From assembly GCF_041435195.1 (NCBI RefSeq), contig NZ_CP108106.1:6735501-6799500 (forward strand): a DNA stretch of 64,000 nt. Direction: 5' to 3'. A program made the position numbers and the translations under genes. This DNA comes from Streptomyces sp. NBC_00224 (GTDB taxonomy: Bacteria; Actinomycetota; Actinomycetes; Streptomycetales; Streptomycetaceae). The notes beneath the pieces are model-generated. The model had not been told where the DNA came from. It searched no databases and saw nothing but the letters and a program-made list of their open reading frames with translations. Positions 1 to 64,000 of the stretch are shown one piece after another; the stretch's first letter is position 1, and each line of letters begins with the position of its first letter.

Positions 1-1
1 C

Positions 2-2905
2 ATCACGACCGACGACGCGGAGCGGCTCGTCTCGTTCTACGAGCAGGTGTCGGACGAGTCCAAGTACTACCGCTTCTTCGCGCCCTACCCCCGGCTGTCG
101 GCGAAGGACGTGCACCGCTTCACCCATCACGACTACGTGGACCGCGTCGGGCTCGCGGCGACGGTGGGCGGCGAGTTCATCGCGACCGTCCGCTACGACC
201 GGATCAACGCGCAGGGCAGGCCCGCCTCGGCGCCGGCCGACGAGGCCGAGGTGGCGTTCCTCGTCCAGGACGCCCACCAGGGGCGCGGGGTCGCCTCCGC
301 ACTGCTCGAACACGTCGCGGAGGTCGCGCGCGAGCGGGGGATCCGGCGGTTCGCGGCGGAGGTGCTGCCCGCCAACAACAAGATGATCAAGGTGTTCACG
401 GACGCGGGCTATCAGCAGAAGCGTTCCTTCGAGGACGGCTCGGTCCATCTCACACTCGATCTGGAGCCGACCGCCGAGTCGCTGGCCGTGCAGCGCGCCC
501 GCGAGCAGCGCGCGGAGTCGCGCTCGGTGCAGCGGCTGCTCGCCCCCGGCTCGGTGGCCGTGATCGGCACCGGCCGCGCGCCCGGCGGCGTCGGCCGCAC
601 GGTGCTGCGCAACCTGCTCGGGGCGGGGTTCACCGGACGTGTGTACGCGGTCAACCGGGCCTTCCCCGAGGGCGGTTCGCAGGTCGACGGCGTCCGCGCG
701 GTCCGCTCGCTCGGCGAGATCGCGGAGCAGGTCGACCTCGCGGTCGTCGCGGTCCCGGCCGAACGGGTGCCGGAGGCGGTCGCGGAGTGCGGTGAGCACG
801 GGGTGCAGGGGCTGGTCGTCCTGTCCGCCGGGTACGCCGAGAGCGGCGCGGCCGGGCGCGAGCGCCAGCGCGAACTGCTGCGCCAGGTGCGGTCGTACGG
901 GATGCGGCTGATCGGGCCGAACGCGTTCGGCGTCATCAACACCGCGCCCGGGACGCGCCTGAACGCCTCGCTGGCGCCCGATCCGCCGCAGCGGGGCCGG
1001 ATCGGACTGTTCACCCAGTCGGGAGCGATCGGGATCGCGCTCCTCTCGGGCCTGCACCGGCGGGGCGCGGGCCTGTCGACGTTCATCTCGTCGGGCAACC
1101 GGGCGGACGTCTCGGGCAACGACATCCTCCAGTACTGGTACGAGGACGCGGACACGGACGTGGTCCTGCTGTACCTCGAATCCATCGGCAACCCGCGGAA
1201 GTTCACCCGGCTCGCGCGCCGGACGGCGGCGGTCAAGCCGGTGGTCGCGGTGAAGGGCGCCCGCCACAGCGGCTCGACCCCGCCCGGCCACGCGGTCCCG
1301 GTGACCCGGGTCCCGGACACGGCGGTGTCGGCGCTGCTGCGCCAGGCGGGCGTGATCCGGGTGGACACGGTGACCGAGCTGGTCGACGCGGGCGTCCTCC
1401 TCGCGGGCCAGCCGCTCCCGGCCGGCCCGCGCGTGGCGATCCTGGGCAACTCGGAATCCCTCGGCCTGCTCACCTACGACGCCTGCCTCACCGAGGGCCT
1501 GCGCCCCCACCCGCCCGTCGACCTCACGACGGCGGCCACCCCCGAGGACTTCCGCGACGCGCTGGCGCGGGCCCTGGCGGACGAGTTCTGCGACGCGGTG
1601 GTGGTCACGGCGATCCCCTGGGTGGGCGAGCCCGGCTACCCCGACGAAGCCCTGGCCACGGCCCTCCAGCAGGCCACGACCACGGCCCCGGCGAAGCCGG
1701 TGGCGGTAGTACACGTGGAGCTGGGCGGCTTGGCGGAGGCGCTGGCGAGCGCGGCGAGCACGGCCCGCCGCACCACACCCCCGCACCGAGCCCCGCTCAC
1801 CCCGACGAGGCCGGACGGCGAGCCGGGGACGAGTGCCGCGACGACGCCAGGGGCGACGCTCGGGGCGCGCCCCGAGCGGGGTGCAGGGGCCGCAGGCCCC
1901 GCCGGGGTTCCGGGGGCGGAGCCCCCGAGGGGGTCCTCCCGTATCAGCCCACCCCCACCCCCGGAGGGTCTCGGGAAGGGGCGGGGTGGGGGACAAGCCA
2001 TCCCCACCGGCCCCGCACCCGAACCCCCCGCCGAACCCCACAGCATCCCCGCCTACCCCGCCGCCGAACGCGCCGTACGGGCCCTCGCCGAGGCCGTCCG
2101 GTACGGGCAGTGGCGGCGGCAGGCCGCCGAGCAGGGGAAGGTGCCGGAGTACGACGACATCGACGAGGCCGGGGCCGCCGCCGACATCGGGCGGCTGCTC
2201 GGGGACGCGGACCCGAGGGGGACGACCCTCGCCGCCGCCGAGGCGGAGGCGCTGCTCGCCCGGTACGGGATCCCCGTGCGCCCCGCCCTGCCCGCGCCCC
2301 ACCCGGACGCCGCCGTCGAGGCCGCCGCCCGCCTCGGCTACCCCGTGGCCCTCAAGACCACCGCCCCGCACCTGCGCCACCGCCCCGACCTCGGCGGCGT
2401 CCGCCTCGACCTCGCCGACGAGGAGCAACTGCGGCGCGCATACGACGAGTTGGCCCAGGTCCTCGGCAAGCCGGAGGAGCTGCTCCCGGTCGTGCAGGCG
2501 ATGGCGCCGCGCGGCGTGGACACCGTCGTACGCGCGGCCATCGACCCGGCCGTCGGTGCCGTGCTCTCCTTCGGCCTCGCCGGAGCCGCCTCCGAGCTGC
2601 TCGGCGACACCGGCCACCGGCTGGTCCCCGCCACCGACCGGGACGCCGCCGAGCTGGTCCGGTCGATCCGGACCGCACCCCTCCTCTTCGGCTGGCGCGG
2701 CTCCGCACCGGTGGACACGGCCGCCCTGGAAGAGCTGCTGCTGCGGGTCTCCCGGCTGGTCGACGACCACCCGGAGGTCGTCGCCGTCTCCCTGGAACCG
2801 GTCGTCGTCGCCCAGCACGGCCTCTCCGTACTCGGCGCGAGCGTCCGCCTCGCGCCACCGCCGCCCCGCTCCGACCTGGGGCCGAGGCGCCTGCCCAGCT
2901 ACTGA
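2..2905 (+). CDS. GNAT acetyltransferase / NDP-forming acyl-CoA synthetase fusion (5' truncated)
   Basis: The frame is open to the left edge, so the true start lies upstream of the window; the GTG at 47 is internal. The order is an N-terminal GNAT domain (acetyl-CoA loop QGRGVAS near 277-297), then a CoA-binding Rossmann domain (SVAVIGTG near 553), a ligase domain with SQSGAIG near 1018, and a C-terminal ATP-grasp domain (YPVALKTT near 2340). This GNAT-first order is that of actinobacterial Pat-type protein acetyltransferases and bifunctional GNAT/acetate-CoA ligase proteins. The likely role is reversible lysine acetylation, often of acyl-CoA synthetases, or acyl-CoA sensing; substrates cannot be read from sequence. 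Oddity: a Pro/Gly-rich stretch (about 1780-2060) between the ligase and ATP-grasp parts is encoded by GC-rich palindromic repeats. Confidence 0.88.
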   Translation: MTTDDAERLVSFYEQVSDESKYYRFFAPYPRLSAKDVHRFTHHDYVDRVGLAATVGGEFIATVRYDRINAQGRPASAPADEAEVAFLVQDAHQGRGVASALLEHVAEVARERGIRRFAAEVLPANNKMIKVFTDAGYQQKRSFEDGSVHLTLDLEPTAESLAVQRAREQRAESRSVQRLLAPGSVAVIGTGRAPGGVGRTVLRNLLGAGFTGRVYAVNRAFPEGGSQVDGVRAVRSLGEIAEQVDLAVVAVPAERVPEAVAECGEHGVQGLVVLSAGYAESGAAGRERQRELLRQVRSYGMRLIGPNAFGVINTAPGTRLNASLAPDPPQRGRIGLFTQSGAIGIALLSGLHRRGAGLSTFISSGNRADVSGNDILQYWYEDADTDVVLLYLESIGNPRKFTRLARRTAAVKPVVAVKGARHSGSTPPGHAVPVTRVPDTAVSALLRQAGVIRVDTVTELVDAGVLLAGQPLPAGPRVAILGNSESLGLLTYDACLTEGLRPHPPVDLTTAATPEDFRDALARALADEFCDAVVVTAIPWVGEPGYPDEALATALQQATTTAPAKPVAVVHVELGGLAEALASAASTARRTTPPHRAPLTPTRPDGEPGTSAATTPGATLGARPERGAGAAGPAGVPGAEPPRGSSRISPPPPPEGLGKGRGGGQAIPTGPAPEPPAEPHSIPAYPAAERAVRALAEAVRYGQWRRQAAEQGKVPEYDDIDEAGAAADIGRLLGDADPRGTTLAAAEAEALLARYGIPVRPALPAPHPDAAVEAAARLGYPVALKTTAPHLRHRPDLGGVRLDLADEEQLRRAYDELAQVLGKPEELLPVVQAMAPRGVDTVVRAAIDPAVGAVLSFGLAGAASELLGDTGHRLVPATDRDAAELVRSIRTAPLLFGWRGSAPVDTAALEELLLRVSRLVDDHPEVVAVSLEPVVVAQHGLSVLGASVRLAPPPPRSDLGPRRLPSY
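1882..1990. repeat. GC-rich palindromic repeat inside the coding sequence
   Basis: Two perfect short palindromes lie in tandem: GGGGCC-GCA-GGCCCC (1886-1900) and CGGGGGC-GGA-GCCCCCG (1911-1927). They are followed by a C-run/G-run tract to about 1990. Such elements usually sit between Streptomyces genes. Here they are read through as a low-complexity interdomain linker. Confidence 0.7.
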
Positions 2906-2941
2906 AACGATCGGGCCTCAGGGCCCCGTAGGATGGAGCTC

Positions 2942-3529
2942 ATGGCGAAGACCGGCACGATGACCCAGGGGCTGCGCGCGGCGATCGAGCGCAGCGGCTA
3001 CTACCCGGCCCTTGTGGCCGAGGCGGTGGAGGCCGCCGTCGGTGGTGAGCCCATCGCGTCGTACCTGGTCCATCAGGAGACCACCTTCGACGCCAACGAG
3101 GTGCGCCGCCACGTGACGGTCCTGGTTCTGACGGGCAACCGTTTCATCGTCAGCCACACCGACGAGCAGAACGCCGACACCAGCTCCCCGACGCCGTACG
3201 CCACGACCTCCACCGAGTCCGTGAAGCTCAACCGGATCTCGTCCGTGGTGGTCAGCCGCGTGGTCGCCAACCCCGAGTCGTACACCCCGGGCACCCTGCC
3301 CCGCGAGGTCGTCCTGACCATCGGCTGGGGCGCCGTCTCCCGTATCGACCTGGAGCCCGCCGCCTGCGGCGACCCCAACTGCGACGCCGACCACGGCTAC
3401 ACCGGCAGCTCCACCGCCGACGACCTCAGCCTGCGCGTCAGCGAGGCCGGGGACGGGCCGGACACCGTGCGCCAGACCCTCGACTTCGCCCAGGCGCTCT
3501 CCGAAGCCACTGCGGCCACCGCCCGCTGA
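2942..3529 (+). CDS. DUF5998 family protein
   Basis: A 195-aa soluble protein resembling the DUF5998 family, conserved in Streptomyces and of unknown function. ATG 2942 is preferred over the in-frame ATG 2933: AGGATGGAG (2930-2938) serves as ribosome binding site for 2942 and overlaps 2933. The C-terminal part contains a small Cys/His cluster (CGDPNCDADH, about 3367-3396) that could bind metal; this is an inference. The stop overlaps the next ATG by one base (TGATG), indicating translational coupling with the phosphatase-fold enzyme. Confidence 0.8.
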   Translation: MAKTGTMTQGLRAAIERSGYYPALVAEAVEAAVGGEPIASYLVHQETTFDANEVRRHVTVLVLTGNRFIVSHTDEQNADTSSPTPYATTSTESVKLNRISSVVVSRVVANPESYTPGTLPREVVLTIGWGAVSRIDLEPAACGDPNCDADHGYTGSSTADDLSLRVSEAGDGPDTVRQTLDFAQALSEATAATAR

Positions 3530-4722
3530 TGGCCCAGCCCGCCTGGCAGGATCCGGAACCCCTCGCCCTCGACACCGCCCCCGTGCCCGAGTACGGCAGC
3601 GGCTCGCTCGCCGATCTGCTGCCCACCCTCGCGGCCGGCATGGGCGTGCCCGGTGCGACCGCCGCCATCCCCGAGCTGACCCCGGCCGACCGGAACTGTG
3701 TGTTCCTGATCGACGGGCTCGGCTGGGAGCAGATCAAGGCCCACCCCGACGAGGCGCCCTATCTGCACGGGCTGCTCGCCACCTCGCGCGGCGGCACCGG
3801 ACGGCCGATCACCGCCGGGTTCCCCGCCACCACCGCCACGTCGCTCGCCTCCGTCGGCACCGGCCTGCCGCCCGCCGCGCACGGCCTGCCCGGCTACACC
3901 GCGCGCAACCCGGAGACCGGCGAGCTGATGAACCAGCTCCGCTGGAAGCCCTGGACCGACCCGCACGTCTGGCAGCCGTACCCCACGGTCTTCCAGCTGG
4001 CCGACGCGGCCGGCGTGCACACCGCCCAGGTGTCCTCACCGACCTTCCAGCACACCCCGCTCACCAAGGTCGCGCTCAGTGGCGGAACGTTTCACGGCCG
4101 GCTGACCGGCGAGGACCGCATGGACCTGGCCGCCGCGCAACTGGCCGCCGGGGACCGCTCGCTGGTCTACACGTACTACAGCGAGGTCGACGGCAAGGGC
4201 CACCGCTTCGGCGTGGACTCGGACGCCTGGCGCGGCCAGCTGATGTACGTCGACCGGCTGGTCCAGCGCCTCGCCGAGCAGCTGCCGCCCCGCTCCGCGC
4301 TGTACGTCACCGCCGACCACGGCATGATCGACATCCCCTTCGACGAAGAGTCCCGCATCGACTTCGACGAGGACTGGGAGCTGCGCGCCGGAGTGGCCCT
4401 GCTCGGCGGCGAGGGCCGGGCCCGCCATGTGTACGCGGTCCCGGGCGCCGAGTCCGACGTGCTCACCGTCTGGCGCGAGGTGCTCGGCGAGCAGTTCTGG
4501 GTGGCGAGCCGCGACGAGGCGATAGCGGCGGGCTGGTTCGGGCAGCCGGGCGCGTGCGACGAGCGCGTGTACGGGCGGATCGGCGACGTCGTCGCGGCCG
4601 CGCACGCCGATGTGGTGATCACCGCCTCGCAGAACGAGCCGCACGAGTCCGCGATGGTCGGCATGCACGGCTCGATGACCCCCGTCGAGCAGCTCGTGCC
4701 GCTCCTCGAAGTACGCTCGTAA
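3529..4722 (+). CDS. Alkaline-phosphatase-fold nucleotide pyrophosphatase/phosphodiesterase
   Basis: A 397-aa enzyme of the type I phosphodiesterase/nucleotide pyrophosphatase family. Visible metal-binding and catalytic motifs are FLIDGLGWEQ (Asp ligand, residues ~60-69), PATTATSLASVG (nucleophilic Thr region, ~100-112), a middle DxxGH-like YYSEVDGKGHRFG (~210-222) and TADHGMIDIP (~263-272). These make a two-zinc hydrolase of phosphomono- or diester bonds likely. No signal peptide or lipobox is visible, so it is probably cytoplasmic. The start overlaps the stop of the upstream DUF5998 gene. The natural substrate is unknown. Confidence 0.85.
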   Translation: MAQPAWQDPEPLALDTAPVPEYGSGSLADLLPTLAAGMGVPGATAAIPELTPADRNCVFLIDGLGWEQIKAHPDEAPYLHGLLATSRGGTGRPITAGFPATTATSLASVGTGLPPAAHGLPGYTARNPETGELMNQLRWKPWTDPHVWQPYPTVFQLADAAGVHTAQVSSPTFQHTPLTKVALSGGTFHGRLTGEDRMDLAAAQLAAGDRSLVYTYYSEVDGKGHRFGVDSDAWRGQLMYVDRLVQRLAEQLPPRSALYVTADHGMIDIPFDEESRIDFDEDWELRAGVALLGGEGRARHVYAVPGAESDVLTVWREVLGEQFWVASRDEAIAAGWFGQPGACDERVYGRIGDVVAAAHADVVITASQNEPHESAMVGMHGSMTPVEQLVPLLEVRS

Positions 4723-4792
4723 CCCTTCCGCACCTCCCTCCTGTCTCCTGTACGCGGACGCGTGCGCAGATCCGAAAGGCCGTCAACTTCCC

Positions 4793-5440
4793 ATGCCCGA
4801 GCTGGTGTTCTTCTCCGGAACGATGGACTGCGGAAAGAGCACCCTCGCTCTTCAGATCGAGCACAACCGCTCCGCGCGCGGCCTCCAGGGCATGATCTTC
4901 ACGCGGGACGACCGCGCGGGCGAGGGCAAGCTGTCCTCCCGGCTCGGCCTGGTGACGGACGCCGTCGAGGCCGCCGAGGGCTTCGACTTCTACGCGTATC
5001 TGGTCGCCCACCTCTCCAAGGGCGGCCGCTGCGACTACGTGATCGCCGACGAGGCGCAGTTCCTCGCGCCCGGCCAGATCGACCAGCTCGCCCGGGTCGT
5101 CGACGACCTCGACCTGGACGTCTTCGCCTTCGGCATCACCACCGACTTCCGCTCCAAGCTCTTCCCCGGCTCCCAGCGCCTGGTCGAGCTGGCCGACCGC
5201 GTCGAGGTCCTCCAGGTCGAGGCGCTCTGCTGGTGCGGGGCGCGGGCCACGCACAACGCGCGTACCCGGGGCGGGGAGATGGTGGTCGAGGGCGCGCAGG
5301 TCGTCGTCGGTGACGTGAACCAGTCCGAGGACGAGATCGGCTACGAGGTGCTGTGCCGGCGCCACCACCGGCGCCGCATGACGGCCGCGGGTGCGCGCGC
5401 GGCCGCGCTGTCGCCGGACGTCCTGCCCGTCGACGCGTAG
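4793..5440 (+). CDS. tdk: Thymidine kinase
   Basis: A 215-aa type II thymidine kinase that phosphorylates thymidine to dTMP in nucleotide salvage. The P-loop GTMDCGKST is at residues 9-17 and DEAQF, bearing the catalytic acidic residue, at 86-90. The structural zinc site is suggested by CWCG near 145 and the Cys of VLCRRH near 190. Length fits the family. It lies 70 bp after the phosphatase-fold gene in the same direction. A GC hairpin follows the stop near 5450-5480. Confidence 0.93.
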   Translation: MPELVFFSGTMDCGKSTLALQIEHNRSARGLQGMIFTRDDRAGEGKLSSRLGLVTDAVEAAEGFDFYAYLVAHLSKGGRCDYVIADEAQFLAPGQIDQLARVVDDLDLDVFAFGITTDFRSKLFPGSQRLVELADRVEVLQVEALCWCGARATHNARTRGGEMVVEGAQVVVGDVNQSEDEIGYEVLCRRHHRRRMTAAGARAAALSPDVLPVDA

Positions 5441-5532
5441 CCGCTCCGCGGGGGCCCGGACTTTGTCCGCGGGCCGTCTGTGGCTGGGCGCGCCCACGCG
5501 GCGGAGCCGCAAAATGTCACAGCCCCGCGCCC

Positions 5533-6306
5533 CTAGGGGGTTGATCGGATCAGCGTGAACACCGCGCCCTCCGGGTCCGCCACCGTCGCCAGGCGGCCGC
5601 TCGATCCCTCGTGCGGTGGGCGGAGCACCTGGCCGCCCAGCTCGGTGACCCGCCGGGCCGCCTCGTCGGTGTCCGCGACCTCGAAGTACGTCATCCAGTG
5701 CGCGCCCCTGTCGCGCGGCAGGGCGTGGCCCACGCCGTGCAGCGAGCAGACCGGGCGTCCCTCGATGTGCAGCGTCACGTGGTCGAATTCGGCCGAGACC
5801 ACCGTCTCCTTCTCGTAGCCGAACACCGACTCGTAGAACTTGCTGACCGTGGAGGTCTCGCGGGTCACCAGCTCGTTCCAGACGGGGGTGCCCGGCGCGC
5901 CCGCCACCATCGTGCCGACGTGCGCCTCGGCCTGCCAGGCGCCGAAGACCGCGCCCTCCGGGTCCGAGGCGATCACCAGGCGCCCCGCGTCGCCCGCGTC
6001 GAGCGGACCGACGCCGACCGTGCCGCCGCAGTGCCGGATCGTCTCGGCCGTCGCGTCGGCGTCGTCGGTGGCCAGATACGTGGTCCAGGCGATCGGCAGA
6101 TGGCGGTCGGGCGGCAACTGCCCGATGCCCGCGACCTCGGCGCCGTCGAGCAGGGCCCGCACATAGGGGCCGAGCGAGGCGGGCCCCGGCCGGAACTCCC
6201 AGCCGAACAGCGCCGCGTAGAACTCCTGGGTAGGAGCCAGGCCGTGCACCATGAGGCTCACCCAGCAGGGTGTGCCGGGCGTGCGCCGGGTCTCTGCCTG
6301 GGACAT
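5533..6306 (-). CDS. VOC family protein (glyoxalase/bleomycin-resistance fold, two modules)
   Basis: A 257-aa protein with two vicinal-oxygen-chelate modules (about residues 10-120 and 135-250). Each ends in a DPEGAVF-type beta strand. ATG 6306 is chosen because GAGGAGAG lies just upstream on the minus strand; a longer in-frame reading to 6405 lacks such a site. This is a tandem-VOC type widespread in Streptomyces with no assigned substrate. It is paralogous to the VOC gene at 50558-51352: both share a T-P-C-W N-terminus and GAVFG(A/V)WQA. It converges with tdk. Confidence 0.85.
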   Translation of the reverse strand: MSQAETRRTPGTPCWVSLMVHGLAPTQEFYAALFGWEFRPGPASLGPYVRALLDGAEVAGIGQLPPDRHLPIAWTTYLATDDADATAETIRHCGGTVGVGPLDAGDAGRLVIASDPEGAVFGAWQAEAHVGTMVAGAPGTPVWNELVTRETSTVSKFYESVFGYEKETVVSAEFDHVTLHIEGRPVCSLHGVGHALPRDRGAHWMTYFEVADTDEAARRVTELGGQVLRPPHEGSSGRLATVADPEGAVFTLIRSTP

Positions 6307-6530
6307 CGTGACTCTCTCCTCGGACCATCGCTGTGAGAACGCGCCCTGAAGAGGCGGGCGGCCGGGCCGCGCCGGCGCCCACCTCCTCGCAGATGCTTGC
6401 ACCACCTACGGCGAAGCGCGCCCCGGCCGCGCCGCTTTTGGCGCGTTCCCGCAGGAGGATGCCCGCTTTGGCATTTCTCATCCGTTTCGCGGCCGTTTCG
6501 CGGCGCCGTGCGCTGCGCGAGGATGGCCCC

Positions 6531-7379
6531 ATGAACGCCATCATCAGCGCACCCGAACTGGCGAACGAGCTGACCGGGGCACGCCCTCCGGTCCTCCTGG
6601 ACGTCCGCTGGCAGCTCAGTCTGGCGAAGGCCGCCGGCGCCGCCGCCTTCGACGGCCGGGCCGAGTACGAGGCCGGGCATCTGCCCGGCGCGGTCTTCGT
6701 CGACCTCGACGCGGAGCTGGCGGGGCCGCCCGGCGCCGGCGGCCGCCACCCGCTGCCCGACGTGGCGGCGTTCGGCGCCGTGATGCGCCGCGCGGGCGTG
6801 TCCGCCGGGACACCGGTGGTCGTCTACGACGGCGGCCAGGGCTGGGCGGCCGCCCGCGCCTGGTGGCTGCTGCGCTGGACGGGTCACCCGGACGTCCGCG
6901 TCCTCGACGGCGGTCTCGCCGCCTGGACCGGCGCGCTGTCCACCGACGTCCCGGCGCCCGCCGAGGGCGACTTCGCCCCCGAGCCCGGCGCGGTGGACCT
7001 GCTCGACGCGGACGGGGCGGCCGCGCTCGCCCGCTCCGGACTGCTGCTCGACGCCCGGGCGGGGGAGCGCTACCGGGGCGAGGTCGAGCCCATCGACCGG
7101 GTCGGCGGCCACATCCCGGGCGCGGTCTCCGCCCCCACCACCGAGAACGTGGGCCCCGACGGGCGCTTCCTGGCTCCCGAGGTCCTCGCCGACCGCTTCA
7201 AGGCCCTGGGCGCCTCCGGTACCGAGGTCGGCGTCTACTGCGGCTCCGGGGTCTCCGGCGCCCACGAGGTGCTGGCCCTGGCGGTCGCGGGGATCCCCGC
7301 CGCGCTCTACGCCGGGTCCTGGTCGCAGTGGTCCTCGGACGAGTCGCGCCCGGTCGCGACCGGCCCCGACCCGCAGTAG
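6531..7379 (+). CDS. sseA: Thiosulfate/3-mercaptopyruvate sulfurtransferase (two-domain rhodanese)
   Basis: A 282-aa protein with an inactive N-terminal rhodanese domain and an active C-terminal one. The active-site loop is YCGSGVSG, around residue 236. Motifs LLDVRW, GHLPGAVFVD and GHIPGAVSAP mark both domains. It transfers sulfane sulfur to cyanide or other thiophilic acceptors. ATG 6531 is preceded by GAGGAT. It is divergent from the VOC gene (225 bp between the starts) and convergent with sepH, sharing a bidirectional terminator. The gene symbol is family-level. Confidence 0.85.
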   Translation: MNAIISAPELANELTGARPPVLLDVRWQLSLAKAAGAAAFDGRAEYEAGHLPGAVFVDLDAELAGPPGAGGRHPLPDVAAFGAVMRRAGVSAGTPVVVYDGGQGWAAARAWWLLRWTGHPDVRVLDGGLAAWTGALSTDVPAPAEGDFAPEPGAVDLLDADGAAALARSGLLLDARAGERYRGEVEPIDRVGGHIPGAVSAPTTENVGPDGRFLAPEVLADRFKALGASGTEVGVYCGSGVSGAHEVLALAVAGIPAALYAGSWSQWSSDESRPVATGPDPQ

Positions 7380-7385
7380 CGCACA

Positions 7386-7418
7386 CCGAGGGGCCCGCGC
7401 TCGGCGCGGGCCCCTCGG
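7386..7418. terminator. Bidirectional terminator between sseA and sepH
   Basis: A perfect 15-bp inverted repeat (7386-7400 / 7404-7418) with a TCG loop lies between two convergent genes. No long T-run follows, as is usual in Streptomyces. Confidence 0.8.
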
Positions 7419-7475
7419 CTCGTATCGATGTACCTCGTATCGACGTACGACGCGTCGACGTACGACGCGTCCTAC
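7419..7475. repeat. 15-bp imperfect tandem repeat, about 3.7 units
   Basis: Units at 7419-7433, 7434-7448 and 7449-7463 share TCG-A-(C/T)-GTAC. A partial unit runs into the sepH stop codon. The array is rich in GTAC and ACGCGT palindromes and lies between the terminator and the sepH stop. Confidence 0.75.
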
Positions 7476-8506
7476 TCCTGTTTCTTGCGCCGGGTGCCGA
7501 AGACGATCTCGTCCCAGCTGGGCACGGCCGCCCGTCGTCCGGGCCGGACGCCGTCCGCCTCGGCCTGGCGGTCCGTGGTGCCGGTGAGGCGGTCGCGGTG
7601 ACCGGCCACCGAGCGGGGCATCAGGACGTCCGCGTACGCCGCGCCGGCGCCCGCCGACGCCGCCGGTGCGGGCGGCTCCTCGACCTCGGGCTCCGCCTCG
7701 GGCTCGGCCGCCGGGGGCTCCGGCGGCGCGGCGGGCCGCTCGGGCACCACCATGTCGCCGCGGAAGCTCGGCACGGCCTCCAGGAGGCTGGTCAGCGAGT
7801 CGCTCTCGTCCGCGGCGGGTTCCGGCGCGGGCGGGGTGGGACGCTCCAACTGCCGGTCCAGGGCGCGGTCCAGCGGCCGGTCCCGGGGCAGTCTGGCGAT
7901 CCTCGGCACGAACGGGAAGCTCGGCTCGGGGGTGTCGTCGGTCTCGCCGATCAGCGAGCGGGCCTCGTCGTCGACGGCCTGGACGAGCCGTCGCGGCGGG
8001 TCGTAGGTCCAGCTCGCGGCGTGCGGCTCGGTCGCCACCCGGTAGACCAGCAGGACTTCCCAGGTGCCGTCGTCGCGGCGCCAGGAGTCCCACTGGACGC
8101 TGTCCTTGTCGGCGCCGCGCAGCAGCAGCCGCTCCTGGACGGCCTCGCCGAGCTGGGGTCCGGTGTTCTCGCCAGGGCGCCGTACGGGGGTCTTGCGTGC
8201 CCGCTCGGCCATGAAGGCGCGCTCCGCGAGCACCGGGCCCTCGAAGCGCCGGACCCGGTCGACGGGGATCCCGGCGAGCTGGGCGACCTCTTCGGCCGAG
8301 GCACCCGCGCGTATCCGTGCCTGGATGTCGCGAGGACGGAGATGGCTCTCGACCTCGATCTCGATCTGCCCGAGCCGGGCGCGGTCGTTGCGCACGGCGG
8401 CGCGCAGCCGCTCATCGATCGGAAGCGTGTACTCCGTGCTGTCCGCAGCCTTGAGCACCAGTCGTGTGCCGTCGTTGGAGACGGCCACGACACGCAGTTC
8501 GGGCAT
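7472..8506 (-). CDS. sepH: Cell-division regulator SepH
   Basis: A 344-aa protein matching SepH (DUF3071), which in Streptomyces stimulates FtsZ assembly during sporulation septation. The conserved N-terminal domain (residues 1 to about 110) includes a helix-turn-helix-like segment (AEEVAQLAGIPVDRVRRFEG). A long Pro/Ala/Glu-rich disordered region follows, then a short conserved basic C-terminus (WDEIVFGTRRKKQE). ATG 8506 has GGGAGGT upstream. It is single-copy, convergent with sseA and divergent from the membrane protein at 9006. Family assignment rests on the N-terminal and C-terminal motifs and the gene's position. Confidence 0.9.
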   Translation of the reverse strand: MPELRVVAVSNDGTRLVLKAADSTEYTLPIDERLRAAVRNDRARLGQIEIEVESHLRPRDIQARIRAGASAEEVAQLAGIPVDRVRRFEGPVLAERAFMAERARKTPVRRPGENTGPQLGEAVQERLLLRGADKDSVQWDSWRRDDGTWEVLLVYRVATEPHAASWTYDPPRRLVQAVDDEARSLIGETDDTPEPSFPFVPRIARLPRDRPLDRALDRQLERPTPPAPEPAADESDSLTSLLEAVPSFRGDMVVPERPAAPPEPPAAEPEAEPEVEEPPAPAASAGAGAAYADVLMPRSVAGHRDRLTGTTDRQAEADGVRPGRRAAVPSWDEIVFGTRRKKQE

Positions 8507-9005
8507 GGGGACCTCCCGGGTGGTGCCTGCCGACGTCACCTGCGTCGCTGCTTCCGCTAGTCGAGTGTGGCCTGCCCGGGTGCAGCCTGCCACAACCTTG
8601 CCGAGTTGCCCGGCGTGTCGGGCATGGGCCCTGGAACGCCGTTATGGCACGGTTACCTATTTGCAACGCAGAGTGACCGAAGTGGTCGCCCTGGGTAGCT
8701 GGCGCCCGTGCGGTGCCGCGGCGCCGCCGGTTCGAGTGCCGCTTTCGGCCCCCTCCCGCAGAGCCCGGAAACCCGAGAGGGAGACCAGGCCCAGGGCTCG
8801 CCACAGTACTCCATTCGGGCCACCTGGGTGGACCGCCGCGCCGCCGAAGTTCTCCCTGGGGGCGGGAGTTGGAAGCCGTGCGCCGTACGGGTGCGCACTT
8901 CATACGTGTCGTGCTTCACAGAATCGACAGAAACGGAACTATTCGCTTCGCCCATAGGTCCCCACTACGTACAAGCTGGCGGAGAAGGGCGAACAGAGGC
9001 TGTAG
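8507..9005. other. 499-bp divergent intergenic region upstream of sepH and the membrane protein gene
   Basis: No convincing gene is seen. Weak open frames lack ribosome binding sites and family resemblance. The region must hold two divergent promoters. GGAAC (8935-8939) and GTC (8958-8960) stand 18 bp apart, vaguely like an ECF promoter, but the match is too weak to call. Confidence 0.5.
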
Positions 9006-9821
9006 ATGGGTGACAAGCCGGATACCGGGACGAAGCAGGACGAGAAGCGGCTCGATCTGAGTGTGCCCCAGGTCGCGGGCAGTGCGCTCGCGGCGATCGC
9101 GGCCGCCGTGCTCGCCTCCAAACTCGGTGTCTACGGGACGATCCTCGGCGCCGGTGTGGTGAGCGTCGTCGCCACCTGCGGCGGCACGGTCTTCCAGCAC
9201 CTGTTCCGCCGCACCGGGGAACAACTGCGCGACGCCACCGTCCAGTCGCTGCCCAAGCCGCGCCGCGACCCGGGCTTTCCGGCGTACGAGGACACCCGCG
9301 AGGGCGAGTTCGGCGCGGCCACCGTGCACGGCACCCGGCTCCGGGGCTGGAAGCGGTCCGCGCTCGGCGCCGCCGTCGTCTTCGCGGTCGCGATGGGCGG
9401 CATCACCGCGTACGAACTGGCGTCCGGCGGCGAGCTGGGCGGTGGCAAGGGCGGCACCACCTTCGGCTCGGTGGTGAACGGCGGCGGGGGCGGCGGCAAG
9501 TCGTCGGAGAAGGACTCGGAACCCGAGCGGCGCACCCCGCACACACCCGGCACGGGCGCCGACGGGGGCACGTCCTCGTCGCCGGACCCCGGGAAGGGAA
9601 CCGGCGGAACATCCACCACGGGCGCCACTTCGGGCTCGGGCGGCACCACCCCGGCACCCACTCCCACCCCCTCCACCGGTGGTTCGGGGTCCTCGGGCGG
9701 CACCCCGAGTCCGCCGCCGACGCCCTCGCCGTCCACGGGCGGCGCGTCCACCGGCTCGGGCACCGCCACCCCGGGCACCGGATCGGGAGCGGGGTCGGCG
9801 GCGACCCCGCCCGCGACGTAG
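9006..9821 (+). CDS. Conserved actinobacterial membrane protein with low-complexity extracytoplasmic tail
   Basis: A 271-aa protein of unknown function. A hydrophobic Ala/Gly/Val segment lies near residues 20-60 and a second transmembrane helix near 118-138 (SALGAAVVFAVAMGGITAY). The rest (about 140-271) is a disordered Gly/Ser/Thr/Pro tail. This layout suggests a small cytoplasmic loop and an outward-facing flexible tail. I recognise no domain. It is convergent with the lactone oxidase gene at 9826 (4-bp gap). Confidence 0.75.
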   Translation: MGDKPDTGTKQDEKRLDLSVPQVAGSALAAIAAAVLASKLGVYGTILGAGVVSVVATCGGTVFQHLFRRTGEQLRDATVQSLPKPRRDPGFPAYEDTREGEFGAATVHGTRLRGWKRSALGAAVVFAVAMGGITAYELASGGELGGGKGGTTFGSVVNGGGGGGKSSEKDSEPERRTPHTPGTGADGGTSSSPDPGKGTGGTSTTGATSGSGGTTPAPTPTPSTGGSGSSGGTPSPPPTPSPSTGGASTGSGTATPGTGSGAGSAATPPAT

Positions 9822-9825
9822 GACG

Positions 9826-11145
9826 TCAGTCGCCGAGCACCCGGCGCAGATACGCGTTGCCGAACAGCCGGTCCGGGTCGAGCCGGTCGCGCAGCGCCGT
9901 GAACTCGCCGAAGCGCGGATAGGCCTCGGCGAAGTACTCGGCGTCGCGGGTGTGCACCTTGCCCCAGTGCGGACGGCCCGCGTGCGCGGTCATGATCCGC
10001 TCCACGGCGGTGAAGTACGCCTGGTACGGCGTGCCCTTGTACATGTGCACGGCGATGTACGCGGTGTCCCGGCCCGACGCCGTGGAGAGCGCGATGTCGT
10101 CGGCCGGGGCGGTGCGCACCTCGACCGGGAAGCTCACCCGCAGGTTCGACCGCTCGACCAGCGCCCGCACTTCGCGCAGCGCCGCCACGACGGCCTCGCG
10201 CGGCAGCGCGTACTCCATCTCCACGAACCGCACCCGGCGCGGACTTGTGAAGACCTTGTACGGAATGTCGGTGTACGTACGGGCGGAGAGGGCGCGGCTG
10301 GAAACCTTGGCGATCGCGGGGATCGTCGCGGGGACGGCCCGGCCCAGTGAACAGACGACCTGGAAGAGGCCGTTGGACATGAGCTCGTCCTCGATCCAGC
10401 CACTCACCCTGCCGGGCGGGGCGGCGGGACCGGCGCTGCGGTTGTTGCGCTTGGTGTTGCAGTTACCGGTGTGCGGGAACCAGTAGAACTCGAAGTGCTC
10501 GTTCTCGGCGTGCAGCGCCTCGAACTCCGAGGTGACCTTGTCGAAGGTCATCGGCTCCTCGCGCGCGGTGAGCAGGAACTCGGGCTCCACGGCGAAGGTG
10601 ATCGCCGAGACGACCCCGAGCGCCCCCAGCCCGATCCGGGCCGCCGCGAAGACGGCTCGCTCTTCATCGGTTCCCTTGGCCGAGCACTTCAGGACCGAGC
10701 CGTCGGCCGTGATCAGCTCAAGTCCCGTGATCTGTGCGGCTATCGAGGCCGAGTCGCGGCCGGTGCCGTGGGTGCCGGTGGAGGTGGCCCCGGCCACCGT
10801 CTGCTCCATGATGTCGCCCATGTTGGTGAGCGAGAGCCCCTCGCGCGCGAGGACCGCGTTCAGCCGCTTCAGGGGCGTGCCCGCCTCGACGGTCACCGTC
10901 ATGGCCGTACGGTCGATCTCCCGGATGCCGGTGAGCAGATCCGGACGTATGAGCACGCCGTCGGTGGCGGCGGCCGTGGTGAAGGAGTGGCCGGTGCCGA
11001 CCGCCTTCACCTTCAGACCGTCCTCGGCCGCCCGGCGCACGGCGGCGGCCAGTTCGGCCACCGAGGCGGGGGAGACCTCCCGCACCGGCCGGGCCGTGAC
11101 GTTGCCCGCCCAGTTACGCCACGTGCTGCTGCTCGCTCCGCTCAT
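9826..11145 (-). CDS. FAD-linked sugar-lactone (D-arabinono-1,4-lactone-type) oxidase
   Basis: A 439-aa flavoprotein of the PCMH/ALO family. GTGHSF at residues 50-55 contains His53, the usual covalent FAD attachment site. The C-terminal HWGKVH (near 390) matches the ALO-family HWxKxH signature. It oxidises sugar lactones or alditols with O2; which of L-gulonolactone, arabinonolactone or xylitol cannot be decided. The start overlaps the 3' end of the upstream MFS gene by 32 bp, so the two are probably co-transcribed and coupled. Confidence 0.85.
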   Translation of the reverse strand: MSGASSSTWRNWAGNVTARPVREVSPASVAELAAAVRRAAEDGLKVKAVGTGHSFTTAAATDGVLIRPDLLTGIREIDRTAMTVTVEAGTPLKRLNAVLAREGLSLTNMGDIMEQTVAGATSTGTHGTGRDSASIAAQITGLELITADGSVLKCSAKGTDEERAVFAAARIGLGALGVVSAITFAVEPEFLLTAREEPMTFDKVTSEFEALHAENEHFEFYWFPHTGNCNTKRNNRSAGPAAPPGRVSGWIEDELMSNGLFQVVCSLGRAVPATIPAIAKVSSRALSARTYTDIPYKVFTSPRRVRFVEMEYALPREAVVAALREVRALVERSNLRVSFPVEVRTAPADDIALSTASGRDTAYIAVHMYKGTPYQAYFTAVERIMTAHAGRPHWGKVHTRDAEYFAEAYPRFGEFTALRDRLDPDRLFGNAYLRRVLGD

Positions 11146-12352
11146 CTGCTCCGAGCCCCTCCCGTTGCGGCGCCGGCCTGCTCAGCCGGCGGTACCCCAG
11201 GAACGCCACCGCGGCCGCGAGCGCTCCCGACACGACGGGCACCAGATACCCCGAGCGCGCGCCCGCCGCGTCCACCACCCAGCCGGCGGCCGACGAGCCG
11301 AGCGCCACACCGACCGCCAGCCCGGTACCGGTCCAGGTCATGCCTTCGGTGAGCTTGCTGCGCGGTACGTGCTGCTCGACGAGGGCCATGGTGGTCACCA
11401 TCGTCGGTGCGATGGACAGGCCCGCGACAAAGAGCGCCACGGCCAGGAACGGCAGGCTCCCGGCCAGTTGGAGCGGGATCATACTCACCGCCATCGCACA
11501 CACTCCCACCAGCCACCTCGTGGCAGCGGCGCCCTTGAGGCGCAGCAGCCCGAACACCGCTCCCGCGAGGCACGAGCCCAGCGCGTACACGGCGAGCACC
11601 AGGCTGGCCGCCGCCTTGTGGCCGCGCTCGTCGGCGAAGGCCACGGTGACCACGTCGACCGCGCCGAAGATCGCGCCGGTGGCGACGAAGGTGGCGACCA
11701 GGACCTGGAGGCCCGGGGAGCGCAGGGCGGAGCCGCCGGTGTGGTGCTCGCGCGGGTGCGGCACGGGCTCGGTGGCGCGCTGGGCGGTCAGCCAGAAGAC
11801 GCCGACGACCAGGAAACCGGCCGCGATCAGCGGCCCCGCCTCGGCGAACCAGGCGGTGGAGAGCCCGATGGAGAGGATCGGCCCGACGATGAAGCAGAGC
11901 TCGTCGACGATCGACTCCCACGAGTACGCGGCGTGCAGGTTCTGCCCGTCGCCCCGGTAGAGCTCGGCCCAGCGGGCGCGGACCATGGCGCCGACGCTCG
12001 GCACACAGCCCGCGGCCGCCGCGAAGACGAACAGCGACCAGTCCGGCGCGCTCTGCTGGGCGCAGACGAGCAGCCCGGCGACGGCGGCCACCGCGGCGAG
12101 CGTGGCGGGGCGCAGCACCCGGCGCTGGCCGTGCCGGTCGACCAGGCGCGAGATGTACGGGCCGAGCACGGCGGCCGACATCGCGAGGGTCGCGGAGAGC
12201 GCCCCGGCCAGGCCATAGCGGCCGGTGAGCTGGGAGACCATCGTGACGATGCCGATGCCCATCATGGACAGCGGCATCCGGCCGAGCAGCCCGGCCGCGG
12301 AGAACCGCTTGGTGCCGGGGGCGGCGAAGATCGCGCGGTACGGACTGGGCAT
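11114..12352 (-). CDS. MFS transporter
   Basis: A 412-aa major-facilitator protein with about 12 hydrophobic segments. The loop between helices 2 and 3 carries the MFS signature region SRLVDRHGQRRVLRP (~68-82). The sequence resembles putative drug or sugar exporters of the DHA type. ATG 12352 is preceded by GGAG. The gene overlaps the downstream oxidase by 32 bp, suggesting export or uptake linked to the sugar-lactone metabolite; that link is inference. A 22-bp imperfect palindrome lies 41 bp upstream of the start. Confidence 0.85.
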   Translation of the reverse strand: MPSPYRAIFAAPGTKRFSAAGLLGRMPLSMMGIGIVTMVSQLTGRYGLAGALSATLAMSAAVLGPYISRLVDRHGQRRVLRPATLAAVAAVAGLLVCAQQSAPDWSLFVFAAAAGCVPSVGAMVRARWAELYRGDGQNLHAAYSWESIVDELCFIVGPILSIGLSTAWFAEAGPLIAAGFLVVGVFWLTAQRATEPVPHPREHHTGGSALRSPGLQVLVATFVATGAIFGAVDVVTVAFADERGHKAAASLVLAVYALGSCLAGAVFGLLRLKGAAATRWLVGVCAMAVSMIPLQLAGSLPFLAVALFVAGLSIAPTMVTTMALVEQHVPRSKLTEGMTWTGTGLAVGVALGSSAAGWVVDAAGARSGYLVPVVSGALAAAVAFLGYRRLSRPAPQREGLGADERSEQQHVA

Positions 12353-12392
12353 GGGGGCTCCGGCGGCCGGCTCAACCGTGTGGCTGAAGCGT

Positions 12393-12414
12393 GTAATTAA
12401 TAGCTAAAGCTTAC
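12393..12414. promoter_or_regulatory. Candidate operator over the MFS promoter
   Basis: An imperfect palindrome reads GTAA-N4-TAGCTA-N4-TTAC in an unusually AT-rich stretch. On the minus strand it overlaps a plausible promoter: TTCAAC, then 17 bp, then TTAATT. A direct repeat ACACCGTAA (14-bp period) adjoins it upstream on the minus strand. No regulator gene is adjacent. Confidence 0.45.
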
Positions 12415-12544
12415 GGTGTTGAAGTTACGGTGTCGGGTGCCACCGGCGCACGCGGTTTTCCGGACCGCCCGGTGCGCGCTCTCCTCTCGCCCCCGTTCCC
12501 GGCCGGTTCCGCGGTTGTCAGTGGCGGATGGCAGGATCGATGTC

Positions 12545-13696
12545 ATGTCCGATCTGCGCGATCAAGCTCCCGGAGCGGCCGCCGACGCGGCTCCGTACGA
12601 CGCCCTGCTGCTGCTCTCCTTCGGCGGCCCCGAGGGCCCCGACGACGTGGTCCCGTTCCTGGAGAACGTGACGCGCGGCCGGGGCATCCCCAAGGAGCGG
12701 CTCAAAGAGGTGGGGCAGCACTACTTCCTGTTCGGCGGGGTCAGCCCCATCAACGAGCAGAACCGCGCGCTCCTGGACGCGCTGCGCGAGGACTTCGCGA
12801 AGAACAGCCTGGACCTCCCGGTCCACTGGGGCAACCGGAACTGGGCGCCGTACCTGACGGACACCCTGCGCGAGATGGCCCTGGCGGGCCACCGCCGTAT
12901 CGCCGTGCTCACCACCAGCGCCTACGCGTCGTACTCGGGCTGCCGCCAGTACCGCGAGAACCTGGCGGACGCGCTGGCCGCGCTGGAGGCGGAGGGCATC
13001 GAGCCGCCGCGCGTGGACAAGCTGCGGCACTACTTCAACCACCCCGGCTTCGTGCGCCCGATGATCGACGGCGTCCTCGCCTCGCTGGCCCGGCTCCCCG
13101 AGGAGGTCCGGGCCGGCGCCCACCTCGCGTTCACCACCCACTCGATCCCGGACGCCTCCGCCGACACCTCCGGCCCGGCCGAGGAGCACGGGGAGGGCGG
13201 CGCCTATGTGCGCGAGCACCTGGACGTGGCCCGGCTGATCGCCGACGCGGTGGCCGAGGAGGCCGGGGTCGAGCGGCCCTGGGAGCTCGTCTACCAGTCC
13301 CGCTCCGGCGCCCCGCACATCCCCTGGCTGGAGCCGGACATCTGCGACCACCTGGAGACGCTGCACGGCAAGGACGTGCCCGCGGTCGTGATGGTGCCCA
13401 TCGGCTTCGTCTCGGACCACATGGAGGTCCTGTACGACCTGGACACGGAGGCCACCGCCAAGGCCGCCGAGCTCGGTCTGCCGGTCGTGCGGTCGGCCAC
13501 CGTCGGCGCGGACCCCCGGTTCGCCGCCGCCGTGCGCGAGCTCGTCCTGGAGAGAGCGGCGGCCGAGCGCGGACAGCGCGTCGAGCGCTGCGCCCTCGGC
13601 GCGCTCGGCCCCTCGCACGACCTCTGCCCGGTCGGCTGCTGCCCGGCCCGCGCCCCCCGGCCCGCCGCGGCCGGCGCCGACAGCCCGTACGCGTAA
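12545..13696 (+). CDS. hemH: Ferrochelatase (coproporphyrin-type, actinobacterial)
   Basis: A 383-aa enzyme inserting Fe(II) into a porphyrin. Actinobacterial members act on coproporphyrin III (CpfC). Motifs include [12 protein letters not shown] near the N-terminus, [21 protein letters not shown] with the metal-site His, and [17 protein letters not shown] with the catalytic Glu. The C-terminus has four closely spaced Cys (RCALG...DLCPVGCCP), typical [2Fe-2S] ligands. ATG 12545 is preceded by AGGATCG; an ATG at 12540 is out of frame. An inositol-phosphatase gene follows 10 bp later. Confidence 0.93.
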
Positions 13697-13706
13697 GGAG
13701 CGACGA

Positions 13707-14537
13707 ATGACCGCGCACCACACCGCTGCTCAGCAGGACGAGCACGCCGGGAACACAGAACTGCTGACGCTGGCCCTGGAGGCGGCCCGCCGGGCCGGGG
13801 CGCTGCTGCGGGACGGGCGCCCGGACGACCTGGGCGTCGCCGCCACCAAGACGAGCTCCATCGACGTCGTCACCGAGATGGACATCGCCGCCGAGAAGCT
13901 GATCACCGGCTTCCTCTCCGAGCGCCGCCCCGACGACGGCTTCCTCGGCGAGGAGGGCGCCTCCAGTGAGGGCACCAGCGGGATCCGCTGGGTCATCGAC
14001 CCGCTCGACGGCACCGTCAACTACCTGTACGGACTGCCCACTTGGGCCGTCTCCATCGCCGCCGAGCGCGACGGCGTGCGGGTCGCGGGCGTGGTCGAGG
14101 CCCCGATGCGCGGCGAGACGTACCACGCGGTGCTGGGCGGCGGCGCGTTCCTCGGCGAGCGGCGGCTGCGCTGCCGCCCGGCCGCCCCGCTCGAACAGTC
14201 CCTGCTCGGCACCGGCTTCGCCTACGTCCAGTCGGTCCGGGCCCACCAGGCGTCCGTCGTGCAGCGGCTGATCCCGCGGTTCCGGGACATCCGGCGCGGC
14301 GGCTCGGCGGCGATCGACCTGTGCGACGTGGCGGCCGGCCGCCTGGACGCGTACTACGAGCGCGGTCTGAACCCCTGGGACCTGGCGGCGGGCGACCTCA
14401 TCGCGCGCGAGGCGGGCGCCCTGACCGGCGGGCGCGCGGGCGACCCGGCCTCCCGGGAGCTGACGATCGCGGCGACCCCGGAGCTCTTCGGCCCGCTCCA
14501 GACGCTCCTGGAGGAGTACGGCGCCTGGCACGACTGA
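13707..14537 (+). CDS. Inositol monophosphatase family protein
   Basis: A 276-aa Mg-dependent phosphatase. Motifs are GEEGA (Glu ligand, ~residue 82), WVIDPLDGTVNY (~94-105, core metal site) and NPWDLAAGDLIAREAG (~223-238). Family members hydrolyse inositol-1-phosphate or related sugar phosphates (SuhB/ImpA). It lies 10 bp after hemH with AAGGAG upstream and is probably co-transcribed. A strong terminator hairpin follows. The M. tuberculosis suhB locus shares neighbours with this window. Confidence 0.9.
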   Translation: MTAHHTAAQQDEHAGNTELLTLALEAARRAGALLRDGRPDDLGVAATKTSSIDVVTEMDIAAEKLITGFLSERRPDDGFLGEEGASSEGTSGIRWVIDPLDGTVNYLYGLPTWAVSIAAERDGVRVAGVVEAPMRGETYHAVLGGGAFLGERRLRCRPAAPLEQSLLGTGFAYVQSVRAHQASVVQRLIPRFRDIRRGGSAAIDLCDVAAGRLDAYYERGLNPWDLAAGDLIAREAGALTGGRAGDPASRELTIAATPELFGPLQTLLEEYGAWHD

Positions 14538-14557
14538 GCCGCCCGCCCCCGGACAGC

Positions 14558-14596
14558 GGAGACCCCCGGCACCGTCCCGCGGTGCCGGGGGTCTCC
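14558..14596. terminator. Strong bidirectional terminator
   Basis: A perfect 16-bp inverted repeat (14558-14573 / 14581-14596) with a 7-nt loop lies between the convergent inositol-phosphatase gene and the small gene at 14606. Confidence 0.85.
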
Positions 14597-14605
14597 TCCG
14601 GCGCG

Positions 14606-14779
14606 TCAGTGTGCCGCGGCCGCCACCTCGACGCCGTGTTCGGCGGCGAGGCGATGAAGATCGTCGAGCTCGGCCTGCTCGACCTCCGCGAGGAAGTCGT
14701 CGCCGCTCTCACGAGCCTGCGTGAGGTCCGTCTCCGTGGCCCTGATGCGCTGCAGGAGTCCTGCGGTGAATGCGTCCAT
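14606..14779 (-). CDS. Small acidic helical protein (57 aa), conserved type
   Basis: A 57-aa protein predicted to be almost entirely helical: an amphipathic, Glu-rich segment from about residue 8 to 47, ending in an Ala-rich tail. GAGGGGG lies 8 nt before ATG 14779, supporting translation. It is divergent from cutR and convergent with the inositol phosphatase gene. I recognise no domain. Similar short proteins occur beside cutRS in other Streptomyces (from memory). Function unknown. Confidence 0.65.
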   Translation of the reverse strand: MDAFTAGLLQRIRATETDLTQARESGDDFLAEVEQAELDDLHRLAAEHGVEVAAAAH

Positions 14780-15173
14780 GATGCGCCCCCTCGTCGTGGG
14801 TCGTGGCGGGTGGCACGGGGGTGTGCCGACGGTGGTTCCACGATCACGAGCAGCGGGTAGTGGCATGCCACATACAGGGCGTGATCGCGGGTGTGCAGTC
14901 GTCCTCCCCAGGCCCGGTGTACGAGAAACCTCAACTCGCGCGGCAATCCCCGGAATTCCCGGGCGACCCGGGAAGCCGCAGGTCGGGCGGTGGCTGTGCG
15001 GCGGCATCGTCTTACCGCCGGTTTATGGCCGTAAGGGGCAGGATGGAAGCACACAGTCACTGCCTCAGCGCCCACAGAACTGCCCGTACGGGCTCAGGAA
15101 CCGCCCGCGCGGGCCCCAAGGGCGCCCACGGGGCATCAGCGGCCCGCGAGGGCTCACAGGAAGGAAAAGCGCC
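14780..15173. other. 394-bp intergenic region upstream of cutR and the small gene
   Basis: No gene is supported. It holds a perfect 12-bp palindrome GTGGCATGCCAC (14860-14871) and a GC/AATT palindrome near 14946-14963. Either could be an operator in this divergent promoter region; no known consensus was recognised. Confidence 0.5.
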
Positions 15174-15827
15174 GTGCGCGTACTCGTCGTCGAGGACGAG
15201 CAGCTGCTCGCCGATGCGGTGGCCACCGGACTGCGCCGGGAGGCAATGGCCGTCGACGTCGTGTACGACGGCGCCGCCGCCCTGGAGCGCATCGGGGTCA
15301 ATGACTACGACGTGGTCGTGCTCGACCGGGACCTCCCGCTGGTGCATGGCGACGACGTCTGCCGCAAGATCGTCGAGCTGGGGATGCCGACCCGGGTCCT
15401 GATGCTGACCGCCTCCGGCGACGTCAGCGACCGGGTGGAGGGCCTGGAGATCGGCGCCGACGACTATCTGCCCAAGCCGTTCGCCTTCAGCGAGCTGACC
15501 GCCCGGGTGCGGGCCCTTGGCCGGCGTACGACGGTGCCGCTGCCGCCCATCCTGGAGCGCGCGGGCATCAAGCTCGACCCCAACCGGCGCGAGATCTTCC
15601 GCGACGGCAAGGAGATCCAGCTGGCTCCCAAGGAGTTCGCGGTCCTGGAGGTGCTGATGCGCAGCGAGGGCGCGGTCGTCTCGGCCGAGCAGCTCCTGGA
15701 GAAGGCCTGGGACGAGAACACGGACCCGTTCACCAACGTGGTGCGCGTGACGGTGATGACGCTGCGCCGCAAGCTCGGTGAGCCGCCCGTCATCGTCACC
15801 GTGCCGGGCTCGGGATACCGGATCTGA
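15174..15827 (+). CDS. cutR: Two-component response regulator CutR (OmpR family)
   Basis: A 217-aa protein with a receiver domain and winged-helix DNA-binding domain. The acidic pocket is VEDEQ near residue 7, the phospho-acceptor Asp is in VLDRDLP (~residue 50) and the conserved Lys in LPKPF (~100). GTG 15174 is chosen from GGAAGGAAAA upstream. It is followed 5 bp later by its kinase. The pair and its position after hemH and the inositol phosphatase match Streptomyces CutRS, first described for effects on actinorhodin production and later linked to secretion or envelope stress. Confidence 0.9.
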   Translation: MRVLVVEDEQLLADAVATGLRREAMAVDVVYDGAAALERIGVNDYDVVVLDRDLPLVHGDDVCRKIVELGMPTRVLMLTASGDVSDRVEGLEIGADDYLPKPFAFSELTARVRALGRRTTVPLPPILERAGIKLDPNRREIFRDGKEIQLAPKEFAVLEVLMRSEGAVVSAEQLLEKAWDENTDPFTNVVRVTVMTLRRKLGEPPVIVTVPGSGYRI

Positions 15828-15832
15828 CCGCG

Positions 15833-17071
15833 ATGGCCACCACGCCCGCGCCCCCCACGGCGCCACCGAAACCGACCTGGGACCCCAGGGGAGCCGAGCC
15901 CCCCTTCCCGTGGGTGCGCCCGACCATCCGCATAAGGCTGACCCTGCTCTACGGCGGCATGTTCATGATCGCGGGCATTCTGCTGCTCTCGATCATCTAT
16001 CTGCTGGCGGCGACGGCGCTGCGCTCCGGCAACACCCCGTTCAAGATCCTCAGCGGGCAGAACGTGACGGTGTCCAGCGGCAGCTGCCAGGTCCCGGCCA
16101 CGGGGATCGCCCAGGAGTTCAACGACGCGATCAGCAGGTGCATGGCCCAGCAGCGCCAGCACGCGCTGGACGACCTGCTGACCCGCTCGCTGATGGCGCT
16201 GCTCGGCCTCAGCGTCATCGCCTTCGCCTTCGGATACGCGATGGCGGGCCGCGTCCTGTCGCCGCTGGGCCGGATCACCCGCACCGCCCGCCGGGTGGCC
16301 GGGACCGATCTGAGCCGGCGGATCGAGCTGGACGGCCCGGACGACGAGCTCAAGGAGCTCTCGGACACCTTCGACGACATGCTGGACCGCTTGGAGCGGG
16401 CCTTCACCGCCCAGCAGCGGTTCGTCGCCAACGCCTCGCACGAGCTGAGGACCCCGCTGGCGATCAACCGCACGCTCCTGGAGGTCCACCTCTCCGATCC
16501 CGGGGCGCCCATGGAGCTCCACCAGCTGGGCAAGACGCTGCTCGCCACCAACGAGCGCAGCGAGCAGCTGGTGGAGGGCCTGCTGCTGCTGGCCCGCAGC
16601 GAGAATGAGATCGTCGACCGCAAGCCGGTCGACCTGGCCGAGGTCGCCTCCCGCGCCCTCGACCAGACCCGCGGCGAGGCCCAGGCCAAGGGCGTGGAGA
16701 TCCGCGGCGAGCTGGCGCCCGCGGTGGTCCAGGGCAACGGCGTGCTCCTTGAGCGGATCGCCCTGAACCTGGTGCAGAACGCCGTACGCTACAACGTGCC
16801 GGAGGACGGCTGGGTCTCGGTGACCACCGAGCTCAGGGACGGCCAGGCGGTCCTGCTGGTGTCGAACACGGGGCCGGTGGTTCCCGCGTACGAGATCGAC
16901 AACCTCTTCGAGCCGTTCCGGCGGCTGCGGACCGAGCGGACCGGCAGCGACAAGGGCGTCGGCCTCGGCCTGTCCATCGCCCGATCCGTCGCGCGGGCTC
17001 ACGGAGGCCGTATCATCGCGGAGCCCCGTGAGGGAGGTGGCCTCGTGATGCGTGTCACCCTGCCCGTCTGA
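15833..17071 (+). CDS. cutS: Sensor histidine kinase CutS
   Basis: A 412-aa membrane kinase. TM1 spans about residues 36-60 and TM2 about 118-138, enclosing a short extracytoplasmic sensor with exactly two Cys (85 and 103). A HAMP domain follows (~138-190), then the dimerisation/His box with His203 in NASHELRTPL, and an ATPase domain with N, G1 and G2 boxes (LVQNAVRYN, GVGLGLSIA). The Cys pair suggests disulfide or redox sensing outside the membrane, in keeping with what I recall of recent CutRS work. It forms an operon with cutR. Confidence 0.9.
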   Translation: MATTPAPPTAPPKPTWDPRGAEPPFPWVRPTIRIRLTLLYGGMFMIAGILLLSIIYLLAATALRSGNTPFKILSGQNVTVSSGSCQVPATGIAQEFNDAISRCMAQQRQHALDDLLTRSLMALLGLSVIAFAFGYAMAGRVLSPLGRITRTARRVAGTDLSRRIELDGPDDELKELSDTFDDMLDRLERAFTAQQRFVANASHELRTPLAINRTLLEVHLSDPGAPMELHQLGKTLLATNERSEQLVEGLLLLARSENEIVDRKPVDLAEVASRALDQTRGEAQAKGVEIRGELAPAVVQGNGVLLERIALNLVQNAVRYNVPEDGWVSVTTELRDGQAVLLVSNTGPVVPAYEIDNLFEPFRRLRTERTGSDKGVGLGLSIARSVARAHGGRIIAEPREGGGLVMRVTLPV

Positions 17072-17464
17072 GATGCTTTTCGATGCCATCGAGAAGTTCG
17101 CTTTGAGCGGAATTTTCGGGACCTGTTCCGAAGATATTCGTGTGTGATCAATCACAGGGACAAAATTCCGGCCATCTACTCTCCGTGATCAAGGCTTCTC
17201 CCGGAAAACCGGGAAAAGTCCGGGTTTCCGGGGGGTGAGATCACGGGAAGTACACGGGGTGGCGCCCGTGAAGTGCGACATTCGGACCGTGTACGGTCCC
17301 GATCGCCATCCAAGACGATCACTCTTGAGGAGTGCGGCTGGGTGTCGATTGAGTAACAGACCTTGATGTGAGGCAAAATCTCCGCCTCGGGTCGGGCACA
17401 AGTCCGGCCTCTCACGCGTTACGTGCGCTGGAGACACCGCAACCACCCAGAGGGGGAGAGCGAC
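17072..17464. other. 393-bp intergenic region between cutS and the DUF4193 gene
   Basis: No gene is supported. It is locally AT-rich (about 17090-17170). Apart from the hairpin at 17196-17217, it must hold the DUF4193 promoter: TTGAGT at about 17349 and CAAAAT near 17375 are possible elements, but their spacing is long. Confidence 0.4.
17196..17217 (+). terminator. Possible cutS terminator
   Basis: A short hairpin CCCGG-AAAA-CCGGG (17200-17213) is extended by T/A pairs on both sides, 125 bp after the cutS stop. It is weaker than the other hairpins of the window. Confidence 0.4.
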
Positions 17465-17761
17465 ATGGCAACGGACTACGACACCCCACGCAAGACCGAT
17501 GACGACGTCGATTCCGACAGTCTTGAAGAACTGAAGGCCCGGCGGAACGACAAGTCCGCCTCGGCCGTCGACGTCGACGACTTCGAGGCCGCGGAGGGCA
17601 TGGAACTGCCCGGCGCGGACCTTTCCAACGAGGAACTCGCCGTCCGGGTCCTGCCCAAGCAGGCCGACGAGTTCACCTGCATGAGCTGCTTCCTCGTGCA
17701 CCACCGCAGCCAGCTGGCCAGGGAGAAGAACGGCCAGCCGATCTGCCGCGACTGCGACTGA
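17465..17761 (+). CDS. DUF4193 family protein with zinc-ribbon-like C-terminus
   Basis: A 98-aa acidic protein of the DUF4193 family, conserved across actinobacteria. The N-terminal half is Asp/Glu-rich and probably disordered. The C-terminal half contains two Cys pairs (CMSC near 76-79 and CRDC near 94-97) that look like a treble-clef zinc site of DksA/CarD-associated type. AGGGGGAGAG precedes ATG 17465. Its neighbours dut, DUF3093 and DUF3710 recur beside it in Mycobacterium. The function is not established; a transcription- or ribosome-associated role is only a guess. Confidence 0.85.
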   Translation: MATDYDTPRKTDDDVDSDSLEELKARRNDKSASAVDVDDFEAAEGMELPGADLSNEELAVRVLPKQADEFTCMSCFLVHHRSQLAREKNGQPICRDCD

Positions 17762-17773
17762 TCAGGCACGTCC

Positions 17774-18757
17774 ATGAAAGGCGGGGAAGGCGCCGAACCG
17801 CCCCGGAAGCGACCGTTCCGGCGAAAGGGTGCCTCGGGTACGCCCGAGGTGTCACAGGGCGGCACAGGCCCGGCAGAGGGCGTCCAGACGCCCGCCGAGC
17901 CCTCCGCCCTCCCCGCGGTGAGCTCTGCCGCCCGTGCACATGAGGACGAGCGAGGCCGGCCGGCCTCGCTCGAAGCAGTACTGGACGACCAGGCGGGGCC
18001 CGCGGCCGGGGCCCGACGCCTGGACGCCCTGCGCAGAGCAGCCGCCACCAAGGGCGTCCCGGCCCTCAAGAAAGGGGTCCGCAAGAGCGGCGCGGGCGCC
18101 AAGGCCGGAATCGCCCACCTCGCCGACCGCGTCATCGAGATCGCCCCACGCATTCCCGTCCGCGACCTGGCGACCCTGCGCGGGCAATTCCCGGGTCTCG
18201 GCCCGGAGGAAATCGCGGACAAACTGATCGCGGGCGCCGCGAACGCCACGTCGACGGTGGGCGCGGGCATCGGCGCCGCCGCGATGCTCCCCGTCCCGCC
18301 GGCCATGCCGGCCGAGCTGGCCGCCGAGATCACCGGCGTCGCCGCCATCGAACTCAAGCTCATCGCCGAGCTCCACGAGGTCTACGGGTTGCGCCCGCCC
18401 GGCAATCTGAAAGAGCGCTCCATGGCGTATCTGACGTCCTGGACCGAGGAGCGCGGCGTCCAGATGACCAAACCGGCGACCATCAATGCCGCGCTCGGCG
18501 GCCAGATGAAGCGCGAACTGCGCCAGCAGATCACGAAGCGCATGGTCCGCAATCTGCCGAACCTGACGCCGTTCATGATCGGCGCGGCGGTGGGTGCGGT
18601 GATGAACCGGCGAGACACGAAGAAGGTCGCGGCGCATGTCCGCGACGATCTGCGCAAGCACGCGGTTCCCTGGGAGGCGCTGCCCGCGCTCCCGGCCCTG
18701 GAGCAGCCCGCCGACCCCTTGCGGCCGGGTGAGCTCCCGAAGGAACTCGGCCGTTAG
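17774..18757 (+). CDS. Conserved hypothetical protein with EcsC-like membrane-interacting region
   Basis: A 327-aa protein. A basic, disordered N-terminus (~1-100) is followed by a region with Gly/Ala/Pro-rich hydrophobic stretches (AGIGAAAMLPVPPAMPAEL, then ITGVAAIELKLIAELHEVYG), reminiscent of EcsC-family proteins. That resemblance is only pattern-level. A second hydrophobic segment is at ~265-280 (FMIGAAVGAVMNRRDT). It starts 12 bp after the DUF4193 stop with no strong ribosome binding site. Its stop overlaps the convergent DUF3093 gene by 4 bp. Function unknown. Confidence 0.7.
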   Translation: MKGGEGAEPPRKRPFRRKGASGTPEVSQGGTGPAEGVQTPAEPSALPAVSSAARAHEDERGRPASLEAVLDDQAGPAAGARRLDALRRAAATKGVPALKKGVRKSGAGAKAGIAHLADRVIEIAPRIPVRDLATLRGQFPGLGPEEIADKLIAGAANATSTVGAGIGAAAMLPVPPAMPAELAAEITGVAAIELKLIAELHEVYGLRPPGNLKERSMAYLTSWTEERGVQMTKPATINAALGGQMKRELRQQITKRMVRNLPNLTPFMIGAAVGAVMNRRDTKKVAAHVRDDLRKHAVPWEALPALPALEQPADPLRPGELPKELGR

Positions 18758-19257
18758 GCCGTGGGCGCGGGGCTCTGCCCCGGACCCCGCTCCTCAATCG
18801 CCGGAGGGGCTGATTTCCCCAGTGCCGCCTTGAGGGCCTGAGGGTCCCTGGTGGAGATGTAGGCGTACGGGGTCGGGTCATCGGGGTCGGTGATCGCCAC
18901 CCGCACCGCCGTCGGGATGTAGCTGCGCAGCAGCATGAAGGCGCGTGGGTCGGCCTTGTGCAGCCGCCAGGCCCGGGCCTCCTCCGCGTCCAGCACCTCG
19001 GGCTCGCCGAGCGCCGTCACCGGGATCCGGGCGTCGCCCGCCACCAGTGTGCCCGCCACGACCCGGATCCGTACCGACCCGTACGAACTCACCACCATCG
19101 CGGCCGCGGCCGTCCCGCCGATGAGGCCCGCCAGGAGCGGCAGGCCGCCCAGCGGCAGCAGCATCAGCGCGCAGGCCACCCCGACCAGGGCGGCGATCAG
19201 CCACCACGAGCGGGGGGCGGTGAGGCGTTCGGTGTACTGAGGGGCGTTCGGCTGCAT
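18754..19257 (-). CDS. DUF3093 family membrane protein
   Basis: A 167-aa protein of the actinobacterial DUF3093 family. Two closely spaced transmembrane helices (~18-37 and 38-58) are followed by a soluble PH-like domain (~60-145) ending in YISTRDPQALKAAL. The C-terminal extension (about residues 147-167) is encoded by a GC-rich intergenic-type repeat, so the original stop has probably been displaced. It is divergent from the thioesterase gene (58 bp between starts) and convergent with the EcsC-like gene. Confidence 0.8.
   Translation of the reverse strand: MQPNAPQYTERLTAPRSWWLIAALVGVACALMLLPLGGLPLLAGLIGGTAAAAMVVSSYGSVRIRVVAGTLVAGDARIPVTALGEPEVLDAEEARAWRLHKADPRAFMLLRSYIPTAVRVAITDPDDPTPYAYISTRDPQALKAALGKSAPPAIEERGPGQSPAPTA
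18764..18810. repeat. GC-rich intergenic-type repeat encoding the DUF3093 C-terminal tail
   Basis: GGGGC-TCT-GCCCC followed by CTCCTCAATCGCCGG-A-GGGGC is a form seen between many Streptomyces genes. Here it sits within the 3' end of the DUF3093 frame and just beyond the convergent stop. It may also act as a terminator for both genes. Confidence 0.6.
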
Positions 19258-19315
19258 GACAGCAAGCTTGGCACGGCGCGACCGGCGCCCTGGACCGCGG
19301 GTAAGGTCAGCGGCT

Positions 19316-19900
19316 GTGACTGCTAGATCTGCGTCTTTGACGCCCCCGGCCGACGCGAAGCCGCCGGTCCGGCACCCCGACGCGCCCGCCCCGGGCGAGC
19401 TGCTCGGCGCGCATTACGAGCACTGCTTCGGCTGCGGCGGCGGACAGCCCCACGGACTGCACCTGGAGGCGCGGGCCGGCGCGGGCGTGACCGTCACCGC
19501 CGAGTTCACCGTGCGCCCCGCCCACCAGGGCGCCCCCGGCCTCGCGCACGGCGGGGTGCTCGCCACGGCGCTCGACGAGACGCTCGGCTCGCTGAACTGG
19601 CTGCTGCAGACGATCGCGGTGACCGGCCGCCTGGAGACCGACTTCGTACGGCCAGTGCCGGTGGACACCGTGCTGTTCCTGGAGGCCGAGGTCACCGCCG
19701 TCGACGGGCGGAAGATCTACTCCAGGGCGACCGGGCGGATAGGCGGCCCCGACGGGCCGGTGGCGGTCCGGGCCGACGCCCTCTTCATCGAGGTGAAGGT
19801 CGACCACTTCATCGAGAACGGCCGTCCGCAGGAGATCCAGGCCGTCATGTCCGACCCCGACCAGGTCAGGCGCGCCCGCGCCTTCGAGGTGAACCCGTGA
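19316..19900 (+). CDS. PaaI/hotdog-fold thioesterase family protein
   Basis: A 194-aa hotdog-fold protein. The segment HYEHCFGCGGGQPHGLHL (~35-52) and LAHGGVLATALDETLGSL (~82-99), with the catalytic Gly/Asp-Glu of the hotdog helix, match the YiiD/PaaI-type family. It probably hydrolyses acyl-CoA thioesters. GTG 19316 (AAGGTC upstream) is preferred over ATG 19256, which lies within the divergent start region of the DUF3093 gene. The stop overlaps the dut GTG by 4 bp (GTGA), so the two are coupled. Confidence 0.8.
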   Translation: MTARSASLTPPADAKPPVRHPDAPAPGELLGAHYEHCFGCGGGQPHGLHLEARAGAGVTVTAEFTVRPAHQGAPGLAHGGVLATALDETLGSLNWLLQTIAVTGRLETDFVRPVPVDTVLFLEAEVTAVDGRKIYSRATGRIGGPDGPVAVRADALFIEVKVDHFIENGRPQEIQAVMSDPDQVRRARAFEVNP

Positions 19901-20412
19901 CCCGTAACCCCGTAGACGTCCTCATCCGCCGAGTCGACCCGCAGGTGCCGATCCCGGCGTACGGGCACCCCGGCGACGCGGGGGCCGACCTCGTCACCAC
20001 CGAGGCCGCCGAGCTCGCCCCCGGGGAGCGGGCCGTCCTGCCCACCGGGGTGAGTATCGCCCTGCCCGACGGGTACGCGGCCTTTGTGCATCCGAGGTCC
20101 GGCCTGGCCGCACGCTGCGGTGTCGCCCTGGTGAATGCCCCGGGGACGGTGGATGCCGGGTACCGTGGGGAAATCAAGGTGATCGTGGTCAATCTCGACC
20201 CGCGCGAGACCGTGCGGTTCGAGCGATTCGACCGGATTGCCCAACTTGTCGTCCAGCAGGTCGAGAAGGTGCGCTTCCACGAGGTGGCGGAGCTTCCCGG
20301 CTCGGCGCGGGCCGAGGGGGGCTTCGGTTCCACCGGCGGTCATGCCGCTGTGGACGGCACTACGGGTGGGAATCGATACGCTTCGGTCGTATCCGACCGG
20401 GAAGGACAGTGA
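19897..20412 (+). CDS. dut: dUTP diphosphatase
   Basis: A 171-aa trimeric dUTPase: dUTP to dUMP and PPi. All five motifs are present: PGDAGADL (25-32), HPRSGLAARCG (~65-75), NAPGTVDAGYRGEIKV (~80-95), RFDRIAQLVV (~108-117) and C-terminal GGFGSTGGH (~141-149). The residues after motif V form a short extra tail. GTG start, overlapping the thioesterase stop. The DUF3710 gene follows immediately. Confidence 0.95.
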   Translation: MTRNPVDVLIRRVDPQVPIPAYGHPGDAGADLVTTEAAELAPGERAVLPTGVSIALPDGYAAFVHPRSGLAARCGVALVNAPGTVDAGYRGEIKVIVVNLDPRETVRFERFDRIAQLVVQQVEKVRFHEVAELPGSARAEGGFGSTGGHAAVDGTTGGNRYASVVSDREGQ

Positions 20413-20413
20413 C

Positions 20414-21199
20414 GTGTTCGGACGTCGCAAGAAGAGCGGCTCCGCCGAAGACACGGCGGGCGAGGCCGAGCAGGTCGTCGACGGCATCGATGCCGAAGAT
20501 GCCGACTACGCCGATGACACCGCCGACGCGGACGAGCCGCGCAGGATGAACCTGCCGCCGGCGCCCCGGCCGAACGGTCCGTGGGACATCTCCGAGGTCA
20601 CCGAGGCCGGAGAGGGCCGCGTCGACCTGGGCGGCCTGTTCGTCCCCGGAGTCGAGGGCATGGAGCTGCGGGTCGAGGTCGCGGGCGACGCGATCGTCGC
20701 GGCGACCGTCGTGCTGCGCGACAGCGCTGTACAGCTGCAGGCCTTCGCGGCCCCCAAGAACGAGGGCATCTGGGGCGAGGTCCGCGAGGAGATCGCCTCC
20801 GGCATCACCCAGCAGGGCGGCATCATCGACGAGGTCGAGGGCCCGCTCGGCTGGGAGCTGCGCGCCCAGGTGCCGGTCCAGCTCCCGGACGGTACGAACG
20901 GGGTGCAGCTGGTCCGCTTCGTGGGCGTGGACGGGCCGCGCTGGTTCCTGCGCGGTGTGATCTCCGGCCAGGGCGCGGTGCAGCCGCAGGCCGCGGGGCT
21001 CCTTGAGCAGATCTTCCAGGACGCGGTCGTGGTCCGCGGCGAGGGCCCGATGGCCCCGCGCGACCCGATCGTCCTGAAGCTGCCGGACGACGCGCAGATG
21101 ATGCCCGACGGCGTCCAGCAGGAGGAGCAGGAGGGCTCGCGCTTCTCCGGCGGCATGGGCCAGCTCCAGCGCGGCCCGGAGATCACCGAGGTGCGCTGA
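20414..21199 (+). CDS. DUF3710 family protein
   Basis: A 261-aa protein of the DUF3710 family found beside dut in many actinobacteria. It has a basic start (FGRRKKSG), a highly acidic segment (about residues 12-45), then a conserved globular domain (GPWDISEV near 55 through RWFLRGVISG near 176 and the LPDDAQMMPDG region). It has no membrane segments. GTG 20414 follows AAGGAC; upstream in-frame codons lie inside dut and are rejected. A hairpin terminator follows the stop. Function unknown. Confidence 0.85.
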   Translation: MFGRRKKSGSAEDTAGEAEQVVDGIDAEDADYADDTADADEPRRMNLPPAPRPNGPWDISEVTEAGEGRVDLGGLFVPGVEGMELRVEVAGDAIVAATVVLRDSAVQLQAFAAPKNEGIWGEVREEIASGITQQGGIIDEVEGPLGWELRAQVPVQLPDGTNGVQLVRFVGVDGPRWFLRGVISGQGAVQPQAAGLLEQIFQDAVVVRGEGPMAPRDPIVLKLPDDAQMMPDGVQQEEQEGSRFSGGMGQLQRGPEITEVR

Positions 21200-21218
21200 C
21201 CGGTTCCGGTCTTCCGGC

Positions 21219-21247
21219 GGGCCGTACCCCTTCGCGGGGTGCGGCCC
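21219..21247 (+). terminator. Terminator after DUF3710
   Basis: A 12-bp stem (21219-21230 / 21236-21247, one G-T wobble) with a TTCGC loop. TTTT follows about 7 nt after the stem. Confidence 0.75.
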
Positions 21248-21339
21248 GTCGGCGTTTTCGAACCCCGTACGCATTGCCCGGACGGGCGCCGCCTGCACAT
21301 ACTGGCGCGGCCGGGGACAAGACGTACGGGGGAGCGGAC

Positions 21340-22071
21340 ATGAGCGAGAGCACCAGCGGGCGCGGCACGGCCGTCGTGGCGGAGCCGAACACCGGGCCGA
21401 TGGTCCGCGTCGAGGACCTGCGCCGCTCGTACGGCGAAGGAGCCGCCGCCGTCCACGCGCTGCGCGGGGTGTCCTTCGAGGTGCCGCGCGGCGAGCTCGT
21501 CGCCCTCAAGGGGCGTTCCGGATCGGGCAAGACGACGCTGCTCAACCTGGTCGGCGGGCTCGACCGGCCCGACGGCGGCCGGATCACCGTCGACTCCACC
21601 GACCTGGCCGACCTCGGCGAGGACGGCCTGCTGGCGCTGCGCCGCGACCGCATCGGCTTCATCTTCCAGTCCTTCGGACTGATCCCGATCCTGTCGGCGG
21701 CCGAGAACGTCGGCGTCCCGATGCGGCTGCGCAAGGCCGACCCGCGCGAGCGCGACGCGCGCGTGGAGCTGCTGCTCGCCCTGGTCGGGCTCGGCGACCA
21801 CGCCCAGCAGCGCCCCGGCGAGCTCTCCGGCGGCCAGCAGCAGCGGGTCGCCATCGCCCGCGCGCTCGCCAACCGGCCGGCGCTCCTGATCGCCGACGAG
21901 CCCACCGGCCAGCTGGACGCCGAGACCGGGCTCGCGGTCATGGAGCTGCTGCGCGCGGTCGTGCGCAGCGAGGGCGTCACCGCCCTGGTCGCCACCCACG
22001 ACACCCAGCTGCTCGGGCTCGCGGACCGCGTCCTGGAGCTGAGCGACGGGCGGATCACCGACCACGGCTGA
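21340..22071 (+). CDS. Orphan ABC transporter ATP-binding protein (LolD/MacB-like)
   Basis: A 243-aa ATPase. Walker A is GRSGSGKTT (~58-66), the signature LSGGQQQR (~161-168), Walker B LLIADEP (~182-188) and the switch His in ATHD (~216-219). The subfamily resembles the FtsE/LolD/MacB type that pairs with FtsX-like permeases. No permease gene adjoins it: DUF3710 lies upstream and kdpD downstream. It must pair with a distant permease or act otherwise. Confidence 0.85.
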   Translation: MSESTSGRGTAVVAEPNTGPMVRVEDLRRSYGEGAAAVHALRGVSFEVPRGELVALKGRSGSGKTTLLNLVGGLDRPDGGRITVDSTDLADLGEDGLLALRRDRIGFIFQSFGLIPILSAAENVGVPMRLRKADPRERDARVELLLALVGLGDHAQQRPGELSGGQQQRVAIARALANRPALLIADEPTGQLDAETGLAVMELLRAVVRSEGVTALVATHDTQLLGLADRVLELSDGRITDHG

Positions 22072-22208
22072 GCGCCCCGGGCCCCACCCCGCGTATCAGA
22101 ATCGCGTCAATACGGCAGCTCAGCGGCACCCCCGGTCCGATTTGCCGGGATTGGGGGCCGTAAGGTCGGCACCGGGTACGCAGCAGTTCTCTGAAAGACA
22201 ATGGGGCC

Positions 22209-24752
22209 ATGGCACGCGGCAAGCTACGGATATACCTCGGTTCGGCACCGGGCGTCGGCAAGACGTACGCGATGCTGTCCGAGGGCCACCGGCGCGTGGA
22301 ACGCGGCACCGACTGCGTGGTGGCGTTCGTGGAGCACCACGGGCGCCCGCGCACCGAGGTGATGCTGCACGGCCTGGAGCAGATCCAGCGCCGCACCATC
22401 GAGTACCGCGGCTCGGTCTTCACCGAGATGGACGTCGACGCGGTCCTGGAGCGCAGGCCCGCCGTCGCCCTGGTGGACGAGCTCGCCCACACCAATGTGC
22501 CCGGCTCGCGCAACACCAAGCGCTGGCAGGACGTCGAGGAGCTGCTCCAGGCGGGCATCGACGTGGTGTCGACCGTCAACATCCAGCACCTGGAGTCACT
22601 GGGCGACGTCGTCGAGTCGATAACCGGCGTGCGCCAGCGCGAGACCGTGCCCGACGAGGTGGTGCGGCGGGCGAACCAGATCGAGCTCGTCGACATGTCG
22701 CCGCAGGCGCTGCGCCGCCGGATGGCACACGGCAACATCTACAAGTCCGACAAGGTCGACGCGGCCCTGTCCAACTACTTCCGCCCCGGCAATCTGACCG
22801 CGCTGCGCGAGCTCGCGCTGCTGTGGGTCGCGGACCGGGTCGACGAATACCTCCAGCAGTACCGGGGCGAGCACAACATCCGCTCCACCTGGCAGGCCCG
22901 GGAGCGGATCGTCGTCGGTCTGACCGGCGGGCCCGAGGGCCGCACCCTGATCCGGCGCGCGGCCCGGATGGCCGCCAAGGGCTCCGGCAGCGAGATCCTC
23001 GCGGTGTACGTGGCCCGCAGCGACGGGCTGACCTCGGCCTCGCCCAAGGAGCTGGCCGTCCAGCGCACCCTGGTCGAAGACCTCGGCGGATCGTTTCATC
23101 ACGTCATAGGCGACGACGTCCCCGCCTCCCTCCTGGAGTTCGCCCAGGGCGTCAACGCCACCCAGATCGTCCTCGGCTCCAGCCGCCGCAAGGCCTGGCA
23201 GTACGTCTTCGGGCCGGGCGTCGGCGCCACCGTGGCCCGCGAGTCCGGGCACGACCTGGACGTGCACATCGTCACCCACGAAGAGGTCGCCAAGGGGCGC
23301 GGGCTTCCGGTGGCGCGCGGCGCGCGGCTCGGGCGGGCCCGGAGCATCTGGGGCTGGCTCTCGGGCGTCGCCGGACCCGCGCTGCTCACCCTGCTGCTGA
23401 CCAACGTCGACGCGGACCTCGGGCTCGCCAACGACATGCTGCTCTTCCTGACGCTCACGGTCGCCGCGGCCCTGCTCGGCGGGCTCCTCCCGGCGCTCGC
23501 CTCCGCCGCCTTCGGCTCGTTCCTGCTGAACTACTACTTCACCCCGCCCGTCCACCAGATCACCATCGCGGACCCCAAGAACATCCTCGCCATCGCGATC
23601 TTCTTCCTGGTGGCGGTCTCGGTGGCCTCCGTCGTCGACCTCGCGGCCCGCCGCACCCACCAGGCGGCCCGGCTGCGCGCCGAGTCCGAGATCCTCTCGT
23701 TCCTGGCGGGCAGCGTGCTGCGCGGCGAGACCACGCTGGACGCGCTCCTGGAACGGGTCCGAGAGACCTTCGCCATGGAGTCCGTGGCCCTCCTGGAGCG
23801 GGCGGGCGACGTGGAGCCGTGGACCCGCGCGGGGAGCGTCGGCCCGCACCCCGTGGCCCGCCCCGAGGACGCCGATGTCGACATGCCGGTCGGCGACCAC
23901 ATGGCACTGGCCCTCAGCGGCCGGGTGCTGCCCGCCGAGGACCGCCGGGTGCTCGGCGCCTTCGCCGCCCAGGCCGCCGTCGTACTCGACCGCCAGCGCC
24001 TGGTCGACGAGGCCGAGGAGTCGCGCAAGCTCGCCGAGGGCAACCGCATCCGCACCGCGCTGCTCGCCGCCGTCAGCCACGACCTGCGCACCCCGCTGGC
24101 CTCCATCAAGGCCGCCGTCACCTCGCTGCGCTCCGACGACGTCGAATGGTCCGAGGACGACGAGGCCGAGCTCCTGGCGGGCATCGAGGACGGCGCCGAC
24201 CGGCTCGACCACCTCGTCGGCAACCTGCTCGACATGTCCCGCCTCAACACCGGCACCGTCAGGCCGATCATCCGCGAGATCGACCTCGACGAGGTCGTCC
24301 CGATGGCGCTCGGCGGCGTCCCGGAGGACAGCGTCGAGCTGGACATCCCCGAGAGCCTGCCGATGGTCGCCGTCGACTCCGGGCTCCTGGAGCGGGCCGT
24401 CGCCAACATCGTCGAGAACGCCGTCAAGTACAGCCCCGACGCCACGCCCGTCCTGGTGGCCGCCAGCGCCCTCGGCGACCGTGTGGAGGTCCGGGTGGCC
24501 GACCGCGGCCCCGGCGTCCCGGACGAGAGCAAGGAACGGATCTTCGAGCCCTTCCAGCGGTACGGTGACGCTCCGCGCGGCGCCGGGGTGGGACTGGGGC
24601 TCGCGGTCGCCCGGGGATTCGTCGAGTCGATGGGCGGCACCCTCACCGCCGAGGACACCCCCGGCGGCGGAATGACCATGGTGCTCACCCTCAGGGCGGT
24701 GCCCGGCCCCGGCCCGGTCGTCGCCGACCTCTCCGCCCAGGTCACCTCGTGA
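22209..24752 (+). CDS. kdpD: KdpD-type sensor histidine kinase
   Basis: An 847-aa osmosensitive K+ sensor kinase. The KdpD domain opens with a degenerate P-loop GSAPGVGKT (11-19) and contains VDELAHTNVPGSRN. A USP domain (~228-355, LGSSRRKAWQY) follows, then four transmembrane helices (~375-490), a GAF domain (~495-615), His box AVSHDLRTPLAS (~628) and an ATPase domain (IVENAVKYSP, GVGLGLAVA). KdpD responds to K+ limitation or c-di-AMP in relatives. No kdpFABC genes are in the window. kdpE follows after 31 bp. Confidence 0.92.
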   Translation: MARGKLRIYLGSAPGVGKTYAMLSEGHRRVERGTDCVVAFVEHHGRPRTEVMLHGLEQIQRRTIEYRGSVFTEMDVDAVLERRPAVALVDELAHTNVPGSRNTKRWQDVEELLQAGIDVVSTVNIQHLESLGDVVESITGVRQRETVPDEVVRRANQIELVDMSPQALRRRMAHGNIYKSDKVDAALSNYFRPGNLTALRELALLWVADRVDEYLQQYRGEHNIRSTWQARERIVVGLTGGPEGRTLIRRAARMAAKGSGSEILAVYVARSDGLTSASPKELAVQRTLVEDLGGSFHHVIGDDVPASLLEFAQGVNATQIVLGSSRRKAWQYVFGPGVGATVARESGHDLDVHIVTHEEVAKGRGLPVARGARLGRARSIWGWLSGVAGPALLTLLLTNVDADLGLANDMLLFLTLTVAAALLGGLLPALASAAFGSFLLNYYFTPPVHQITIADPKNILAIAIFFLVAVSVASVVDLAARRTHQAARLRAESEILSFLAGSVLRGETTLDALLERVRETFAMESVALLERAGDVEPWTRAGSVGPHPVARPEDADVDMPVGDHMALALSGRVLPAEDRRVLGAFAAQAAVVLDRQRLVDEAEESRKLAEGNRIRTALLAAVSHDLRTPLASIKAAVTSLRSDDVEWSEDDEAELLAGIEDGADRLDHLVGNLLDMSRLNTGTVRPIIREIDLDEVVPMALGGVPEDSVELDIPESLPMVAVDSGLLERAVANIVENAVKYSPDATPVLVAASALGDRVEVRVADRGPGVPDESKERIFEPFQRYGDAPRGAGVGLGLAVARGFVESMGGTLTAEDTPGGGMTMVLTLRAVPGPGPVVADLSAQVTS

Positions 24753-24783
24753 CCCTCGGCCCACGGCAGAAAGCAGGATCCGC

Positions 24784-25473
24784 ATGACCCGGGTGCTGGT
24801 GGTGGACGACGAGCCGCAGATCGTCCGCGCCCTCGTGATCAACCTCAAGGCGAGAAAGTACGAGGTGGACGCGGCCCCCGACGGGGCCACCGCCCTCCAG
24901 CTCGCGGCCGCCCGCCACCCCGACGTGGTCGTCCTGGACCTCGGCCTGCCCGACATGGACGGCGTCGAGGTGATCAAGGGGCTGCGCGGCTGGACCCGGG
25001 TGCCGATCCTGGTGCTCTCCGCCCGCCACACCTCCGACGAGAAGGTCGAGGCGCTGGACGCGGGCGCCGACGACTACGTCACCAAGCCGTTCGGCATGGA
25101 CGAGCTGCTCGCCCGGCTGCGGGCGGCCGTCCGCCGCGCCGAGCCGGTCGGCGGCGAGGGCGCGGACGACGTGGTGACGGTGGAGACCGAGGGCTTCACG
25201 GTCGACCTGGCCGCGAAGAAGGTCAACCGGGAGGGCCGGGACGTACGCCTCACGCCCACCGAGTGGCACCTCCTGGAGGTGCTGGTCCGCAACACCGGCC
25301 GACTGGTCAGCCAGAAGCAGCTCCTCCAGGAGGTCTGGGGCCCCTCCTACGGGACGGAGACGAACTACCTGCGCGTCTACATGGCCCAGCTGCGCCGCAA
25401 GCTGGAACTGGACCCCGCCCACCCGCGCCACTTCATCACCGAGCCGGGGATGGGGTACCGCTTCGAGCGCTGA
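24784..25473 (+). CDS. kdpE: KdpE-type response regulator
   Basis: A 229-aa OmpR-family regulator. Acidic pocket VDDEPQ (7-12), phospho-acceptor Asp in VVVLDLGLPDMDG (~52), Lys in YVTKPFG (~101), then a winged helix with recognition helix TETNYLRVYMAQLRRKL. It is the partner of kdpD 31 bp upstream. The last 12 codons are duplicated downstream as a 42-bp direct repeat. Confidence 0.92.
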   Translation: MTRVLVVDDEPQIVRALVINLKARKYEVDAAPDGATALQLAAARHPDVVVLDLGLPDMDGVEVIKGLRGWTRVPILVLSARHTSDEKVEALDAGADDYVTKPFGMDELLARLRAAVRRAEPVGGEGADDVVTVETEGFTVDLAAKKVNREGRDVRLTPTEWHLLEVLVRNTGRLVSQKQLLQEVWGPSYGTETNYLRVYMAQLRRKLELDPAHPRHFITEPGMGYRFER

Positions 25474-25564
25474 GCCGTGGAGATCTGCTGGGGGTCCGGG
25501 GGTCGCCCCCCGGGAGACGCAGCATCACCGAGCCGGGGATGGGGTACCGGTTCGAGCGGTGAGC
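25434..25564. repeat. Duplicated 3' end of kdpE (42-bp direct repeat) with GC palindrome between
   Basis: Copy 1 (25434-25475) is the end of kdpE including its stop. Copy 2 (25523-25564) differs at two positions and also ends in TGA. The 47-bp spacer carries a C/G-rich inverted repeat (about 25495-25516) of the type scattered in this genome. Copy 2 is out of frame with kdpE (offset 89 bp). Confidence 0.9.
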
Positions 25565-25646
25565 GGGGCGTGTTCGGGCGGTGAGCAGGGTGTGAGCGGG
25601 CCTGCGCAGGGGGAGCGCGGACACCTCCCGTGCCGGTGGGGGCCGG

Positions 25647-25658
25647 TACGCTTTCTGT
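25647..25658 (+). promoter_or_regulatory. Candidate leaderless promoter of the OB-fold gene
   Basis: TACGCT (25647-25652) lies 6 nt before ATG 25659. That is the distance expected if transcription starts at the A of the start codon. No ribosome binding site is seen before this ATG. Confidence 0.5.
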
Positions 25659-26057
25659 ATGAGTGCTGACCTTCGAACCGAGAAGCCCGCGGGGCGCTTC
25701 CGCCGGATGCTCGACCGGCTGTCCACCTCGCAGGAAGAGCTGCACTCCGCGGAACTGCAGGAGGACACGCAGGCCACGGGGTGCACCCGCATCTCCGACT
25801 GCGACGACCGCCAGATAGTCAAGGTGACTGGTACCTTGCGGACGGTCACCCTGCGCCCGAGGGCGGGCGTCCCGGCGCTGGAAGCCGAGCTCTTCGACGG
25901 GACCGCCCCACTGGACGTGGTGTGGCTGGGACGGCGCTCGATCGTGGGCATAGAGCCGGGCCGCAAGCTGATCGCCTCGGGCCGGATCTCGATGAGTCAC
26001 GGCCGACGGGTGCTGTTCAACCCCAAATACGAACTCCGACCGCTCGGACAGGAGTAG
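25659..26057 (+). CDS. OB-fold nucleic-acid-binding protein
   Basis: A 132-aa protein. After an N-terminal helix (~1-40), an OB-fold (RecG-wedge-like, ~50-125) can be read from VTGTLRTVTLRP, ELFDGTAPLDVVWLG and ASGRISMSHGRRVLFNPKYEL. The same small protein lies next to a DUF3159 gene in other actinobacteria. It probably binds single-stranded nucleic acid; the ligand is unknown. It may be translated from a leaderless mRNA. The next gene starts 3 bp after the stop. Confidence 0.8.
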   Translation: MSADLRTEKPAGRFRRMLDRLSTSQEELHSAELQEDTQATGCTRISDCDDRQIVKVTGTLRTVTLRPRAGVPALEAELFDGTAPLDVVWLGRRSIVGIEPGRKLIASGRISMSHGRRVLFNPKYELRPLGQE

Positions 26058-26060
26058 CCG

Positions 26061-26807
26061 GTGACGTCAGTCGACAAGCCGACCACCACGACCGCCGCCA
26101 AGCACGCGCGCACCGCACCGGACGCCGACGCCAAAGCCGTCACCGAAGCCGCGCTCTTCGAGGCGTTCGGCGGGATCCGGGGCATGGTGGAGACGTGCCT
26201 GCCCGGGCTCCTCTTCGTCACGATCTTCACGGTCAACAAGGACCTGCACAGCTCGGCGATCGCCGCCGTCGCGGTCTCTCTGCTGCTCCTCGTGGTCCGG
26301 CTGATCCGCAAGGACACCGTCAAGCACGCCTTCAGCGGCGTCTTCGGCGTGGCCTTCGGCGTGGTCTTCGCGATGATGACGGGCAACGCGAAGGACTTCT
26401 ATCTGCCGGGCATGCTCTACACCCTGGGCCTGGCCGTCGCGTATCTGGTGACGACGCTCTTCGGGGTCCCGCTGATCGGGCTGATGCTGGGCCCGGTCTT
26501 CAAGGAGAACCTGTCCTGGCGCACCAGGAACCCCGGCCGCAAGAAGGCGTACGCGAAGGCCAGTTGGGCCTGGGGCCTGATCCTGCTCGCCAAGTGCGCG
26601 ATCCTCTTCCCGCTCTACTGGTGGGCCAACACCTCCCAGCTCGGCTGGGTGCTGATCGCCCTGAAGATCCCGCCGTTCCTGCTGGCGGTCTGGCTGACCT
26701 GGATCTTCCTGGCCAAGGCCCCGCCGCCCATCGACGTGTTCGCGGAGATGGAAGCGGAAGAGGAGGCCGCGAAGGCGGCCAAGGCCGCCGAGGCGGCCGG
26801 AAGCTGA
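26061..26807 (+). CDS. DUF3159 family membrane protein
   Basis: A 248-aa polytopic protein with about six hydrophobic segments (from ~50-66, 70-87, 97-113, 120-150, 175-196 and 200-222) between a Thr/Ala-rich N-terminus and an acidic coiled C-terminus (EMEAEEEAAKAAKAA). It is conserved in actinobacteria as DUF3159. The gene uses GTG 26061, 3 bp after the OB-fold stop, and ends in a terminator hairpin. Its position beside K+-related genes hints at, but does not prove, an ion-related role. Confidence 0.82.
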   Translation: MTSVDKPTTTTAAKHARTAPDADAKAVTEAALFEAFGGIRGMVETCLPGLLFVTIFTVNKDLHSSAIAAVAVSLLLLVVRLIRKDTVKHAFSGVFGVAFGVVFAMMTGNAKDFYLPGMLYTLGLAVAYLVTTLFGVPLIGLMLGPVFKENLSWRTRNPGRKKAYAKASWAWGLILLAKCAILFPLYWWANTSQLGWVLIALKIPPFLLAVWLTWIFLAKAPPPIDVFAEMEAEEEAAKAAKAAEAAGS

Positions 26808-26819
26808 GCTCATGTCAGA

Positions 26820-26847
26820 GGGCCCGGGGTGCACGCACCCCGGGCCC
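26820..26847. terminator. Bidirectional terminator between DUF3159 and trkA genes
   Basis: A perfect 13-bp inverted repeat (GGGCCCGGGGTGC / GCACCCCGGGCCC) lies between convergent genes, with a minimal loop. Confidence 0.85.
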
Positions 26848-26863
26848 CTCTCACGTACGACCG

Positions 26864-27541
26864 TCAGCTCGCGGCGTCATCCCGCCGCACCGACAGCAGG
26901 TCCTCCAGCTGCTCCTCCTGGGCCTGCGCGGCGACGAACAGCAGCTCGTCGCCCGCCTCCAGGGTCTCCTCCGGCTGCGGAGTGAGCACCCGGGTGCCCC
27001 GGATGATCGTGACCAGCGAGGTGTTGTCGGGCCAGGCCACGTCCCCGACCTGGGTGCCCGCCAGCGCCGACTCCGGCGGCAGCGTCAGCTCGACCAGGTT
27101 GGCGTCGCCGTGGCTGAAGCGCAGCAGCCGTACCAGGTCGCCGACGCTCACCGCCTCCTCGACCAGCGCCGACATCAGCCGCGGGGTCGAGACGGCGACG
27201 TCCACGCCCCACGACTCGTTGAACAGCCACTCGTTCTTCGGGTTGTTGACCCGGGCGACCACGCGCGGCACGCCGTACTCGGTCTTCGCGAGCAGCGAGA
27301 CGACCAGGTTGACCTTGTCGTCGCCGGTGGCCGCGATGACCACGTTGCAGCGCTGGAGCGCCGCCTCGTCCAGCGAGGTGATCTCACAGGCGTCGGCGAG
27401 CAGCCACTCCGCCTGCGGCACCCGCTCCACCGAGATGGCGGTGGGCGCCTTGTCCACGAGGAGCACCTCGTGACCGTTCTCCAGAAGCTCGCCCGCGATG
27501 GAACGACCCACCGCGCCGGCCCCGGCAATCGCGACGCGCAT
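26864..27541 (-). CDS. TrkA/RCK potassium-channel regulatory protein (second copy, CeoC-like)
   Basis: A 225-aa cytoplasmic K+-transport regulator. TrkA-N Rossmann domain with GAGAVGRSIA (7-16), the acidic ribose-binding VDKA and the NAD-contact ATGDDKVN. TrkA-C domain (~140-220). Such proteins gate K+ transporters in response to nucleotides (NAD(H), ATP or c-di-AMP). ATG 27541 overlaps the stop of the upstream paralogue by one base, so the two are coupled, as in the mycobacterial ceoBC pair. Confidence 0.88.
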   Translation of the reverse strand: MRVAIAGAGAVGRSIAGELLENGHEVLLVDKAPTAISVERVPQAEWLLADACEITSLDEAALQRCNVVIAATGDDKVNLVVSLLAKTEYGVPRVVARVNNPKNEWLFNESWGVDVAVSTPRLMSALVEEAVSVGDLVRLLRFSHGDANLVELTLPPESALAGTQVGDVAWPDNTSLVTIIRGTRVLTPQPEETLEAGDELLFVAAQAQEEQLEDLLSVRRDDAAS

Positions 27542-28209
27542 CAGTGATCGCCCTCCTCGGGACCCTGGGCGAAGGCCGCCTCGACCTTCTCGACCTCGTC
27601 CGTACGCATCATCACGTGGACGAGGTCGCCTTCCTGCAGGACCGTCTGGGAGCTCGGCAGCACCGCTTCGCCCAGCCGGGTGAGGAACGCGACGCGCACG
27701 CCCGTCTCCTCCTGCAGCTTGCTGATCTTGTGGCCGATCCAGGCCGTGGAGGTGTGCACCTCCGCCAGCTGCAGCGCGCCGCTCGGGTCGCTCCACAGCG
27801 GCTCCGAGCCGGACGGCAGCAGCCGTCGCAGCATCTGGTCGGCGGTCCAGCGGACCGTGGCGACCGTCGGGATGCCGAGCCGCTGGTACACCTCGGCGCG
27901 GCGCGGGTCGTAGATGCGGGCCGCGACGTTCTCGATCCCGAACATCTCGCGGGCCACCCGGGCCGCGATGATGTTGGAGTTGTCGCCGCTGGAGACCGCC
28001 GCGAACGCGCCGGCCTCCTCGATCCCCGCTTCACGCAGGGTGTCCTGGTCGAAGCCGACGCCGGTGACCCGGCGCCCGCTGAACCCGGAACCGAGCCGGC
28101 GGAAGGCCGTGGGGTCCTGGTCGATGACGGCGACCGTGTGCCCCTGCTGCTCCAAGGTCTGCGCGAGAGCGGCTCCCACTCGCCCGCAGCCCATGATGAC
28201 GATGTGCAC
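27541..28209 (-). CDS. TrkA/RCK potassium-channel regulatory protein (first copy, CeoB-like)
   Basis: A 222-aa protein with RCK-N GCGRVGAALA (7-16), VIDQDP, SSGDNSN and an RCK-C domain ending around residue 212. Probably a hetero-oligomer with the overlapping downstream paralogue, regulating a K+ importer. The KimA-like transporter lies about 1 kb away on the other strand. The start ATG 28209 is the first in the frame. Confidence 0.88.
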   Translation of the reverse strand: MHIVIMGCGRVGAALAQTLEQQGHTVAVIDQDPTAFRRLGSGFSGRRVTGVGFDQDTLREAGIEEAGAFAAVSSGDNSNIIAARVAREMFGIENVAARIYDPRRAEVYQRLGIPTVATVRWTADQMLRRLLPSGSEPLWSDPSGALQLAEVHTSTAWIGHKISKLQEETGVRVAFLTRLGEAVLPSSQTVLQEGDLVHVMMRTDEVEKVEAAFAQGPEEGDH

Positions 28210-28366
28210 GTCCCCTCACATACTTCCTTGTCGGCGTTGCCCGGTGACGAGCTTATGCGGCTCGCGGCGGGATGCACTCACCAGCGTCGGTACTTCCGCG
28301 GGCGCAGTCGGTGAGCCTCCCACCGGACGACGCCCCGCCGCACATCCGTCGCGCAGGCTGAGACGC

Positions 28367-29167
28367 GTGAAAACGACAAGGCGTTCACTCCCGCCGCACA
28401 CCGCGTCCGCCGGGGCGGTGGAGCACCCCCGCGCGGGCACCGCCGAGCGGCTCTGTCTGGCCACCGCGGCCGTCCTGTTCGCCTCCGGTCTGTTCCATCT
28501 GGGCGTGTTCGCGGTGGCGGGCGGCCCCTGGGACGGGCCGGTCTCCTGGCGCAAGCCCGCCACCTTCGGCCTGTCCTTCGGCCTCACCCTGGCCGCGCTG
28601 ACCTGGGTGACCTCGTACGTACGGACCGGGCCGCGCACCCGGACGGCCCTGCTCGGCCTGCTGGCCGCCGACAGCGTCCTGGAAGTGGCCGGGATCACCC
28701 TCCAGGCATGGCGGAAAGTGCCCTCGCACCTCGACATGGAGACGCCGTTCGACTCGGCCGTCTCGATGACGCTGGCCGTCGGCGGGGGCCTGCTCGTGGT
28801 GATCCTCACGTGGTTCGCGGCCGCCGCGTTCCGCCGCCCGCCGTCCGGACCGGCCGGGATGGCGCTCGCGGTCCGGGCGGGCTTCGCGATCCTGCTGGTC
28901 GCTCTCGCCTCCGGCGCCGCGATGATCGCCCGCGGCGTGGTGCTCACCCGCACCGGCCACCAGCTCGACGCCTACGCCTCGACCGCGCCGCTCAAGCCGC
29001 TGCACGGCGTGAGCCTGCACGCGGTCCTGGTCCTGCCCGCTCTCGCGTGGCTGCTGTCCCGTACGTCACTCGGCGCCGAGAACCGCGAGCGGACGGTGGC
29101 CGCGGCGACCGGCTGCTACCTGATCGCGGTCGTCGTCACGGCCGTGTGGGCGGCTCTCTCGTACTGA
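28367..29167 (+). CDS. Hypothetical polytopic membrane protein
   Basis: A 266-aa protein with about seven hydrophobic segments: roughly residues 28-48, 58-80, 85-105, 125-150, 165-190, 210-228 and 240-262. A conserved-looking WDGPVSWRKPATFGLSFG motif follows helix 1. The GTG 28367 start is a choice with only weak GAG upstream. I recognise no family. It lies between the ceo-like genes and the KimA-like gene, in the direction of the latter, 52 bp from its proposed start. Confidence 0.65.
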   Translation: MKTTRRSLPPHTASAGAVEHPRAGTAERLCLATAAVLFASGLFHLGVFAVAGGPWDGPVSWRKPATFGLSFGLTLAALTWVTSYVRTGPRTRTALLGLLAADSVLEVAGITLQAWRKVPSHLDMETPFDSAVSMTLAVGGGLLVVILTWFAAAAFRRPPSGPAGMALAVRAGFAILLVALASGAAMIARGVVLTRTGHQLDAYASTAPLKPLHGVSLHAVLVLPALAWLLSRTSLGAENRERTVAAATGCYLIAVVVTAVWAALSY

Positions 29168-29219
29168 TGGGGGGTGGCGGGTGGGCCGTGTCAATCCGCA
29201 GCCCCTACTCTTCTCTGTT

Positions 29220-31271
29220 GTGTCCAAACTGACCGACGTGCCCAAACGGATCCTGATCGGCCGGGCGCTGCGCAGCGACAAGCTGGGAGAAACGCTCCTC
29301 CCCAAGCGCATCGCGCTCCCCGTCTTCGCGTCCGACCCGCTCTCGTCCGTTGCGTACGCGCCCGGAGAAGTCCTCCTGGTGCTCTCCGTGGCGGGTGTGT
29401 CGGCGTACCACTTCAGCCCCTGGATCGCGGTCGCGGTCGTGGTGCTCATGTTCACCGTGGTCGCCTCGTACCGGCAGAACGTGCACGCCTACCCCAGCGG
29501 CGGTGGTGACTACGAGGTTGCCACCACCAACCTGGGGCCCAAGGCCGGACTCACCGTCGCCAGCGCGCTCCTCGTCGACTACGTCCTGACCGTCGCCGTC
29601 TCGATCGCCTCCGGCATCGAGAACCTCGGCTCGGCCGTCCCGTTCGTCGTCGAGCACAAGGTGCTCTGCGCGGTCGTCGTCATCGTGCTGCTCACGCTGA
29701 TGAACCTGCGCGGCGTGAAGGAGTCGGGCAACCTCTTCGCCATCCCCACGTACGTCTTCGTGGGCGGCGTCTTCGTCATGATCGCGTGGGGCGCCTTCAA
29801 GGGCATGGTCCTCGACGACACGATGAAGGCCCCGACGGCCGACTACACGATCCACGCCGAGCACCAGGGCCTGGCGGGCTTCGCGCTCGTCTTCCTGCTG
29901 CTGCGCGCCTTCTCCTCCGGCTGTGCCGCGCTCACCGGCGTCGAGGCGATCAGCAACGGCGTCCCGGCCTTCCGCAAGCCCAAGTCCAAGAACGCGGCGA
30001 CCACCCTCGCCCTGATGGGCGGCCTCGCGGTCACCATGTTCTGCGGCATCATCGCGCTGGCCATGACCACCAAGGTGCGGATGGCCGAGAAGCCCGCCAC
30101 CGACCTGCTCAGCAACGGCGTCCCGGTCGGCGACGGCTACGTCCAGAACCCGGTGATCTCCCAGGTCGCGGAGGCCGTCTTCGGCAAGGGCAGCTTCCTC
30201 TTCATCATCCTGGCCGCGGCCACCGCGCTGGTCCTGTTCCTGGCCGCCAACACCGCGTACAACGGCTTCCCGCTGCTCGGCTCGATCCTCGCCCAGGACC
30301 GCTATCTGCCGCGCCAGCTGCACACCCGCGGCGACCGCCTCGCGTTCTCCAACGGCATCGTGCTGCTGGCCGGGGCCGCGATCCTGCTCGTGGTGATATA
30401 CGGCGCGGACTCGACCCGGCTGATCCAGCTCTACATCGTCGGCGTCTTCGTCTCGTTCACCCTGAGCCAGACCGGCATGGTCCGGCACTGGAACCGGCAC
30501 CTCGCCACCGAGCAGGACCCGGCCAAGCGCCGCCGCATGGTCCGCTCCCGCGCGATCAACACCTTCGGCGCCTTCTTCACCGGGCTCGTCCTGGTCGTCG
30601 TCCTCGCCACCAAGTTCACCCACGGTGCCTGGGTCGCCCTGATGGGCATGGTGATCTTCTACGGAACGATGACCGCGATCCGCAAGCACTACGACAAGGT
30701 GGCCGACGAGATCGCGGCGGCCGAGGAGCGCCCGGACGAGTACGTCCGCCCCTCGCGCGTGCACTCCGTGGTCCTGGTCTCCAAGCTCCACAAGCCGACC
30801 CTGCGCGCCCTCGCCTACGCCAAGCTGCTGCACGCCAACCAGCTGGAGGCGATCAGCGTCAGCGTCGACGCGGCCGAGACCAAGGCGCTCAAGGACGAGT
30901 GGGAGCGGCGCGGCATCGACGTACCGCTGAAGATCATCGACTCGCCGTACCGCGAGATCACCCGCCCGGTCATCGAGTACGTCAAGGGTCTGCGCCGCGA
31001 GAGCCCGCGCGACGCGGTCAGCGTCTACATCCCCGAGTACGTGGTGGGCCACTGGTACGAGCACCTGCTGCACAACCAGAGCGCACTGCGCCTGAAGGGC
31101 CGCCTGCTCTTCACGCCGGGCGTGATGGTGACGTCCGTCCCCTACCAGCTCCAGTCCTCCGAGGCCGCCAAGAAGCGGGCCCGCAAGCGGCAGGACTGGA
31201 ACGCGCCGGGTTCGGTGCGGCGGGGCCCGGTGGCGCCGCAGCGCCCGAAGGAGCCTAGCGGGAAGGGCTGA
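29220..31271 (+). CDS. KimA-like APC-superfamily potassium importer
   Basis: A 683-aa transporter resembling B. subtilis KimA (YdaO) throughout: ASDPLSSVAYAPGE in helix 1, YPSGGGDY, LLVDYVLTVAVS, AFSSGCAALTGVEAISN, FSNGIV, FTLSQTGM. After about 12 transmembrane helices comes a cytoplasmic USP-like domain (~500-660) ending in HLLHNQSALRL and VPYQL. KimA imports K+ and is inhibited by c-di-AMP in Firmicutes. GTG 29220 is preferred, matching the usual N-terminus (VSKLTDVPKRILIG); TACTCT 8 nt upstream may give a nearly leaderless mRNA. GTG 29181 would add 13 residues. Substrate is inferred from family and neighbours. Confidence 0.85.
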   Translation: MSKLTDVPKRILIGRALRSDKLGETLLPKRIALPVFASDPLSSVAYAPGEVLLVLSVAGVSAYHFSPWIAVAVVVLMFTVVASYRQNVHAYPSGGGDYEVATTNLGPKAGLTVASALLVDYVLTVAVSIASGIENLGSAVPFVVEHKVLCAVVVIVLLTLMNLRGVKESGNLFAIPTYVFVGGVFVMIAWGAFKGMVLDDTMKAPTADYTIHAEHQGLAGFALVFLLLRAFSSGCAALTGVEAISNGVPAFRKPKSKNAATTLALMGGLAVTMFCGIIALAMTTKVRMAEKPATDLLSNGVPVGDGYVQNPVISQVAEAVFGKGSFLFIILAAATALVLFLAANTAYNGFPLLGSILAQDRYLPRQLHTRGDRLAFSNGIVLLAGAAILLVVIYGADSTRLIQLYIVGVFVSFTLSQTGMVRHWNRHLATEQDPAKRRRMVRSRAINTFGAFFTGLVLVVVLATKFTHGAWVALMGMVIFYGTMTAIRKHYDKVADEIAAAEERPDEYVRPSRVHSVVLVSKLHKPTLRALAYAKLLHANQLEAISVSVDAAETKALKDEWERRGIDVPLKIIDSPYREITRPVIEYVKGLRRESPRDAVSVYIPEYVVGHWYEHLLHNQSALRLKGRLLFTPGVMVTSVPYQLQSSEAAKKRARKRQDWNAPGSVRRGPVAPQRPKEPSGKG

Positions 31272-31303
31272 GCGGGTAGGGCTGAGCGGTCCGCTCGCCG
31301 ACG

Positions 31304-31343
31304 TAGACTGGGGGGCTGCCGTCCGTATGCGGACGGCAGCCCC
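31304..31343 (+). promoter_or_regulatory. -10 element and 5'-UTR hairpin upstream of trmA
   Basis: TAGACT (31304-31309) is a good -10 box. Three bases later a perfect 14-bp inverted repeat begins (31312-31325 / 31330-31343, loop TATG). Transcription from this promoter would place the hairpin at the very 5' end of the trmA mRNA. It may also terminate the KimA-like gene. Confidence 0.65.
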
Positions 31344-31372
31344 TCCCTCACCACTTCTGGAGTCACCCCCAC

Positions 31373-32707
31373 ATGCAGAACGAGTCTGAGCCTTCGTCTT
31401 CGCTGGTCGGGGAGGAGTACGAGGTCGAGGTCGGCCCCGTGGCGCACGGTGGCCACTGCATCGCCCGCACGGAGCAGGGCCGGGTGCTGTTCGTGAGGCA
31501 CGCGCTGCCGGGTGAGAAGGTCGTGGCCCGCGTGACGGAGGGCGAGGAGGACTCCCGCTACCTGCGCGCGGACGCGGTCGAGGTGTTGTCGCCGTCCAAG
31601 GACCGGGTCGAGGCGCCGTGCGTGTTCGCGGGCCCCGGCAAGTGCGGGGGCTGCGACTGGCAGCACGCGAAGCCGGGCGCGCAGCGCCGCTTCAAGGGCG
31701 AGGTCATCGCCGAGCAGCTGCAGCGGCTCGCCGGACTGACGCCCGAGGAGGCCGGCTGGGACGGCACGGTCATGCCGGCCGAGGGCGACAAGCTCCCCGC
31801 GGGCCAGGTCCCGGCGTGGCGCACCCGCGTCCAGTACGCCATCGACGAGGACGGCCACGCCGGCCTGCGCAAGCACCGCTCGCACGACGTCCAGGTGATC
31901 GACCACTGCATGATCGCGGCGCCCGGCGTCAGCGAGCTCGGCATCGAGAAGCGCGAGTGGCCGCAGATGGAGTCGGTCGAGGCGATCGCCGCGACGGGCT
32001 CGCACGACCGCCAGGTCGTACTGACCCCGCGCACCGGCGGCCGCCTCCCGCTGGTCGAACTCGACAAGCCGGTCTCGGTCCTCCGGGTGGAGGAGAAGGA
32101 CGGCGGCGTCCACCGCGTCCACGGCCGAGCCTTCGTCCGCGAGCGCGCCGACGAGCGCACCTACCGCGTGGGCATGGGCGGCTTCTGGCAGGTCCACCCG
32201 CAGGCCGCGGACACCCTGGTCAAGGCCGTGATGCAGGGCCTGATGCCGCGCAAGGGCGAGATGGCGCTGGACCTGTACTGCGGTGTCGGCATCTTCGCGG
32301 GCGCCCTCGCCGAGCGCCTCGGCGAGACCGGCGCCGTCCTGGGCATCGAGTCGGGCAAGCGCGCGGTGGAGGACGCCCGCCACAACCTGGCCGACTTCCC
32401 CCGCGTCCGCGTCGAACAGGGCAAGGTCGAGCAGGTCCTGCCCCGCACGAAGATCACCGAGGCAGACCTGATCGTCCTCGACCCGCCGCGCGCGGGCGCG
32501 GGCAAGCAGACGGTGCGCTACCTGTCGGGCTTGGGCGCGCGCCGCATCGCGTACGTCGCTTGCGATCCGGCGGCGCTGGCGCGGGATCTGGGGTATTTCC
32601 GGGAGGGGGGGTATCGGGTGCGGACGCTTCGGGCGTTTGATCTGTTTCCTATGACGCATCATGTGGAGTGCGTCGCGATCCTTGAGCCTGCCGAAAAGGG
32701 CGCCTGA
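31373..32707 (+). CDS. TrmA/RlmD-family RNA (uracil-5-)-methyltransferase, 3' end replaced by island DNA
   Basis: A 444-aa SAM-dependent methyltransferase. TRAM domain (~8-70), iron-sulfur ligands C83, C91, C94 and a later Cys (~182), SAM motif LDLYCGVGIFAG (~300), DPPRAG (~369) and the catalytic Cys of VACDPAAL (~393). It methylates C5 of a uridine in rRNA or tRNA; the target cannot be assigned. The last ~50 codons (from about 32556) show markedly weaker G/C-ending codon bias than the rest, and the C-terminus ends EPAEKGA. A second, stranded end encoding EPVRDEG is at 39023-39085. The gene is the integration target of the adjacent island. Confidence 0.88.
   Translation: MQNESEPSSSLVGEEYEVEVGPVAHGGHCIARTEQGRVLFVRHALPGEKVVARVTEGEEDSRYLRADAVEVLSPSKDRVEAPCVFAGPGKCGGCDWQHAKPGAQRRFKGEVIAEQLQRLAGLTPEEAGWDGTVMPAEGDKLPAGQVPAWRTRVQYAIDEDGHAGLRKHRSHDVQVIDHCMIAAPGVSELGIEKREWPQMESVEAIAATGSHDRQVVLTPRTGGRLPLVELDKPVSVLRVEEKDGGVHRVHGRAFVRERADERTYRVGMGGFWQVHPQAADTLVKAVMQGLMPRKGEMALDLYCGVGIFAGALAERLGETGAVLGIESGKRAVEDARHNLADFPRVRVEQGKVEQVLPRTKITEADLIVLDPPRAGAGKQTVRYLSGLGARRIAYVACDPAALARDLGYFREGGYRVRTLRAFDLFPMTHHVECVAILEPAEKGA
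32645..32673. repeat. Left attachment-like direct repeat
   Basis: 29 bp within the 3' end of trmA, encoding FPMTHHVEC plus two bases. It is identical to 39023-39051 except at 32650 (T versus G). The perfect core is the 23 bp 32651-32673. Confidence 0.85.
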
Positions 32708-32762
32708 CCTGCGGTTTCACCGAGTGTGCATTATGTGCGTTGTGGGCGTTACGGGCGATATC

Positions 32763-32830
32763 TTGACGCATATTCGACGCACGTGAGGCCCTTCTGACGC
32801 ACGTTTGACGCACGTTCTGATGGTGCGTCA
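32763..32830. repeat. GACGCACGTT-type iterons at the left island end
   Basis: Copies at 32763-32774, 32773-32784, 32793-32805 and 32805-32816 share (T)GACGCAcgt with about 10-20 bp spacing. An inverted copy GTGCGTCA lies at 32823-32830. Related copies occur near the right end. They could be recombinase or Rep binding sites. Confidence 0.65.
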
Positions 32831-32933
32831 GGCTGTTGTTCTTGCAGGTGGCGGTGCGTCGGGTGTGGGTCTTCGGGGTTACGTCTTTACCGTCTCTTGG
32901 TGAAAATCCGTGGGTAGTGGCCCGATTCGGGGC

Positions 32934-34322
32934 TCAGTAGGAGCGGGGGCCGTAGGGGCTCCAGTGGCCGAGGAAGGGCTTGAGGTCGTCGCCGCTGGGC
33001 TTCGGTGGGCTGGGCAACTTCGGCGCTGAGGCGGAGTCGGTGAGGTGCTGGAGGTGAGCGTCTGCGAAGGCTAGCCACGCCTCGATCTCGGTCCTTTCTT
33101 GTCCAGGCGGCAGTGATGTGGCGTGGTCGCGTACTGCTGTGACGTAATCGGTCAGGCGCTTGGCCTGGTGCCAGGCGTCTGCCTGTTCTCCGAGGTGATT
33201 GACGCGATAGGCGTGGGCGTATGCGGCGCGTGCTTCCTGCATGGAGGCTTCCCAGCGCCGCTGCTGCTCCTCGCGGGTTTGCTGGTCTGCGCGGCGTTTG
33301 CGTTCGGCGGCCTCGCCGCGGAGGTCGACTTCCTGCGCGATTTCGGCGAGTTGGTCCTCCAGTGGCCGGTCGGGGAGGTCAGCCCATTCGCTGGCGCGAT
33401 GCGGGTTGCCGCCACGGAGAATGAAACGCAGGCGGTTTGAGGGGGTGTAGTCGAAGCGGGCGATGCGCATCCATGAGTACTTCTTGGCGTCGGCGAGTTC
33501 CTTGTCGGTGGGGACGTGTTCGCTGCGGTCCTGTTCTTGGAGGACGAGGAATCCGATACTTTCGCCTTGGGTGGTGATGGTGAAGTGCGGTGGTGCGCTG
33601 CGGCGCCGATGGGGTGGGGGAGCGCCTTGTGTGGTTCCGAGCGCTGCCTTATTGCCTTGTGTTTCGGAGGCGGTGATGAGGGCCTGGATGATGCGCAAGG
33701 CTCGGCCTTGGACGGGTTTGGTCAGACCCATGGGTTGCGGCAGTTTTTGAAGGGTGGTCACGACGGAGTGGGGTTTGGTGAGTCTGACCGGAACGGGCAG
33801 CGGGGCGAGTTCGGCGAGGCGCCAGGCGGGGATGTCGACGAGTTTGATTTCGTAGCCGCGGTGGGTGCGGTATCCGTGGAGTTCCTGCGTGTGGGGGATC
33901 TTGCCGGACTTGCGGGCGGCGTTGACTCGTGACGTCCAATTCACTGCGTGTGGGCCGGATTCGAGGGGTTTGATGAGACAGCCGTCGTTCGCGGCCAGTT
34001 CTTCGAGGAGCTGGTCCGCGTAGTTCGTACGGGCCTTCGGCGCTGTCTTAGGCCGTGATGGCGCCGCTCGTCGGCCGGGCCGCGCAGGCGGTTCAGTACT
34101 CGGCTCCAGAGGGCAGATGCCACGTTCGGTGAGATGCCGCCGCCCTTTGTCGGTGAGACGGGCGCTCCAATACCCGCGGTGTTTGGTGATTTTGACGAGC
34201 CCTCGGCTTTGCAGGGCCTGAGCGCTGACCTTGTACGTACTGTCCGGCCAGACTCCGTCGGGACACCCTTGGCTCACCCAGTCGAGCACCGCCTGCTGCC
34301 GGTCGTTGAGGAGCTGGTTCAT
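32934..34322 (-). CDS. Winged-helix-like protein of unknown function (island gene)
   Basis: A 462-aa protein. ATG 34322 has GGGAG upstream. An N-terminal winged-helix-like region (~1-65) includes QQAVLDWVSQGCPDG, the YKVSAQALQSRGLVKIT recognition-like helix and WSARLTDKGRRHL wing. A second similar module may follow at ~95-160. Residues ~340-400 are charged and helical, probably coiled coil (AERKRRADQQTREEQQRRWEAS). It lacks a recognised catalytic motif. It lies 118 bp downstream of the restriction-modification gene on the same strand and may be its partner or a regulator. Function unknown. Confidence 0.7.
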   Translation of the reverse strand: MNQLLNDRQQAVLDWVSQGCPDGVWPDSTYKVSAQALQSRGLVKITKHRGYWSARLTDKGRRHLTERGICPLEPSTEPPARPGRRAAPSRPKTAPKARTNYADQLLEELAANDGCLIKPLESGPHAVNWTSRVNAARKSGKIPHTQELHGYRTHRGYEIKLVDIPAWRLAELAPLPVPVRLTKPHSVVTTLQKLPQPMGLTKPVQGRALRIIQALITASETQGNKAALGTTQGAPPPHRRRSAPPHFTITTQGESIGFLVLQEQDRSEHVPTDKELADAKKYSWMRIARFDYTPSNRLRFILRGGNPHRASEWADLPDRPLEDQLAEIAQEVDLRGEAAERKRRADQQTREEQQRRWEASMQEARAAYAHAYRVNHLGEQADAWHQAKRLTDYVTAVRDHATSLPPGQERTEIEAWLAFADAHLQHLTDSASAPKLPSPPKPSGDDLKPFLGHWSPYGPRSY

Positions 34323-34440
34323 GTGGTTCTCCCGCGGTCCCGGGTGCGCTGCCCTGGGAACAATGCCCACTGCTCCCGAGGGAATTCGGGACGTGCCGAG
34401 AGGCCCCCTCGTTCTGGGTTCCTCGGCTGGGCACCATCAG

Positions 34441-37400
34441 TCAGGTCGGGCCGCGATGCCGCCGAGCGCGCGGGACGGGGTGTGCAGGTGAGTGCGACGT
34501 GGGCGGCGTCATATCTGCGGGGTCTTTCGGGAGGGACAGTGGCTCGACAGGACCTGGCGGTTGACCATCGACTGTGTCCATGCCTGGCAGAAATGCATGA
34601 TCAGGATCGGTGTGAGCGCGCTGGGCACGCTGGGCACGCTCAGGTACCGGGAGGATATGACGCCGGGTGAGTTCAGCGACGTCGATCATGGGGGCAGAGG
34701 CAATGCGGTCGAGGAGTTCTGCCTGCTGAGGTTCCAGGGCTGTGAGATGCCTGAGTACGGCGAGGACTTCGACGAGTTCCCGGCTCCAGTCGGGTTCCCA
34801 GCGCTCGGGACGTTCACGGTCCAGTTCGCTGGTTACTTTGCCGGCGGCGCGGTCGCTGCGGTAGGCGAGCCAGCTGTCGAGCACGTTGCGCCCGCCCGTG
34901 GAGTAGTTGCGCATGCGTGCAGTGACACCAGTGAAGATGCCGCCTTCGATGACAAGTCGCTGACCTTCGCTGTCAAAGCTGATGGCCGAAGGGAGCTTAT
35001 CGGGCGCGACTTCTCGGGCATACGTGATCTCGGGGCATAGACGACGCCACCAGTTCGATGTGCCGGCCGGGCGACCGTCGGCGGGGTCGATGCAGCGTGA
35101 GCCAAATGTCGAGGCCCACAGTATGTGGTGTCCCAGGCTGGCTGCCTCGTGCCAGAGTCCGCGATCGGCGGTCAGGGGGATGCGTACGCCGAGGGAGTTG
35201 AGGTCGTCCGCGTAGCGCTCGGTGAAGGCTGGATGGGCAGTGACAGCAGCGATGTAGGCGAGCAAGTCCTTCGGGAGAACTTGCAGTAGGCCGTATGAGT
35301 TGGCGAGGTGGGGTAGGAGCCCTGGTGTGATGTTGGGGGTTCGGTCGGCGTGCAGGAGCGGCAGGACGCGGCCGCCGTTTCCCTTGAAGTAGTCGTTGTC
35401 CGGAACGAGGGCGGTGAAGAGCAGAGCTGGGCCGGTCTGTAGTCGTTGGGTGTGCTGCTCGACTGCGAAGATTTGGCCGTCGATGTCGGCCTGCCACAAC
35501 TCGGGGCGAGAGAAGTCGATGACGCGGCCGTCGGGTATGAGCCATTGGCGGTCCAGGGCTCTACGGGCAATGCGTATCGGAGTAGGGCAGGGGCCGTGCT
35601 CTATGCGCAGGCAGGTCGGTGGGTGGGGATGCCCGGGAATCTGGAGAGCTTCCTTGTCCAGGGTACGGTCTCGGGTCTCTTTGAACAGTTCCTGTTTCGT
35701 TACGGGGTCGCCTTCTTGGACGAGGCGGTTCCAACGTATGTGCAGGATGGATTTGGACGGACTGATGACCCAGTTCCGGTTGGGCTTGATGCCAGGCTTA
35801 CACCAAGGCATTAGTTCGGTGAGGGCGGGGAAGGTGTCCCAATCGCTTTGGGGAGCAGGTGTGAAAGGAACGGGCTCGACAGGCCGGGAAGTGCGCCAGC
35901 CGGGACCGTCGATGTGCAGGTTGTGTAGTTGCTTCTCTTTGCTCTGTCGGGTGCCATGGACGGCTACGTAGTGGATGGGGGCCATGTCCTCTTGCCGCTC
36001 GCCTTGTCGGCGGACGAAGATGGCGATGGCCAACTCCTGCTGTACTCCAGGGAAGAAGCGGCTGTTGAGCGGGGGTCTTTTGGTCTCGGGTGTGAGGTCG
36101 ACGATCCAGCCCTCGGTGCAGGTACGCCGAAGGTAGGAACGCATCCCCTGGAAGCCGGCACCGCGGATGAAGCCGCCGGTGCTGACGAAGCAGACGACGC
36201 CGTGGCGGTGATCGTCGTGCTGGTCGAAGACCTTGTGGGTGGCCCAGCGCCAGAAGTAGGTGCAGAGGCTTTTCAGTTTGTTCTCGTACACGCCTGCTGC
36301 GCCGCGCAGTCGGAAGTCGTCCAGGGGCGGTGAGCCTCGGCCCGGTGAGCCCTTCTCGATCCATCCGCCCTGGCCCTCTGCCTGTTCGCGGTGGGGAGGG
36401 TTGCCGATGACGACGGTGATGCGTTCGTTGCGTTGGATAGTGCTGGCTGCCTCGGCGTCGTCGCGTAAAGGACCCCACAAGGCGCCGTAGCGGTCGAAGA
36501 GTTCACTGGGCCGCCACGGATCAGCGAGAGTGTCGGCTAGGTGCAGGCGCATGTCACGCAGCCGGACTCGGGCATTGAGGTGCTTGAGCATCTGCCCTAC
36601 GCGCATCTGAGCAACGGCAAAGGCGCCCATCTGCTTTTCGAATCCGATCAGTCGGCTTGCGAGTTCTTGCACGGATTCGGCGCGGAAGCCTTCGTTGCCA
36701 CCCTCGGACTGTTTGCGGGCGACGAGTTCGATGATGCCGGTGAGGAAGGTGCCGGTTCCCATCGACGGGTCGATGATGGAAACACCAGGGTCGGCGAAGC
36801 CATCCGGGCAGTCCAGAGTGGTTGCCAGTACCTCATCAACCAGCCGGATCATCTCTGTCACCAGCGGGGCCGGGGTGTAGTAGGTGCCGGAGTCCTTGCG
36901 CAACTCGGCGTCGTACTCCTGCAGGAAGTGCTCGTAGAGATGGATGTGGAAGCCGGGTTCGCCGGTGAGGGCACTTCTCCAGTCGATGGCATCAATGACG
37001 CGGACGAGCATGTCAAGGCTGTCGCGGAATTCTCCCTCCACCTGGTCGGTGAGGATCTGCAAGGCGCGGCCCATGACGGAGTGCTCGGCCCCGAGTCGTC
37101 GGCCTATCTCGTGCAGGCTCATGCCGACCAGTGCCTTGTCGCTGCCGCCTGTGGTGTCGGAACCGGCTAGCAGGAGGGCGAAGGTGACGGACTGTGCGTA
37201 GCGGTCGGCAAAGGTCGCGCGCTTGTCCCGGTCATCCGTGGTCGGGAAGAGATCAACTTCAAGTGTGGAGGCCAGGTCAGTGAACGGGCGCTGGTGGCGT
37301 GGCAGGCCCGCTTCGGCATCGAGGCGATCGTGAACAGCATCACGCAGGAGCGTGCATAGCGGGGCGATTTGGGAGACCACTTCTCGCATTGACGTCAGTG

Positions 37401-37914
37401 GGTGGGGCTGCCAGCCGAAGAATGCGACAAGCATCGCCTCGAAGGCGGTCTCGCTGGCGACCGGAAGCCGTAGGCGGGAGCCGGCGCTGTGTAGATCACC
37501 TTCGAAGTGGATGGCGTCGCCGTACTGCCGACCCGAGCGGTACATGATCCACGTCTGGCCGTTCGTGTAGATCAGGTTGGGCAGTTTCGCCATGCCTTCC
37601 CATTGGCGGTGGTCGCGCTGGTTCAGGCCGCCAGGATGGATCGTGCTCTTGTCGGGGCTTTTCAGCTCGACGTAGCCGACGATGTTGCGTGGTGATTTTC
37701 CAATCCGCACTGCCAGGTCAGGGCGTATCCGGTGCGTGGCAATGGCCACCTCGGCATGTAAGACCGCTCGCAGTCCCAACACCCCTGCTGCATCGATGAG
37801 AAGGGTTTCGACTGCTCGGCGGATGGCGGCTTCCTTCTGCCCGTGCAGCAACGCCTGCTTACATGTCGCACCGAATTCGCTGACGATGCTCCGAAACCGC
37901 TCCTTGCGCTGCAT
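34441..37914 (-). CDS. Single-chain restriction-modification enzyme, ISP/type IIG-like (nuclease + N6-adenine methylase)
   Basis: A 1157-aa protein. The N-terminal PD-(D/E)xK nuclease shows RPDLAV with Asp66 and YVELKSP with Glu83 and Lys85. A helical coupler (~150-340) precedes a gamma-type N6-adenine methylase: YYTP (345-348), motif I DPSMGTGTF (382-390) and motif IV NPPH (505-508), where most relatives have NPPY/F. The C-terminal third contains an ISP-like specificity region (IPLTADRGLWHEAASLG). There is no helicase domain, unlike LlaGI-type ISP enzymes. ATG 37914 (GGGGGGCGGG upstream) is preferred to GTG 37935. TTA codons occur at Leu483 (36466-36468) and near 37759-37761, so translation should need bldA tRNA. 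Probably anti-phage. Confidence 0.82.
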   Translation of the reverse strand: MQRKERFRSIVSEFGATCKQALLHGQKEAAIRRAVETLLIDAAGVLGLRAVLHAEVAIATHRIRPDLAVRIGKSPRNIVGYVELKSPDKSTIHPGGLNQRDHRQWEGMAKLPNLIYTNGQTWIMYRSGRQYGDAIHFEGDLHSAGSRLRLPVASETAFEAMLVAFFGWQPHPLTSMREVVSQIAPLCTLLRDAVHDRLDAEAGLPRHQRPFTDLASTLEVDLFPTTDDRDKRATFADRYAQSVTFALLLAGSDTTGGSDKALVGMSLHEIGRRLGAEHSVMGRALQILTDQVEGEFRDSLDMLVRVIDAIDWRSALTGEPGFHIHLYEHFLQEYDAELRKDSGTYYTPAPLVTEMIRLVDEVLATTLDCPDGFADPGVSIIDPSMGTGTFLTGIIELVARKQSEGGNEGFRAESVQELASRLIGFEKQMGAFAVAQMRVGQMLKHLNARVRLRDMRLHLADTLADPWRPSELFDRYGALWGPLRDDAEAASTIQRNERITVVIGNPPHREQAEGQGGWIEKGSPGRGSPPLDDFRLRGAAGVYENKLKSLCTYFWRWATHKVFDQHDDHRHGVVCFVSTGGFIRGAGFQGMRSYLRRTCTEGWIVDLTPETKRPPLNSRFFPGVQQELAIAIFVRRQGERQEDMAPIHYVAVHGTRQSKEKQLHNLHIDGPGWRTSRPVEPVPFTPAPQSDWDTFPALTELMPWCKPGIKPNRNWVISPSKSILHIRWNRLVQEGDPVTKQELFKETRDRTLDKEALQIPGHPHPPTCLRIEHGPCPTPIRIARRALDRQWLIPDGRVIDFSRPELWQADIDGQIFAVEQHTQRLQTGPALLFTALVPDNDYFKGNGGRVLPLLHADRTPNITPGLLPHLANSYGLLQVLPKDLLAYIAAVTAHPAFTERYADDLNSLGVRIPLTADRGLWHEAASLGHHILWASTFGSRCIDPADGRPAGTSNWWRRLCPEITYAREVAPDKLPSAISFDSEGQRLVIEGGIFTGVTARMRNYSTGGRNVLDSWLAYRSDRAAGKVTSELDRERPERWEPDWSRELVEVLAVLRHLTALEPQQAELLDRIASAPMIDVAELTRRHILPVPERAQRAQRAHTDPDHAFLPGMDTVDGQPPGPVEPLSLPKDPADMTPPTSHSPAHPVPRARRHRGPT

Positions 37915-38165
37915 CCCGCCCCCCGAGGTCAGCACACCCCCACGCCTTCTTCAACTCACGGTAAGCACAGCATCACTTCTCGTCGAGAGTGCCTCCCAGC
38001 CCAAGGTGCCGAGTCCGGGTGGCGATCCTGGGCCAGGGTGAGGCCGAGTGCCGTCCCCCGACGAGCCTGTAGGGGGCCCTGGTCCAACTCCATTCCGTGA
38101 GAGCCGGCATTGCGGGCGGCGGGTACCGTCAGCGAGGTTCGGCGCTGATGCTTGCTCTGGCGGAG

Positions 38166-38564
38166 CTAGACCTTCTCGGTCGCGATCTGCGGGTGGTTGG
38201 CAGTGAGCATGGCGATGTCCTCGACGTCTGAGGTCAGGATCGTGACGCGTCCACGGTGGGTGAGCGCCGTCGCGCAGAGCATGGCGTCGATGGCGTACTT
38301 GTGGCCGTGCAGCCCGGCCGTGCGTAGCAGGGTGGCGGCGGACTGGGCGATGGCCTGGGTGACCGGCTCTACGCGCATTCGGGACAGCGTCCATCTCAGC
38401 GCCGCGTCATTGATTCGAGGGTGGATCACCTCGACCAACACTGCGGCGGAGGTGACCACCGGCAGGTCGGCGTCACGGGCGGCGGTGAGCCACTCGTGGA
38501 CCTCGCGGTCGCGTTGAACGGCCTTGGCCAGGCCCTCACTGTCGAGGACGAGGGCGCCGCTCAC
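38166..38564 (-). CDS. PIN-domain toxin (VapC-like)
   Basis: A 132-aa PIN ribonuclease. The four acidic positions expected for metal binding are Asp8 (LVLDSEG), Glu45 (VLVEVIH), Asp93 (YAIDAML) and Asp113 (LTSDVEDI). It would cleave specific RNA when free of its antitoxin. GTG/ATG overlap: its start overlaps the upstream antitoxin stop by 4 bp, the usual coupled arrangement. It lies inside the trmA island, where it may stabilise inheritance or act in abortive infection. Confidence 0.85.
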   Translation of the reverse strand: MSGALVLDSEGLAKAVQRDREVHEWLTAARDADLPVVTSAAVLVEVIHPRINDAALRWTLSRMRVEPVTQAIAQSAATLLRTAGLHGHKYAIDAMLCATALTHRGRVTILTSDVEDIAMLTANHPQIATEKV

Positions 38565-38848
38565 GCAGCAGCCCCGGTACCGGAAGTGGGAGTGGTTCCG
38601 GTGAGCTTGGCTCGCTTGGCGGCCACGGCCTCCGGATCGGCCGGACCGTTGGCCTGGTCGAAGGCGGCGATCAACTCGTCCAGGTTGTCGCGCTCGATCT
38701 GGCGTTGGGCGGCCTTCTCTAGGTACGCGGATACGCCACGCTTGCCTACTCGCTCGCGAATTGCCTGCAGGGTGCCGGCGGTGAGGGAGACGGAGATGCC
38801 GCTGCTGGGGCCATCGCCGGGGAAGAAGTCGGTGTCGTCGTCAGCCAT
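38561..38848 (-). CDS. Antitoxin of the PIN toxin
   Basis: A 95-aa protein. The central helix region (SVSLTAGTLQAIRERVGKR, then VSAYLEKAAQRQIE) resembles ribbon-helix-helix antitoxins. The C-terminal part is flexible and Thr/Ala-rich. It precedes the toxin with a 4-bp overlap. It starts at ATG 38848 in an otherwise noncoding island end, so it probably has its own promoter at about 38870-38900. Confidence 0.78.
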   Translation of the reverse strand: MADDDTDFFPGDGPSSGISVSLTAGTLQAIRERVGKRGVSAYLEKAAQRQIERDNLDELIAAFDQANGPADPEAVAAKRAKLTGTTPTSGTGAAA

Positions 38849-39022
38849 GACGTGAGTATGGCATTTCTAATGCTATACGGCGACCTCCTGGGTCGGACCG
38901 TGCGTCAAGAGATCGCACGTAATGCCCATGGCGCACGCAATGCACGTTGCCCGCGAGGCAGATTTGCATCCCTGATGCGCCGCTGACCTGCGATTTTCTT
39001 CCACATGTTTTTGATTCACATC

Positions 39023-39051
39023 TTTCCGATGACGCATCATGTGGAGTGCGT
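39023..39051. repeat. Right attachment-like direct repeat
   Basis: 29 bp matching 32645-32673 (28/29), with the 23-bp perfect core at 39029-39051. Confidence 0.85.
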
Positions 39052-39085
39052 GGCGATTCTGGAGCCGGTGCGGGACGAGGGCTGA
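39023..39085 (+). pseudogene. Stranded native 3' end of trmA
   Basis: An in-frame remnant of 20 codons plus TGA: FPMTHHVECVAILEP followed by VRDEG. It matches the end of the intact trmA except for the last residues. It has no start and is cut from its gene by the island. Downstream homology to 32708-32786 continues to about 39155. Confidence 0.85.
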
Positions 39086-39385
39086 GCTGCGGGTTCGGGG
39101 CCTGCGGGTTGTGGGCGTTACGGGCGATGTCGTGAGGCATGTTCGACGCACGTGACGCGCATGACGCACGTTTGGCGCAGGCACGGCTTAGTTCTGTCCG
39201 GGTTCACGCCCTGGCGCATGGTCAAGGCGGCGCGGGAGTTCACCGAGCAGCGGGGGCGTGCAGGAGCATCGACGCGGTGCTGCGCCTCATGGGTGGCCTC
39301 GGCGGGACGTGCGGCAACGGGCGACCGCTACTGAAGGGGCTGGAGGGTGTGGCCCAAGGGGCCCAGGTCCTCCTGTGCGAGGGCT

Positions 39386-40483
39386 TCAGGCTCGCGCAGC
39401 GCTTTCCGGGAACCCGAGTTCCTGCCCGCCGCCGGTCTCGAAGAACCTCTCCACCACCCCGTCCTCAACTTCCCCGAGCGTCCCCGGCGCCCACCGAGGC
39501 TCCCGGTCCTTGTCGATCACCTGGGCCCGGATCCCCTCGACCAGGTCCGGGGAGGTCAGGGCCGCGCAGGAGATGCGGTACTCCTGGGTCAGGACTTCCT
39601 CCAGGGTGGGGAGTTCGCGGGCCCGGCGCATCGCCTTCAGGGTGACCTTGAGGGACGTGGGGGACTTCGTCAGGATGGTCTCGGCTGCTTCCTTCGCCTC
39701 CTGGATGCCGGAGGTCAGAAGGCGGTCCACGATCTGCTCCACCGTGTCCGCCGCGTAGCAGTGGTCGATCCACTCGCGGTGGGCGGCGAGTTCGCCTGGC
39801 GGGGGAGGCTGGTGGGTGTGGTGGGTGAGTGCGTCTCGTACCGGTGACATCGTCAACTCGGCTATCAGCGCCGGGAGTTGGAGCGACGGGACGTAGTGGT
39901 CCGCCAAGCCGCACAGGATCGCGTCCGCCGCGCCCACCGGTGTGCCCGTGAGGGCCAGGTGGGTGCCCAGTTCGCCGGGCGCTCGGCTGAGCAGATACGT
40001 ACCGCCCACGTCCGGGACGAAGCCGATGCCCGTCTCGGGCATGGCGACCCGGGAGCGCTCGGTGACGATCCGTACGTTGCCGTGGGCCGAGATTCCGACC
40101 CCGCCGCCCATCACGATGCCGTCCATCACGGCCACGTACGGCTTGGACCAGCGCGCGATGCGGGCATTGAGACGGTACTCGTCCCGCCAGAAGTCCGCCG
40201 AGGCCGTGCCGCCCGAGCGGGCGTCCTCGTGGATCGCGCGGATGTCGCCGCCCGCGCAGAGCCCGCGCTCACCGGCGCCGGTGAGGACGACCGTCTCCAC
40301 GGACGGGTCGTGCTCCCACGCCGTCAGCGCCTCGTCGATCCGGCGGACCATGGCGTGGGTCAGCGCGTTCAGCGCCCTCGGCCGGTTGAGGGTGAGGTGG
40401 GCGGCGCGGCCATGGCGCGTCAGCAGGACGTCCTCGGCGTCGGGGGCGGCGTCGGGGAGTGCGGCGGTGCTGCTGGGGCCCAT
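39386..40483 (-). CDS. Enoyl-CoA hydratase/isomerase family; 3-hydroxyisobutyryl-CoA hydrolase-like
   Basis: A 365-aa crotonase-fold enzyme. GLCAGGDIRAIHE (~74-86) and the segment MPETGIGFVPDVGGTYLLSR (~148-167) are diagnostic of the hydrolase branch acting in valine catabolism; crotonases are shorter (~260 aa). It releases 3-hydroxyisobutyrate from its CoA ester. ATG 40483 has AAAGGAA upstream. A palindrome GGACGTCC lies 73 bp upstream in its promoter. Lone gene. Confidence 0.85.
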   Translation of the reverse strand: MGPSSTAALPDAAPDAEDVLLTRHGRAAHLTLNRPRALNALTHAMVRRIDEALTAWEHDPSVETVVLTGAGERGLCAGGDIRAIHEDARSGGTASADFWRDEYRLNARIARWSKPYVAVMDGIVMGGGVGISAHGNVRIVTERSRVAMPETGIGFVPDVGGTYLLSRAPGELGTHLALTGTPVGAADAILCGLADHYVPSLQLPALIAELTMSPVRDALTHHTHQPPPPGELAAHREWIDHCYAADTVEQIVDRLLTSGIQEAKEAAETILTKSPTSLKVTLKAMRRARELPTLEEVLTQEYRISCAALTSPDLVEGIRAQVIDKDREPRWAPGTLGEVEDGVVERFFETGGGQELGFPESAARA

Positions 40484-40550
40484 GGGCTGGCGGTTCCTTT
40501 CGGATCCGGGCAGATCCTTGCGGATCTTTGAGACGATCTCCCCGAACATA

Positions 40551-40570
40551 TAGTTGGACGTCCTAGTAAG
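40551..40570 (-). promoter_or_regulatory. Candidate operator of the hydrolase gene
   Basis: The perfect palindrome GGACGTCC (40556-40563) is embedded in an AT-rich context (TAGTT on one side, TAGTAAG on the other). On the minus strand it directly precedes TATAT, a likely -10. The position suits repression of the acyl-CoA gene. Confidence 0.4.
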
Positions 40571-40637
40571 TCCATCGGGTGAGTCGCCGACCGTTCCCGC
40601 CGCCCTCGCCCGCCGTCCTCGGGCCTAGGGTGCTGTC

Positions 40638-41033
40638 GTGCCGACGTACAGCATTGGCCAGGCAGCGGGGCTGCTCGGCGTGAGTTTCGAGACCGTCCGG
40701 CGGTGGGCCGATGCCGGGCGGCTGCGGAGGGAGCGGGACGGTACGGGCAACCGGGTGATCGACGGGGTCGGGCTCGCCGCGTTCGCGCAGGAGCGTGCCG
40801 TCGGGTCGTACGAGGTTCCCGGCGGGGTGGCCACCTCGGTGCGGAACTCCTTCGTGGGGATCGTGACGGCCGTGGCGGCCGACGACGTGGCCGCGCAGGT
40901 GGACATCCAGTGCGGGCCGCACCGGGTGGTCTCGCTGGTGACGCGCGAGTCCGTCGAGGAGCTCGGCATCGACGTCGGGGTGACCGTCACCGCCCGGGTC
41001 AAGTCGACTCATGTCCATGTCGACCTGGGGTGA
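40638..41033 (+). CDS. HTH plus TOBE-domain molybdate-binding-type protein
   Basis: A 131-aa protein. An N-terminal MerR/excisionase-type helix-turn-helix (IGQAAGLLGVSFETVRRWADAGRL, residues 6-29) is followed by one TOBE domain (SVRNSFVGIVTAV to VKSTHVHVDLG, ~67-131). This is the Mop/molbindin layout, binding oxyanions such as molybdate. It probably senses or stores molybdate. The molybdenum nitrate reductase lies 2 kb away. GTG start. Confidence 0.85.
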   Translation: MPTYSIGQAAGLLGVSFETVRRWADAGRLRRERDGTGNRVIDGVGLAAFAQERAVGSYEVPGGVATSVRNSFVGIVTAVAADDVAAQVDIQCGPHRVVSLVTRESVEELGIDVGVTVTARVKSTHVHVDLG

Positions 41034-41057
41034 GTCGTGAGCAGGAGAACGGCTTGC

Positions 41058-42662
41058 TCAGCGACACAGCAGTGCCGCCCGTAGGTCCAGTTTGTGGTCG
41101 AGGCGGGACAGGTCTCTGCCGGTGAGGACCTCCACGCGTTCGATGCGGTAGTGGACCGTGTTCACATGCAGATGCAGCGCCTCGGCCGTCCGTGCCCACG
41201 AGCAGTTGTGCGCCAGGAAGACCTCAAGTGTCTCCAGGAGCATGGCGTGTGACGCACTGTCGGCTCGCAGCAGCGGGCCGAGCGTGCGCGCGCAGTACGC
41301 GGCTCGCACATCCGCCGGTACGCCCGCGAGCAGTGACTCCAGCGTCGACAGGTCCTCGACCGCCGTCACCCGGGCGGCGCCCGGCGACGTGGTCCGGGCC
41401 GCCGCGAGCGCGTACCGCGCCTGCCCGAGAGCGGCGCCGAGCCCGGCCGCGGCGGCGGGCGCGCTCACTCCGGCGTGGAGCGGGGTCGCCTTTGGCCTGC
41501 AGTCCGCCAATAGGGGCCATATTTCCCCGAGTTGGTGCCAGGCGTCTTCCTGCTCCTGTTCTTGGACGATCGCCACCGCCTCGCCCTCCTCTGCCCTGCC
41601 CGTGCCCACGACGAACGTCGCCGGAGCCACGTGGTTCAGCGCCTCCGTCAGCGCGTCGACGGCGCCCGTCTGCCCCTCCGTGCCGCCGAGCGTTGAGACC
41701 AGGACCCGGTACGGGCCCTCGGCCCGCAGCCCGCACGCACGCAGCGCGCCCTCCACTGCCTTGGCGTCCGGACCGATGCCCGCCGCTCCGGCCGCGCCCG
41801 CCCCCACCGCCGCGACCAGCTCGTCCGCCGTCTGCCGTTCCGTCGCCCGGCGGCGGTCATGGTCGTGCCGGGTCTGGGCGAGGACCTCGGCTATCTCGTG
41901 CAGCACGCGCGACGGGACCTCCGCCGTGCCCGGCAGGTGCAGATGCCAGACGTCGTACGGGCTGTGTGAACCGTAGGGCGGGTAGGGGCCGGATGAGCCG
42001 TACGGGCCGCGCGGGCCGCTCTCCGTCTGGATCCGCAGCGTCGTACCCGCCGCGGCGCGCATGTTCAGCGCGGCGCGGTCGGCGGGCAGCGCGGGCGCCG
42101 AAGGGGTACGGGCCACCGTACGGCCGCTGCTGGTCAGCAGGTAGCAGGGCGGGCCGCCGAGCGGGGCGAGTGCGCGGTCAAGGAGCTCGCCGGGGTCCGC
42201 GCCTCGGTCCAGGAGTCGGCTGAGCTCGGCGCGTACATTCTCGGGCAGCGCGTAGTGCGGTGCCGGCAGGCGGCTGAGGTCGCCCCACTGCCGCAGGTAC
42301 ACCGCCTCGGTGATCGCGCGGAAACTCGTCCGCGCGGGCACGGCGAGCAGCGGCACCCGGTGTGCGCGGCAGGAGTCGATCAGCTCGTCGGGGACCGTGC
42401 CGTGGGTCTCCTCGCCCGCCAGGAGCGCGGTCGCCCCCGACGTACGCAGTGCCGAGACGAATTTGTCGGTCTTGGCCCGGGCGTCGCCCGGGTTCCACCA
42501 CACCAGGCCGCTCAGCACGACCTCGCCCTCCTGGAGGAAGCGCGCCGGGTCCTCCAGGTCGGTCGTGGTCACGCCGCTCATCTCGCGGCCGAGGAGCGAT
42601 TCCTCGCCCCAGAGGAGGGTGAGGTCCAAGCTGTCGAGCTGGAGGAGGTGTCCGACGTGCAT
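41058..42662 (-). CDS. PucR family transcriptional regulator
   Basis: A 534-aa regulator. The N-terminal PucR domain (~1-125) precedes a central GGDEF-like/PucR region (~280-430) and a C-terminal helix-turn-helix (FLAHNCSWARTAEALHLHVNTVHYRIER). Family members control purine, amino-acid or nitrogen-source catabolism. It is transcribed in the same direction as, and downstream of, the nitrate reductase gene. A near-perfect 21-bp palindrome 48 bp upstream of ATG 42662 may be its operator. Effector unknown. Confidence 0.87.
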   Translation of the reverse strand: MHVGHLLQLDSLDLTLLWGEESLLGREMSGVTTTDLEDPARFLQEGEVVLSGLVWWNPGDARAKTDKFVSALRTSGATALLAGEETHGTVPDELIDSCRAHRVPLLAVPARTSFRAITEAVYLRQWGDLSRLPAPHYALPENVRAELSRLLDRGADPGELLDRALAPLGGPPCYLLTSSGRTVARTPSAPALPADRAALNMRAAAGTTLRIQTESGPRGPYGSSGPYPPYGSHSPYDVWHLHLPGTAEVPSRVLHEIAEVLAQTRHDHDRRRATERQTADELVAAVGAGAAGAAGIGPDAKAVEGALRACGLRAEGPYRVLVSTLGGTEGQTGAVDALTEALNHVAPATFVVGTGRAEEGEAVAIVQEQEQEDAWHQLGEIWPLLADCRPKATPLHAGVSAPAAAAGLGAALGQARYALAAARTTSPGAARVTAVEDLSTLESLLAGVPADVRAAYCARTLGPLLRADSASHAMLLETLEVFLAHNCSWARTAEALHLHVNTVHYRIERVEVLTGRDLSRLDHKLDLRAALLCR

Positions 42663-43040
42663 GCTCTGGCTCCTTGCGCGGCTGCCGGGCGGGCAGTGGC
42701 CCGGCTTCTCACAATCACTAGGTGAGTGTGGGTCGAGCCATCGTAAATGCCAGGTCAGTGACGGGGAATGGTTCTTGGTTGGTCCTCCAGATACCGGTCG
42801 CGCTGCTGGGATGTTTCTGCGTGGGGCGTCGGTCGCGTCCGGCCGCCCGTACAGGCTTCACTGGGTCGAGGGTGACGGCGACGGCGACCGCCGGCCAGCC
42901 GGCCGGACGTGAATTGGTGGTCCCGCCCGACCGCTGCGGGGCGTGCTAAGGCAGCGCGATCACCGGCATCTGGGTCGGTGACTTTCCCCGGCATGTCCGA
43001 CCAGGGGAACGGCGGTCACTCACAGAGGAACGGCGGCTGC
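42663..43040. other. 378-bp region between the pucR-type gene and the nitrate reductase 3' end
   Basis: Holds the palindrome at 42710-42730 and presumably the regulator's promoter. No gene, clear terminator or other element is seen in the remaining ~300 bp. Confidence 0.5.
42710..42730. promoter_or_regulatory. Candidate PucR-regulator operator
   Basis: Palindrome CACA-N-TCAC-N3-GTGA-N-TGTG: 9-bp arms with one mismatch and TAG centre, 48 bp upstream of the regulator start. Confidence 0.5.
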
Positions 43041-46000
43041 TCAGTAGACATCGCGGACATAGCGTTTCCCCGCCGTCATCCGCTTCAGATACGCCGCCGC
43101 CGACTCCTCGTCGAGCCCGCCGTGCGCTATCGCGATGTCGCGCAGCGCCCGGTCGACGTCCTTGGCCATACGGGAGGCGTCGCCGCACACATAGAAGTGC
43201 GCCCCGTCCTGGAGCCAGGACCACAGCAGCGGGCCGTGCTCGCGCATACGGTCCTGTACGTACACCTTGGCGCGCTGGTCGCGGGAGAACGCCGTGTCCA
43301 GGCGTGCGAGGGTGCCCTCCGCGCTCAGTTTGGTCAGTTCGTCCTCGTAGTAGAAGTCGGTGGCACGGTGCTGCTCGCCGAAGAACAGCCAGTTCGGGGC
43401 GTGATGGCCCAGGGCGCGGCGTTCGTAGAGGAAGCCGATGAACGGGGCGACCCCGGTGCCGGGGCCGACCATCACCATCGGCGTCCCCGGGTCGGCGGGC
43501 GGCCGGAAGTGCCGGGTGCGCTGCACGTACACCGGAAGCGGCGCGTCCGGCGGCGAGTCTGCGAGCAGAGCCGAGCACACGCCCGCGCGCCCGTGGCCGA
43601 GGCGGTTCTCGTACCGGACGACCGAGACCGTTACGGACACCTCGTGCGGGTCGGTCAGCGGGCTGGACGAAATCGAGTACAGCCGTGGCCGCAGGCCGCG
43701 CAAGACGCCCGCCCACTCGGGCGCGCTCGCGCGCACCCCGTGTTCGGCCACCACGTCCACCGCCTGACGGCCCCAGGACCACTGTGCCAGCTGCCACTTG
43801 TTGTCGGGTCGCAGCAAGTGCTTCAGGCGGCGGTCATGGGTCCGCTCGGCGACGAACTTGAGCAGGTCGGGGCCGACCCGCGTGATGTCCAGGTGTTCGT
43901 GCAGCGCCGTACCGAACGGGACTTCGCCGACCCCGCCGATCTCGACGGGGGCCGTGGAGTCCAGACCGGTGACGGCCAGCCACTCGGCCACCAGGTCCGG
44001 TGAGTTGACCGGGTGCACGCCGAGTGCGTCCCCGGCCGCGTAGGTGAGCGGGGTCTCGCTCGCGCGGGTGTCGAAGGTGAACCGCCGCACCTCCTTGCTC
44101 GAACCGGGGAGGCTGAGCAGCGAGTTCCCCGTCAGTCGGGCCGTGACGGCGGCGGCCCGGGAGCTGGGGAGGGGTGTGGTGGGGCGAGATGCGGCGGGGG
44201 CGGCTGACGTTCGGGCCGCCGTGGAACTCGTAGGGACAGTTGCGGTGTTGGGGACCGAGGATGTTGCTGTACCCGATGAACGGACACCGTGCGACGCGAG
44301 TTCCCCTCCCGCCGCGAATTCGTCAGGGAAATTTTCGTCAGGGAAATTTCCGGGCGTCCCGGGGGAGGGCTGGACGGGGGTGCCCAAGGCCGTGTCGCCG
44401 GGGAGACCGGCGGGCGCGTCGGGAGGCGTGTTTCCGGCGGCCGACAGCTCGTCCAGGCGGGTCAGCACCCCGTCGAGCCACTCCTGTGCCCGGTCCTCGA
44501 AGTCCGGTTCGCAGTCGGTGCGGGGGAGCAGCCGTACCGCACCCAGCTCGGCCAGCCGCCGGTCCAGGCGTCGGCCGTGCCCGCAGAATTCGTCGTACGA
44601 CGAGTCCCCGAAGGCCAGGACCGCATAGCGGCGCCCTTCCAGGCGCGGGGCCTCGTCATCGGCCAGGGCGTCCCAGAACGCGGCGCCGTTGTCGGGCGCT
44701 TCGCCGTCTCCGGTGGTGCTGGTGATCAGCAGCACCTCGGCGTCGGCGGGCAGCGTGTCCGGAGCGGTGTCGTCCATGGAGACGAGCCGGATCCGGTGCC
44801 CGGCGCCGGCGAGCCGTTCGGCGCCGGCCGCGGCGAGCTGCTCGGCGTTGCCGGTCTGCGAGGCCCACAGCACCAGCACGTCACGGCCTCGGGGGGCCGA
44901 GGGCGGCGTGACGGGTGCGGGGGCGGGCCGCGGGGTCGCCCGCGAGTACATCCCGGCCAGCACGCCGTTCACCCACAGCGCGTGCTCCTCGCTGAACGGC
45001 GCCGTCGGCGGCAGTACGGGGATGCCGGGCGCGCCCGACTCCAGCCCGGCCAGGAACCCGGCGAGGTACTGGCGTTCCCGCTCGGTGAGGACCGGCGGGG
45101 GTGCGCCGAGCCCGAACACGGCGGCGGGGGCGGCGCCTTGACCCGCAAGAAGGGGCGAGTCGGAGGCCGTGCGCTGGGCGGGCACGGCGTATGTGAGGGG
45201 CGCGGGGGCGTCGAGGAGCGCGGTACCCGCGACGAGCGCCCCCGCCGTGCCGGAGGCGCCTGGCGCCACCGCCACAGCGCCGCCCACTCCCGCTGCCCCG
45301 GAAGCACCTGCCGCCACCCCGGCCGAGCCGTTCGCGCCCGCCGTCCCCCGGCCACCGCCCGCGCCCGCCCCCGTCCCCGGCATGACAGGCCGCGCCACCT
45401 CGGCCGTGACCCTCGTCAGCGACACCGCGCACACCTTGAACTCGGGCTGCAGCGAGATCGGGTCCACCGCGTCGCTGGTCACCGCGTTGATGCTCAGATC
45501 CGCGCCGAACAGGTCGTTCCAGTGGAAGGGCGCGAAGCAGCACCCCGGCCGCACCCGGTCGGTCACCACGGCGGGCAGCACCGCGCGTCCGCGCCGGGAG
45601 GCGATCTCCACCCCGTCGCCCTCGGCGATGCCGAGGCGTTCGGCGTCCTGCGGGTGCACCTCCACGAACGGCGCCGGGTTGAGCTTGTTGAGCTTGGCCA
45701 CCTTCCCCGTCTTGGTGAGCGTGTGCCACTGGTGCTGCAGCCGCCCGGTGTTGAGTACGAACGGGAAGTCGTCGTCGGGCATCTCGGCGGCCGGGAGGTG
45801 CGGGCGTGCGTGGAATACGGCCCGTCCGCTCGCCGTCGGGAACACCGGACCGCCGCCGTCCTCGGCCACGTACCGGATCGGGTTGCGGTCGGGCCCCTCG
45901 GCGGTAGGGGCAGGCCACTGCACCGGCGTGGCGCGCAGCCGCTCGTAGGTGACCCCGCGCAGGTCGTAGCCGGTCTTCGGGTTCCAGGCGCGCTTGATCT

Positions 46001-47558
46001 CCTCGAAGACCTCTTCGGGACCGGCGTAGGTGAACGCCTCCTCGTACCCCATCGCGCACGCCACGCGCGCGATGATCTGCCAGTCGGGCAGCGCCTCGCC
46101 GGGCGCGTCGACGGCCTGCCGGGCGAGGGTGAGGTTGCGCTCGCTGTTGACGAGGACGCCCTCGGCCTCCGTCCACAGGGCGCCGGGCAGCACCACGTCC
46201 GCGTACGCGGTGGTCTCGGTCTCGGCGAACACGTCCTGGACGACGACGAACTCGGCCGCCCGCAGGCCCTCGGCGACGGTGCGGCGGTTGGCGACCGAGG
46301 CGACCGGGTTGGTGCAGATCACCCAGCACGCTTTGATGTCGCCGTCGGCCATCCGCCGGAACATCTCGACGGTGCCGAGCCCAGCCCCGTCGGTGCGCAG
46401 CGTGCCGGGCCGCAGCCCCCACAGCTCCTCGGTGAAGGCCCGCTCCTCGTCGACGAGCACCGAGCGCTGGCCGGGCAGCCCGGGGCCCATGTAGCCCATC
46501 TCGCGGCCGCCCATGGCGTTCGGCTGGCCGGTGAGGGAGAACGGGCCGCTGCCGGGGCGGCATATCGCGCCGGTCGCCAGATGCAGGTTGACCAGGGCGT
46601 TGGTGTTCCAGGTGCCGTGCGTGGACTGGTTGAGCCCCATGGTCCAGCAGCTCATCCACTCCCCGGCCGTGCCGATCCACCGCGCCGCCGTGCGGATGTC
46701 CTCCTCGGGAATCCCGGTGATCTCGGCGACGGAGGCGGGCGGGTAGTCGGCCAGGAACTCCCCCATCGCCTCCCAGCCCTCGGTGTGCTCGGCGATGAAG
46801 GCGGGGTCCGTGTGCCCGTTCTCCTGGAGCAGGTGCAGCAGCCCGTTGAGCAGCGCGAGATCCGCGCCCGGCTTGATCTGTAGGAAGAGGTCGGCCTTGG
46901 CGGCGGTCGCGGTGCGGCGCGGGTCGACGACGATCAGCTTCGCCCCGGCCTTGACGCGCTCCATCATCCTCAGAAAGAGGATGGGATGGCAGTCGGCCAT
47001 GTTGGAGCCGATGACCAGGAAGACGTCCGCCTTCTCGAAGTCCTGGTACGAGCCGGGCGGCCCGTCCGCGCCGAGCGACAACTTGTAGCCGCTGCCCGCA
47101 CTGGCCATGCACAGCCGGGAGTTGGACTCGATCTGGTTGGTGCCGATGAACCCCTTGGTCAGCTTGTTGGCCAGATACTGCGCCTCCAGGCTCATCTGGC
47201 CGGACACATACAGCGCGACGGCGTCCGGCCCGTGCTCGTCGACGATCGCCCGCAGCCTGCCCGCCGTCTCGGCGATCATCGCGTCGACCCCGGCGGGCAC
47301 CGGCTCGGCCCCCCGCTCACCCCGTACCAGCGCGGTGGCCAGGCGTCCGGGAGCGGCCAGCATGTCGGCCGTCGTCGCCCCCTTGGTGCACAGCCGTCCG
47401 GAGTTCGCGGGGTGCGCCTTGTCGCCGGAGGCCTTGAGTACCGTGCGCCGGCCGTCCGGCCCCACGGTGATGTCGAGGACCATCCCGCAGCCCACACCGC
47501 AGTACGAGCAGACCGTGCGCACCTTTTCGGTGGCGGCCCGCGTGCCCTGTGCGGTCAA
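43041..47558 (-). CDS. Assimilatory nitrate reductase fused to a CysJ-like flavoprotein reductase
   Basis: A single 1505-aa chain. Domains in order: [4Fe-4S] site CSYCGVGC (17-24) plus RLCTKG; molybdopterin domain to about residue 730 (LCMASAGSGYKLS, GLNQSTHGTWN, FHWNDLFG); an Ala/Gly-rich linker (~745-830); a CysJ-like stretch and flavodoxin (VLWASQTGNAEQL, ~910); a second Ser/Thr/Pro linker (~1090-1160); FAD-binding RLYSISSSP; and NADPH-binding VGPGTGVAPF...YVCGDASRMA. It would reduce nitrate to nitrite with NAD(P)H without a separate reductase subunit. TTG 47558 is proposed: GAGAGGGG lies 8 nt upstream, and the longer ATG 47645 reading would run through GlnR-like boxes. Confidence 0.87.
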   Translation of the reverse strand: MTAQGTRAATEKVRTVCSYCGVGCGMVLDITVGPDGRRTVLKASGDKAHPANSGRLCTKGATTADMLAAPGRLATALVRGERGAEPVPAGVDAMIAETAGRLRAIVDEHGPDAVALYVSGQMSLEAQYLANKLTKGFIGTNQIESNSRLCMASAGSGYKLSLGADGPPGSYQDFEKADVFLVIGSNMADCHPILFLRMMERVKAGAKLIVVDPRRTATAAKADLFLQIKPGADLALLNGLLHLLQENGHTDPAFIAEHTEGWEAMGEFLADYPPASVAEITGIPEEDIRTAARWIGTAGEWMSCWTMGLNQSTHGTWNTNALVNLHLATGAICRPGSGPFSLTGQPNAMGGREMGYMGPGLPGQRSVLVDEERAFTEELWGLRPGTLRTDGAGLGTVEMFRRMADGDIKACWVICTNPVASVANRRTVAEGLRAAEFVVVQDVFAETETTAYADVVLPGALWTEAEGVLVNSERNLTLARQAVDAPGEALPDWQIIARVACAMGYEEAFTYAGPEEVFEEIKRAWNPKTGYDLRGVTYERLRATPVQWPAPTAEGPDRNPIRYVAEDGGGPVFPTASGRAVFHARPHLPAAEMPDDDFPFVLNTGRLQHQWHTLTKTGKVAKLNKLNPAPFVEVHPQDAERLGIAEGDGVEIASRRGRAVLPAVVTDRVRPGCCFAPFHWNDLFGADLSINAVTSDAVDPISLQPEFKVCAVSLTRVTAEVARPVMPGTGAGAGGGRGTAGANGSAGVAAGASGAAGVGGAVAVAPGASGTAGALVAGTALLDAPAPLTYAVPAQRTASDSPLLAGQGAAPAAVFGLGAPPPVLTERERQYLAGFLAGLESGAPGIPVLPPTAPFSEEHALWVNGVLAGMYSRATPRPAPAPVTPPSAPRGRDVLVLWASQTGNAEQLAAAGAERLAGAGHRIRLVSMDDTAPDTLPADAEVLLITSTTGDGEAPDNGAAFWDALADDEAPRLEGRRYAVLAFGDSSYDEFCGHGRRLDRRLAELGAVRLLPRTDCEPDFEDRAQEWLDGVLTRLDELSAAGNTPPDAPAGLPGDTALGTPVQPSPGTPGNFPDENFPDEFAAGGELASHGVRSSGTATSSVPNTATVPTSSTAARTSAAPAASRPTTPLPSSRAAAVTARLTGNSLLSLPGSSKEVRRFTFDTRASETPLTYAAGDALGVHPVNSPDLVAEWLAVTGLDSTAPVEIGGVGEVPFGTALHEHLDITRVGPDLLKFVAERTHDRRLKHLLRPDNKWQLAQWSWGRQAVDVVAEHGVRASAPEWAGVLRGLRPRLYSISSSPLTDPHEVSVTVSVVRYENRLGHGRAGVCSALLADSPPDAPLPVYVQRTRHFRPPADPGTPMVMVGPGTGVAPFIGFLYERRALGHHAPNWLFFGEQHRATDFYYEDELTKLSAEGTLARLDTAFSRDQRAKVYVQDRMREHGPLLWSWLQDGAHFYVCGDASRMAKDVDRALRDIAIAHGGLDEESAAAYLKRMTAGKRYVRDVY

Positions 47559-47616
47559 CGGGTGTCCCCTCTCGTCTCGGCCGGGATACCTTGGGCTCCG
47601 ACCGTACGAAATGCCC

Positions 47617-47655
47617 GTTACTTCGATGTCACGTGCGGCGATCACGAGTGGTTAC
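47617..47655 (-). promoter_or_regulatory. GlnR-like boxes upstream of nitrate reductase
   Basis: On the minus strand: GTAAC (47655-47651), N6, TGATC (47644-47640), N7, GTGAC (47632-47628), N6, GTAAC (47621-47617). The GTnAC half-sites with 11/12-bp phasing fit the actinobacterial GlnR pattern, as expected for a nitrogen-assimilation gene. The boxes lie about 60-100 bp upstream of the proposed TTG start. Confidence 0.65.
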
Positions 47656-47789
47656 GTCGGCCACACTAATCGCCCCGCGATGCTGTGAGCACCTGTGTGC
47701 GACTGCGGCACGCCTCCGATGTCGGACATCACGAGGTGTGCGGGCCCGATGTGAGGGGGCCTGTCGACCCCCGACTCTGTAGGGTGGCG

Positions 47790-47988
47790 CTCGCAGCTGG
47801 TTCGCCCCGTCCGCCAGGCGGGAGGCGTCGTAAGAGGGAACCCGGTGGGAATCCGGGACTGCCCCGCAGCGGTGAGCGGGAACGACCGCCGTCATACGCA
47901 CTGGGCCCGGCCGGGTCTGGGAAGCGACGGCCACTAGGTGTCCGCCGGGAAACCGGCAGGCGTGCCCGCGAGTCCGAAGACCTGCCCG
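47790..47988 (+). promoter_or_regulatory. Cobalamin (B12) riboswitch upstream of metE
   Basis: Conserved landmarks occur in order: GAGGGAACCCGGTG-GAATCCGGGACTGCCCCGC (47834-47867), GGTGAGCGGGAACGA, CTGGGAAG-GCCACTAGG (B12-box-like, 47917-47938), and GCCCGCGAGTCCGAAGACCTGCC (47964-47986). It lies 178 bp upstream of the cobalamin-independent methionine synthase gene. The switch is expected to shut metE off when B12 is plentiful. GC-rich inverted repeats at about 48060-48100 could be the expression platform. Confidence 0.92.
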
Positions 47989-48165
47989 TTGCCCGTGCGC
48001 GACCGACCGCGTGCGGAGACCTTGGTGACCTCGTGGGCGGGTCGGCGAGACAAGAGGTGGTTCGAGCGCGGGCACCGCTCCGCGCGGGCCGCCCTGTCCG
48101 TCTCCCTTCGCACCCACGACCCGTACCAGGGTTGTTTTCGGGACATTCTCGCGAAGGAGAGTTTC

Positions 48166-50487
48166 GTGACCAGCAAGTCCGCAGCCGCGGCAGCACGAGC
48201 CACTGTGTACGGCTACCCCCGCCAGGGCCCCGACCGGGAACTCAAGAAGGCCGTCGAGGGCTACTGGAAGGGCCGCGTCAGTGCCGACGCCCTCCGTGAC
48301 ACCGCCCGCGACCTGCGCCGCGCCAACTGGCGCCGGCTCGCCGACGCGGGCGTCGACGAAGTCCCCACCGGCGACTTCTCGTACTACGACCACGTCCTCG
48401 ACACCAGCGTGATGGTGGGTGCGATCCCCGACCGGCACCGCACCGCCGTCGAGAGCGACACGCTGGACGGCTACTTTGCCATGGCCCGCGGCACCCAGGA
48501 CGTGGCGCCGCTGGAGATGACCAAGTGGTTCGACACCAACTACCACTACCTGGTCCCCGAGCTCGGCCCGGACACCGTCTTCACCGCCGACTCCGGCAAG
48601 CAGGTCGCCGAGCTCGCCGAGGCGCTGGCGCTCGGCCTCACGGCCCGGCCCGTCCTGGTCGGCCCGGTCACCTACCTCCTCCTGGCCAAGCCCGCGCCCG
48701 GCGTCGACGCCGCCTTCGAGCCACTGGCCCTGCTGGAGCGGCTGCTGCCCGTGTACGCCGAGGTGCTCGCCGATCTGCGGGCGGCCGGCGCACAGTGGGT
48801 GCAGCTCGACGAGCCCGCCCTCGTCCAGGACCGCACCCCCGCCGAACTGGACGCCGCCGCCCTCGCCCACCGGGCGCTCGGCAGCCTCACCGACCGCCCC
48901 AAGCTGCTGGTCGCCTCCTACTTCGACCAGCTCGGCAAGGCCCTGCCCGTTCTCGCCAAGGCGCCCGTGGACGGCCTCGCCCTGGACTTCACAGGACCGG
49001 CCGCCGCCAACCTCGACGCCCTCGCGGCCGTCGGCGGACTGCCTGACAAGCGGCTGGTCGCGGGCGTCGTCGACGGCCGCAACATCTGGATCAACGACTA
49101 CGAGAAGTCCCTCGCCACCCTCGGCACGCTCCTCGGCCTCGCGGGCACTGTCGACGTGGCACCGTCCTGCTCGCTGCTGCACGTCCCGCTCGACGCGACG
49201 GCCGAACGCGACATCGACCCGCAGATCGCCCGCTGGCTCGCCTTCGCCCACCAGAAGACCGCCGAGACGGTGACGCTGGCCCGCGGCCTCGCCGGCGGCA
49301 CCGGCGCCATCGCCGCCGAACTCGCCGCCAACCGCGCCGACCTGGCCTCGCGCGCCGGATCCGCGCTCACCCACGACCCGGCGGTACGCGCGCGTACGTC
49401 GACGGTCACCGAGGCGGACGGCCGCCGCTCCCAGCCGTACGGCGAACGCGCCCCGGCCCAGCGCGCCCGGCTGCGACTGCCGCTGCTGCCCACGACCACC
49501 ATCGGCTCGTTCCCGCAGACCACCGAGGTGCGCACCGCCCGTGCCGACCTGCGCGCCGGACGCGTCGACACCGCAGGGTACGAGGAGCGCATCAAGGCCG
49601 AGATCCGCGAGGTCGTCGCCTTCCAGGAGAAGGCGGGCATCGACGTCCTGGTCCACGGCGAGGCCGAACGCAACGACATGGTGCAGTACTTCGCCGAGCA
49701 GCTGACCGGCTACCTCGCCACCCGGCACGGCTGGGTCCAGTCGTACGGCACGCGCTATGTCCGCCCGCCGGTCCTGGCCGGCGACATCTCCCGGCCGCGG
49801 CCGATGACGGTGCGCTGGACGACGTACGCCCAGTCGCTCACCGACCGCCCCGTCAAGGGCATGCTCACCGGGCCGGTCACCATGCTGGCCTGGTCGTTCG
49901 TCCGCGACGACCAGCCGCTCGCCGAGACCGCACGCCAGGTGGCGCTCGCCCTGCGCGACGAGGTCGAGGACCTGGAGGCGGCCGGGACCTCGGTCATCCA
50001 GGTCGACGAGCCGGCCCTGCGCGAGACGCTGCCACTGCGCGCCGCGGACCGCGCCGCCTATCTGGACTGGGCCACGGAATCGTTCCGCCTGACCACCGGC
50101 GGCGTACGTCCCGACACCCAGATCCACACCCACATGTGCTACGCCGAGTTCGGCGACATCCTCCAGGCCATCGACGACCTCGACGCCGACGTCATCAGCC
50201 TGGAGGCGGCCCGCTCACACATGCAGGTGGCCGACGAGCTCGCCGCCGCGGGCTATCCGCGCGAGGTGGGACCCGGTGTCTACGACATCCACTCGCCGCG
50301 CGTACCGAGCGCCGAGGAGGCGGCCGCACTGCTGCGCAAGGGGCTCGCGGCCATCGCGCCGGAACGGCTCTGGGTCAACCCGGACTGCGGATTGAAGACC
50401 CGCGGCTGGACCGAGACGAAGCAGTCCCTGGAGAACCTGGTCGAGGCCGCCCGTACGGTCAGGACGCAGGTGCAGCAGGGGGCTTGA
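48166..50487 (+). CDS. metE: Cobalamin-independent methionine synthase
   Basis: A 773-aa enzyme transferring methyl from 5-methyl-THF-polyglutamate to homocysteine. N-terminal half [18 protein letters not shown] (folate-type barrel) and C-terminal zinc barrel: TTIGSFPQT (~444), [18 protein letters not shown] (~487), HTHMCYAEF with the His/Cys ligands (~655) and [11 protein letters not shown] with the last Cys (~742). GTG 48166 is preceded by AAGGAGA; longer readings run into the riboswitch leader. Regulated by the riboswitch upstream; a strong terminator follows. Confidence 0.95.
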
Positions 50488-50492
50488 CACGG

Positions 50493-50532
50493 CCGGGGTG
50501 TTCGGGCACGCGCGCGTGCCCGAACACCCCGG
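50493..50532. terminator. Strong bidirectional terminator after metE
   Basis: A perfect 18-bp inverted repeat (50493-50510 / 50515-50532) with a CGCG loop lies between convergent metE and the VOC gene. Confidence 0.88.
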
Positions 50533-50557
50533 GACCCGCCGAGGCAGACGGGGCTCG

Positions 50558-51352
50558 CTACACATCGGCCATCTGCGGCATCTCGCCCTGTGTCGTCTGC
50601 AGGTCGATCACCGAGAACGTCGCGCCCTGCGGGTCGCTGAGCGCCGCAAAGCGCCCGAAGGGCGTGTCCATCGGCCCGAACCGCAGCACCCCGCCCCGCT
50701 TGGTCGCCTTCGCCACCGCGTCGTCGCAGTTGTCGACCGCGAAGTACACATTCACGTACGAGGGGACCTCGGGCGGGAACTCCTCCGTCATCCTCATGCG
50801 CCCCATCACCATCTCGTCACCCACGCTGAAGACCCGGAAGTCGACCGCGTCGTCCTGCATCTGCTTCGTGCCGTACGGAAACACCGCGGGCAGGAACGCG
50901 TCGACCTTCGCCGGGTCGCGGGTGAAGAACTCGGCCCAGCAGAACGCGCCATGCACGCCCTTGGCCTCGAAGCCCTCGTGACTGCCCGCCTGCCACACGC
51001 CGAAGACGGCGCCGCTGGGCTCGCGGGCGATCGCCATCGACCCGAAGTCGCCGACCTGCATCGGCTCCATCAGCACCTCGCCGCCGTTGTCCTTGATCTT
51101 CTTCGCGGTGGCGGCGACATCGGGCGACGCGAGGTAGAGACACCACGCCGACTGGCCCTCCTGCCCCGGCATCGGCGGCACGACGGCCGCCACCGCCTTG
51201 CCGTTCGCGTACGCCTGCGTGTAGTTGCCGTACTCCGACGACGCCTCCCCGAACGTCCAGCCCAGCACGTCACCGTAGAAGCTCTTCGCTCCCTCGACAT
51301 CGGTGAACATCGCATCGGCCCAGCACGGAGTGCCCTCTGGTTCTGCGGCCAT
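50558..51352 (-). CDS. VOC family protein (tandem VOC)
   Basis: A 264-aa protein with two VOC modules (~8-120 and 135-258). Motifs are FYGDVLGWTF, EPSGAVFGVWQAG and DPQGATFSVID. ATG 51352 has AGGAGAG upstream. It is a paralogue of the gene at 5533-6306. Possible dioxygenase, glyoxalase or resistance role; the substrate is unknown. Confidence 0.85.
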   Translation of the reverse strand: MAAEPEGTPCWADAMFTDVEGAKSFYGDVLGWTFGEASSEYGNYTQAYANGKAVAAVVPPMPGQEGQSAWCLYLASPDVAATAKKIKDNGGEVLMEPMQVGDFGSMAIAREPSGAVFGVWQAGSHEGFEAKGVHGAFCWAEFFTRDPAKVDAFLPAVFPYGTKQMQDDAVDFRVFSVGDEMVMGRMRMTEEFPPEVPSYVNVYFAVDNCDDAVAKATKRGGVLRFGPMDTPFGRFAALSDPQGATFSVIDLQTTQGEMPQMADV

Positions 51353-51590
51353 GACTGTGCTCTCTCCTGTGTGACAGACGGTCCGGCTTGCCACGCTAGC
51401 CAGCCGCCCCCGACCCCGCGCGTCGAGCGCTTCCACGCGCCGGGGCGCGGACGACCGGAGCGCCGAAAGGGGTGACGCGCCGGGACGGCGGGCAGGTAAT
51501 CGGGTACGGATCCTGGCGGGGCGGGACGACTCGGGCGTAGCGTGACCCGGCGCTGGCGCGCACAGCGACCTACAGGGGGCGTGTGACCTC

Positions 51591-52499
51591 ATGGACAAGC
51601 CGGTCTGGCAGTTCTCGGACGACCGCGGGCAGGTGGCCACGGCGAGCGGGGTGCCCACCAGGGTGACCGCCTACATCCAGGCCGGAGCCACACTCTGGGA
51701 CCACGGAGTCGGCCCCGGAGCCGTCTTCGGCTCCTTCCACGACGGGGCCGCACCCGACCGCGCCAAGGCCGGCGGGCTGCCCTTGGACCGCCTGCGCTAC
51801 CTGGGCGCGGGCGCCGCCCTCGACCTCGACGTGCTGCTCCAGGGCACGCCCGACCTCGTGGTGGCCGTCAGCTACGGCGGCGGCCAGGTCTACGGCCTCG
51901 CCCCCGAGACGGCCAAACACCTGGAGGAACACGTTCCGGTGGTCGTCATCGACATCGGGCACTCGCGCTCCCTGGCCGAGATCAGGGACCGCTTCACGGA
52001 CCTCGCCCGCGCCCTCGGCGGCGACCGCCACCACGAGGACGCCGCCCGCCTCCTCGACGCGGCGCAGCGCCGTCTGCGCACCGTGACGGCCGCCACGCGC
52101 GCGTACGCGGAGACGGACCCGCCCGTGGCGCCCCGCGTACTCGCCCTCTCGCCCGCCGGGACCGACCAGGTCCACGTGGCGCGCCCGGGAGCCTGGCCGG
52201 AGCTGCGCGCCCTGGCCGAGCACGGTGTCCACCTGGTGGAGCCGCCCGCCGGAACCGGGGCGAACTGGACCACGCTCACCTGGGAGGAAGCGGCCGCCCT
52301 GCCCGCCGAGATCGTCCTGTCCGACGTACGGGTGAACGCCACCCCCGTCGAGCAGCTGCGCGCCGACGCGCACTGGAGGACGATCGAGGACCGCGCGCGC
52401 GTGCTGCCGTGGAACCCGGAGACGCCGTGCAGCGCCCGGGCCCACGCCCGGTTCTTCGCCCTGGTCGCCGACGCGGTGGACTCCCGTACCGCACGTTAG
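51591..52499 (+). CDS. Siderophore-binding-like (FepB/FhuD fold) protein without signal peptide
   Basis: A 302-aa protein resembling Fe-siderophore ABC substrate-binding proteins. N-terminal lobe GVPTRVTAYIQAGATLWDHG, then LRYLGAGAALDLDVLLQGTPDLVV (~64-87), VPVVVIDIG, and a C-terminal lobe. There is no signal peptide, lipobox Cys or twin-arginine motif: the chain begins MDKPVWQFSDDRG. It therefore should stay in the cytoplasm. No permease or ATPase genes adjoin. A role in intracellular siderophore or metal-complex handling is inference; a truncated secretion signal is the alternative. Confidence 0.75.
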   Translation: MDKPVWQFSDDRGQVATASGVPTRVTAYIQAGATLWDHGVGPGAVFGSFHDGAAPDRAKAGGLPLDRLRYLGAGAALDLDVLLQGTPDLVVAVSYGGGQVYGLAPETAKHLEEHVPVVVIDIGHSRSLAEIRDRFTDLARALGGDRHHEDAARLLDAAQRRLRTVTAATRAYAETDPPVAPRVLALSPAGTDQVHVARPGAWPELRALAEHGVHLVEPPAGTGANWTTLTWEEAAALPAEIVLSDVRVNATPVEQLRADAHWRTIEDRARVLPWNPETPCSARAHARFFALVADAVDSRTAR

Positions 52500-52612
52500 T
52501 ACGCCTCAGTGCGGACAACTTCACAGCTCAGAGCCGTGTCGGAGTTGGGCTGAACGGGTGAGCGGCGTCATCATGGCCGGATGCAGATACAGCACATGGG
52601 CGAGGTGGTCCG

Positions 52613-53002
52613 GTGAGCAGGTACGACGTCACCGATGAACAGTGGGAGGGGCTCGCCCAGGTCGTTCCGCTGCGCAGTCGCAATGAGTGGCCGTCGCGCG
52701 TCGACCACCTCACCATCCCCAACGAGTACGCGGCCGTCGCACAGCGCCGCTTCGTGGTCCTGCGCGTCCAGGTCTTCGCGGACGCGCGCGAGGTCGCCGA
52801 ATACATGATGGCGCAGACCCCGGTCCTGCTCGATCTGACGGGCGCGGACACCGAAGTCGCCAAGCGCATACTCGACTTCAGCAGCGGAGTGGTCTTCGGC
52901 CTGGGCAGCGGAATGCACCGGGTCGACCGCAACGTCTTCCTCCTCGCCCCCGCCGGCACGGAGGTGGAGGGCATCGCCGAGGCCGTCGTGCCCCATGCGT
53001 AG
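52613..53002 (+). CDS. SepF-like cell-division protein
   Basis: A 129-aa protein containing the SepF core fold (residues ~45-125): VVLRVQVFADAREVAEYM, VLLDLTGADTEVAKRILDFSSGVVFGLGSGMHRV and VFLLAPAGTEVE. SepF binds FtsZ and the membrane. This copy has only a short N-terminus without the usual amphipathic membrane helix and basic linker, so it may work with another SepF. Streptomyces carry several sepF paralogues. GTG start at 52613 (GGTGGTCCG upstream). Confidence 0.85.
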   Translation: MSRYDVTDEQWEGLAQVVPLRSRNEWPSRVDHLTIPNEYAAVAQRRFVVLRVQVFADAREVAEYMMAQTPVLLDLTGADTEVAKRILDFSSGVVFGLGSGMHRVDRNVFLLAPAGTEVEGIAEAVVPHA

Positions 53003-53125
53003 GGCCGTTCCCGTGCGGGAGAACGTTGTGTAAGGCCATCCCCCAGGGCGGAGCCGTCCCTCGTTCGTAGGAAGGCGATCGAGGCGTAACGGTTCGTCAC
53101 GTTTCGCCCTCGTACGGTCCGTTCC

Positions 53126-54250
53126 ATGAACGGAACCTGCGACCGGCCCACCGTCACCGAACTGCGGCTCTCCGCCTTCAAGTCGCACCGCGGCGCGGTC
53201 TTCCCGCTCGGCCCGCTCACCTTCCTGGCGGGACCGAGCGGCAGCGGCAAGTCCAGTGTCCTCCAGGCGTACGAGGCACTGGCCCGGCTCGGCTCCGGCG
53301 CCACCCTCGCCTCGGCGTTCCCCGACCCCGCCGGGTGCGTACCGGAACGCGCCGAGGCGGACGCCCAAGGCAGACGCGGGTTCCGCATCGGCTGCACCGT
53401 CGACGGGCCCGCCGGACCCGTCCGGCTCGACCTCGCCGTCCAGGCCGAGCCGGAACTCCGCGTCGTCGGCGAACGTTTGACCAGTGACGGCGACACCCTC
53501 CTGTCCACCGCCCTGCGCGACCCCGGCCGCTCCACCGTGCAGGCCGCCTGGCACACCGCCGGCGCCGTCCCGGTCACCCGCGCCCCGCTCCCCGACGACC
53601 GGCTCGGCACCGCCCTGCTGCCACTGCGCGTCGCCGGGAAGACCGAGGGGCAGCTGCGGGTCCTCGCCGCCGCCGAGCAAGTGGTCGTCGCCCTGCGGTC
53701 CGTGTTCGCCTGCGACCCCCAGCCGCAGCGCATGCGCGAACCCGTCCTGCCCGGCCAGGGACGGCTGCGGCGCGGCTGCGACAACCTCGCCGAGATCCTC
53801 TCCCGCACCGCCGAGGAGTGCACCATCCGGCATGCCCGGCTGGTCACCGCGGCCCGCGCGGGCTGCGCCGGCCCGGTCACCGCGCTCGCCGCCGAAGAAC
53901 TGGCCGACGGGACGTTACGGGCCGTGGTGGGCCGCGGCGAACGGACACCCACGCCCGTGGCCCGCCTGGGCGAAGGCGAACTGCGCTACCTCGCGCTCGC
54001 CCTGGTCCTGCTCACCGGCCCCGGAGTACTCGCCGTCGACACCGTCGCCGAGATCCCGTCCGCCATGCAGACCCTCACCGTCCTCACCGACGGATTCGAC
54101 CGGGGCCTCGACCGGCGCCAGGCCGGCGAACTGGCCGCACTGGCCGCCGAGATGTGCCGACGCGGCCACATCCGTCTCGCCGGCACCGTCACGGACGCCG
54201 GATGCGCCCGAGGAGTCCAGGGGGCGGCAGTGGTAGACCTGGAGCCGTGA
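53126..54250 (+). CDS. SMC/RecF-like AAA ATPase with TTA codon
   Basis: A 374-aa ATPase of the AAA_21/RecF-like type. The N-terminal strand (TELRLSAFKSHRGAVFPLGPLTFLAGPSGSGKSS) includes Walker A GPSGSGKSS at ~35-43. There is no coiled-coil insert. A signature-like LGEGELRYLALALVLL occurs at ~277-292. The Walker B region reads GVLAVDTVAEIP instead of the usual LLLDEPE, so the catalytic Glu is displaced. A TTA codon at 53915-53917 makes expression bldA-dependent. The stop overlaps the MazG-like gene by 4 bp. Possible DNA-repair or defence ATPase; function unknown. Confidence 0.78.
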   Translation: MNGTCDRPTVTELRLSAFKSHRGAVFPLGPLTFLAGPSGSGKSSVLQAYEALARLGSGATLASAFPDPAGCVPERAEADAQGRRGFRIGCTVDGPAGPVRLDLAVQAEPELRVVGERLTSDGDTLLSTALRDPGRSTVQAAWHTAGAVPVTRAPLPDDRLGTALLPLRVAGKTEGQLRVLAAAEQVVVALRSVFACDPQPQRMREPVLPGQGRLRRGCDNLAEILSRTAEECTIRHARLVTAARAGCAGPVTALAAEELADGTLRAVVGRGERTPTPVARLGEGELRYLALALVLLTGPGVLAVDTVAEIPSAMQTLTVLTDGFDRGLDRRQAGELAALAAEMCRRGHIRLAGTVTDAGCARGVQGAAVVDLEP

Positions 54251-54696
54251 CCGAACTCGACGTAGAGGCACTCCAGCGCCGACTGGCCGACTTCGCGGCC
54301 GCGCGCCACTGGCAGCCCTTCCACACCCCCAAGAACCTCGTCTCCGCCCTCAGCGTCGAGGCCTCCGAACTCCTTGAGATCTTCCAGTGGCTGACCCCCG
54401 AGCAGTCCGACCGCGTCATGCACGACCCCGACCGCGCCCACCGGGTGACCGACGAGGTCGCCGACGTCCTCGCCTATCTCCTCCAGCTCTGCGAAGTCCT
54501 CGGCATCGACCCGCTCGCCGCGCTCGCCGCCAAGATCGACCGCAACGAGCTCCGCTTCCCCGTCCCCACCGCCCCGCCCGCCCCGCAGAACCTCACCGGG
54601 CCCGCCCCGGCACAGACCCGCCCGACCTCCGCACAAACCGGCCGCGCCCCTGTACAGAACCCCGAAGAAAGTCCAAACGGTCACTCTTCGGAGTGA
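54247..54696 (+). CDS. MazG-like (iMazG/RS21-C6) nucleotide pyrophosphohydrolase
   Basis: A 149-aa protein. The four-helix MazG core (residues ~5-100) has the metal ligands in LSVEASELLEIFQW (ExxE) and DEVADVLAYLLQL (ExxD), typical of all-alpha NTP pyrophosphatases acting on dCTP or modified nucleotides. The last ~45 residues form a Pro/Gln/Thr-rich tail unusual for the family. GTG 54247 overlaps the ATPase stop (GTGA). A cUUCGg hairpin spans its stop codon. Confidence 0.85.
   Translation: MTELDVEALQRRLADFAAARHWQPFHTPKNLVSALSVEASELLEIFQWLTPEQSDRVMHDPDRAHRVTDEVADVLAYLLQLCEVLGIDPLAALAAKIDRNELRFPVPTAPPAPQNLTGPAPAQTRPTSAQTGRAPVQNPEESPNGHSSE
54681..54696. promoter_or_regulatory. TCACTC-N4-GAGTGA palindrome (BldD-like half-sites / cUUCGg hairpin)
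   Basis: A perfect 6-bp inverted repeat with TTCG centre that ends on the mazG-like stop codon. As DNA the arms match BldD half-sites TNACNC/GNGTNA with wider spacing. As RNA it is a stable UUCG tetraloop. A second copy lies 86 bp downstream. Confidence 0.55.
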
Positions 54697-54766
54697 GCGA
54701 GTTATTCAAAACCCCCTGCTCGTCCACAGATTTCCCAATTCCTCTGGCTTTCCTGGCCTCAGAAGC

Positions 54767-54782
54767 TCACTCTAGGTAGTGA
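54767..54782. promoter_or_regulatory. Second TCACTC-N4-TAGTGA palindrome upstream of DUF6099 gene
   Basis: Same 16-bp frame as 54681-54696 with one arm mismatch, 36 bp before ATG 54819. TAGGTA within it could be the -10 element, so a bound repressor would block the promoter. Confidence 0.5.
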
Positions 54783-54818
54783 CGGGGAAACGGATCGTCG
54801 TATGAACGGGGGCGACTC

Positions 54819-55310
54819 ATGGACGCGGTACGGCTCATCGGAGTGAGCAGGTTAGCGCTCGCGGAAAGTACCGCGGCGCTGGAGATCGTCGCCGAGGCCT
54901 GGCAGGCACAAGCCCTCGCCCAGGCCATCGGAAGCCACCTGGCGGCCACCGGCCCACCGGAACTCAGGGGCGAAGCACGCGGCCTCAGCGAGACCGGCGG
55001 CCGCGGCTGCGGCGCCCTCGACCACCCCGGGCTGCGCATCGGCGGCATCCGCGCCACCCAGCTCTCCGAAGTCACCGACGCCAGACAGACGCTGACCGGA
55101 CTCGGTGGCCTGCTCGGAGATGTCGGCATGGCCCTCGTCGGCGTCGCCTGCGCCACCGACGAAGAAGGGCTCTACTGGCAGTGCATCGAAGCGATCGACG
55201 CCGCCGACGAGTCGAGCGACCGGGTCCGCGGAATGCTCCGCCGACTCACCGTACGCGAGCAGGAAAGACGGCCCGGCGCCCTGCGCGACTCGACGGCGAG
55301 GCCGTCATGA
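54819..55310 (+). CDS. DUF6099 family protein with TTA codon
   Basis: A 163-aa largely helical, Ala/Leu-rich protein of a Streptomyces-type family (DUF6099, assigned from memory of its N-terminus). The 12th codon is TTA (54852-54854), predicting dependence on bldA tRNA late in growth. No transmembrane segment or catalytic motif is evident. Two copies of a TCACTC-type palindrome lie upstream. It is convergent with the 76-aa gene at 55337. Function unknown, but the regulatory marks suggest a developmental role. Confidence 0.72.
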   Translation: MDAVRLIGVSRLALAESTAALEIVAEAWQAQALAQAIGSHLAATGPPELRGEARGLSETGGRGCGALDHPGLRIGGIRATQLSEVTDARQTLTGLGGLLGDVGMALVGVACATDEEGLYWQCIEAIDAADESSDRVRGMLRRLTVREQERRPGALRDSTARPS

Positions 55311-55336
55311 CCGGACGGGAGTCACCACACCGGCAC

Positions 55337-55567
55337 TCACACGCCCGTGGAGCGGCCCTCCATATGCCCACCGGCGTCCTGACCCGGCAGCACACGCTCG
55401 GCGGAGGACTGCAGATCGGCGTCGAGCTGCGAAAGATCCGCGTTCAGCGCCGCCATCAACTCCTCCATCTGCTGCAGCAGCCCCTTCGGCGCACCTTGCT
55501 GCCCGGGCACGGACTGCCCGGCCGGCTCCTGCGGCACGGCCTGTTCGGGCACGGCTTCCTGGGACAT
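55337..55567 (-). CDS. Small helical protein (76 aa)
   Basis: A 76-aa protein. A Gln/Pro/Glu-rich N-terminus (~1-28) is followed by a clear amphipathic helix (LLQQMEELMAALNADLSQLDADL, about 30-52) suited to coiled-coil pairing. GAGGAGG lies 8 nt before ATG 55567, strong evidence for translation. It is opposite the frame of the flanking genes and separated by 26 bp from the DUF6099 stop. Function unknown. Confidence 0.62.
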   Translation of the reverse strand: MSQEAVPEQAVPQEPAGQSVPGQQGAPKGLLQQMEELMAALNADLSQLDADLQSSAERVLPGQDAGGHMEGRSTGV

Positions 55568-55815
55568 GGCGGCCTCCTCGGCCCAAGCCCTCCCGCGAGG
55601 CCGCGGGGGTGGCAGTTCGACAGACGCGTCGGCAACGGCCGCCGGCGCGCGGGCCGGGCGGTCCGGCTCCGCCCGAGCCAACGACCACTCAGCGCGACAG
55701 TCACTGGTCAGAGCCCGCGCGGCCCGTCAGGTGGACGATATTCACCCGACTGGGCAGCCATCGCGCATACGGCAAGGGCGGGGTTGACGACAGTTCGAAG
55801 GTGCAGGATGGATGC

Positions 55816-56745
55816 ATGGATCTTCGAATCTTCACGGAGCCCCAGCAGGGCGCCGACTACGACACTCTCCTCGCCGTCGCGAAGGCCACCGAAGCCCTCG
55901 GATTCGACGCCTTCTTCCGCTCCGACCACTACCTCCGGATGGGCTCGGCGGACGGCCTCCCGGGCCCCACCGACGCCTGGATCACCCTGGCCGGACTCGC
56001 CCGCGAGACCAGCCGCATCCGCCTCGGCACACTGATGACCGCCGGCACCTTCCGGCTCCCCGGCGTCCTCGCCATCCAGGTCGCCCAGGTGGACCAGATG
56101 TCCGGCGGCCGTATCGAACTCGGCCTGGGCGCAGGCTGGTTCGAGGGCGAGCACAAGGCGTACGGCATCCCCTTCCCGAAGGAGAAGTCCGCACGACTCG
56201 AAGAACAACTGGCCATCGTCACCGGCCTCTGGGCCACCGAGACCGGCAAGACCTTCACCCACGACGGCACCTACTACCAGCTCACCGACTCGCCCGCGCT
56301 CCCCAAGCCCGCCCAGGCCAAGGTGCCGGTCCTGATCGGCGGCCACGGCGCGGTCCGCACCCCACGGCTGGCCGCACAGTACGCCGACGAGTTCAACATC
56401 CCGTTCGCCTCCCTGGCCGACAGCGAGCGGCAGTTCGGCCGGGTGCGCGCCGCCGCGCAGAGCGCCGGACGCAGCCCCGACGGCCTGGTGTACTCCAACG
56501 CCCTGGTCGTCTGCGTAGGAAAGAACGACGCCGAAGTGGCGCGCCGGGCGGCCGCCATCGGAAGGGAGGTCGAAGAGCTCAAGGCGAACGGACTGGCGGG
56601 CTCGCCCGCCGAAGTAGTGGAGAAGATCGGCGCGTACGAGGCGATCGGTTCGTCCCGGATCTACCTGCAGGTCCTCGACCTGCACGACCTCGACCACCTC
56701 GAACTCATCTCCTCCCAGGTCCAGTCCCAGCTGAACGGGGCCTGA
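55816..56745 (+). CDS. LLM-class F420-dependent oxidoreductase
   Basis: A 309-aa TIM-barrel luciferase-like monooxygenase-fold protein. FFRSDHYLRM (~35-44), LGTLMTAGTFRLPGVLA (~72-88), DQMSGGRIELGLGAGWFEGEH (~94-114, F420-binding type) and VPVLIGGHG (~172). Probably reduces or oxidises a substrate with coenzyme F420, which actinomycetes make. ATG 55816 with AGGA upstream. The homocysteine methyltransferase gene starts 2 bp after its stop. Confidence 0.87.
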   Translation: MDLRIFTEPQQGADYDTLLAVAKATEALGFDAFFRSDHYLRMGSADGLPGPTDAWITLAGLARETSRIRLGTLMTAGTFRLPGVLAIQVAQVDQMSGGRIELGLGAGWFEGEHKAYGIPFPKEKSARLEEQLAIVTGLWATETGKTFTHDGTYYQLTDSPALPKPAQAKVPVLIGGHGAVRTPRLAAQYADEFNIPFASLADSERQFGRVRAAAQSAGRSPDGLVYSNALVVCVGKNDAEVARRAAAIGREVEELKANGLAGSPAEVVEKIGAYEAIGSSRIYLQVLDLHDLDHLELISSQVQSQLNGA

Positions 56746-56747
56746 CC

Positions 56748-57701
56748 GTGCGGCCCGCCCGTCCACTCGCCGACGCCCTGGCCGAACGGACCGTGGTCCT
56801 TGACGGCGGCCTCTCCAACCAACTAGAGGCCCAGGGCTGCGACTTGAGCGACCCGCTCTGGTCGGCCCGGCTGCTCGCCGACGACCCGAGCCAGATCGAG
56901 GCCGCACACGAGGCGTATGTACGGGCGGGCGCACAGGTACTGATCACCTCCAGCTACCAGGCGACGTACGAGGGCTTCGCCCACCGGGGAGTGCCCCGCC
57001 GCGAGGCGACGGCCCTGCTTGCCCGGAGCGTGGAGCTGGCGAGAAAGGCGGGGGAGAGGGCGGGGGCGGGGAGGGGGGTGGGGGGAGGGGAGGGGGAGCC
57101 CCCCAAGAAGGCCGAAGTATGGGTCGCCGCCTCGATCGGCCCCTACGGCGCCTTCCTGGCCGACGGCAGTGAGTACCGCGGCGGGTACGGGCTGACGGTG
57201 AAGGAGCTGGAGCGCTTCCACCGCCCCCGCGTCGAGACGCTGGCGGCAGCCGGGCCGGACGTGCTCGCGGTGGAGACCGTGCCCGACGCCGACGAGGCCG
57301 AGGCGCTGCTGCGGGCGGTCGAGGGGTGCGGAGTACCGGTGTGGCTGTCGTACAGCGTGGAGGGGCTGCGGACCAGGGCGGGCCAGCCGCTGGAGGAGGC
57401 GTTCGCGCTGGTGGCGGGCCTGGACCAGGTGATCGCCGTGGGCGTGAACTGCTGCACGCCCGCCGACGCGGACCGTGCCGTGGAGCTCGCGGCGTCGGTC
57501 ACCGGCAAGCCGGTGGTCGTCTACCCCAACAGCGGGGAGCGCTGGGACGCGGAGGCCCGGTCGTGGCGGGGCGGCGCCACGTTCGACCCGTCGCGCGTAA
57601 GTGCCTGGCGCAGCGCGGGCGCCCGTCTGGTGGGAGGCTGCTGCCGGGTGGGGCCGACGGAGATCGCACGGCTGGCGGGGTTCGTGGCAGAAGAGGCGTG
57701 A
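56748..57701 (+). CDS. mmuM: Homocysteine S-methyltransferase
   Basis: A 317-aa zinc methyltransferase using S-methylmethionine or SAM to methylate homocysteine. Zn ligands: the Cys of VGVNCC (~228) and the Cys pair of GGCCRVG (~300). Other motifs are VLDGGLSNQLEAQG (17-30), ITSSYQATYEGF and ASIGPYGAFLADGSEYRG. A Gly-rich insert (~105-122) between SVELARKAGE and AEVWVAASIGP is encoded by a G-run tract and is absent from typical relatives. GTG 56748, 2 bp after the LLM gene. Confidence 0.88.
   Translation: MRPARPLADALAERTVVLDGGLSNQLEAQGCDLSDPLWSARLLADDPSQIEAAHEAYVRAGAQVLITSSYQATYEGFAHRGVPRREATALLARSVELARKAGERAGAGRGVGGGEGEPPKKAEVWVAASIGPYGAFLADGSEYRGGYGLTVKELERFHRPRVETLAAAGPDVLAVETVPDADEAEALLRAVEGCGVPVWLSYSVEGLRTRAGQPLEEAFALVAGLDQVIAVGVNCCTPADADRAVELAASVTGKPVVVYPNSGERWDAEARSWRGGATFDPSRVSAWRSAGARLVGGCCRVGPTEIARLAGFVAEEA
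57046..57105 (+). repeat. G-run tract inside the homocysteine methyltransferase gene
   Basis: At least eight runs of three to six G lie on the coding strand, ending in a GGGGGAGCCCCCC palindrome. It has G-quadruplex-forming potential in DNA or mRNA. It is read as a short Gly/Arg/Glu-rich insertion. Confidence 0.7.
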
Positions 57702-57760
57702 GGGGCGGGACAGGTTGAGGCCACCCTCGGCACTCAGGGGAAAATGCCTGGTAGGAGCTG

Positions 57761-59251
57761 TTGAAACCGGGTGATACTCGACGCGTGTTCCTGACAATCA
57801 CCACGACCGGTACCCCTGAACGCCCCGCCACCGACCTCGGGTTTCTGCTGCACAAGCATCCCGGGAAGGCGCAGGCGTTCTCCACGTCGCACGGCACCGC
57901 GCACATCCTCTACCCCGAGGCGAGCGCCGAGCGCTGCACGGCCGCGCTGCTCCTGGAGGTGGATCCGGTCGCGCTGGTGCGGCGGGGCAAGGGCAAGGGT
58001 CGTGGCGGAGCCCCCGATTCCGCGCTGGCGCAGTACGTCAACGACCGTCCGTACGCGGCCTCGTCGCTGATGTCCGTCGCGCTGAGCACCGTCTTCAGGA
58101 GCGCCCTGCGCGGTGTGTGCAACGCGCTGCCGGAGCGGGCCGAGGCGCCGCTGCCGCTGCGGATCGAGGTGCCCGCGCTGCCCGCGCGCGGCGGCGCCGA
58201 CCTGGTGCACAAGCTGTTCGGGCCGCTGGGCTGGGCCTCGGTCTCGGCGGAGCCCGTCGCGCTGGACGAGGAGTTCCCGGAGTGGGGCGAGTCCCGTTAC
58301 GTACGGCTCGTACTGGAGGGGGAGCTGCGGCTCGCGGACGCACTGCGGCAGTTGTACGTGCTGCTGCCGGTGCTCGACGACGCCAAGCACTACTGGGTCG
58401 CGCCCGACGAGGTCGACAAGCTGCTGCGCGCCGGTGACGGCTGGCTGGCCGACCACCCCGAGCAGAAGCTGATCACCAGCCGCTATCTGTCCCGGCGCTG
58501 GGGGCTGACCCGGCAGGCAATGGAGCGCCTCGAACTGGTGCGACTGGCCGAGGCCGATGACATCGCCGTCGAGGCCATCGACAACGCGGTGGACGAGACG
58601 ACCGACACCGAGGACCGGCCCGTGCCGCTCGCCGTACAGCGACGCGATGCCATCCTGGCGGCGCTGACCGCCACCGGGGCGAGCCGGGTGCTCGATCTGG
58701 GCTGCGGCCAGGGACAGTTGGTGCAGGAGCTGCTCAAGGACGTCCGATTCACCGAGATCGTGGGTGTGGACGTCTCGATGCGGGCGCTGACGATCGCCGC
58801 GCGGCGGCTGCGCCTGGACCGGATGGGCGAGCGGCAGGCCGGGCGGATCACCCTGATGCAGGGCTCGCTCGCGTACACGGACAAGCGGCTCAAGGGGTAC
58901 GACGCGGCCGTGCTCAGCGAGGTCATCGAGCACCTCGATCTGCCGAGGCTGCCCGCGCTCGAATACGCGGTGTTCGGCGCGGCGCGCCCGCGAACGGTGA
59001 TCGTGACCACGCCGAACGTCGAGTACAACGTGCGCTGGGAGTCGCTCCCGGCCGGGCATGTGCGCCATGGCGACCACCGGTTCGAGTGGACGCGTGCGGA
59101 GTTCCGCGACTGGGCCGTTTCGGTGGCCGAACGGCACGGTTACGGCGTCGAGTTCGTGCCCGTGGGGCCGGACGACGCCGAGGTGGGGCCGCCCACCCAG
59201 ATGGCTGTATTCGAGATGACCACGACCGCGAAGGAGGCGAACGCCGCATGA
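57761..59251 (+). CDS. hen1: Bacterial Hen1: RNA 3'-terminal ribose 2'-O-methyltransferase
   Basis: A 496-aa protein. The N-terminal half (~1-250) is the bacterial Hen1 domain that binds and activates Pnkp (DLGFLLHKHPGKAQAFS). The C-terminal methyltransferase has SAM motif RVLDLGCGQGQL (~308-319), metal-site EVIEHL with Glu-Glu-His (~386-391) and HGDHRFEWTRAEF (~437). It adds a 2'-O-methyl at the 3' end of a cleaved RNA before ligation so that the repaired site resists recleavage. The stop overlaps the pnkp ATG (ATGA): a two-gene RNA-repair operon. Confidence 0.93.
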   Translation: MKPGDTRRVFLTITTTGTPERPATDLGFLLHKHPGKAQAFSTSHGTAHILYPEASAERCTAALLLEVDPVALVRRGKGKGRGGAPDSALAQYVNDRPYAASSLMSVALSTVFRSALRGVCNALPERAEAPLPLRIEVPALPARGGADLVHKLFGPLGWASVSAEPVALDEEFPEWGESRYVRLVLEGELRLADALRQLYVLLPVLDDAKHYWVAPDEVDKLLRAGDGWLADHPEQKLITSRYLSRRWGLTRQAMERLELVRLAEADDIAVEAIDNAVDETTDTEDRPVPLAVQRRDAILAALTATGASRVLDLGCGQGQLVQELLKDVRFTEIVGVDVSMRALTIAARRLRLDRMGERQAGRITLMQGSLAYTDKRLKGYDAAVLSEVIEHLDLPRLPALEYAVFGAARPRTVIVTTPNVEYNVRWESLPAGHVRHGDHRFEWTRAEFRDWAVSVAERHGYGVEFVPVGPDDAEVGPPTQMAVFEMTTTAKEANAA

Positions 59252-61968
59252 ACACCGAGAACGACACCGACACCGAGGCCGGTACCAGCACCAGTACGAG
59301 TGCCAGCACCAGCACCAGTGCCGAGACGAGCACGGAGACCGGGACCGGGACCGGGACTGGGATCGAAACCGGCACCGGAACCGGAACCCGGACCGACGTC
59401 GGGCCCCCGACCCCGCCTCGCAAGCGCGCGCTCGCCGTCCCCGACCTGTCCCTCGTCGTTCTCGTCGGCGCCACCGGATCGGGCAAGTCCACTTTTGCCC
59501 GTCGGCACTTCAAGCCCACCGAGGTCATCTCGTCGGACTTCTGCCGGGGCCTGGTGGCCGACGACGAGAACGACCAGAGCGCCAGCGGCGACGCGTTCGA
59601 CGTGCTCCACTACATCGCGGGCAAGCGGCTCGCGGCCGGGCGGCTGACCGTCGTCGACGCCACCAGCGTGCAGGTGGAGAGCCGCAGACAGCTGGTCCAG
59701 CTGGCTCGGGAGCACGATGTGCTGCCCGTGGCCATCGTCCTCGATCTGCCCGAGGAGGTCTGTGCCGCCCGCAACGCGACCCGGCCCGACCGTGCCGGCA
59801 TGCCCCGTCAGGTCATCGCGAGGCACCGCCGTGAGCTGCGGCGTTCGCTGCGCGGCCTGGAGCGTGAGGGGTTCCGCAAGGTCCATGTCCTGCGCTCCGA
59901 GGCGGAGGTGGACAGCGTGGAGATCGCGATCGAGCGACGCTACAACGACCTCACTCACCTCACTGGCCCCTTCGACATCATCGGTGACATCCACGGCTGC
60001 CGCTCCGAGCTGGAGACGTTGCTGGTGAAGCTGGGTTACGTGGACGGGGCGCACCCCGAGGGCCGTACGGCGGTCTTCGTCGGTGACCTCGTGGACCGTG
60101 GGCCGGACAGCCCGGGTGTGTTGCGGCGCGTGATGAGAATGGTGGCCGATGGTAACGCTCTGTGTGTTCCCGGGAACCATGAGAACAAGCTCGGACGTTA
60201 TCTGGGTGGCAAGAAGGTCCAGCGCACCCATGGACTGGCGGAAACCATCGAGCAGTTGGAGAGGGAGGGCGATGGATTCAAGGAACAGGTGAAGGAGTTC
60301 ATCGACGGGCTCGTCAGCCACTACGTGCTCGATGGCGGCAAGCTGGTCGTCTGTCACGCGGGTCTGCCCGAGAAGTACCACGGGCGTACGTCGGGGCGTG
60401 TTCGCTCGCACGCCTTGTACGGGGAGACGACCGGCGAGACCGACGAGTTCGGCCTGCCCGTGCGCTACCCGTGGGCCGAGGACTACCGGGGTCGCGCGGC
60501 GGTCGTCTACGGCCACACGCCCGTCCCGAACACGTCGTGGATCAACAACACCATCTGCTTGGACACGGGTGCGGTGTTCGGCGGAAAGATGACCGCGCTG
60601 CGCTGGCCGGAGCGCGAGCTCGTCGACGTGCCTGCCGAGAGGGTCTGGTACGAGCCGGTCCGTCCGCTGGCCACCGAGGCGCCCGGTGGCCATGACGGAC
60701 GCCCGCTCGACCTCGCCGACGTGCACGGCCGCCGGGTCGTGGAGACCCGGCAGCTGGGCAATGTGGCGGTGCGCGAGGAGAACGCGGCGGCCGCGCTCGA
60801 AGTCATGAGCCGTTTCGCCGTCGACCCACGGCTGCTCGCGTATCTGCCGCCGACGATGGCGCCCACGGCGACCTCGCGTGCGGCGGCCCGCGGCAGCGGC
60901 GGTGACGAGCAGTTCCTGGAGCATCCGGCGGAGGCGTTCGCGCAGTACGCGGCGGACGGGGTCGCGCGGGTCGTGTGCGAGGAGAAGCACATGGGCTCGC
61001 GGGCGGTGGCCCTGGTGTGCCGTGACGCCGAGGTGGCGCGCGAGCGGTTCGGGGTGCAGGGGCCGACGGGCGCTCTGCACACCCGCACCGGTCGTCCGTT
61101 CTTCGACGACGCGGCCGTCACCGAGGAGATCCTCGGCCGGTTGCGGGCGGCCGTGTCCGCGGCCGGGCTGTGGGACGAGCTCGGTACGGACTGGCTGTTG
61201 TTCGACGCCGAGCTGATGCCGTGGTCGCTGAAGGCCTCGGGGCTGCTGCGTTCGCAGTACGCGGCGGTGGGTGCCGCGTCCGGGGCGGTCTTCCCGGGCG
61301 CGCTGGGGGCTCTGGAGGCGGCCGCGGCGCGCGGTGTCGACGTGGACGGGCTGCTGGCGCGTCAGCGTGAGCGGGCGCGGGACGCGGAGGCGTTCACCGA
61401 CGCGTACCGGCGGTACTGCTGGACCACGGACGGGCTGGAGGGTGTGCGGTTCGCGCCCTTCCAGATCCTGGCCTCCCAGGGCCGCAGTCTGGCCGCGGTG
61501 CCCCACGACGAGCAGCTGGCGTGGCTGGACCGTCTGGTCGAGCACGACCCGACGGGTCTGCTCCAGGTCACCCGGCGCCTGGTCGTCGACACCGGCGACG
61601 AGGCGTCCGTGCGGGCCGGCGTCGACTGGTGGCTCGATCTGACCGCTGCGGGCGGCGAGGGCATGGTGGTCAAGCCGCTCCAGGCGCTGGCCCGGGACGG
61701 CAAGGGGCGCCTTGTGCAGCCCGGTATCAAGGTGCGCGGACGCGAGTATCTGCGGATCATCTACGGTCCGGAGTACGTGCGCTCCGACAACCTGGAGCGG
61801 CTGCGGCAGCGCTCCCTGGGCCACAAGCGCTCGCTGGCGCTGCGGGAGTACGCGCTGGGGCTGGAGGCGCTGGACCGGCTGGCGGCGGGCGAGCCGCTGT
61901 GGCGTGTCCATGAGGCGGTGTTCGCGGTCCTGGCCCTGGAGTCGGAGCCGGTGGACCCCAGGCTGTGA
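59248..61968 (+). CDS. pnkp: Polynucleotide kinase-phosphatase (RNA repair, Pnkp)
   Basis: A 906-aa trifunctional protein. 5'-OH kinase with P-loop GATGSGKST (74-82); metallophosphoesterase removing 2',3'-cyclic phosphate or 3'-phosphate with GDIHGC (~247), GDLVDRGPDS and PGNHE; and an adenylyltransferase (ligase-like) domain with CEEKHMGSR carrying the nucleotidyl Lys (~580), EGMVVKP near 805. With Hen1 it repairs RNA cut by ribotoxins. Oddity: residues ~8-50 are a Thr/Ser/Gly/Glu repeat. ATG 59248 has AAGGAGG upstream. Terminator at 61971-62006. Confidence 0.93.
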   Translation: MNTENDTDTEAGTSTSTSASTSTSAETSTETGTGTGTGIETGTGTGTRTDVGPPTPPRKRALAVPDLSLVVLVGATGSGKSTFARRHFKPTEVISSDFCRGLVADDENDQSASGDAFDVLHYIAGKRLAAGRLTVVDATSVQVESRRQLVQLAREHDVLPVAIVLDLPEEVCAARNATRPDRAGMPRQVIARHRRELRRSLRGLEREGFRKVHVLRSEAEVDSVEIAIERRYNDLTHLTGPFDIIGDIHGCRSELETLLVKLGYVDGAHPEGRTAVFVGDLVDRGPDSPGVLRRVMRMVADGNALCVPGNHENKLGRYLGGKKVQRTHGLAETIEQLEREGDGFKEQVKEFIDGLVSHYVLDGGKLVVCHAGLPEKYHGRTSGRVRSHALYGETTGETDEFGLPVRYPWAEDYRGRAAVVYGHTPVPNTSWINNTICLDTGAVFGGKMTALRWPERELVDVPAERVWYEPVRPLATEAPGGHDGRPLDLADVHGRRVVETRQLGNVAVREENAAAALEVMSRFAVDPRLLAYLPPTMAPTATSRAAARGSGGDEQFLEHPAEAFAQYAADGVARVVCEEKHMGSRAVALVCRDAEVARERFGVQGPTGALHTRTGRPFFDDAAVTEEILGRLRAAVSAAGLWDELGTDWLLFDAELMPWSLKASGLLRSQYAAVGAASGAVFPGALGALEAAAARGVDVDGLLARQRERARDAEAFTDAYRRYCWTTDGLEGVRFAPFQILASQGRSLAAVPHDEQLAWLDRLVEHDPTGLLQVTRRLVVDTGDEASVRAGVDWWLDLTAAGGEGMVVKPLQALARDGKGRLVQPGIKVRGREYLRIIYGPEYVRSDNLERLRQRSLGHKRSLALREYALGLEALDRLAAGEPLWRVHEAVFAVLALESEPVDPRL

Positions 61969-61970
61969 AG

Positions 61971-62006
61971 CCGTGGGGGCGGAGCCGTGCGGTTCCGCCC
62001 CCACGG
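61971..62006. terminator. Terminator after pnkp
   Basis: A perfect 13-bp inverted repeat (61971-61983 / 61994-62006) with a 10-nt loop, 2 bp after the stop codon. Confidence 0.82.
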
Positions 62007-62067
62007 GCCGGGGTGGAAGCCGCCGGTTCACCGGGTGAGCGGGCTGCGGGCGGGACAGGATGGGGAC

Positions 62068-63300
62068 ATGGGATTCCACGTCGACTCCGAGACCGGGCGG
62101 CTGCGCCGCGTCATCCTGCACCGGCCCGATCTGGAGCTGAAGCGGCTCACTCCGAGTAACAAGGACGCTCTTCTCTTCGACGATGTGCTCTGGGTGCGCC
62201 GGGCCCGCCAGGAGCACGACGGCTTCGCGGACGTGCTGCGCGACCGCGGGGTCGAGGTGCACCTCTTCGGCGATCTGCTGCGCGAGTCGCTGGCGATTCC
62301 GCAGGCGAGACGGCTGGTACTGGACCGGGTCTTCGACGAGAAGGAGTACGGGCCGCTGGCCACCGGGCATCTGCGCGAGGCGTTCGACGAGCTGTCCGCC
62401 GCCGAGCTCGCCGAGGCGCTGGTGGGCGGTATGACCAAGCGGGAGTTCCTGGAGCGCCATGCCGAGCCGGTGTCCGTCCGGTTCCACGTGATGGATCTGG
62501 ACGACTTTCTGCTGGGCCCGCTGCCCAACCACCTCTTCACGCGTGACACCTCTGCCTGGATCTACGACGGGGTGTCCATCAACGCGATGCGCTGGCCCGC
62601 CCGGCAGCGCGAGACGGTCCACTTCGAGGCGATCTACCGCCACCATCCGCTCTTCGCGGGCCCCGAGGCCGGGCGGTTCCACACCTGGTCGAAGGGGCAG
62701 AGCGACTATCCCTCGACCATCGAGGGCGGGGACGTGCTGGTGATCGGCAATGGTGCGGTGCTGATCGGGATGAGTGAGCGGACGACTGCGCAGGCGGTGG
62801 AGATGCTGGCGCGCGGGCTCTTCGCGGCCGGTTCCGCACGGACGATCGTGGCGCTGGACATGCCCAAGCGCAGGGCCTTCATGCACCTCGATACGGTGAT
62901 GACGATGGTCGACGGAGAAACCTTCACTCAGTACGCCGGGCTCGGCATGCTCCGCTCGTACACGATCGAGCCGGGCGCCGGTGAGCAGGAGCTGAAGGTG
63001 ACGGACCACCCGCCGGAGCACATGCACCGCGCCATAGCGGCCGCCCTCGGCCTGGACGGGATCCGGGTGCTGATGGCCACCCAGGACGTGCACGCGGCGG
63101 AGCGCGAGCAGTGGGACGACGGCTGCAACGTCCTGGCGGTCGAGCCGGGCGTGGTGGTGGCGTACGAGCGCAATGTCACCACCAACACGCATCTGCGGAA
63201 GCAGGGCATCGAGGTGATCGAGATTCCCGGCAGCGAGCTGGGGCGGGGGCGGGGCGGGCCTCGGTGTATGAGCTGTCCCGTGGAGCGCGATGCCGTATAG
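62068..63300 (+). CDS. arcA: Arginine deiminase
   Basis: A 410-aa enzyme converting arginine to citrulline and ammonia. Motifs: FTRDTSAWI (~157-165), [12 protein letters not shown] (~220), [12 protein letters not shown] with the catalytic His (~271-282), and RCMSCP with the catalytic Cys400. The length is normal. ATG 62068, AGGATGGGG upstream. An ornithine carbamoyltransferase gene follows after 62 bp, suggesting an arginine deiminase pathway; whether arcC follows is beyond the window. Confidence 0.94.
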
Positions 63301-63302
63301 TG

Positions 63303-63318
63303 ATGCGTTCAATCGCAT
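63303..63318. promoter_or_regulatory. ATGCG-N6-CGCAT inverted repeat between arcA and argF
   Basis: A 16-bp inverted repeat with AT-rich centre, just after the arcA stop and 45 bp before the argF ATG. The spacing and half-sites vaguely resemble an ArgR (ARG box) operator, and the gene context supports that. The consensus match is weak. Confidence 0.4.
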
Positions 63319-63362
63319 ATACTTACAGTGTCCCCGCCTTCCGTCACCCAGGAGCAGTCACC

Positions 63363-64000
63363 ATGGCGACAGACCTCGCAGGCCGCCACTTCCTCAAGGA
63401 GCTGGACTTCACCGCCGAGGAGTTCCGCGCTCTGGTGGACCTCGCCGCCGAGCTCAAGGCCGCCAAGAAGGCGGGCACCGAGGTCCAGCGGCTGCGCGGG
63501 CGGAACATCGCGCTGATCTTCGAGAAGCCGTCGACGCGTACGAGGTGCTCCTTCGAGGTGGCGGCCGCCGACCAGGGTGCCTCCACGACGTACATCGACC
63601 CGGCGGGCTCGCACATCGGCAAGAAGGAGTCGGCGCGGGACACGGCACGGGTGCTCGGCCGGATGTTCGACGCGATCCAGTTCCGAGGGGACGCCCAGGA
63701 GACGGTCGAGACGCTCGCCGCGCACGCGGGCGTGCCGGTCTACAACGGCCTCACCGACGCCTGGCACCCCACTCAGATGCTCGCCGACGTCCTCACCATG
63801 ACCGAGCACACCGACAAGCCCCTTGAGCGGACGGCTTTCGCCTATCTGGGTGACGCCCGGTACAACATGGGCAACTCCTACCTGTTCACGGGCGCGCTGC
63901 TCGGCATGGACGTACGGATCGTGGCCCCCAGGGCGTACTGGCCGGCCGACGCCGTCGTCGCCCTCGCGCACCGGGCCGCCGAGCGCAGCGGGGCCCGGAT
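63363..64000 (+). CDS. argF: Ornithine carbamoyltransferase (3' truncated by window end)
   Basis: The first 212 codons of a ~330-aa enzyme exchanging ornithine + carbamoyl phosphate and citrulline + Pi. Carbamoyl-phosphate loop STRTRCSFE (~59-67) and HPTQMLAD (~139-146) are intact. The frame is open to the right edge. AGGAG lies before ATG 63363. Adjacent to arginine deiminase, so this copy is probably the catabolic enzyme, but sequence alone does not separate it from the biosynthetic one. Confidence 0.92.

Follow-up and report, generated by a model that had tools for sequence, protein, structure and literature searches.

A four-gene, defence-type island in the 3' end of an rlmD-like gene of Streptomyces: a probable non-autonomous, site-specific integrative element

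Structure and gene content of the island

In the 64,000-nt stretch of Streptomyces sp. NBC_00224 analyzed here (the window), a 6.4-kb island occupies the 3' end of a 23S rRNA methyltransferase gene (Table 1). It lies between two identical copies of a 23-bp core (ATGACGCATCATGTGGAGTGCGT), the only two found at up to 3 mismatches in the 9.18-Mb genome. Beyond the core, the homology between both ends covers 44 nt (91%) and includes a further block of 56 nt (88%) located 3' of the stop codon. The GC content of the island is ~63-67% in 1-kb windows, against ~68-76% in its surroundings (24 to 48 kb), and the minus strand carries all of its four genes. A preliminary description of this DNA had proposed a perfect 23-bp core bracketing a lower-GC, minus-strand block, with homology extending past the stop codon, and all these features were recovered. 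The inner ends of the island also form a 45-nt inverted repeat with 82% identity (32726-32770 and 38901-38945), scoring 29 against a maximum of 13 in 300 shuffles. At the left end, GACGCT is absent and four direct GACGCA repeats are present. Judged by sequence, the ends have a lambda-type att anatomy, in which the core is flanked on either side by repeats at a fixed spacing; the right end of the window island carries an inverted box and not direct arms.

Table 1. Features of the rlmD locus in the window.
Feature	Position	Strand	Remarks
rlmD-like 23S rRNA (uracil-C5)-methyltransferase gene	31373..32707	+	target; last 11 codons and stop on the island side of the core
Left att core	32651..32673	+	encodes MTHHVECV, including the THHVE motif
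Left end of the island: RlmD tail with stop codon	32674..32707	+	
Left box	32744..32770	-	conserved at GACGCA-type left ends
Left arm array	32764..32830	+	GACGCA repeats: four direct, one inverted
Winged-helix (WH) protein	32934..34370	-	N-terminal MarR-like winged helix; 462 aa by database start; left-end gene of related islands
Restriction enzyme-methyltransferase, single chain, with type ISP C-terminal domain	34441..37935	-	payload; PF18135, PDLC03631
PIN-domain protein	38166..38564	-	toxin candidate
Antitoxin candidate	38561..38848	-	overlaps the PIN gene; no family match
Right box	38901..38927	+	left box in inverted copy
Right att core	39029..39051	+	
Probable second, decayed element: RlmD tail, stop codon and left-arm block	39052..39182	+	arm block 39103-39182
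Enoyl-CoA hydratase-like gene	39386..40549	-	in the extra 1.5 kb; absent from the empty site
MerR-like gene	40638..41033	+	native flank on the right; immediately follows rlmD in the empty site

The target gene had been taken for trmA, an identity that the family models do not sustain, since its 60 bits against the TrmA model are far below the cut-off (334.65). The protein passes the cut-off of the RlmD model TIGR00479 (206.8 bits, cut-off 183.55) and fails that of NF009639 (204.4 bits, cut-off 458), and for these reasons we call the gene rlmD-like. The THHVE motif encoded by the core aligns with Streptococcus pneumoniae SP_1029, and a Q replaces the E, the catalytic residue, in one PDB sequence of that protein. 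The reading frame and the stop codon of rlmD are kept by the insertion.

The island encodes a WH protein, an ISP/IIG-type restriction enzyme, a PIN-domain protein and an antitoxin candidate, in agreement with the gene content proposed beforehand, the last two standing as toxin and antitoxin candidates. The defensive character attributed to the island is supported at the level of family matches. No integrase family was found among the four genes, nor any of the genes of actinomycete or other integrative and conjugative elements (AICEs/ICEs) looked for, namely TraB-type or conjugation, replication and integrase genes. There was likewise no resolvase-family match within the island, those of the same genome being located elsewhere.

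The 1164-aa enzyme contains PF02384 (N6 methyltransferase) and PF18135 (ISP C-terminal specificity), both above cut-off, and Pfam revealed no helicase domain in it at E <= 0.001. As in the type ISP enzymes LlaBIII and LlaGI, an N6 methyltransferase and an ISP-type C-terminal specificity domain are joined in one chain, but only ~330 residues precede the methyltransferase region, against ~845 in LlaBIII. Because of this short region and of the helicase result, the enzyme is, by its domain layout, nearer to type IIG (PDLC03631) than to the helicase-bearing type ISP. Compared with the copy at locus L197, the gene is under purifying selection (dS 0.497, dN/dS 0.118). It has diverged about as much as rlmD in the same pair (dS 0.425), a result compatible both with vertical residence and with an old transfer.

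We were not able to place the WH protein in a known family: Pfam and PADLOC gave no match, while those of NCBIfam and PHROGs were weak, sub-threshold or low-scoring. Foldseek found nothing at E <= 0.001 in PDB or in viral models, and in a second structural comparison (VIA) the coverage was mainly of the winged helix (residues ~15-85).

The empty site and a probable second element

L194 (Streptomyces sp. CBMA152) heads the list of 80 named rlmD loci, with 90% identity. It contains a single core without an arm array; a MerR match begins 112 bp past the core and is followed by PucR. It provides the empty site with a single core that the preliminary description had predicted, with the MerR-PucR genes directly after rlmD. 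Two features of site-specific integrative elements are thus present, namely att sites forming direct repeats at the two ends and a relative with an empty site. Window positions 29179-32714 align to L194 7761-11366 and 40624-42864 to 11423-13555. Since these alignments flank the gap, ~32715-40623 is extra with respect to L194, corresponding to the 6.4-kb island plus 1.5 kb (39093-40623).

The right-hand RlmD copy carries its own stop codon, followed by a left-arm block as seen at the left ends of these elements. Because of this block, and because 39093-40623 is missing from the empty site, the segment 39023-39085, formerly regarded as the stranded native end of the gene, more likely represents the left end of another, decayed element, and the window site is probably a tandem of both. 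Neither can this tail be called the native end, as its similarity to the tail of L194 (59/70 bases) hardly differs from that of the left copy (58/70). A degenerate right core for the second element was not found in 39060-40640, where the best candidate has 9 mismatches (shuffled mean of 8.6). For the enoyl-CoA hydratase-like gene of this segment, no match was shown downstream of rlmD in the 80 loci, which cover up to 10 kb each, some being shorter. Further downstream, at 43041-47645, the window contains a 1534-aa ORF that by eye resembles a fusion of a molybdopterin oxidoreductase with a flavodoxin/FAD reductase.

The rlmD site in other Streptomyces

The core was found within 2 mismatches in 370 of the 392 Streptomyces genomes, as expected of rlmD, with more than one copy in many of them; the places described for these genomes represent part of the positions. 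Besides the window, 29 loci were read whole, 20 of them picked for having several cores on one contig. Neighboring cores are separated by ~2.7 to 43 kb and the genes between them are largely unrelated. The preliminary description had raised the question of what else sits at the site in other strains; some hold the island of the window and others different ones, often in tandem.

The 80 named loci were selected for their similarity in rlmD. Downstream of their first core there is a GACGCT array (19 loci), a GACGCA array (7), weak or mixed motifs (16) or none of them (32), and 6 loci have no core within 3 mismatches. A second core is present in the fetched stretch of 10 loci. As a chance control, three motifs were reached in 39 of 20,000 random 250-bp windows of these loci. 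Considering the 209 distinct core sites of all fetched loci, a biased set, GACGCT arrays occur ~90-139 bp after the core in 46 and GACGCA arrays in 26, and a GACGCT pair lies ~90-109 bp before the core in 43. A variant core, ATGACGTCGCACGTGGAGTGCGT or close to it (3 mismatches), was observed near the rlmD islands of genomes G159, G189, G225, G274 and G370 (for example, at position 6666 of L189), and may mark a further att variant.

A tyrosine integrase linked to the site

A tyrosine integrase was first found inside the islands of G007, G224 and G171. With five candidates scored per genome, the family was recovered at E <= 1e-60 in 46 of the 392 genomes, one match each. No relative was found at this threshold in the genome of the window, whose six Phage_integrase matches are all outside the island and at most ~27% identical to the linked integrases. 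All 46 genomes have a core within 3 mismatches, and in 41 a same-strand core lies up to 60 kb downstream of the integrase (at 295-532 bp in 9 of these), a placement expected by chance in ~0.8% per genome. The integrase is bracketed by cores in 32 of the 46, taking upstream cores within 200 kb. The five exceptions are G324, G076 and G228, with a same-strand core upstream only, G269, where it is 1.5 Mb away, and G360, where it is on another contig.

Using the integrase of G270 as query, matches were found in 7 of 249 genomes of the same bacterial family, 2 of them from another genus. With the integrase of G108, all 819 matching phage records were below 60% identity, so that no close phage relative was recognized, and one of the 72 matching plasmid records reached 60-80%. 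Two other tyrosine recombinases in rlmD islands (G087 and G300) are only ~22-26% identical to the linked family. The element of G108 spans 9.8 kb and includes an AbiEii-type gene and, before the integrase, an excisionase-like HTH gene and a short integrase-like gene; Pfam showed no conjugation genes among the eight genes scanned. The short gene (L174:5688-6317) encodes a 209-aa protein that matches part of Phage_integrase and lies just before the excisionase-like and integrase genes. Its relatives are in the same place in G031 and G331.

Left arms could be typed for 23 integrases, of which 20 belong to the set of 46 genomes and 3 come from named loci. Sixteen have only GACGCT and 7 only GACGCA, and in all 23 the arm type pairs with the clade, the two groups lying on opposite sides of a 100/100 branch. 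This pairing takes no more than a single change on the tree, which is a point against the model proposed below. Some assignments are also distant: the left core is on a contig other than that of the integrase in G330 and G001 (two of the 7 GACGCA cases), and more than 100 kb away in G015, G270, G188 and G284. In G330, which has two cores, the one with arms was used, the second being without arms. The left end is untyped for the tree rows G159, G168 and G269, and two GACGCT are present at each of two other cores there, the far one of G269 (1.5 Mb off, GACGCA side of the tree) and the upstream variant core of G159.

At the right ends of the GACGCA clade both motifs are present. Arms are direct at the seven right ends compared from integrase-bearing elements. 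The right box of the window island is inverted and would have to be accepted by that integrase, which also counts against the model. G210 and G011 join GACGCT left arms to a GACGCA-type right box, against a strict matching of arms. The idea that WH is an arm-specific factor was rejected, as the WH tree is not sorted by arm type.

Conserved ends and changing payload

In related islands the middle varies, whereas one or both ends are conserved, WH on the left and antitoxin-PIN with the inverted box on the right. In G011, an island of 25.4 kb from core to core runs from WH to antitoxin-PIN and matches BrxHI, BrxD, PglZ, BrxC/PglY, PglX and PglW, a full BREX type 2 set by the usual definition. PglZ, PglY and PglX precede the antitoxin-PIN end in G303, where only the right part of the island is covered. 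G210 matches mad2, mad6, mad7 and mad8 (MADS-like) and AbiU. Behind WH left ends we found pPIWI-RE genes (G029), PglX (G249) and a PDC-M11B protein (G274), and behind the second core of G270, PglW and PglX. L195 has both ends in common with the window and a different middle. L197 has the ISP gene of the window at 86%, with the PIN and antitoxin genes also kept and WH decayed. Directly after the right core of the BREX island of G303, a 199-nt segment (L339:18565-18763) matches the start region of the window ISP gene with 78% identity, perhaps a trace of a neighboring ISP island.

ORFs were sampled at 26 loci whose arrays are clear, and the 100 searched, out of 138, matched 39 PADLOC families at E <= 1e-15, several models hitting one and the same protein. 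The 25 of these families shown have one member each and include ThsB, JetD, RmrA/MTase_I, PDC-S30 and PDC-M11B. The upstream control (99 of 131 ORFs) gave one family, mad3, in three members. A purely defensive cargo was discarded, since Pfam assigns some of these 100 ORFs to transporters, enzymes and transposases. The rlmD site is richer in defense genes than its upstream side, but it is not confined to defense. PADLOC gave no match for a 792-aa gene in the WH island of G270, a 714-aa gene in G274, two proteins of G158 and one of G019.

Comparison with known elements

Staphylococcal SCC elements form tandem islands in the 3' end of rlmH and use ccr serine recombinases. The preliminary description had compared the island with them, and the likeness holds for behavior, both kinds of island accumulating in tandem where an rRNA methyltransferase gene ends. 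It does not extend to the machinery: the recombinase linked to this site is a tyrosine integrase, the window island carries no recombinase, and its target is rlmD-like.

In Streptomyces, AICEs accrete in tandem with shared direct repeats, leave integrase-less remnants and in one case target rlmN (PMC9513070). They resemble the window island in their site-specificity, accretion, integrase-less remnants and rRNA methyltransferase target, but the latter lies in the 3' end of rlmD and combines a defense payload and WH and antitoxin-PIN ends in four genes with none for transfer or replication. Streptococcal ICEs target rumA, a 23S rRNA (uracil-5-) methyltransferase gene, by their own serine integrases, with a swap and change of the C-terminus (PMC4701971), whereas at rlmD a tyrosine integrase is linked and the gene retains its frame and stop. 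Hitcher elements, CALINs among them, borrow recombinases and have no integrase of their own (PMC11389934). CALIN cassettes similarly depend on an integrase supplied elsewhere; they are attC cassettes, while rlmD islands have kilobase size and lambda-type att sites with arms. Defense hotspots of Pseudomonas aeruginosa (PMC10250203) share the fixed chromosomal places with changing defense systems, and at rlmD the boundaries, att anatomy and linked integrase are visible as well. The portion consulted of a survey of actinobacterial defense does not mention the rlmD site (PMC10482375), and no description of an rlmD or trmA hotspot in Streptomyces was found in the literature searched, at the level of titles and abstract openings.

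Origin and mobility of the island

We suggest that the block is probably a non-autonomous, site-specific integrative element with a trans-supplied integrase, mobile end modules and an exchangeable middle payload. Its movement would need a helper, since the island has no integrase and the genome lacks the linked family. An arm-compatible integrase of the GACGCA type, from an autonomous element at rlmD, would insert the island in trans, and excision may follow the same route. The end modules would be the mobile backbone, antitoxin-PIN providing stability and WH acting as a DNA-binding accessory. The middle would be the exchangeable payload, here a type IIG/ISP-like enzyme probably acting against phage.

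The close dS values of the ISP and rlmD genes in the pair with L197 fit a long vertical residence and speak against mobility. They also fit the explanation that the island is a fixed remnant of an autonomous element whose integrase was deleted, now inherited vertically, with the restriction enzyme and the toxin-antitoxin under selection. The lack of an integrase in the island and of the linked family in the genome agrees with this, as does L197, where WH has decayed and the other three genes are retained. We regard this explanation as possible and on the whole unlikely, because the same two end modules, without integrase, surround unrelated payloads in several genomes, indicating repeated exchange, and because the nearest named relative, L194, has an empty site.

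A second explanation, which we find doubtful, is that homologous recombination involving the repeated ends (RlmD tails, WH and antitoxin-PIN) is the main route by which payloads are exchanged, and gained or lost, at rlmD, site-specific integration belonging to the past only. The repeated ends are common to tandem islands, L195 shares both ends of the window island and not its middle, and G210 and G011 have hybrid ends, all of which would be expected from such a process; acting alone, it leaves the fixed arm anatomy and the linked integrase unexplained. That the repeat is just a conserved rlmD motif, coding for conserved residues and recurring wherever an rlmD end lies, is hardly credible in view of the two genome matches only, the empty site of CBMA152, the arm anatomy and the linked integrase.

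Returning to a non-autonomous element, a broader and quite tentative proposal is that the WH/antitoxin-PIN islands are a distinct class of integrase-less defense elements, in which inverted end boxes recognized by WH would let a resident rlmD-specific integrase act on ends whose architecture differs from its own, so that whole defense systems (restriction enzyme, BREX, MADS-like, pPIWI-RE) would be swapped as cassettes between fixed ends at one address across Streptomyces. The site offers a fixed address where defense systems gather and can be read out in each strain, and it comes with an arm code and a family of linked integrases. It also makes testable the movement of integrase-less defense islands, a long-standing problem in the study of hitcher elements. 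New defense systems may be sought among the genes enclosed by known ends, and the presence of the core in most of the genomes means that the integrases could serve as vector tools.

Relatives of the module were also noted beside another gene. In four genomes (L183:12076-16064 of G206, L185, L186 and L187), a ychF-type GTPase gene is followed by antitoxin-PIN and a WH relative, with 42-46% and 79-81% identity to those of the window, respectively, which suggests a second chromosomal place for the WH/antitoxin-PIN module.
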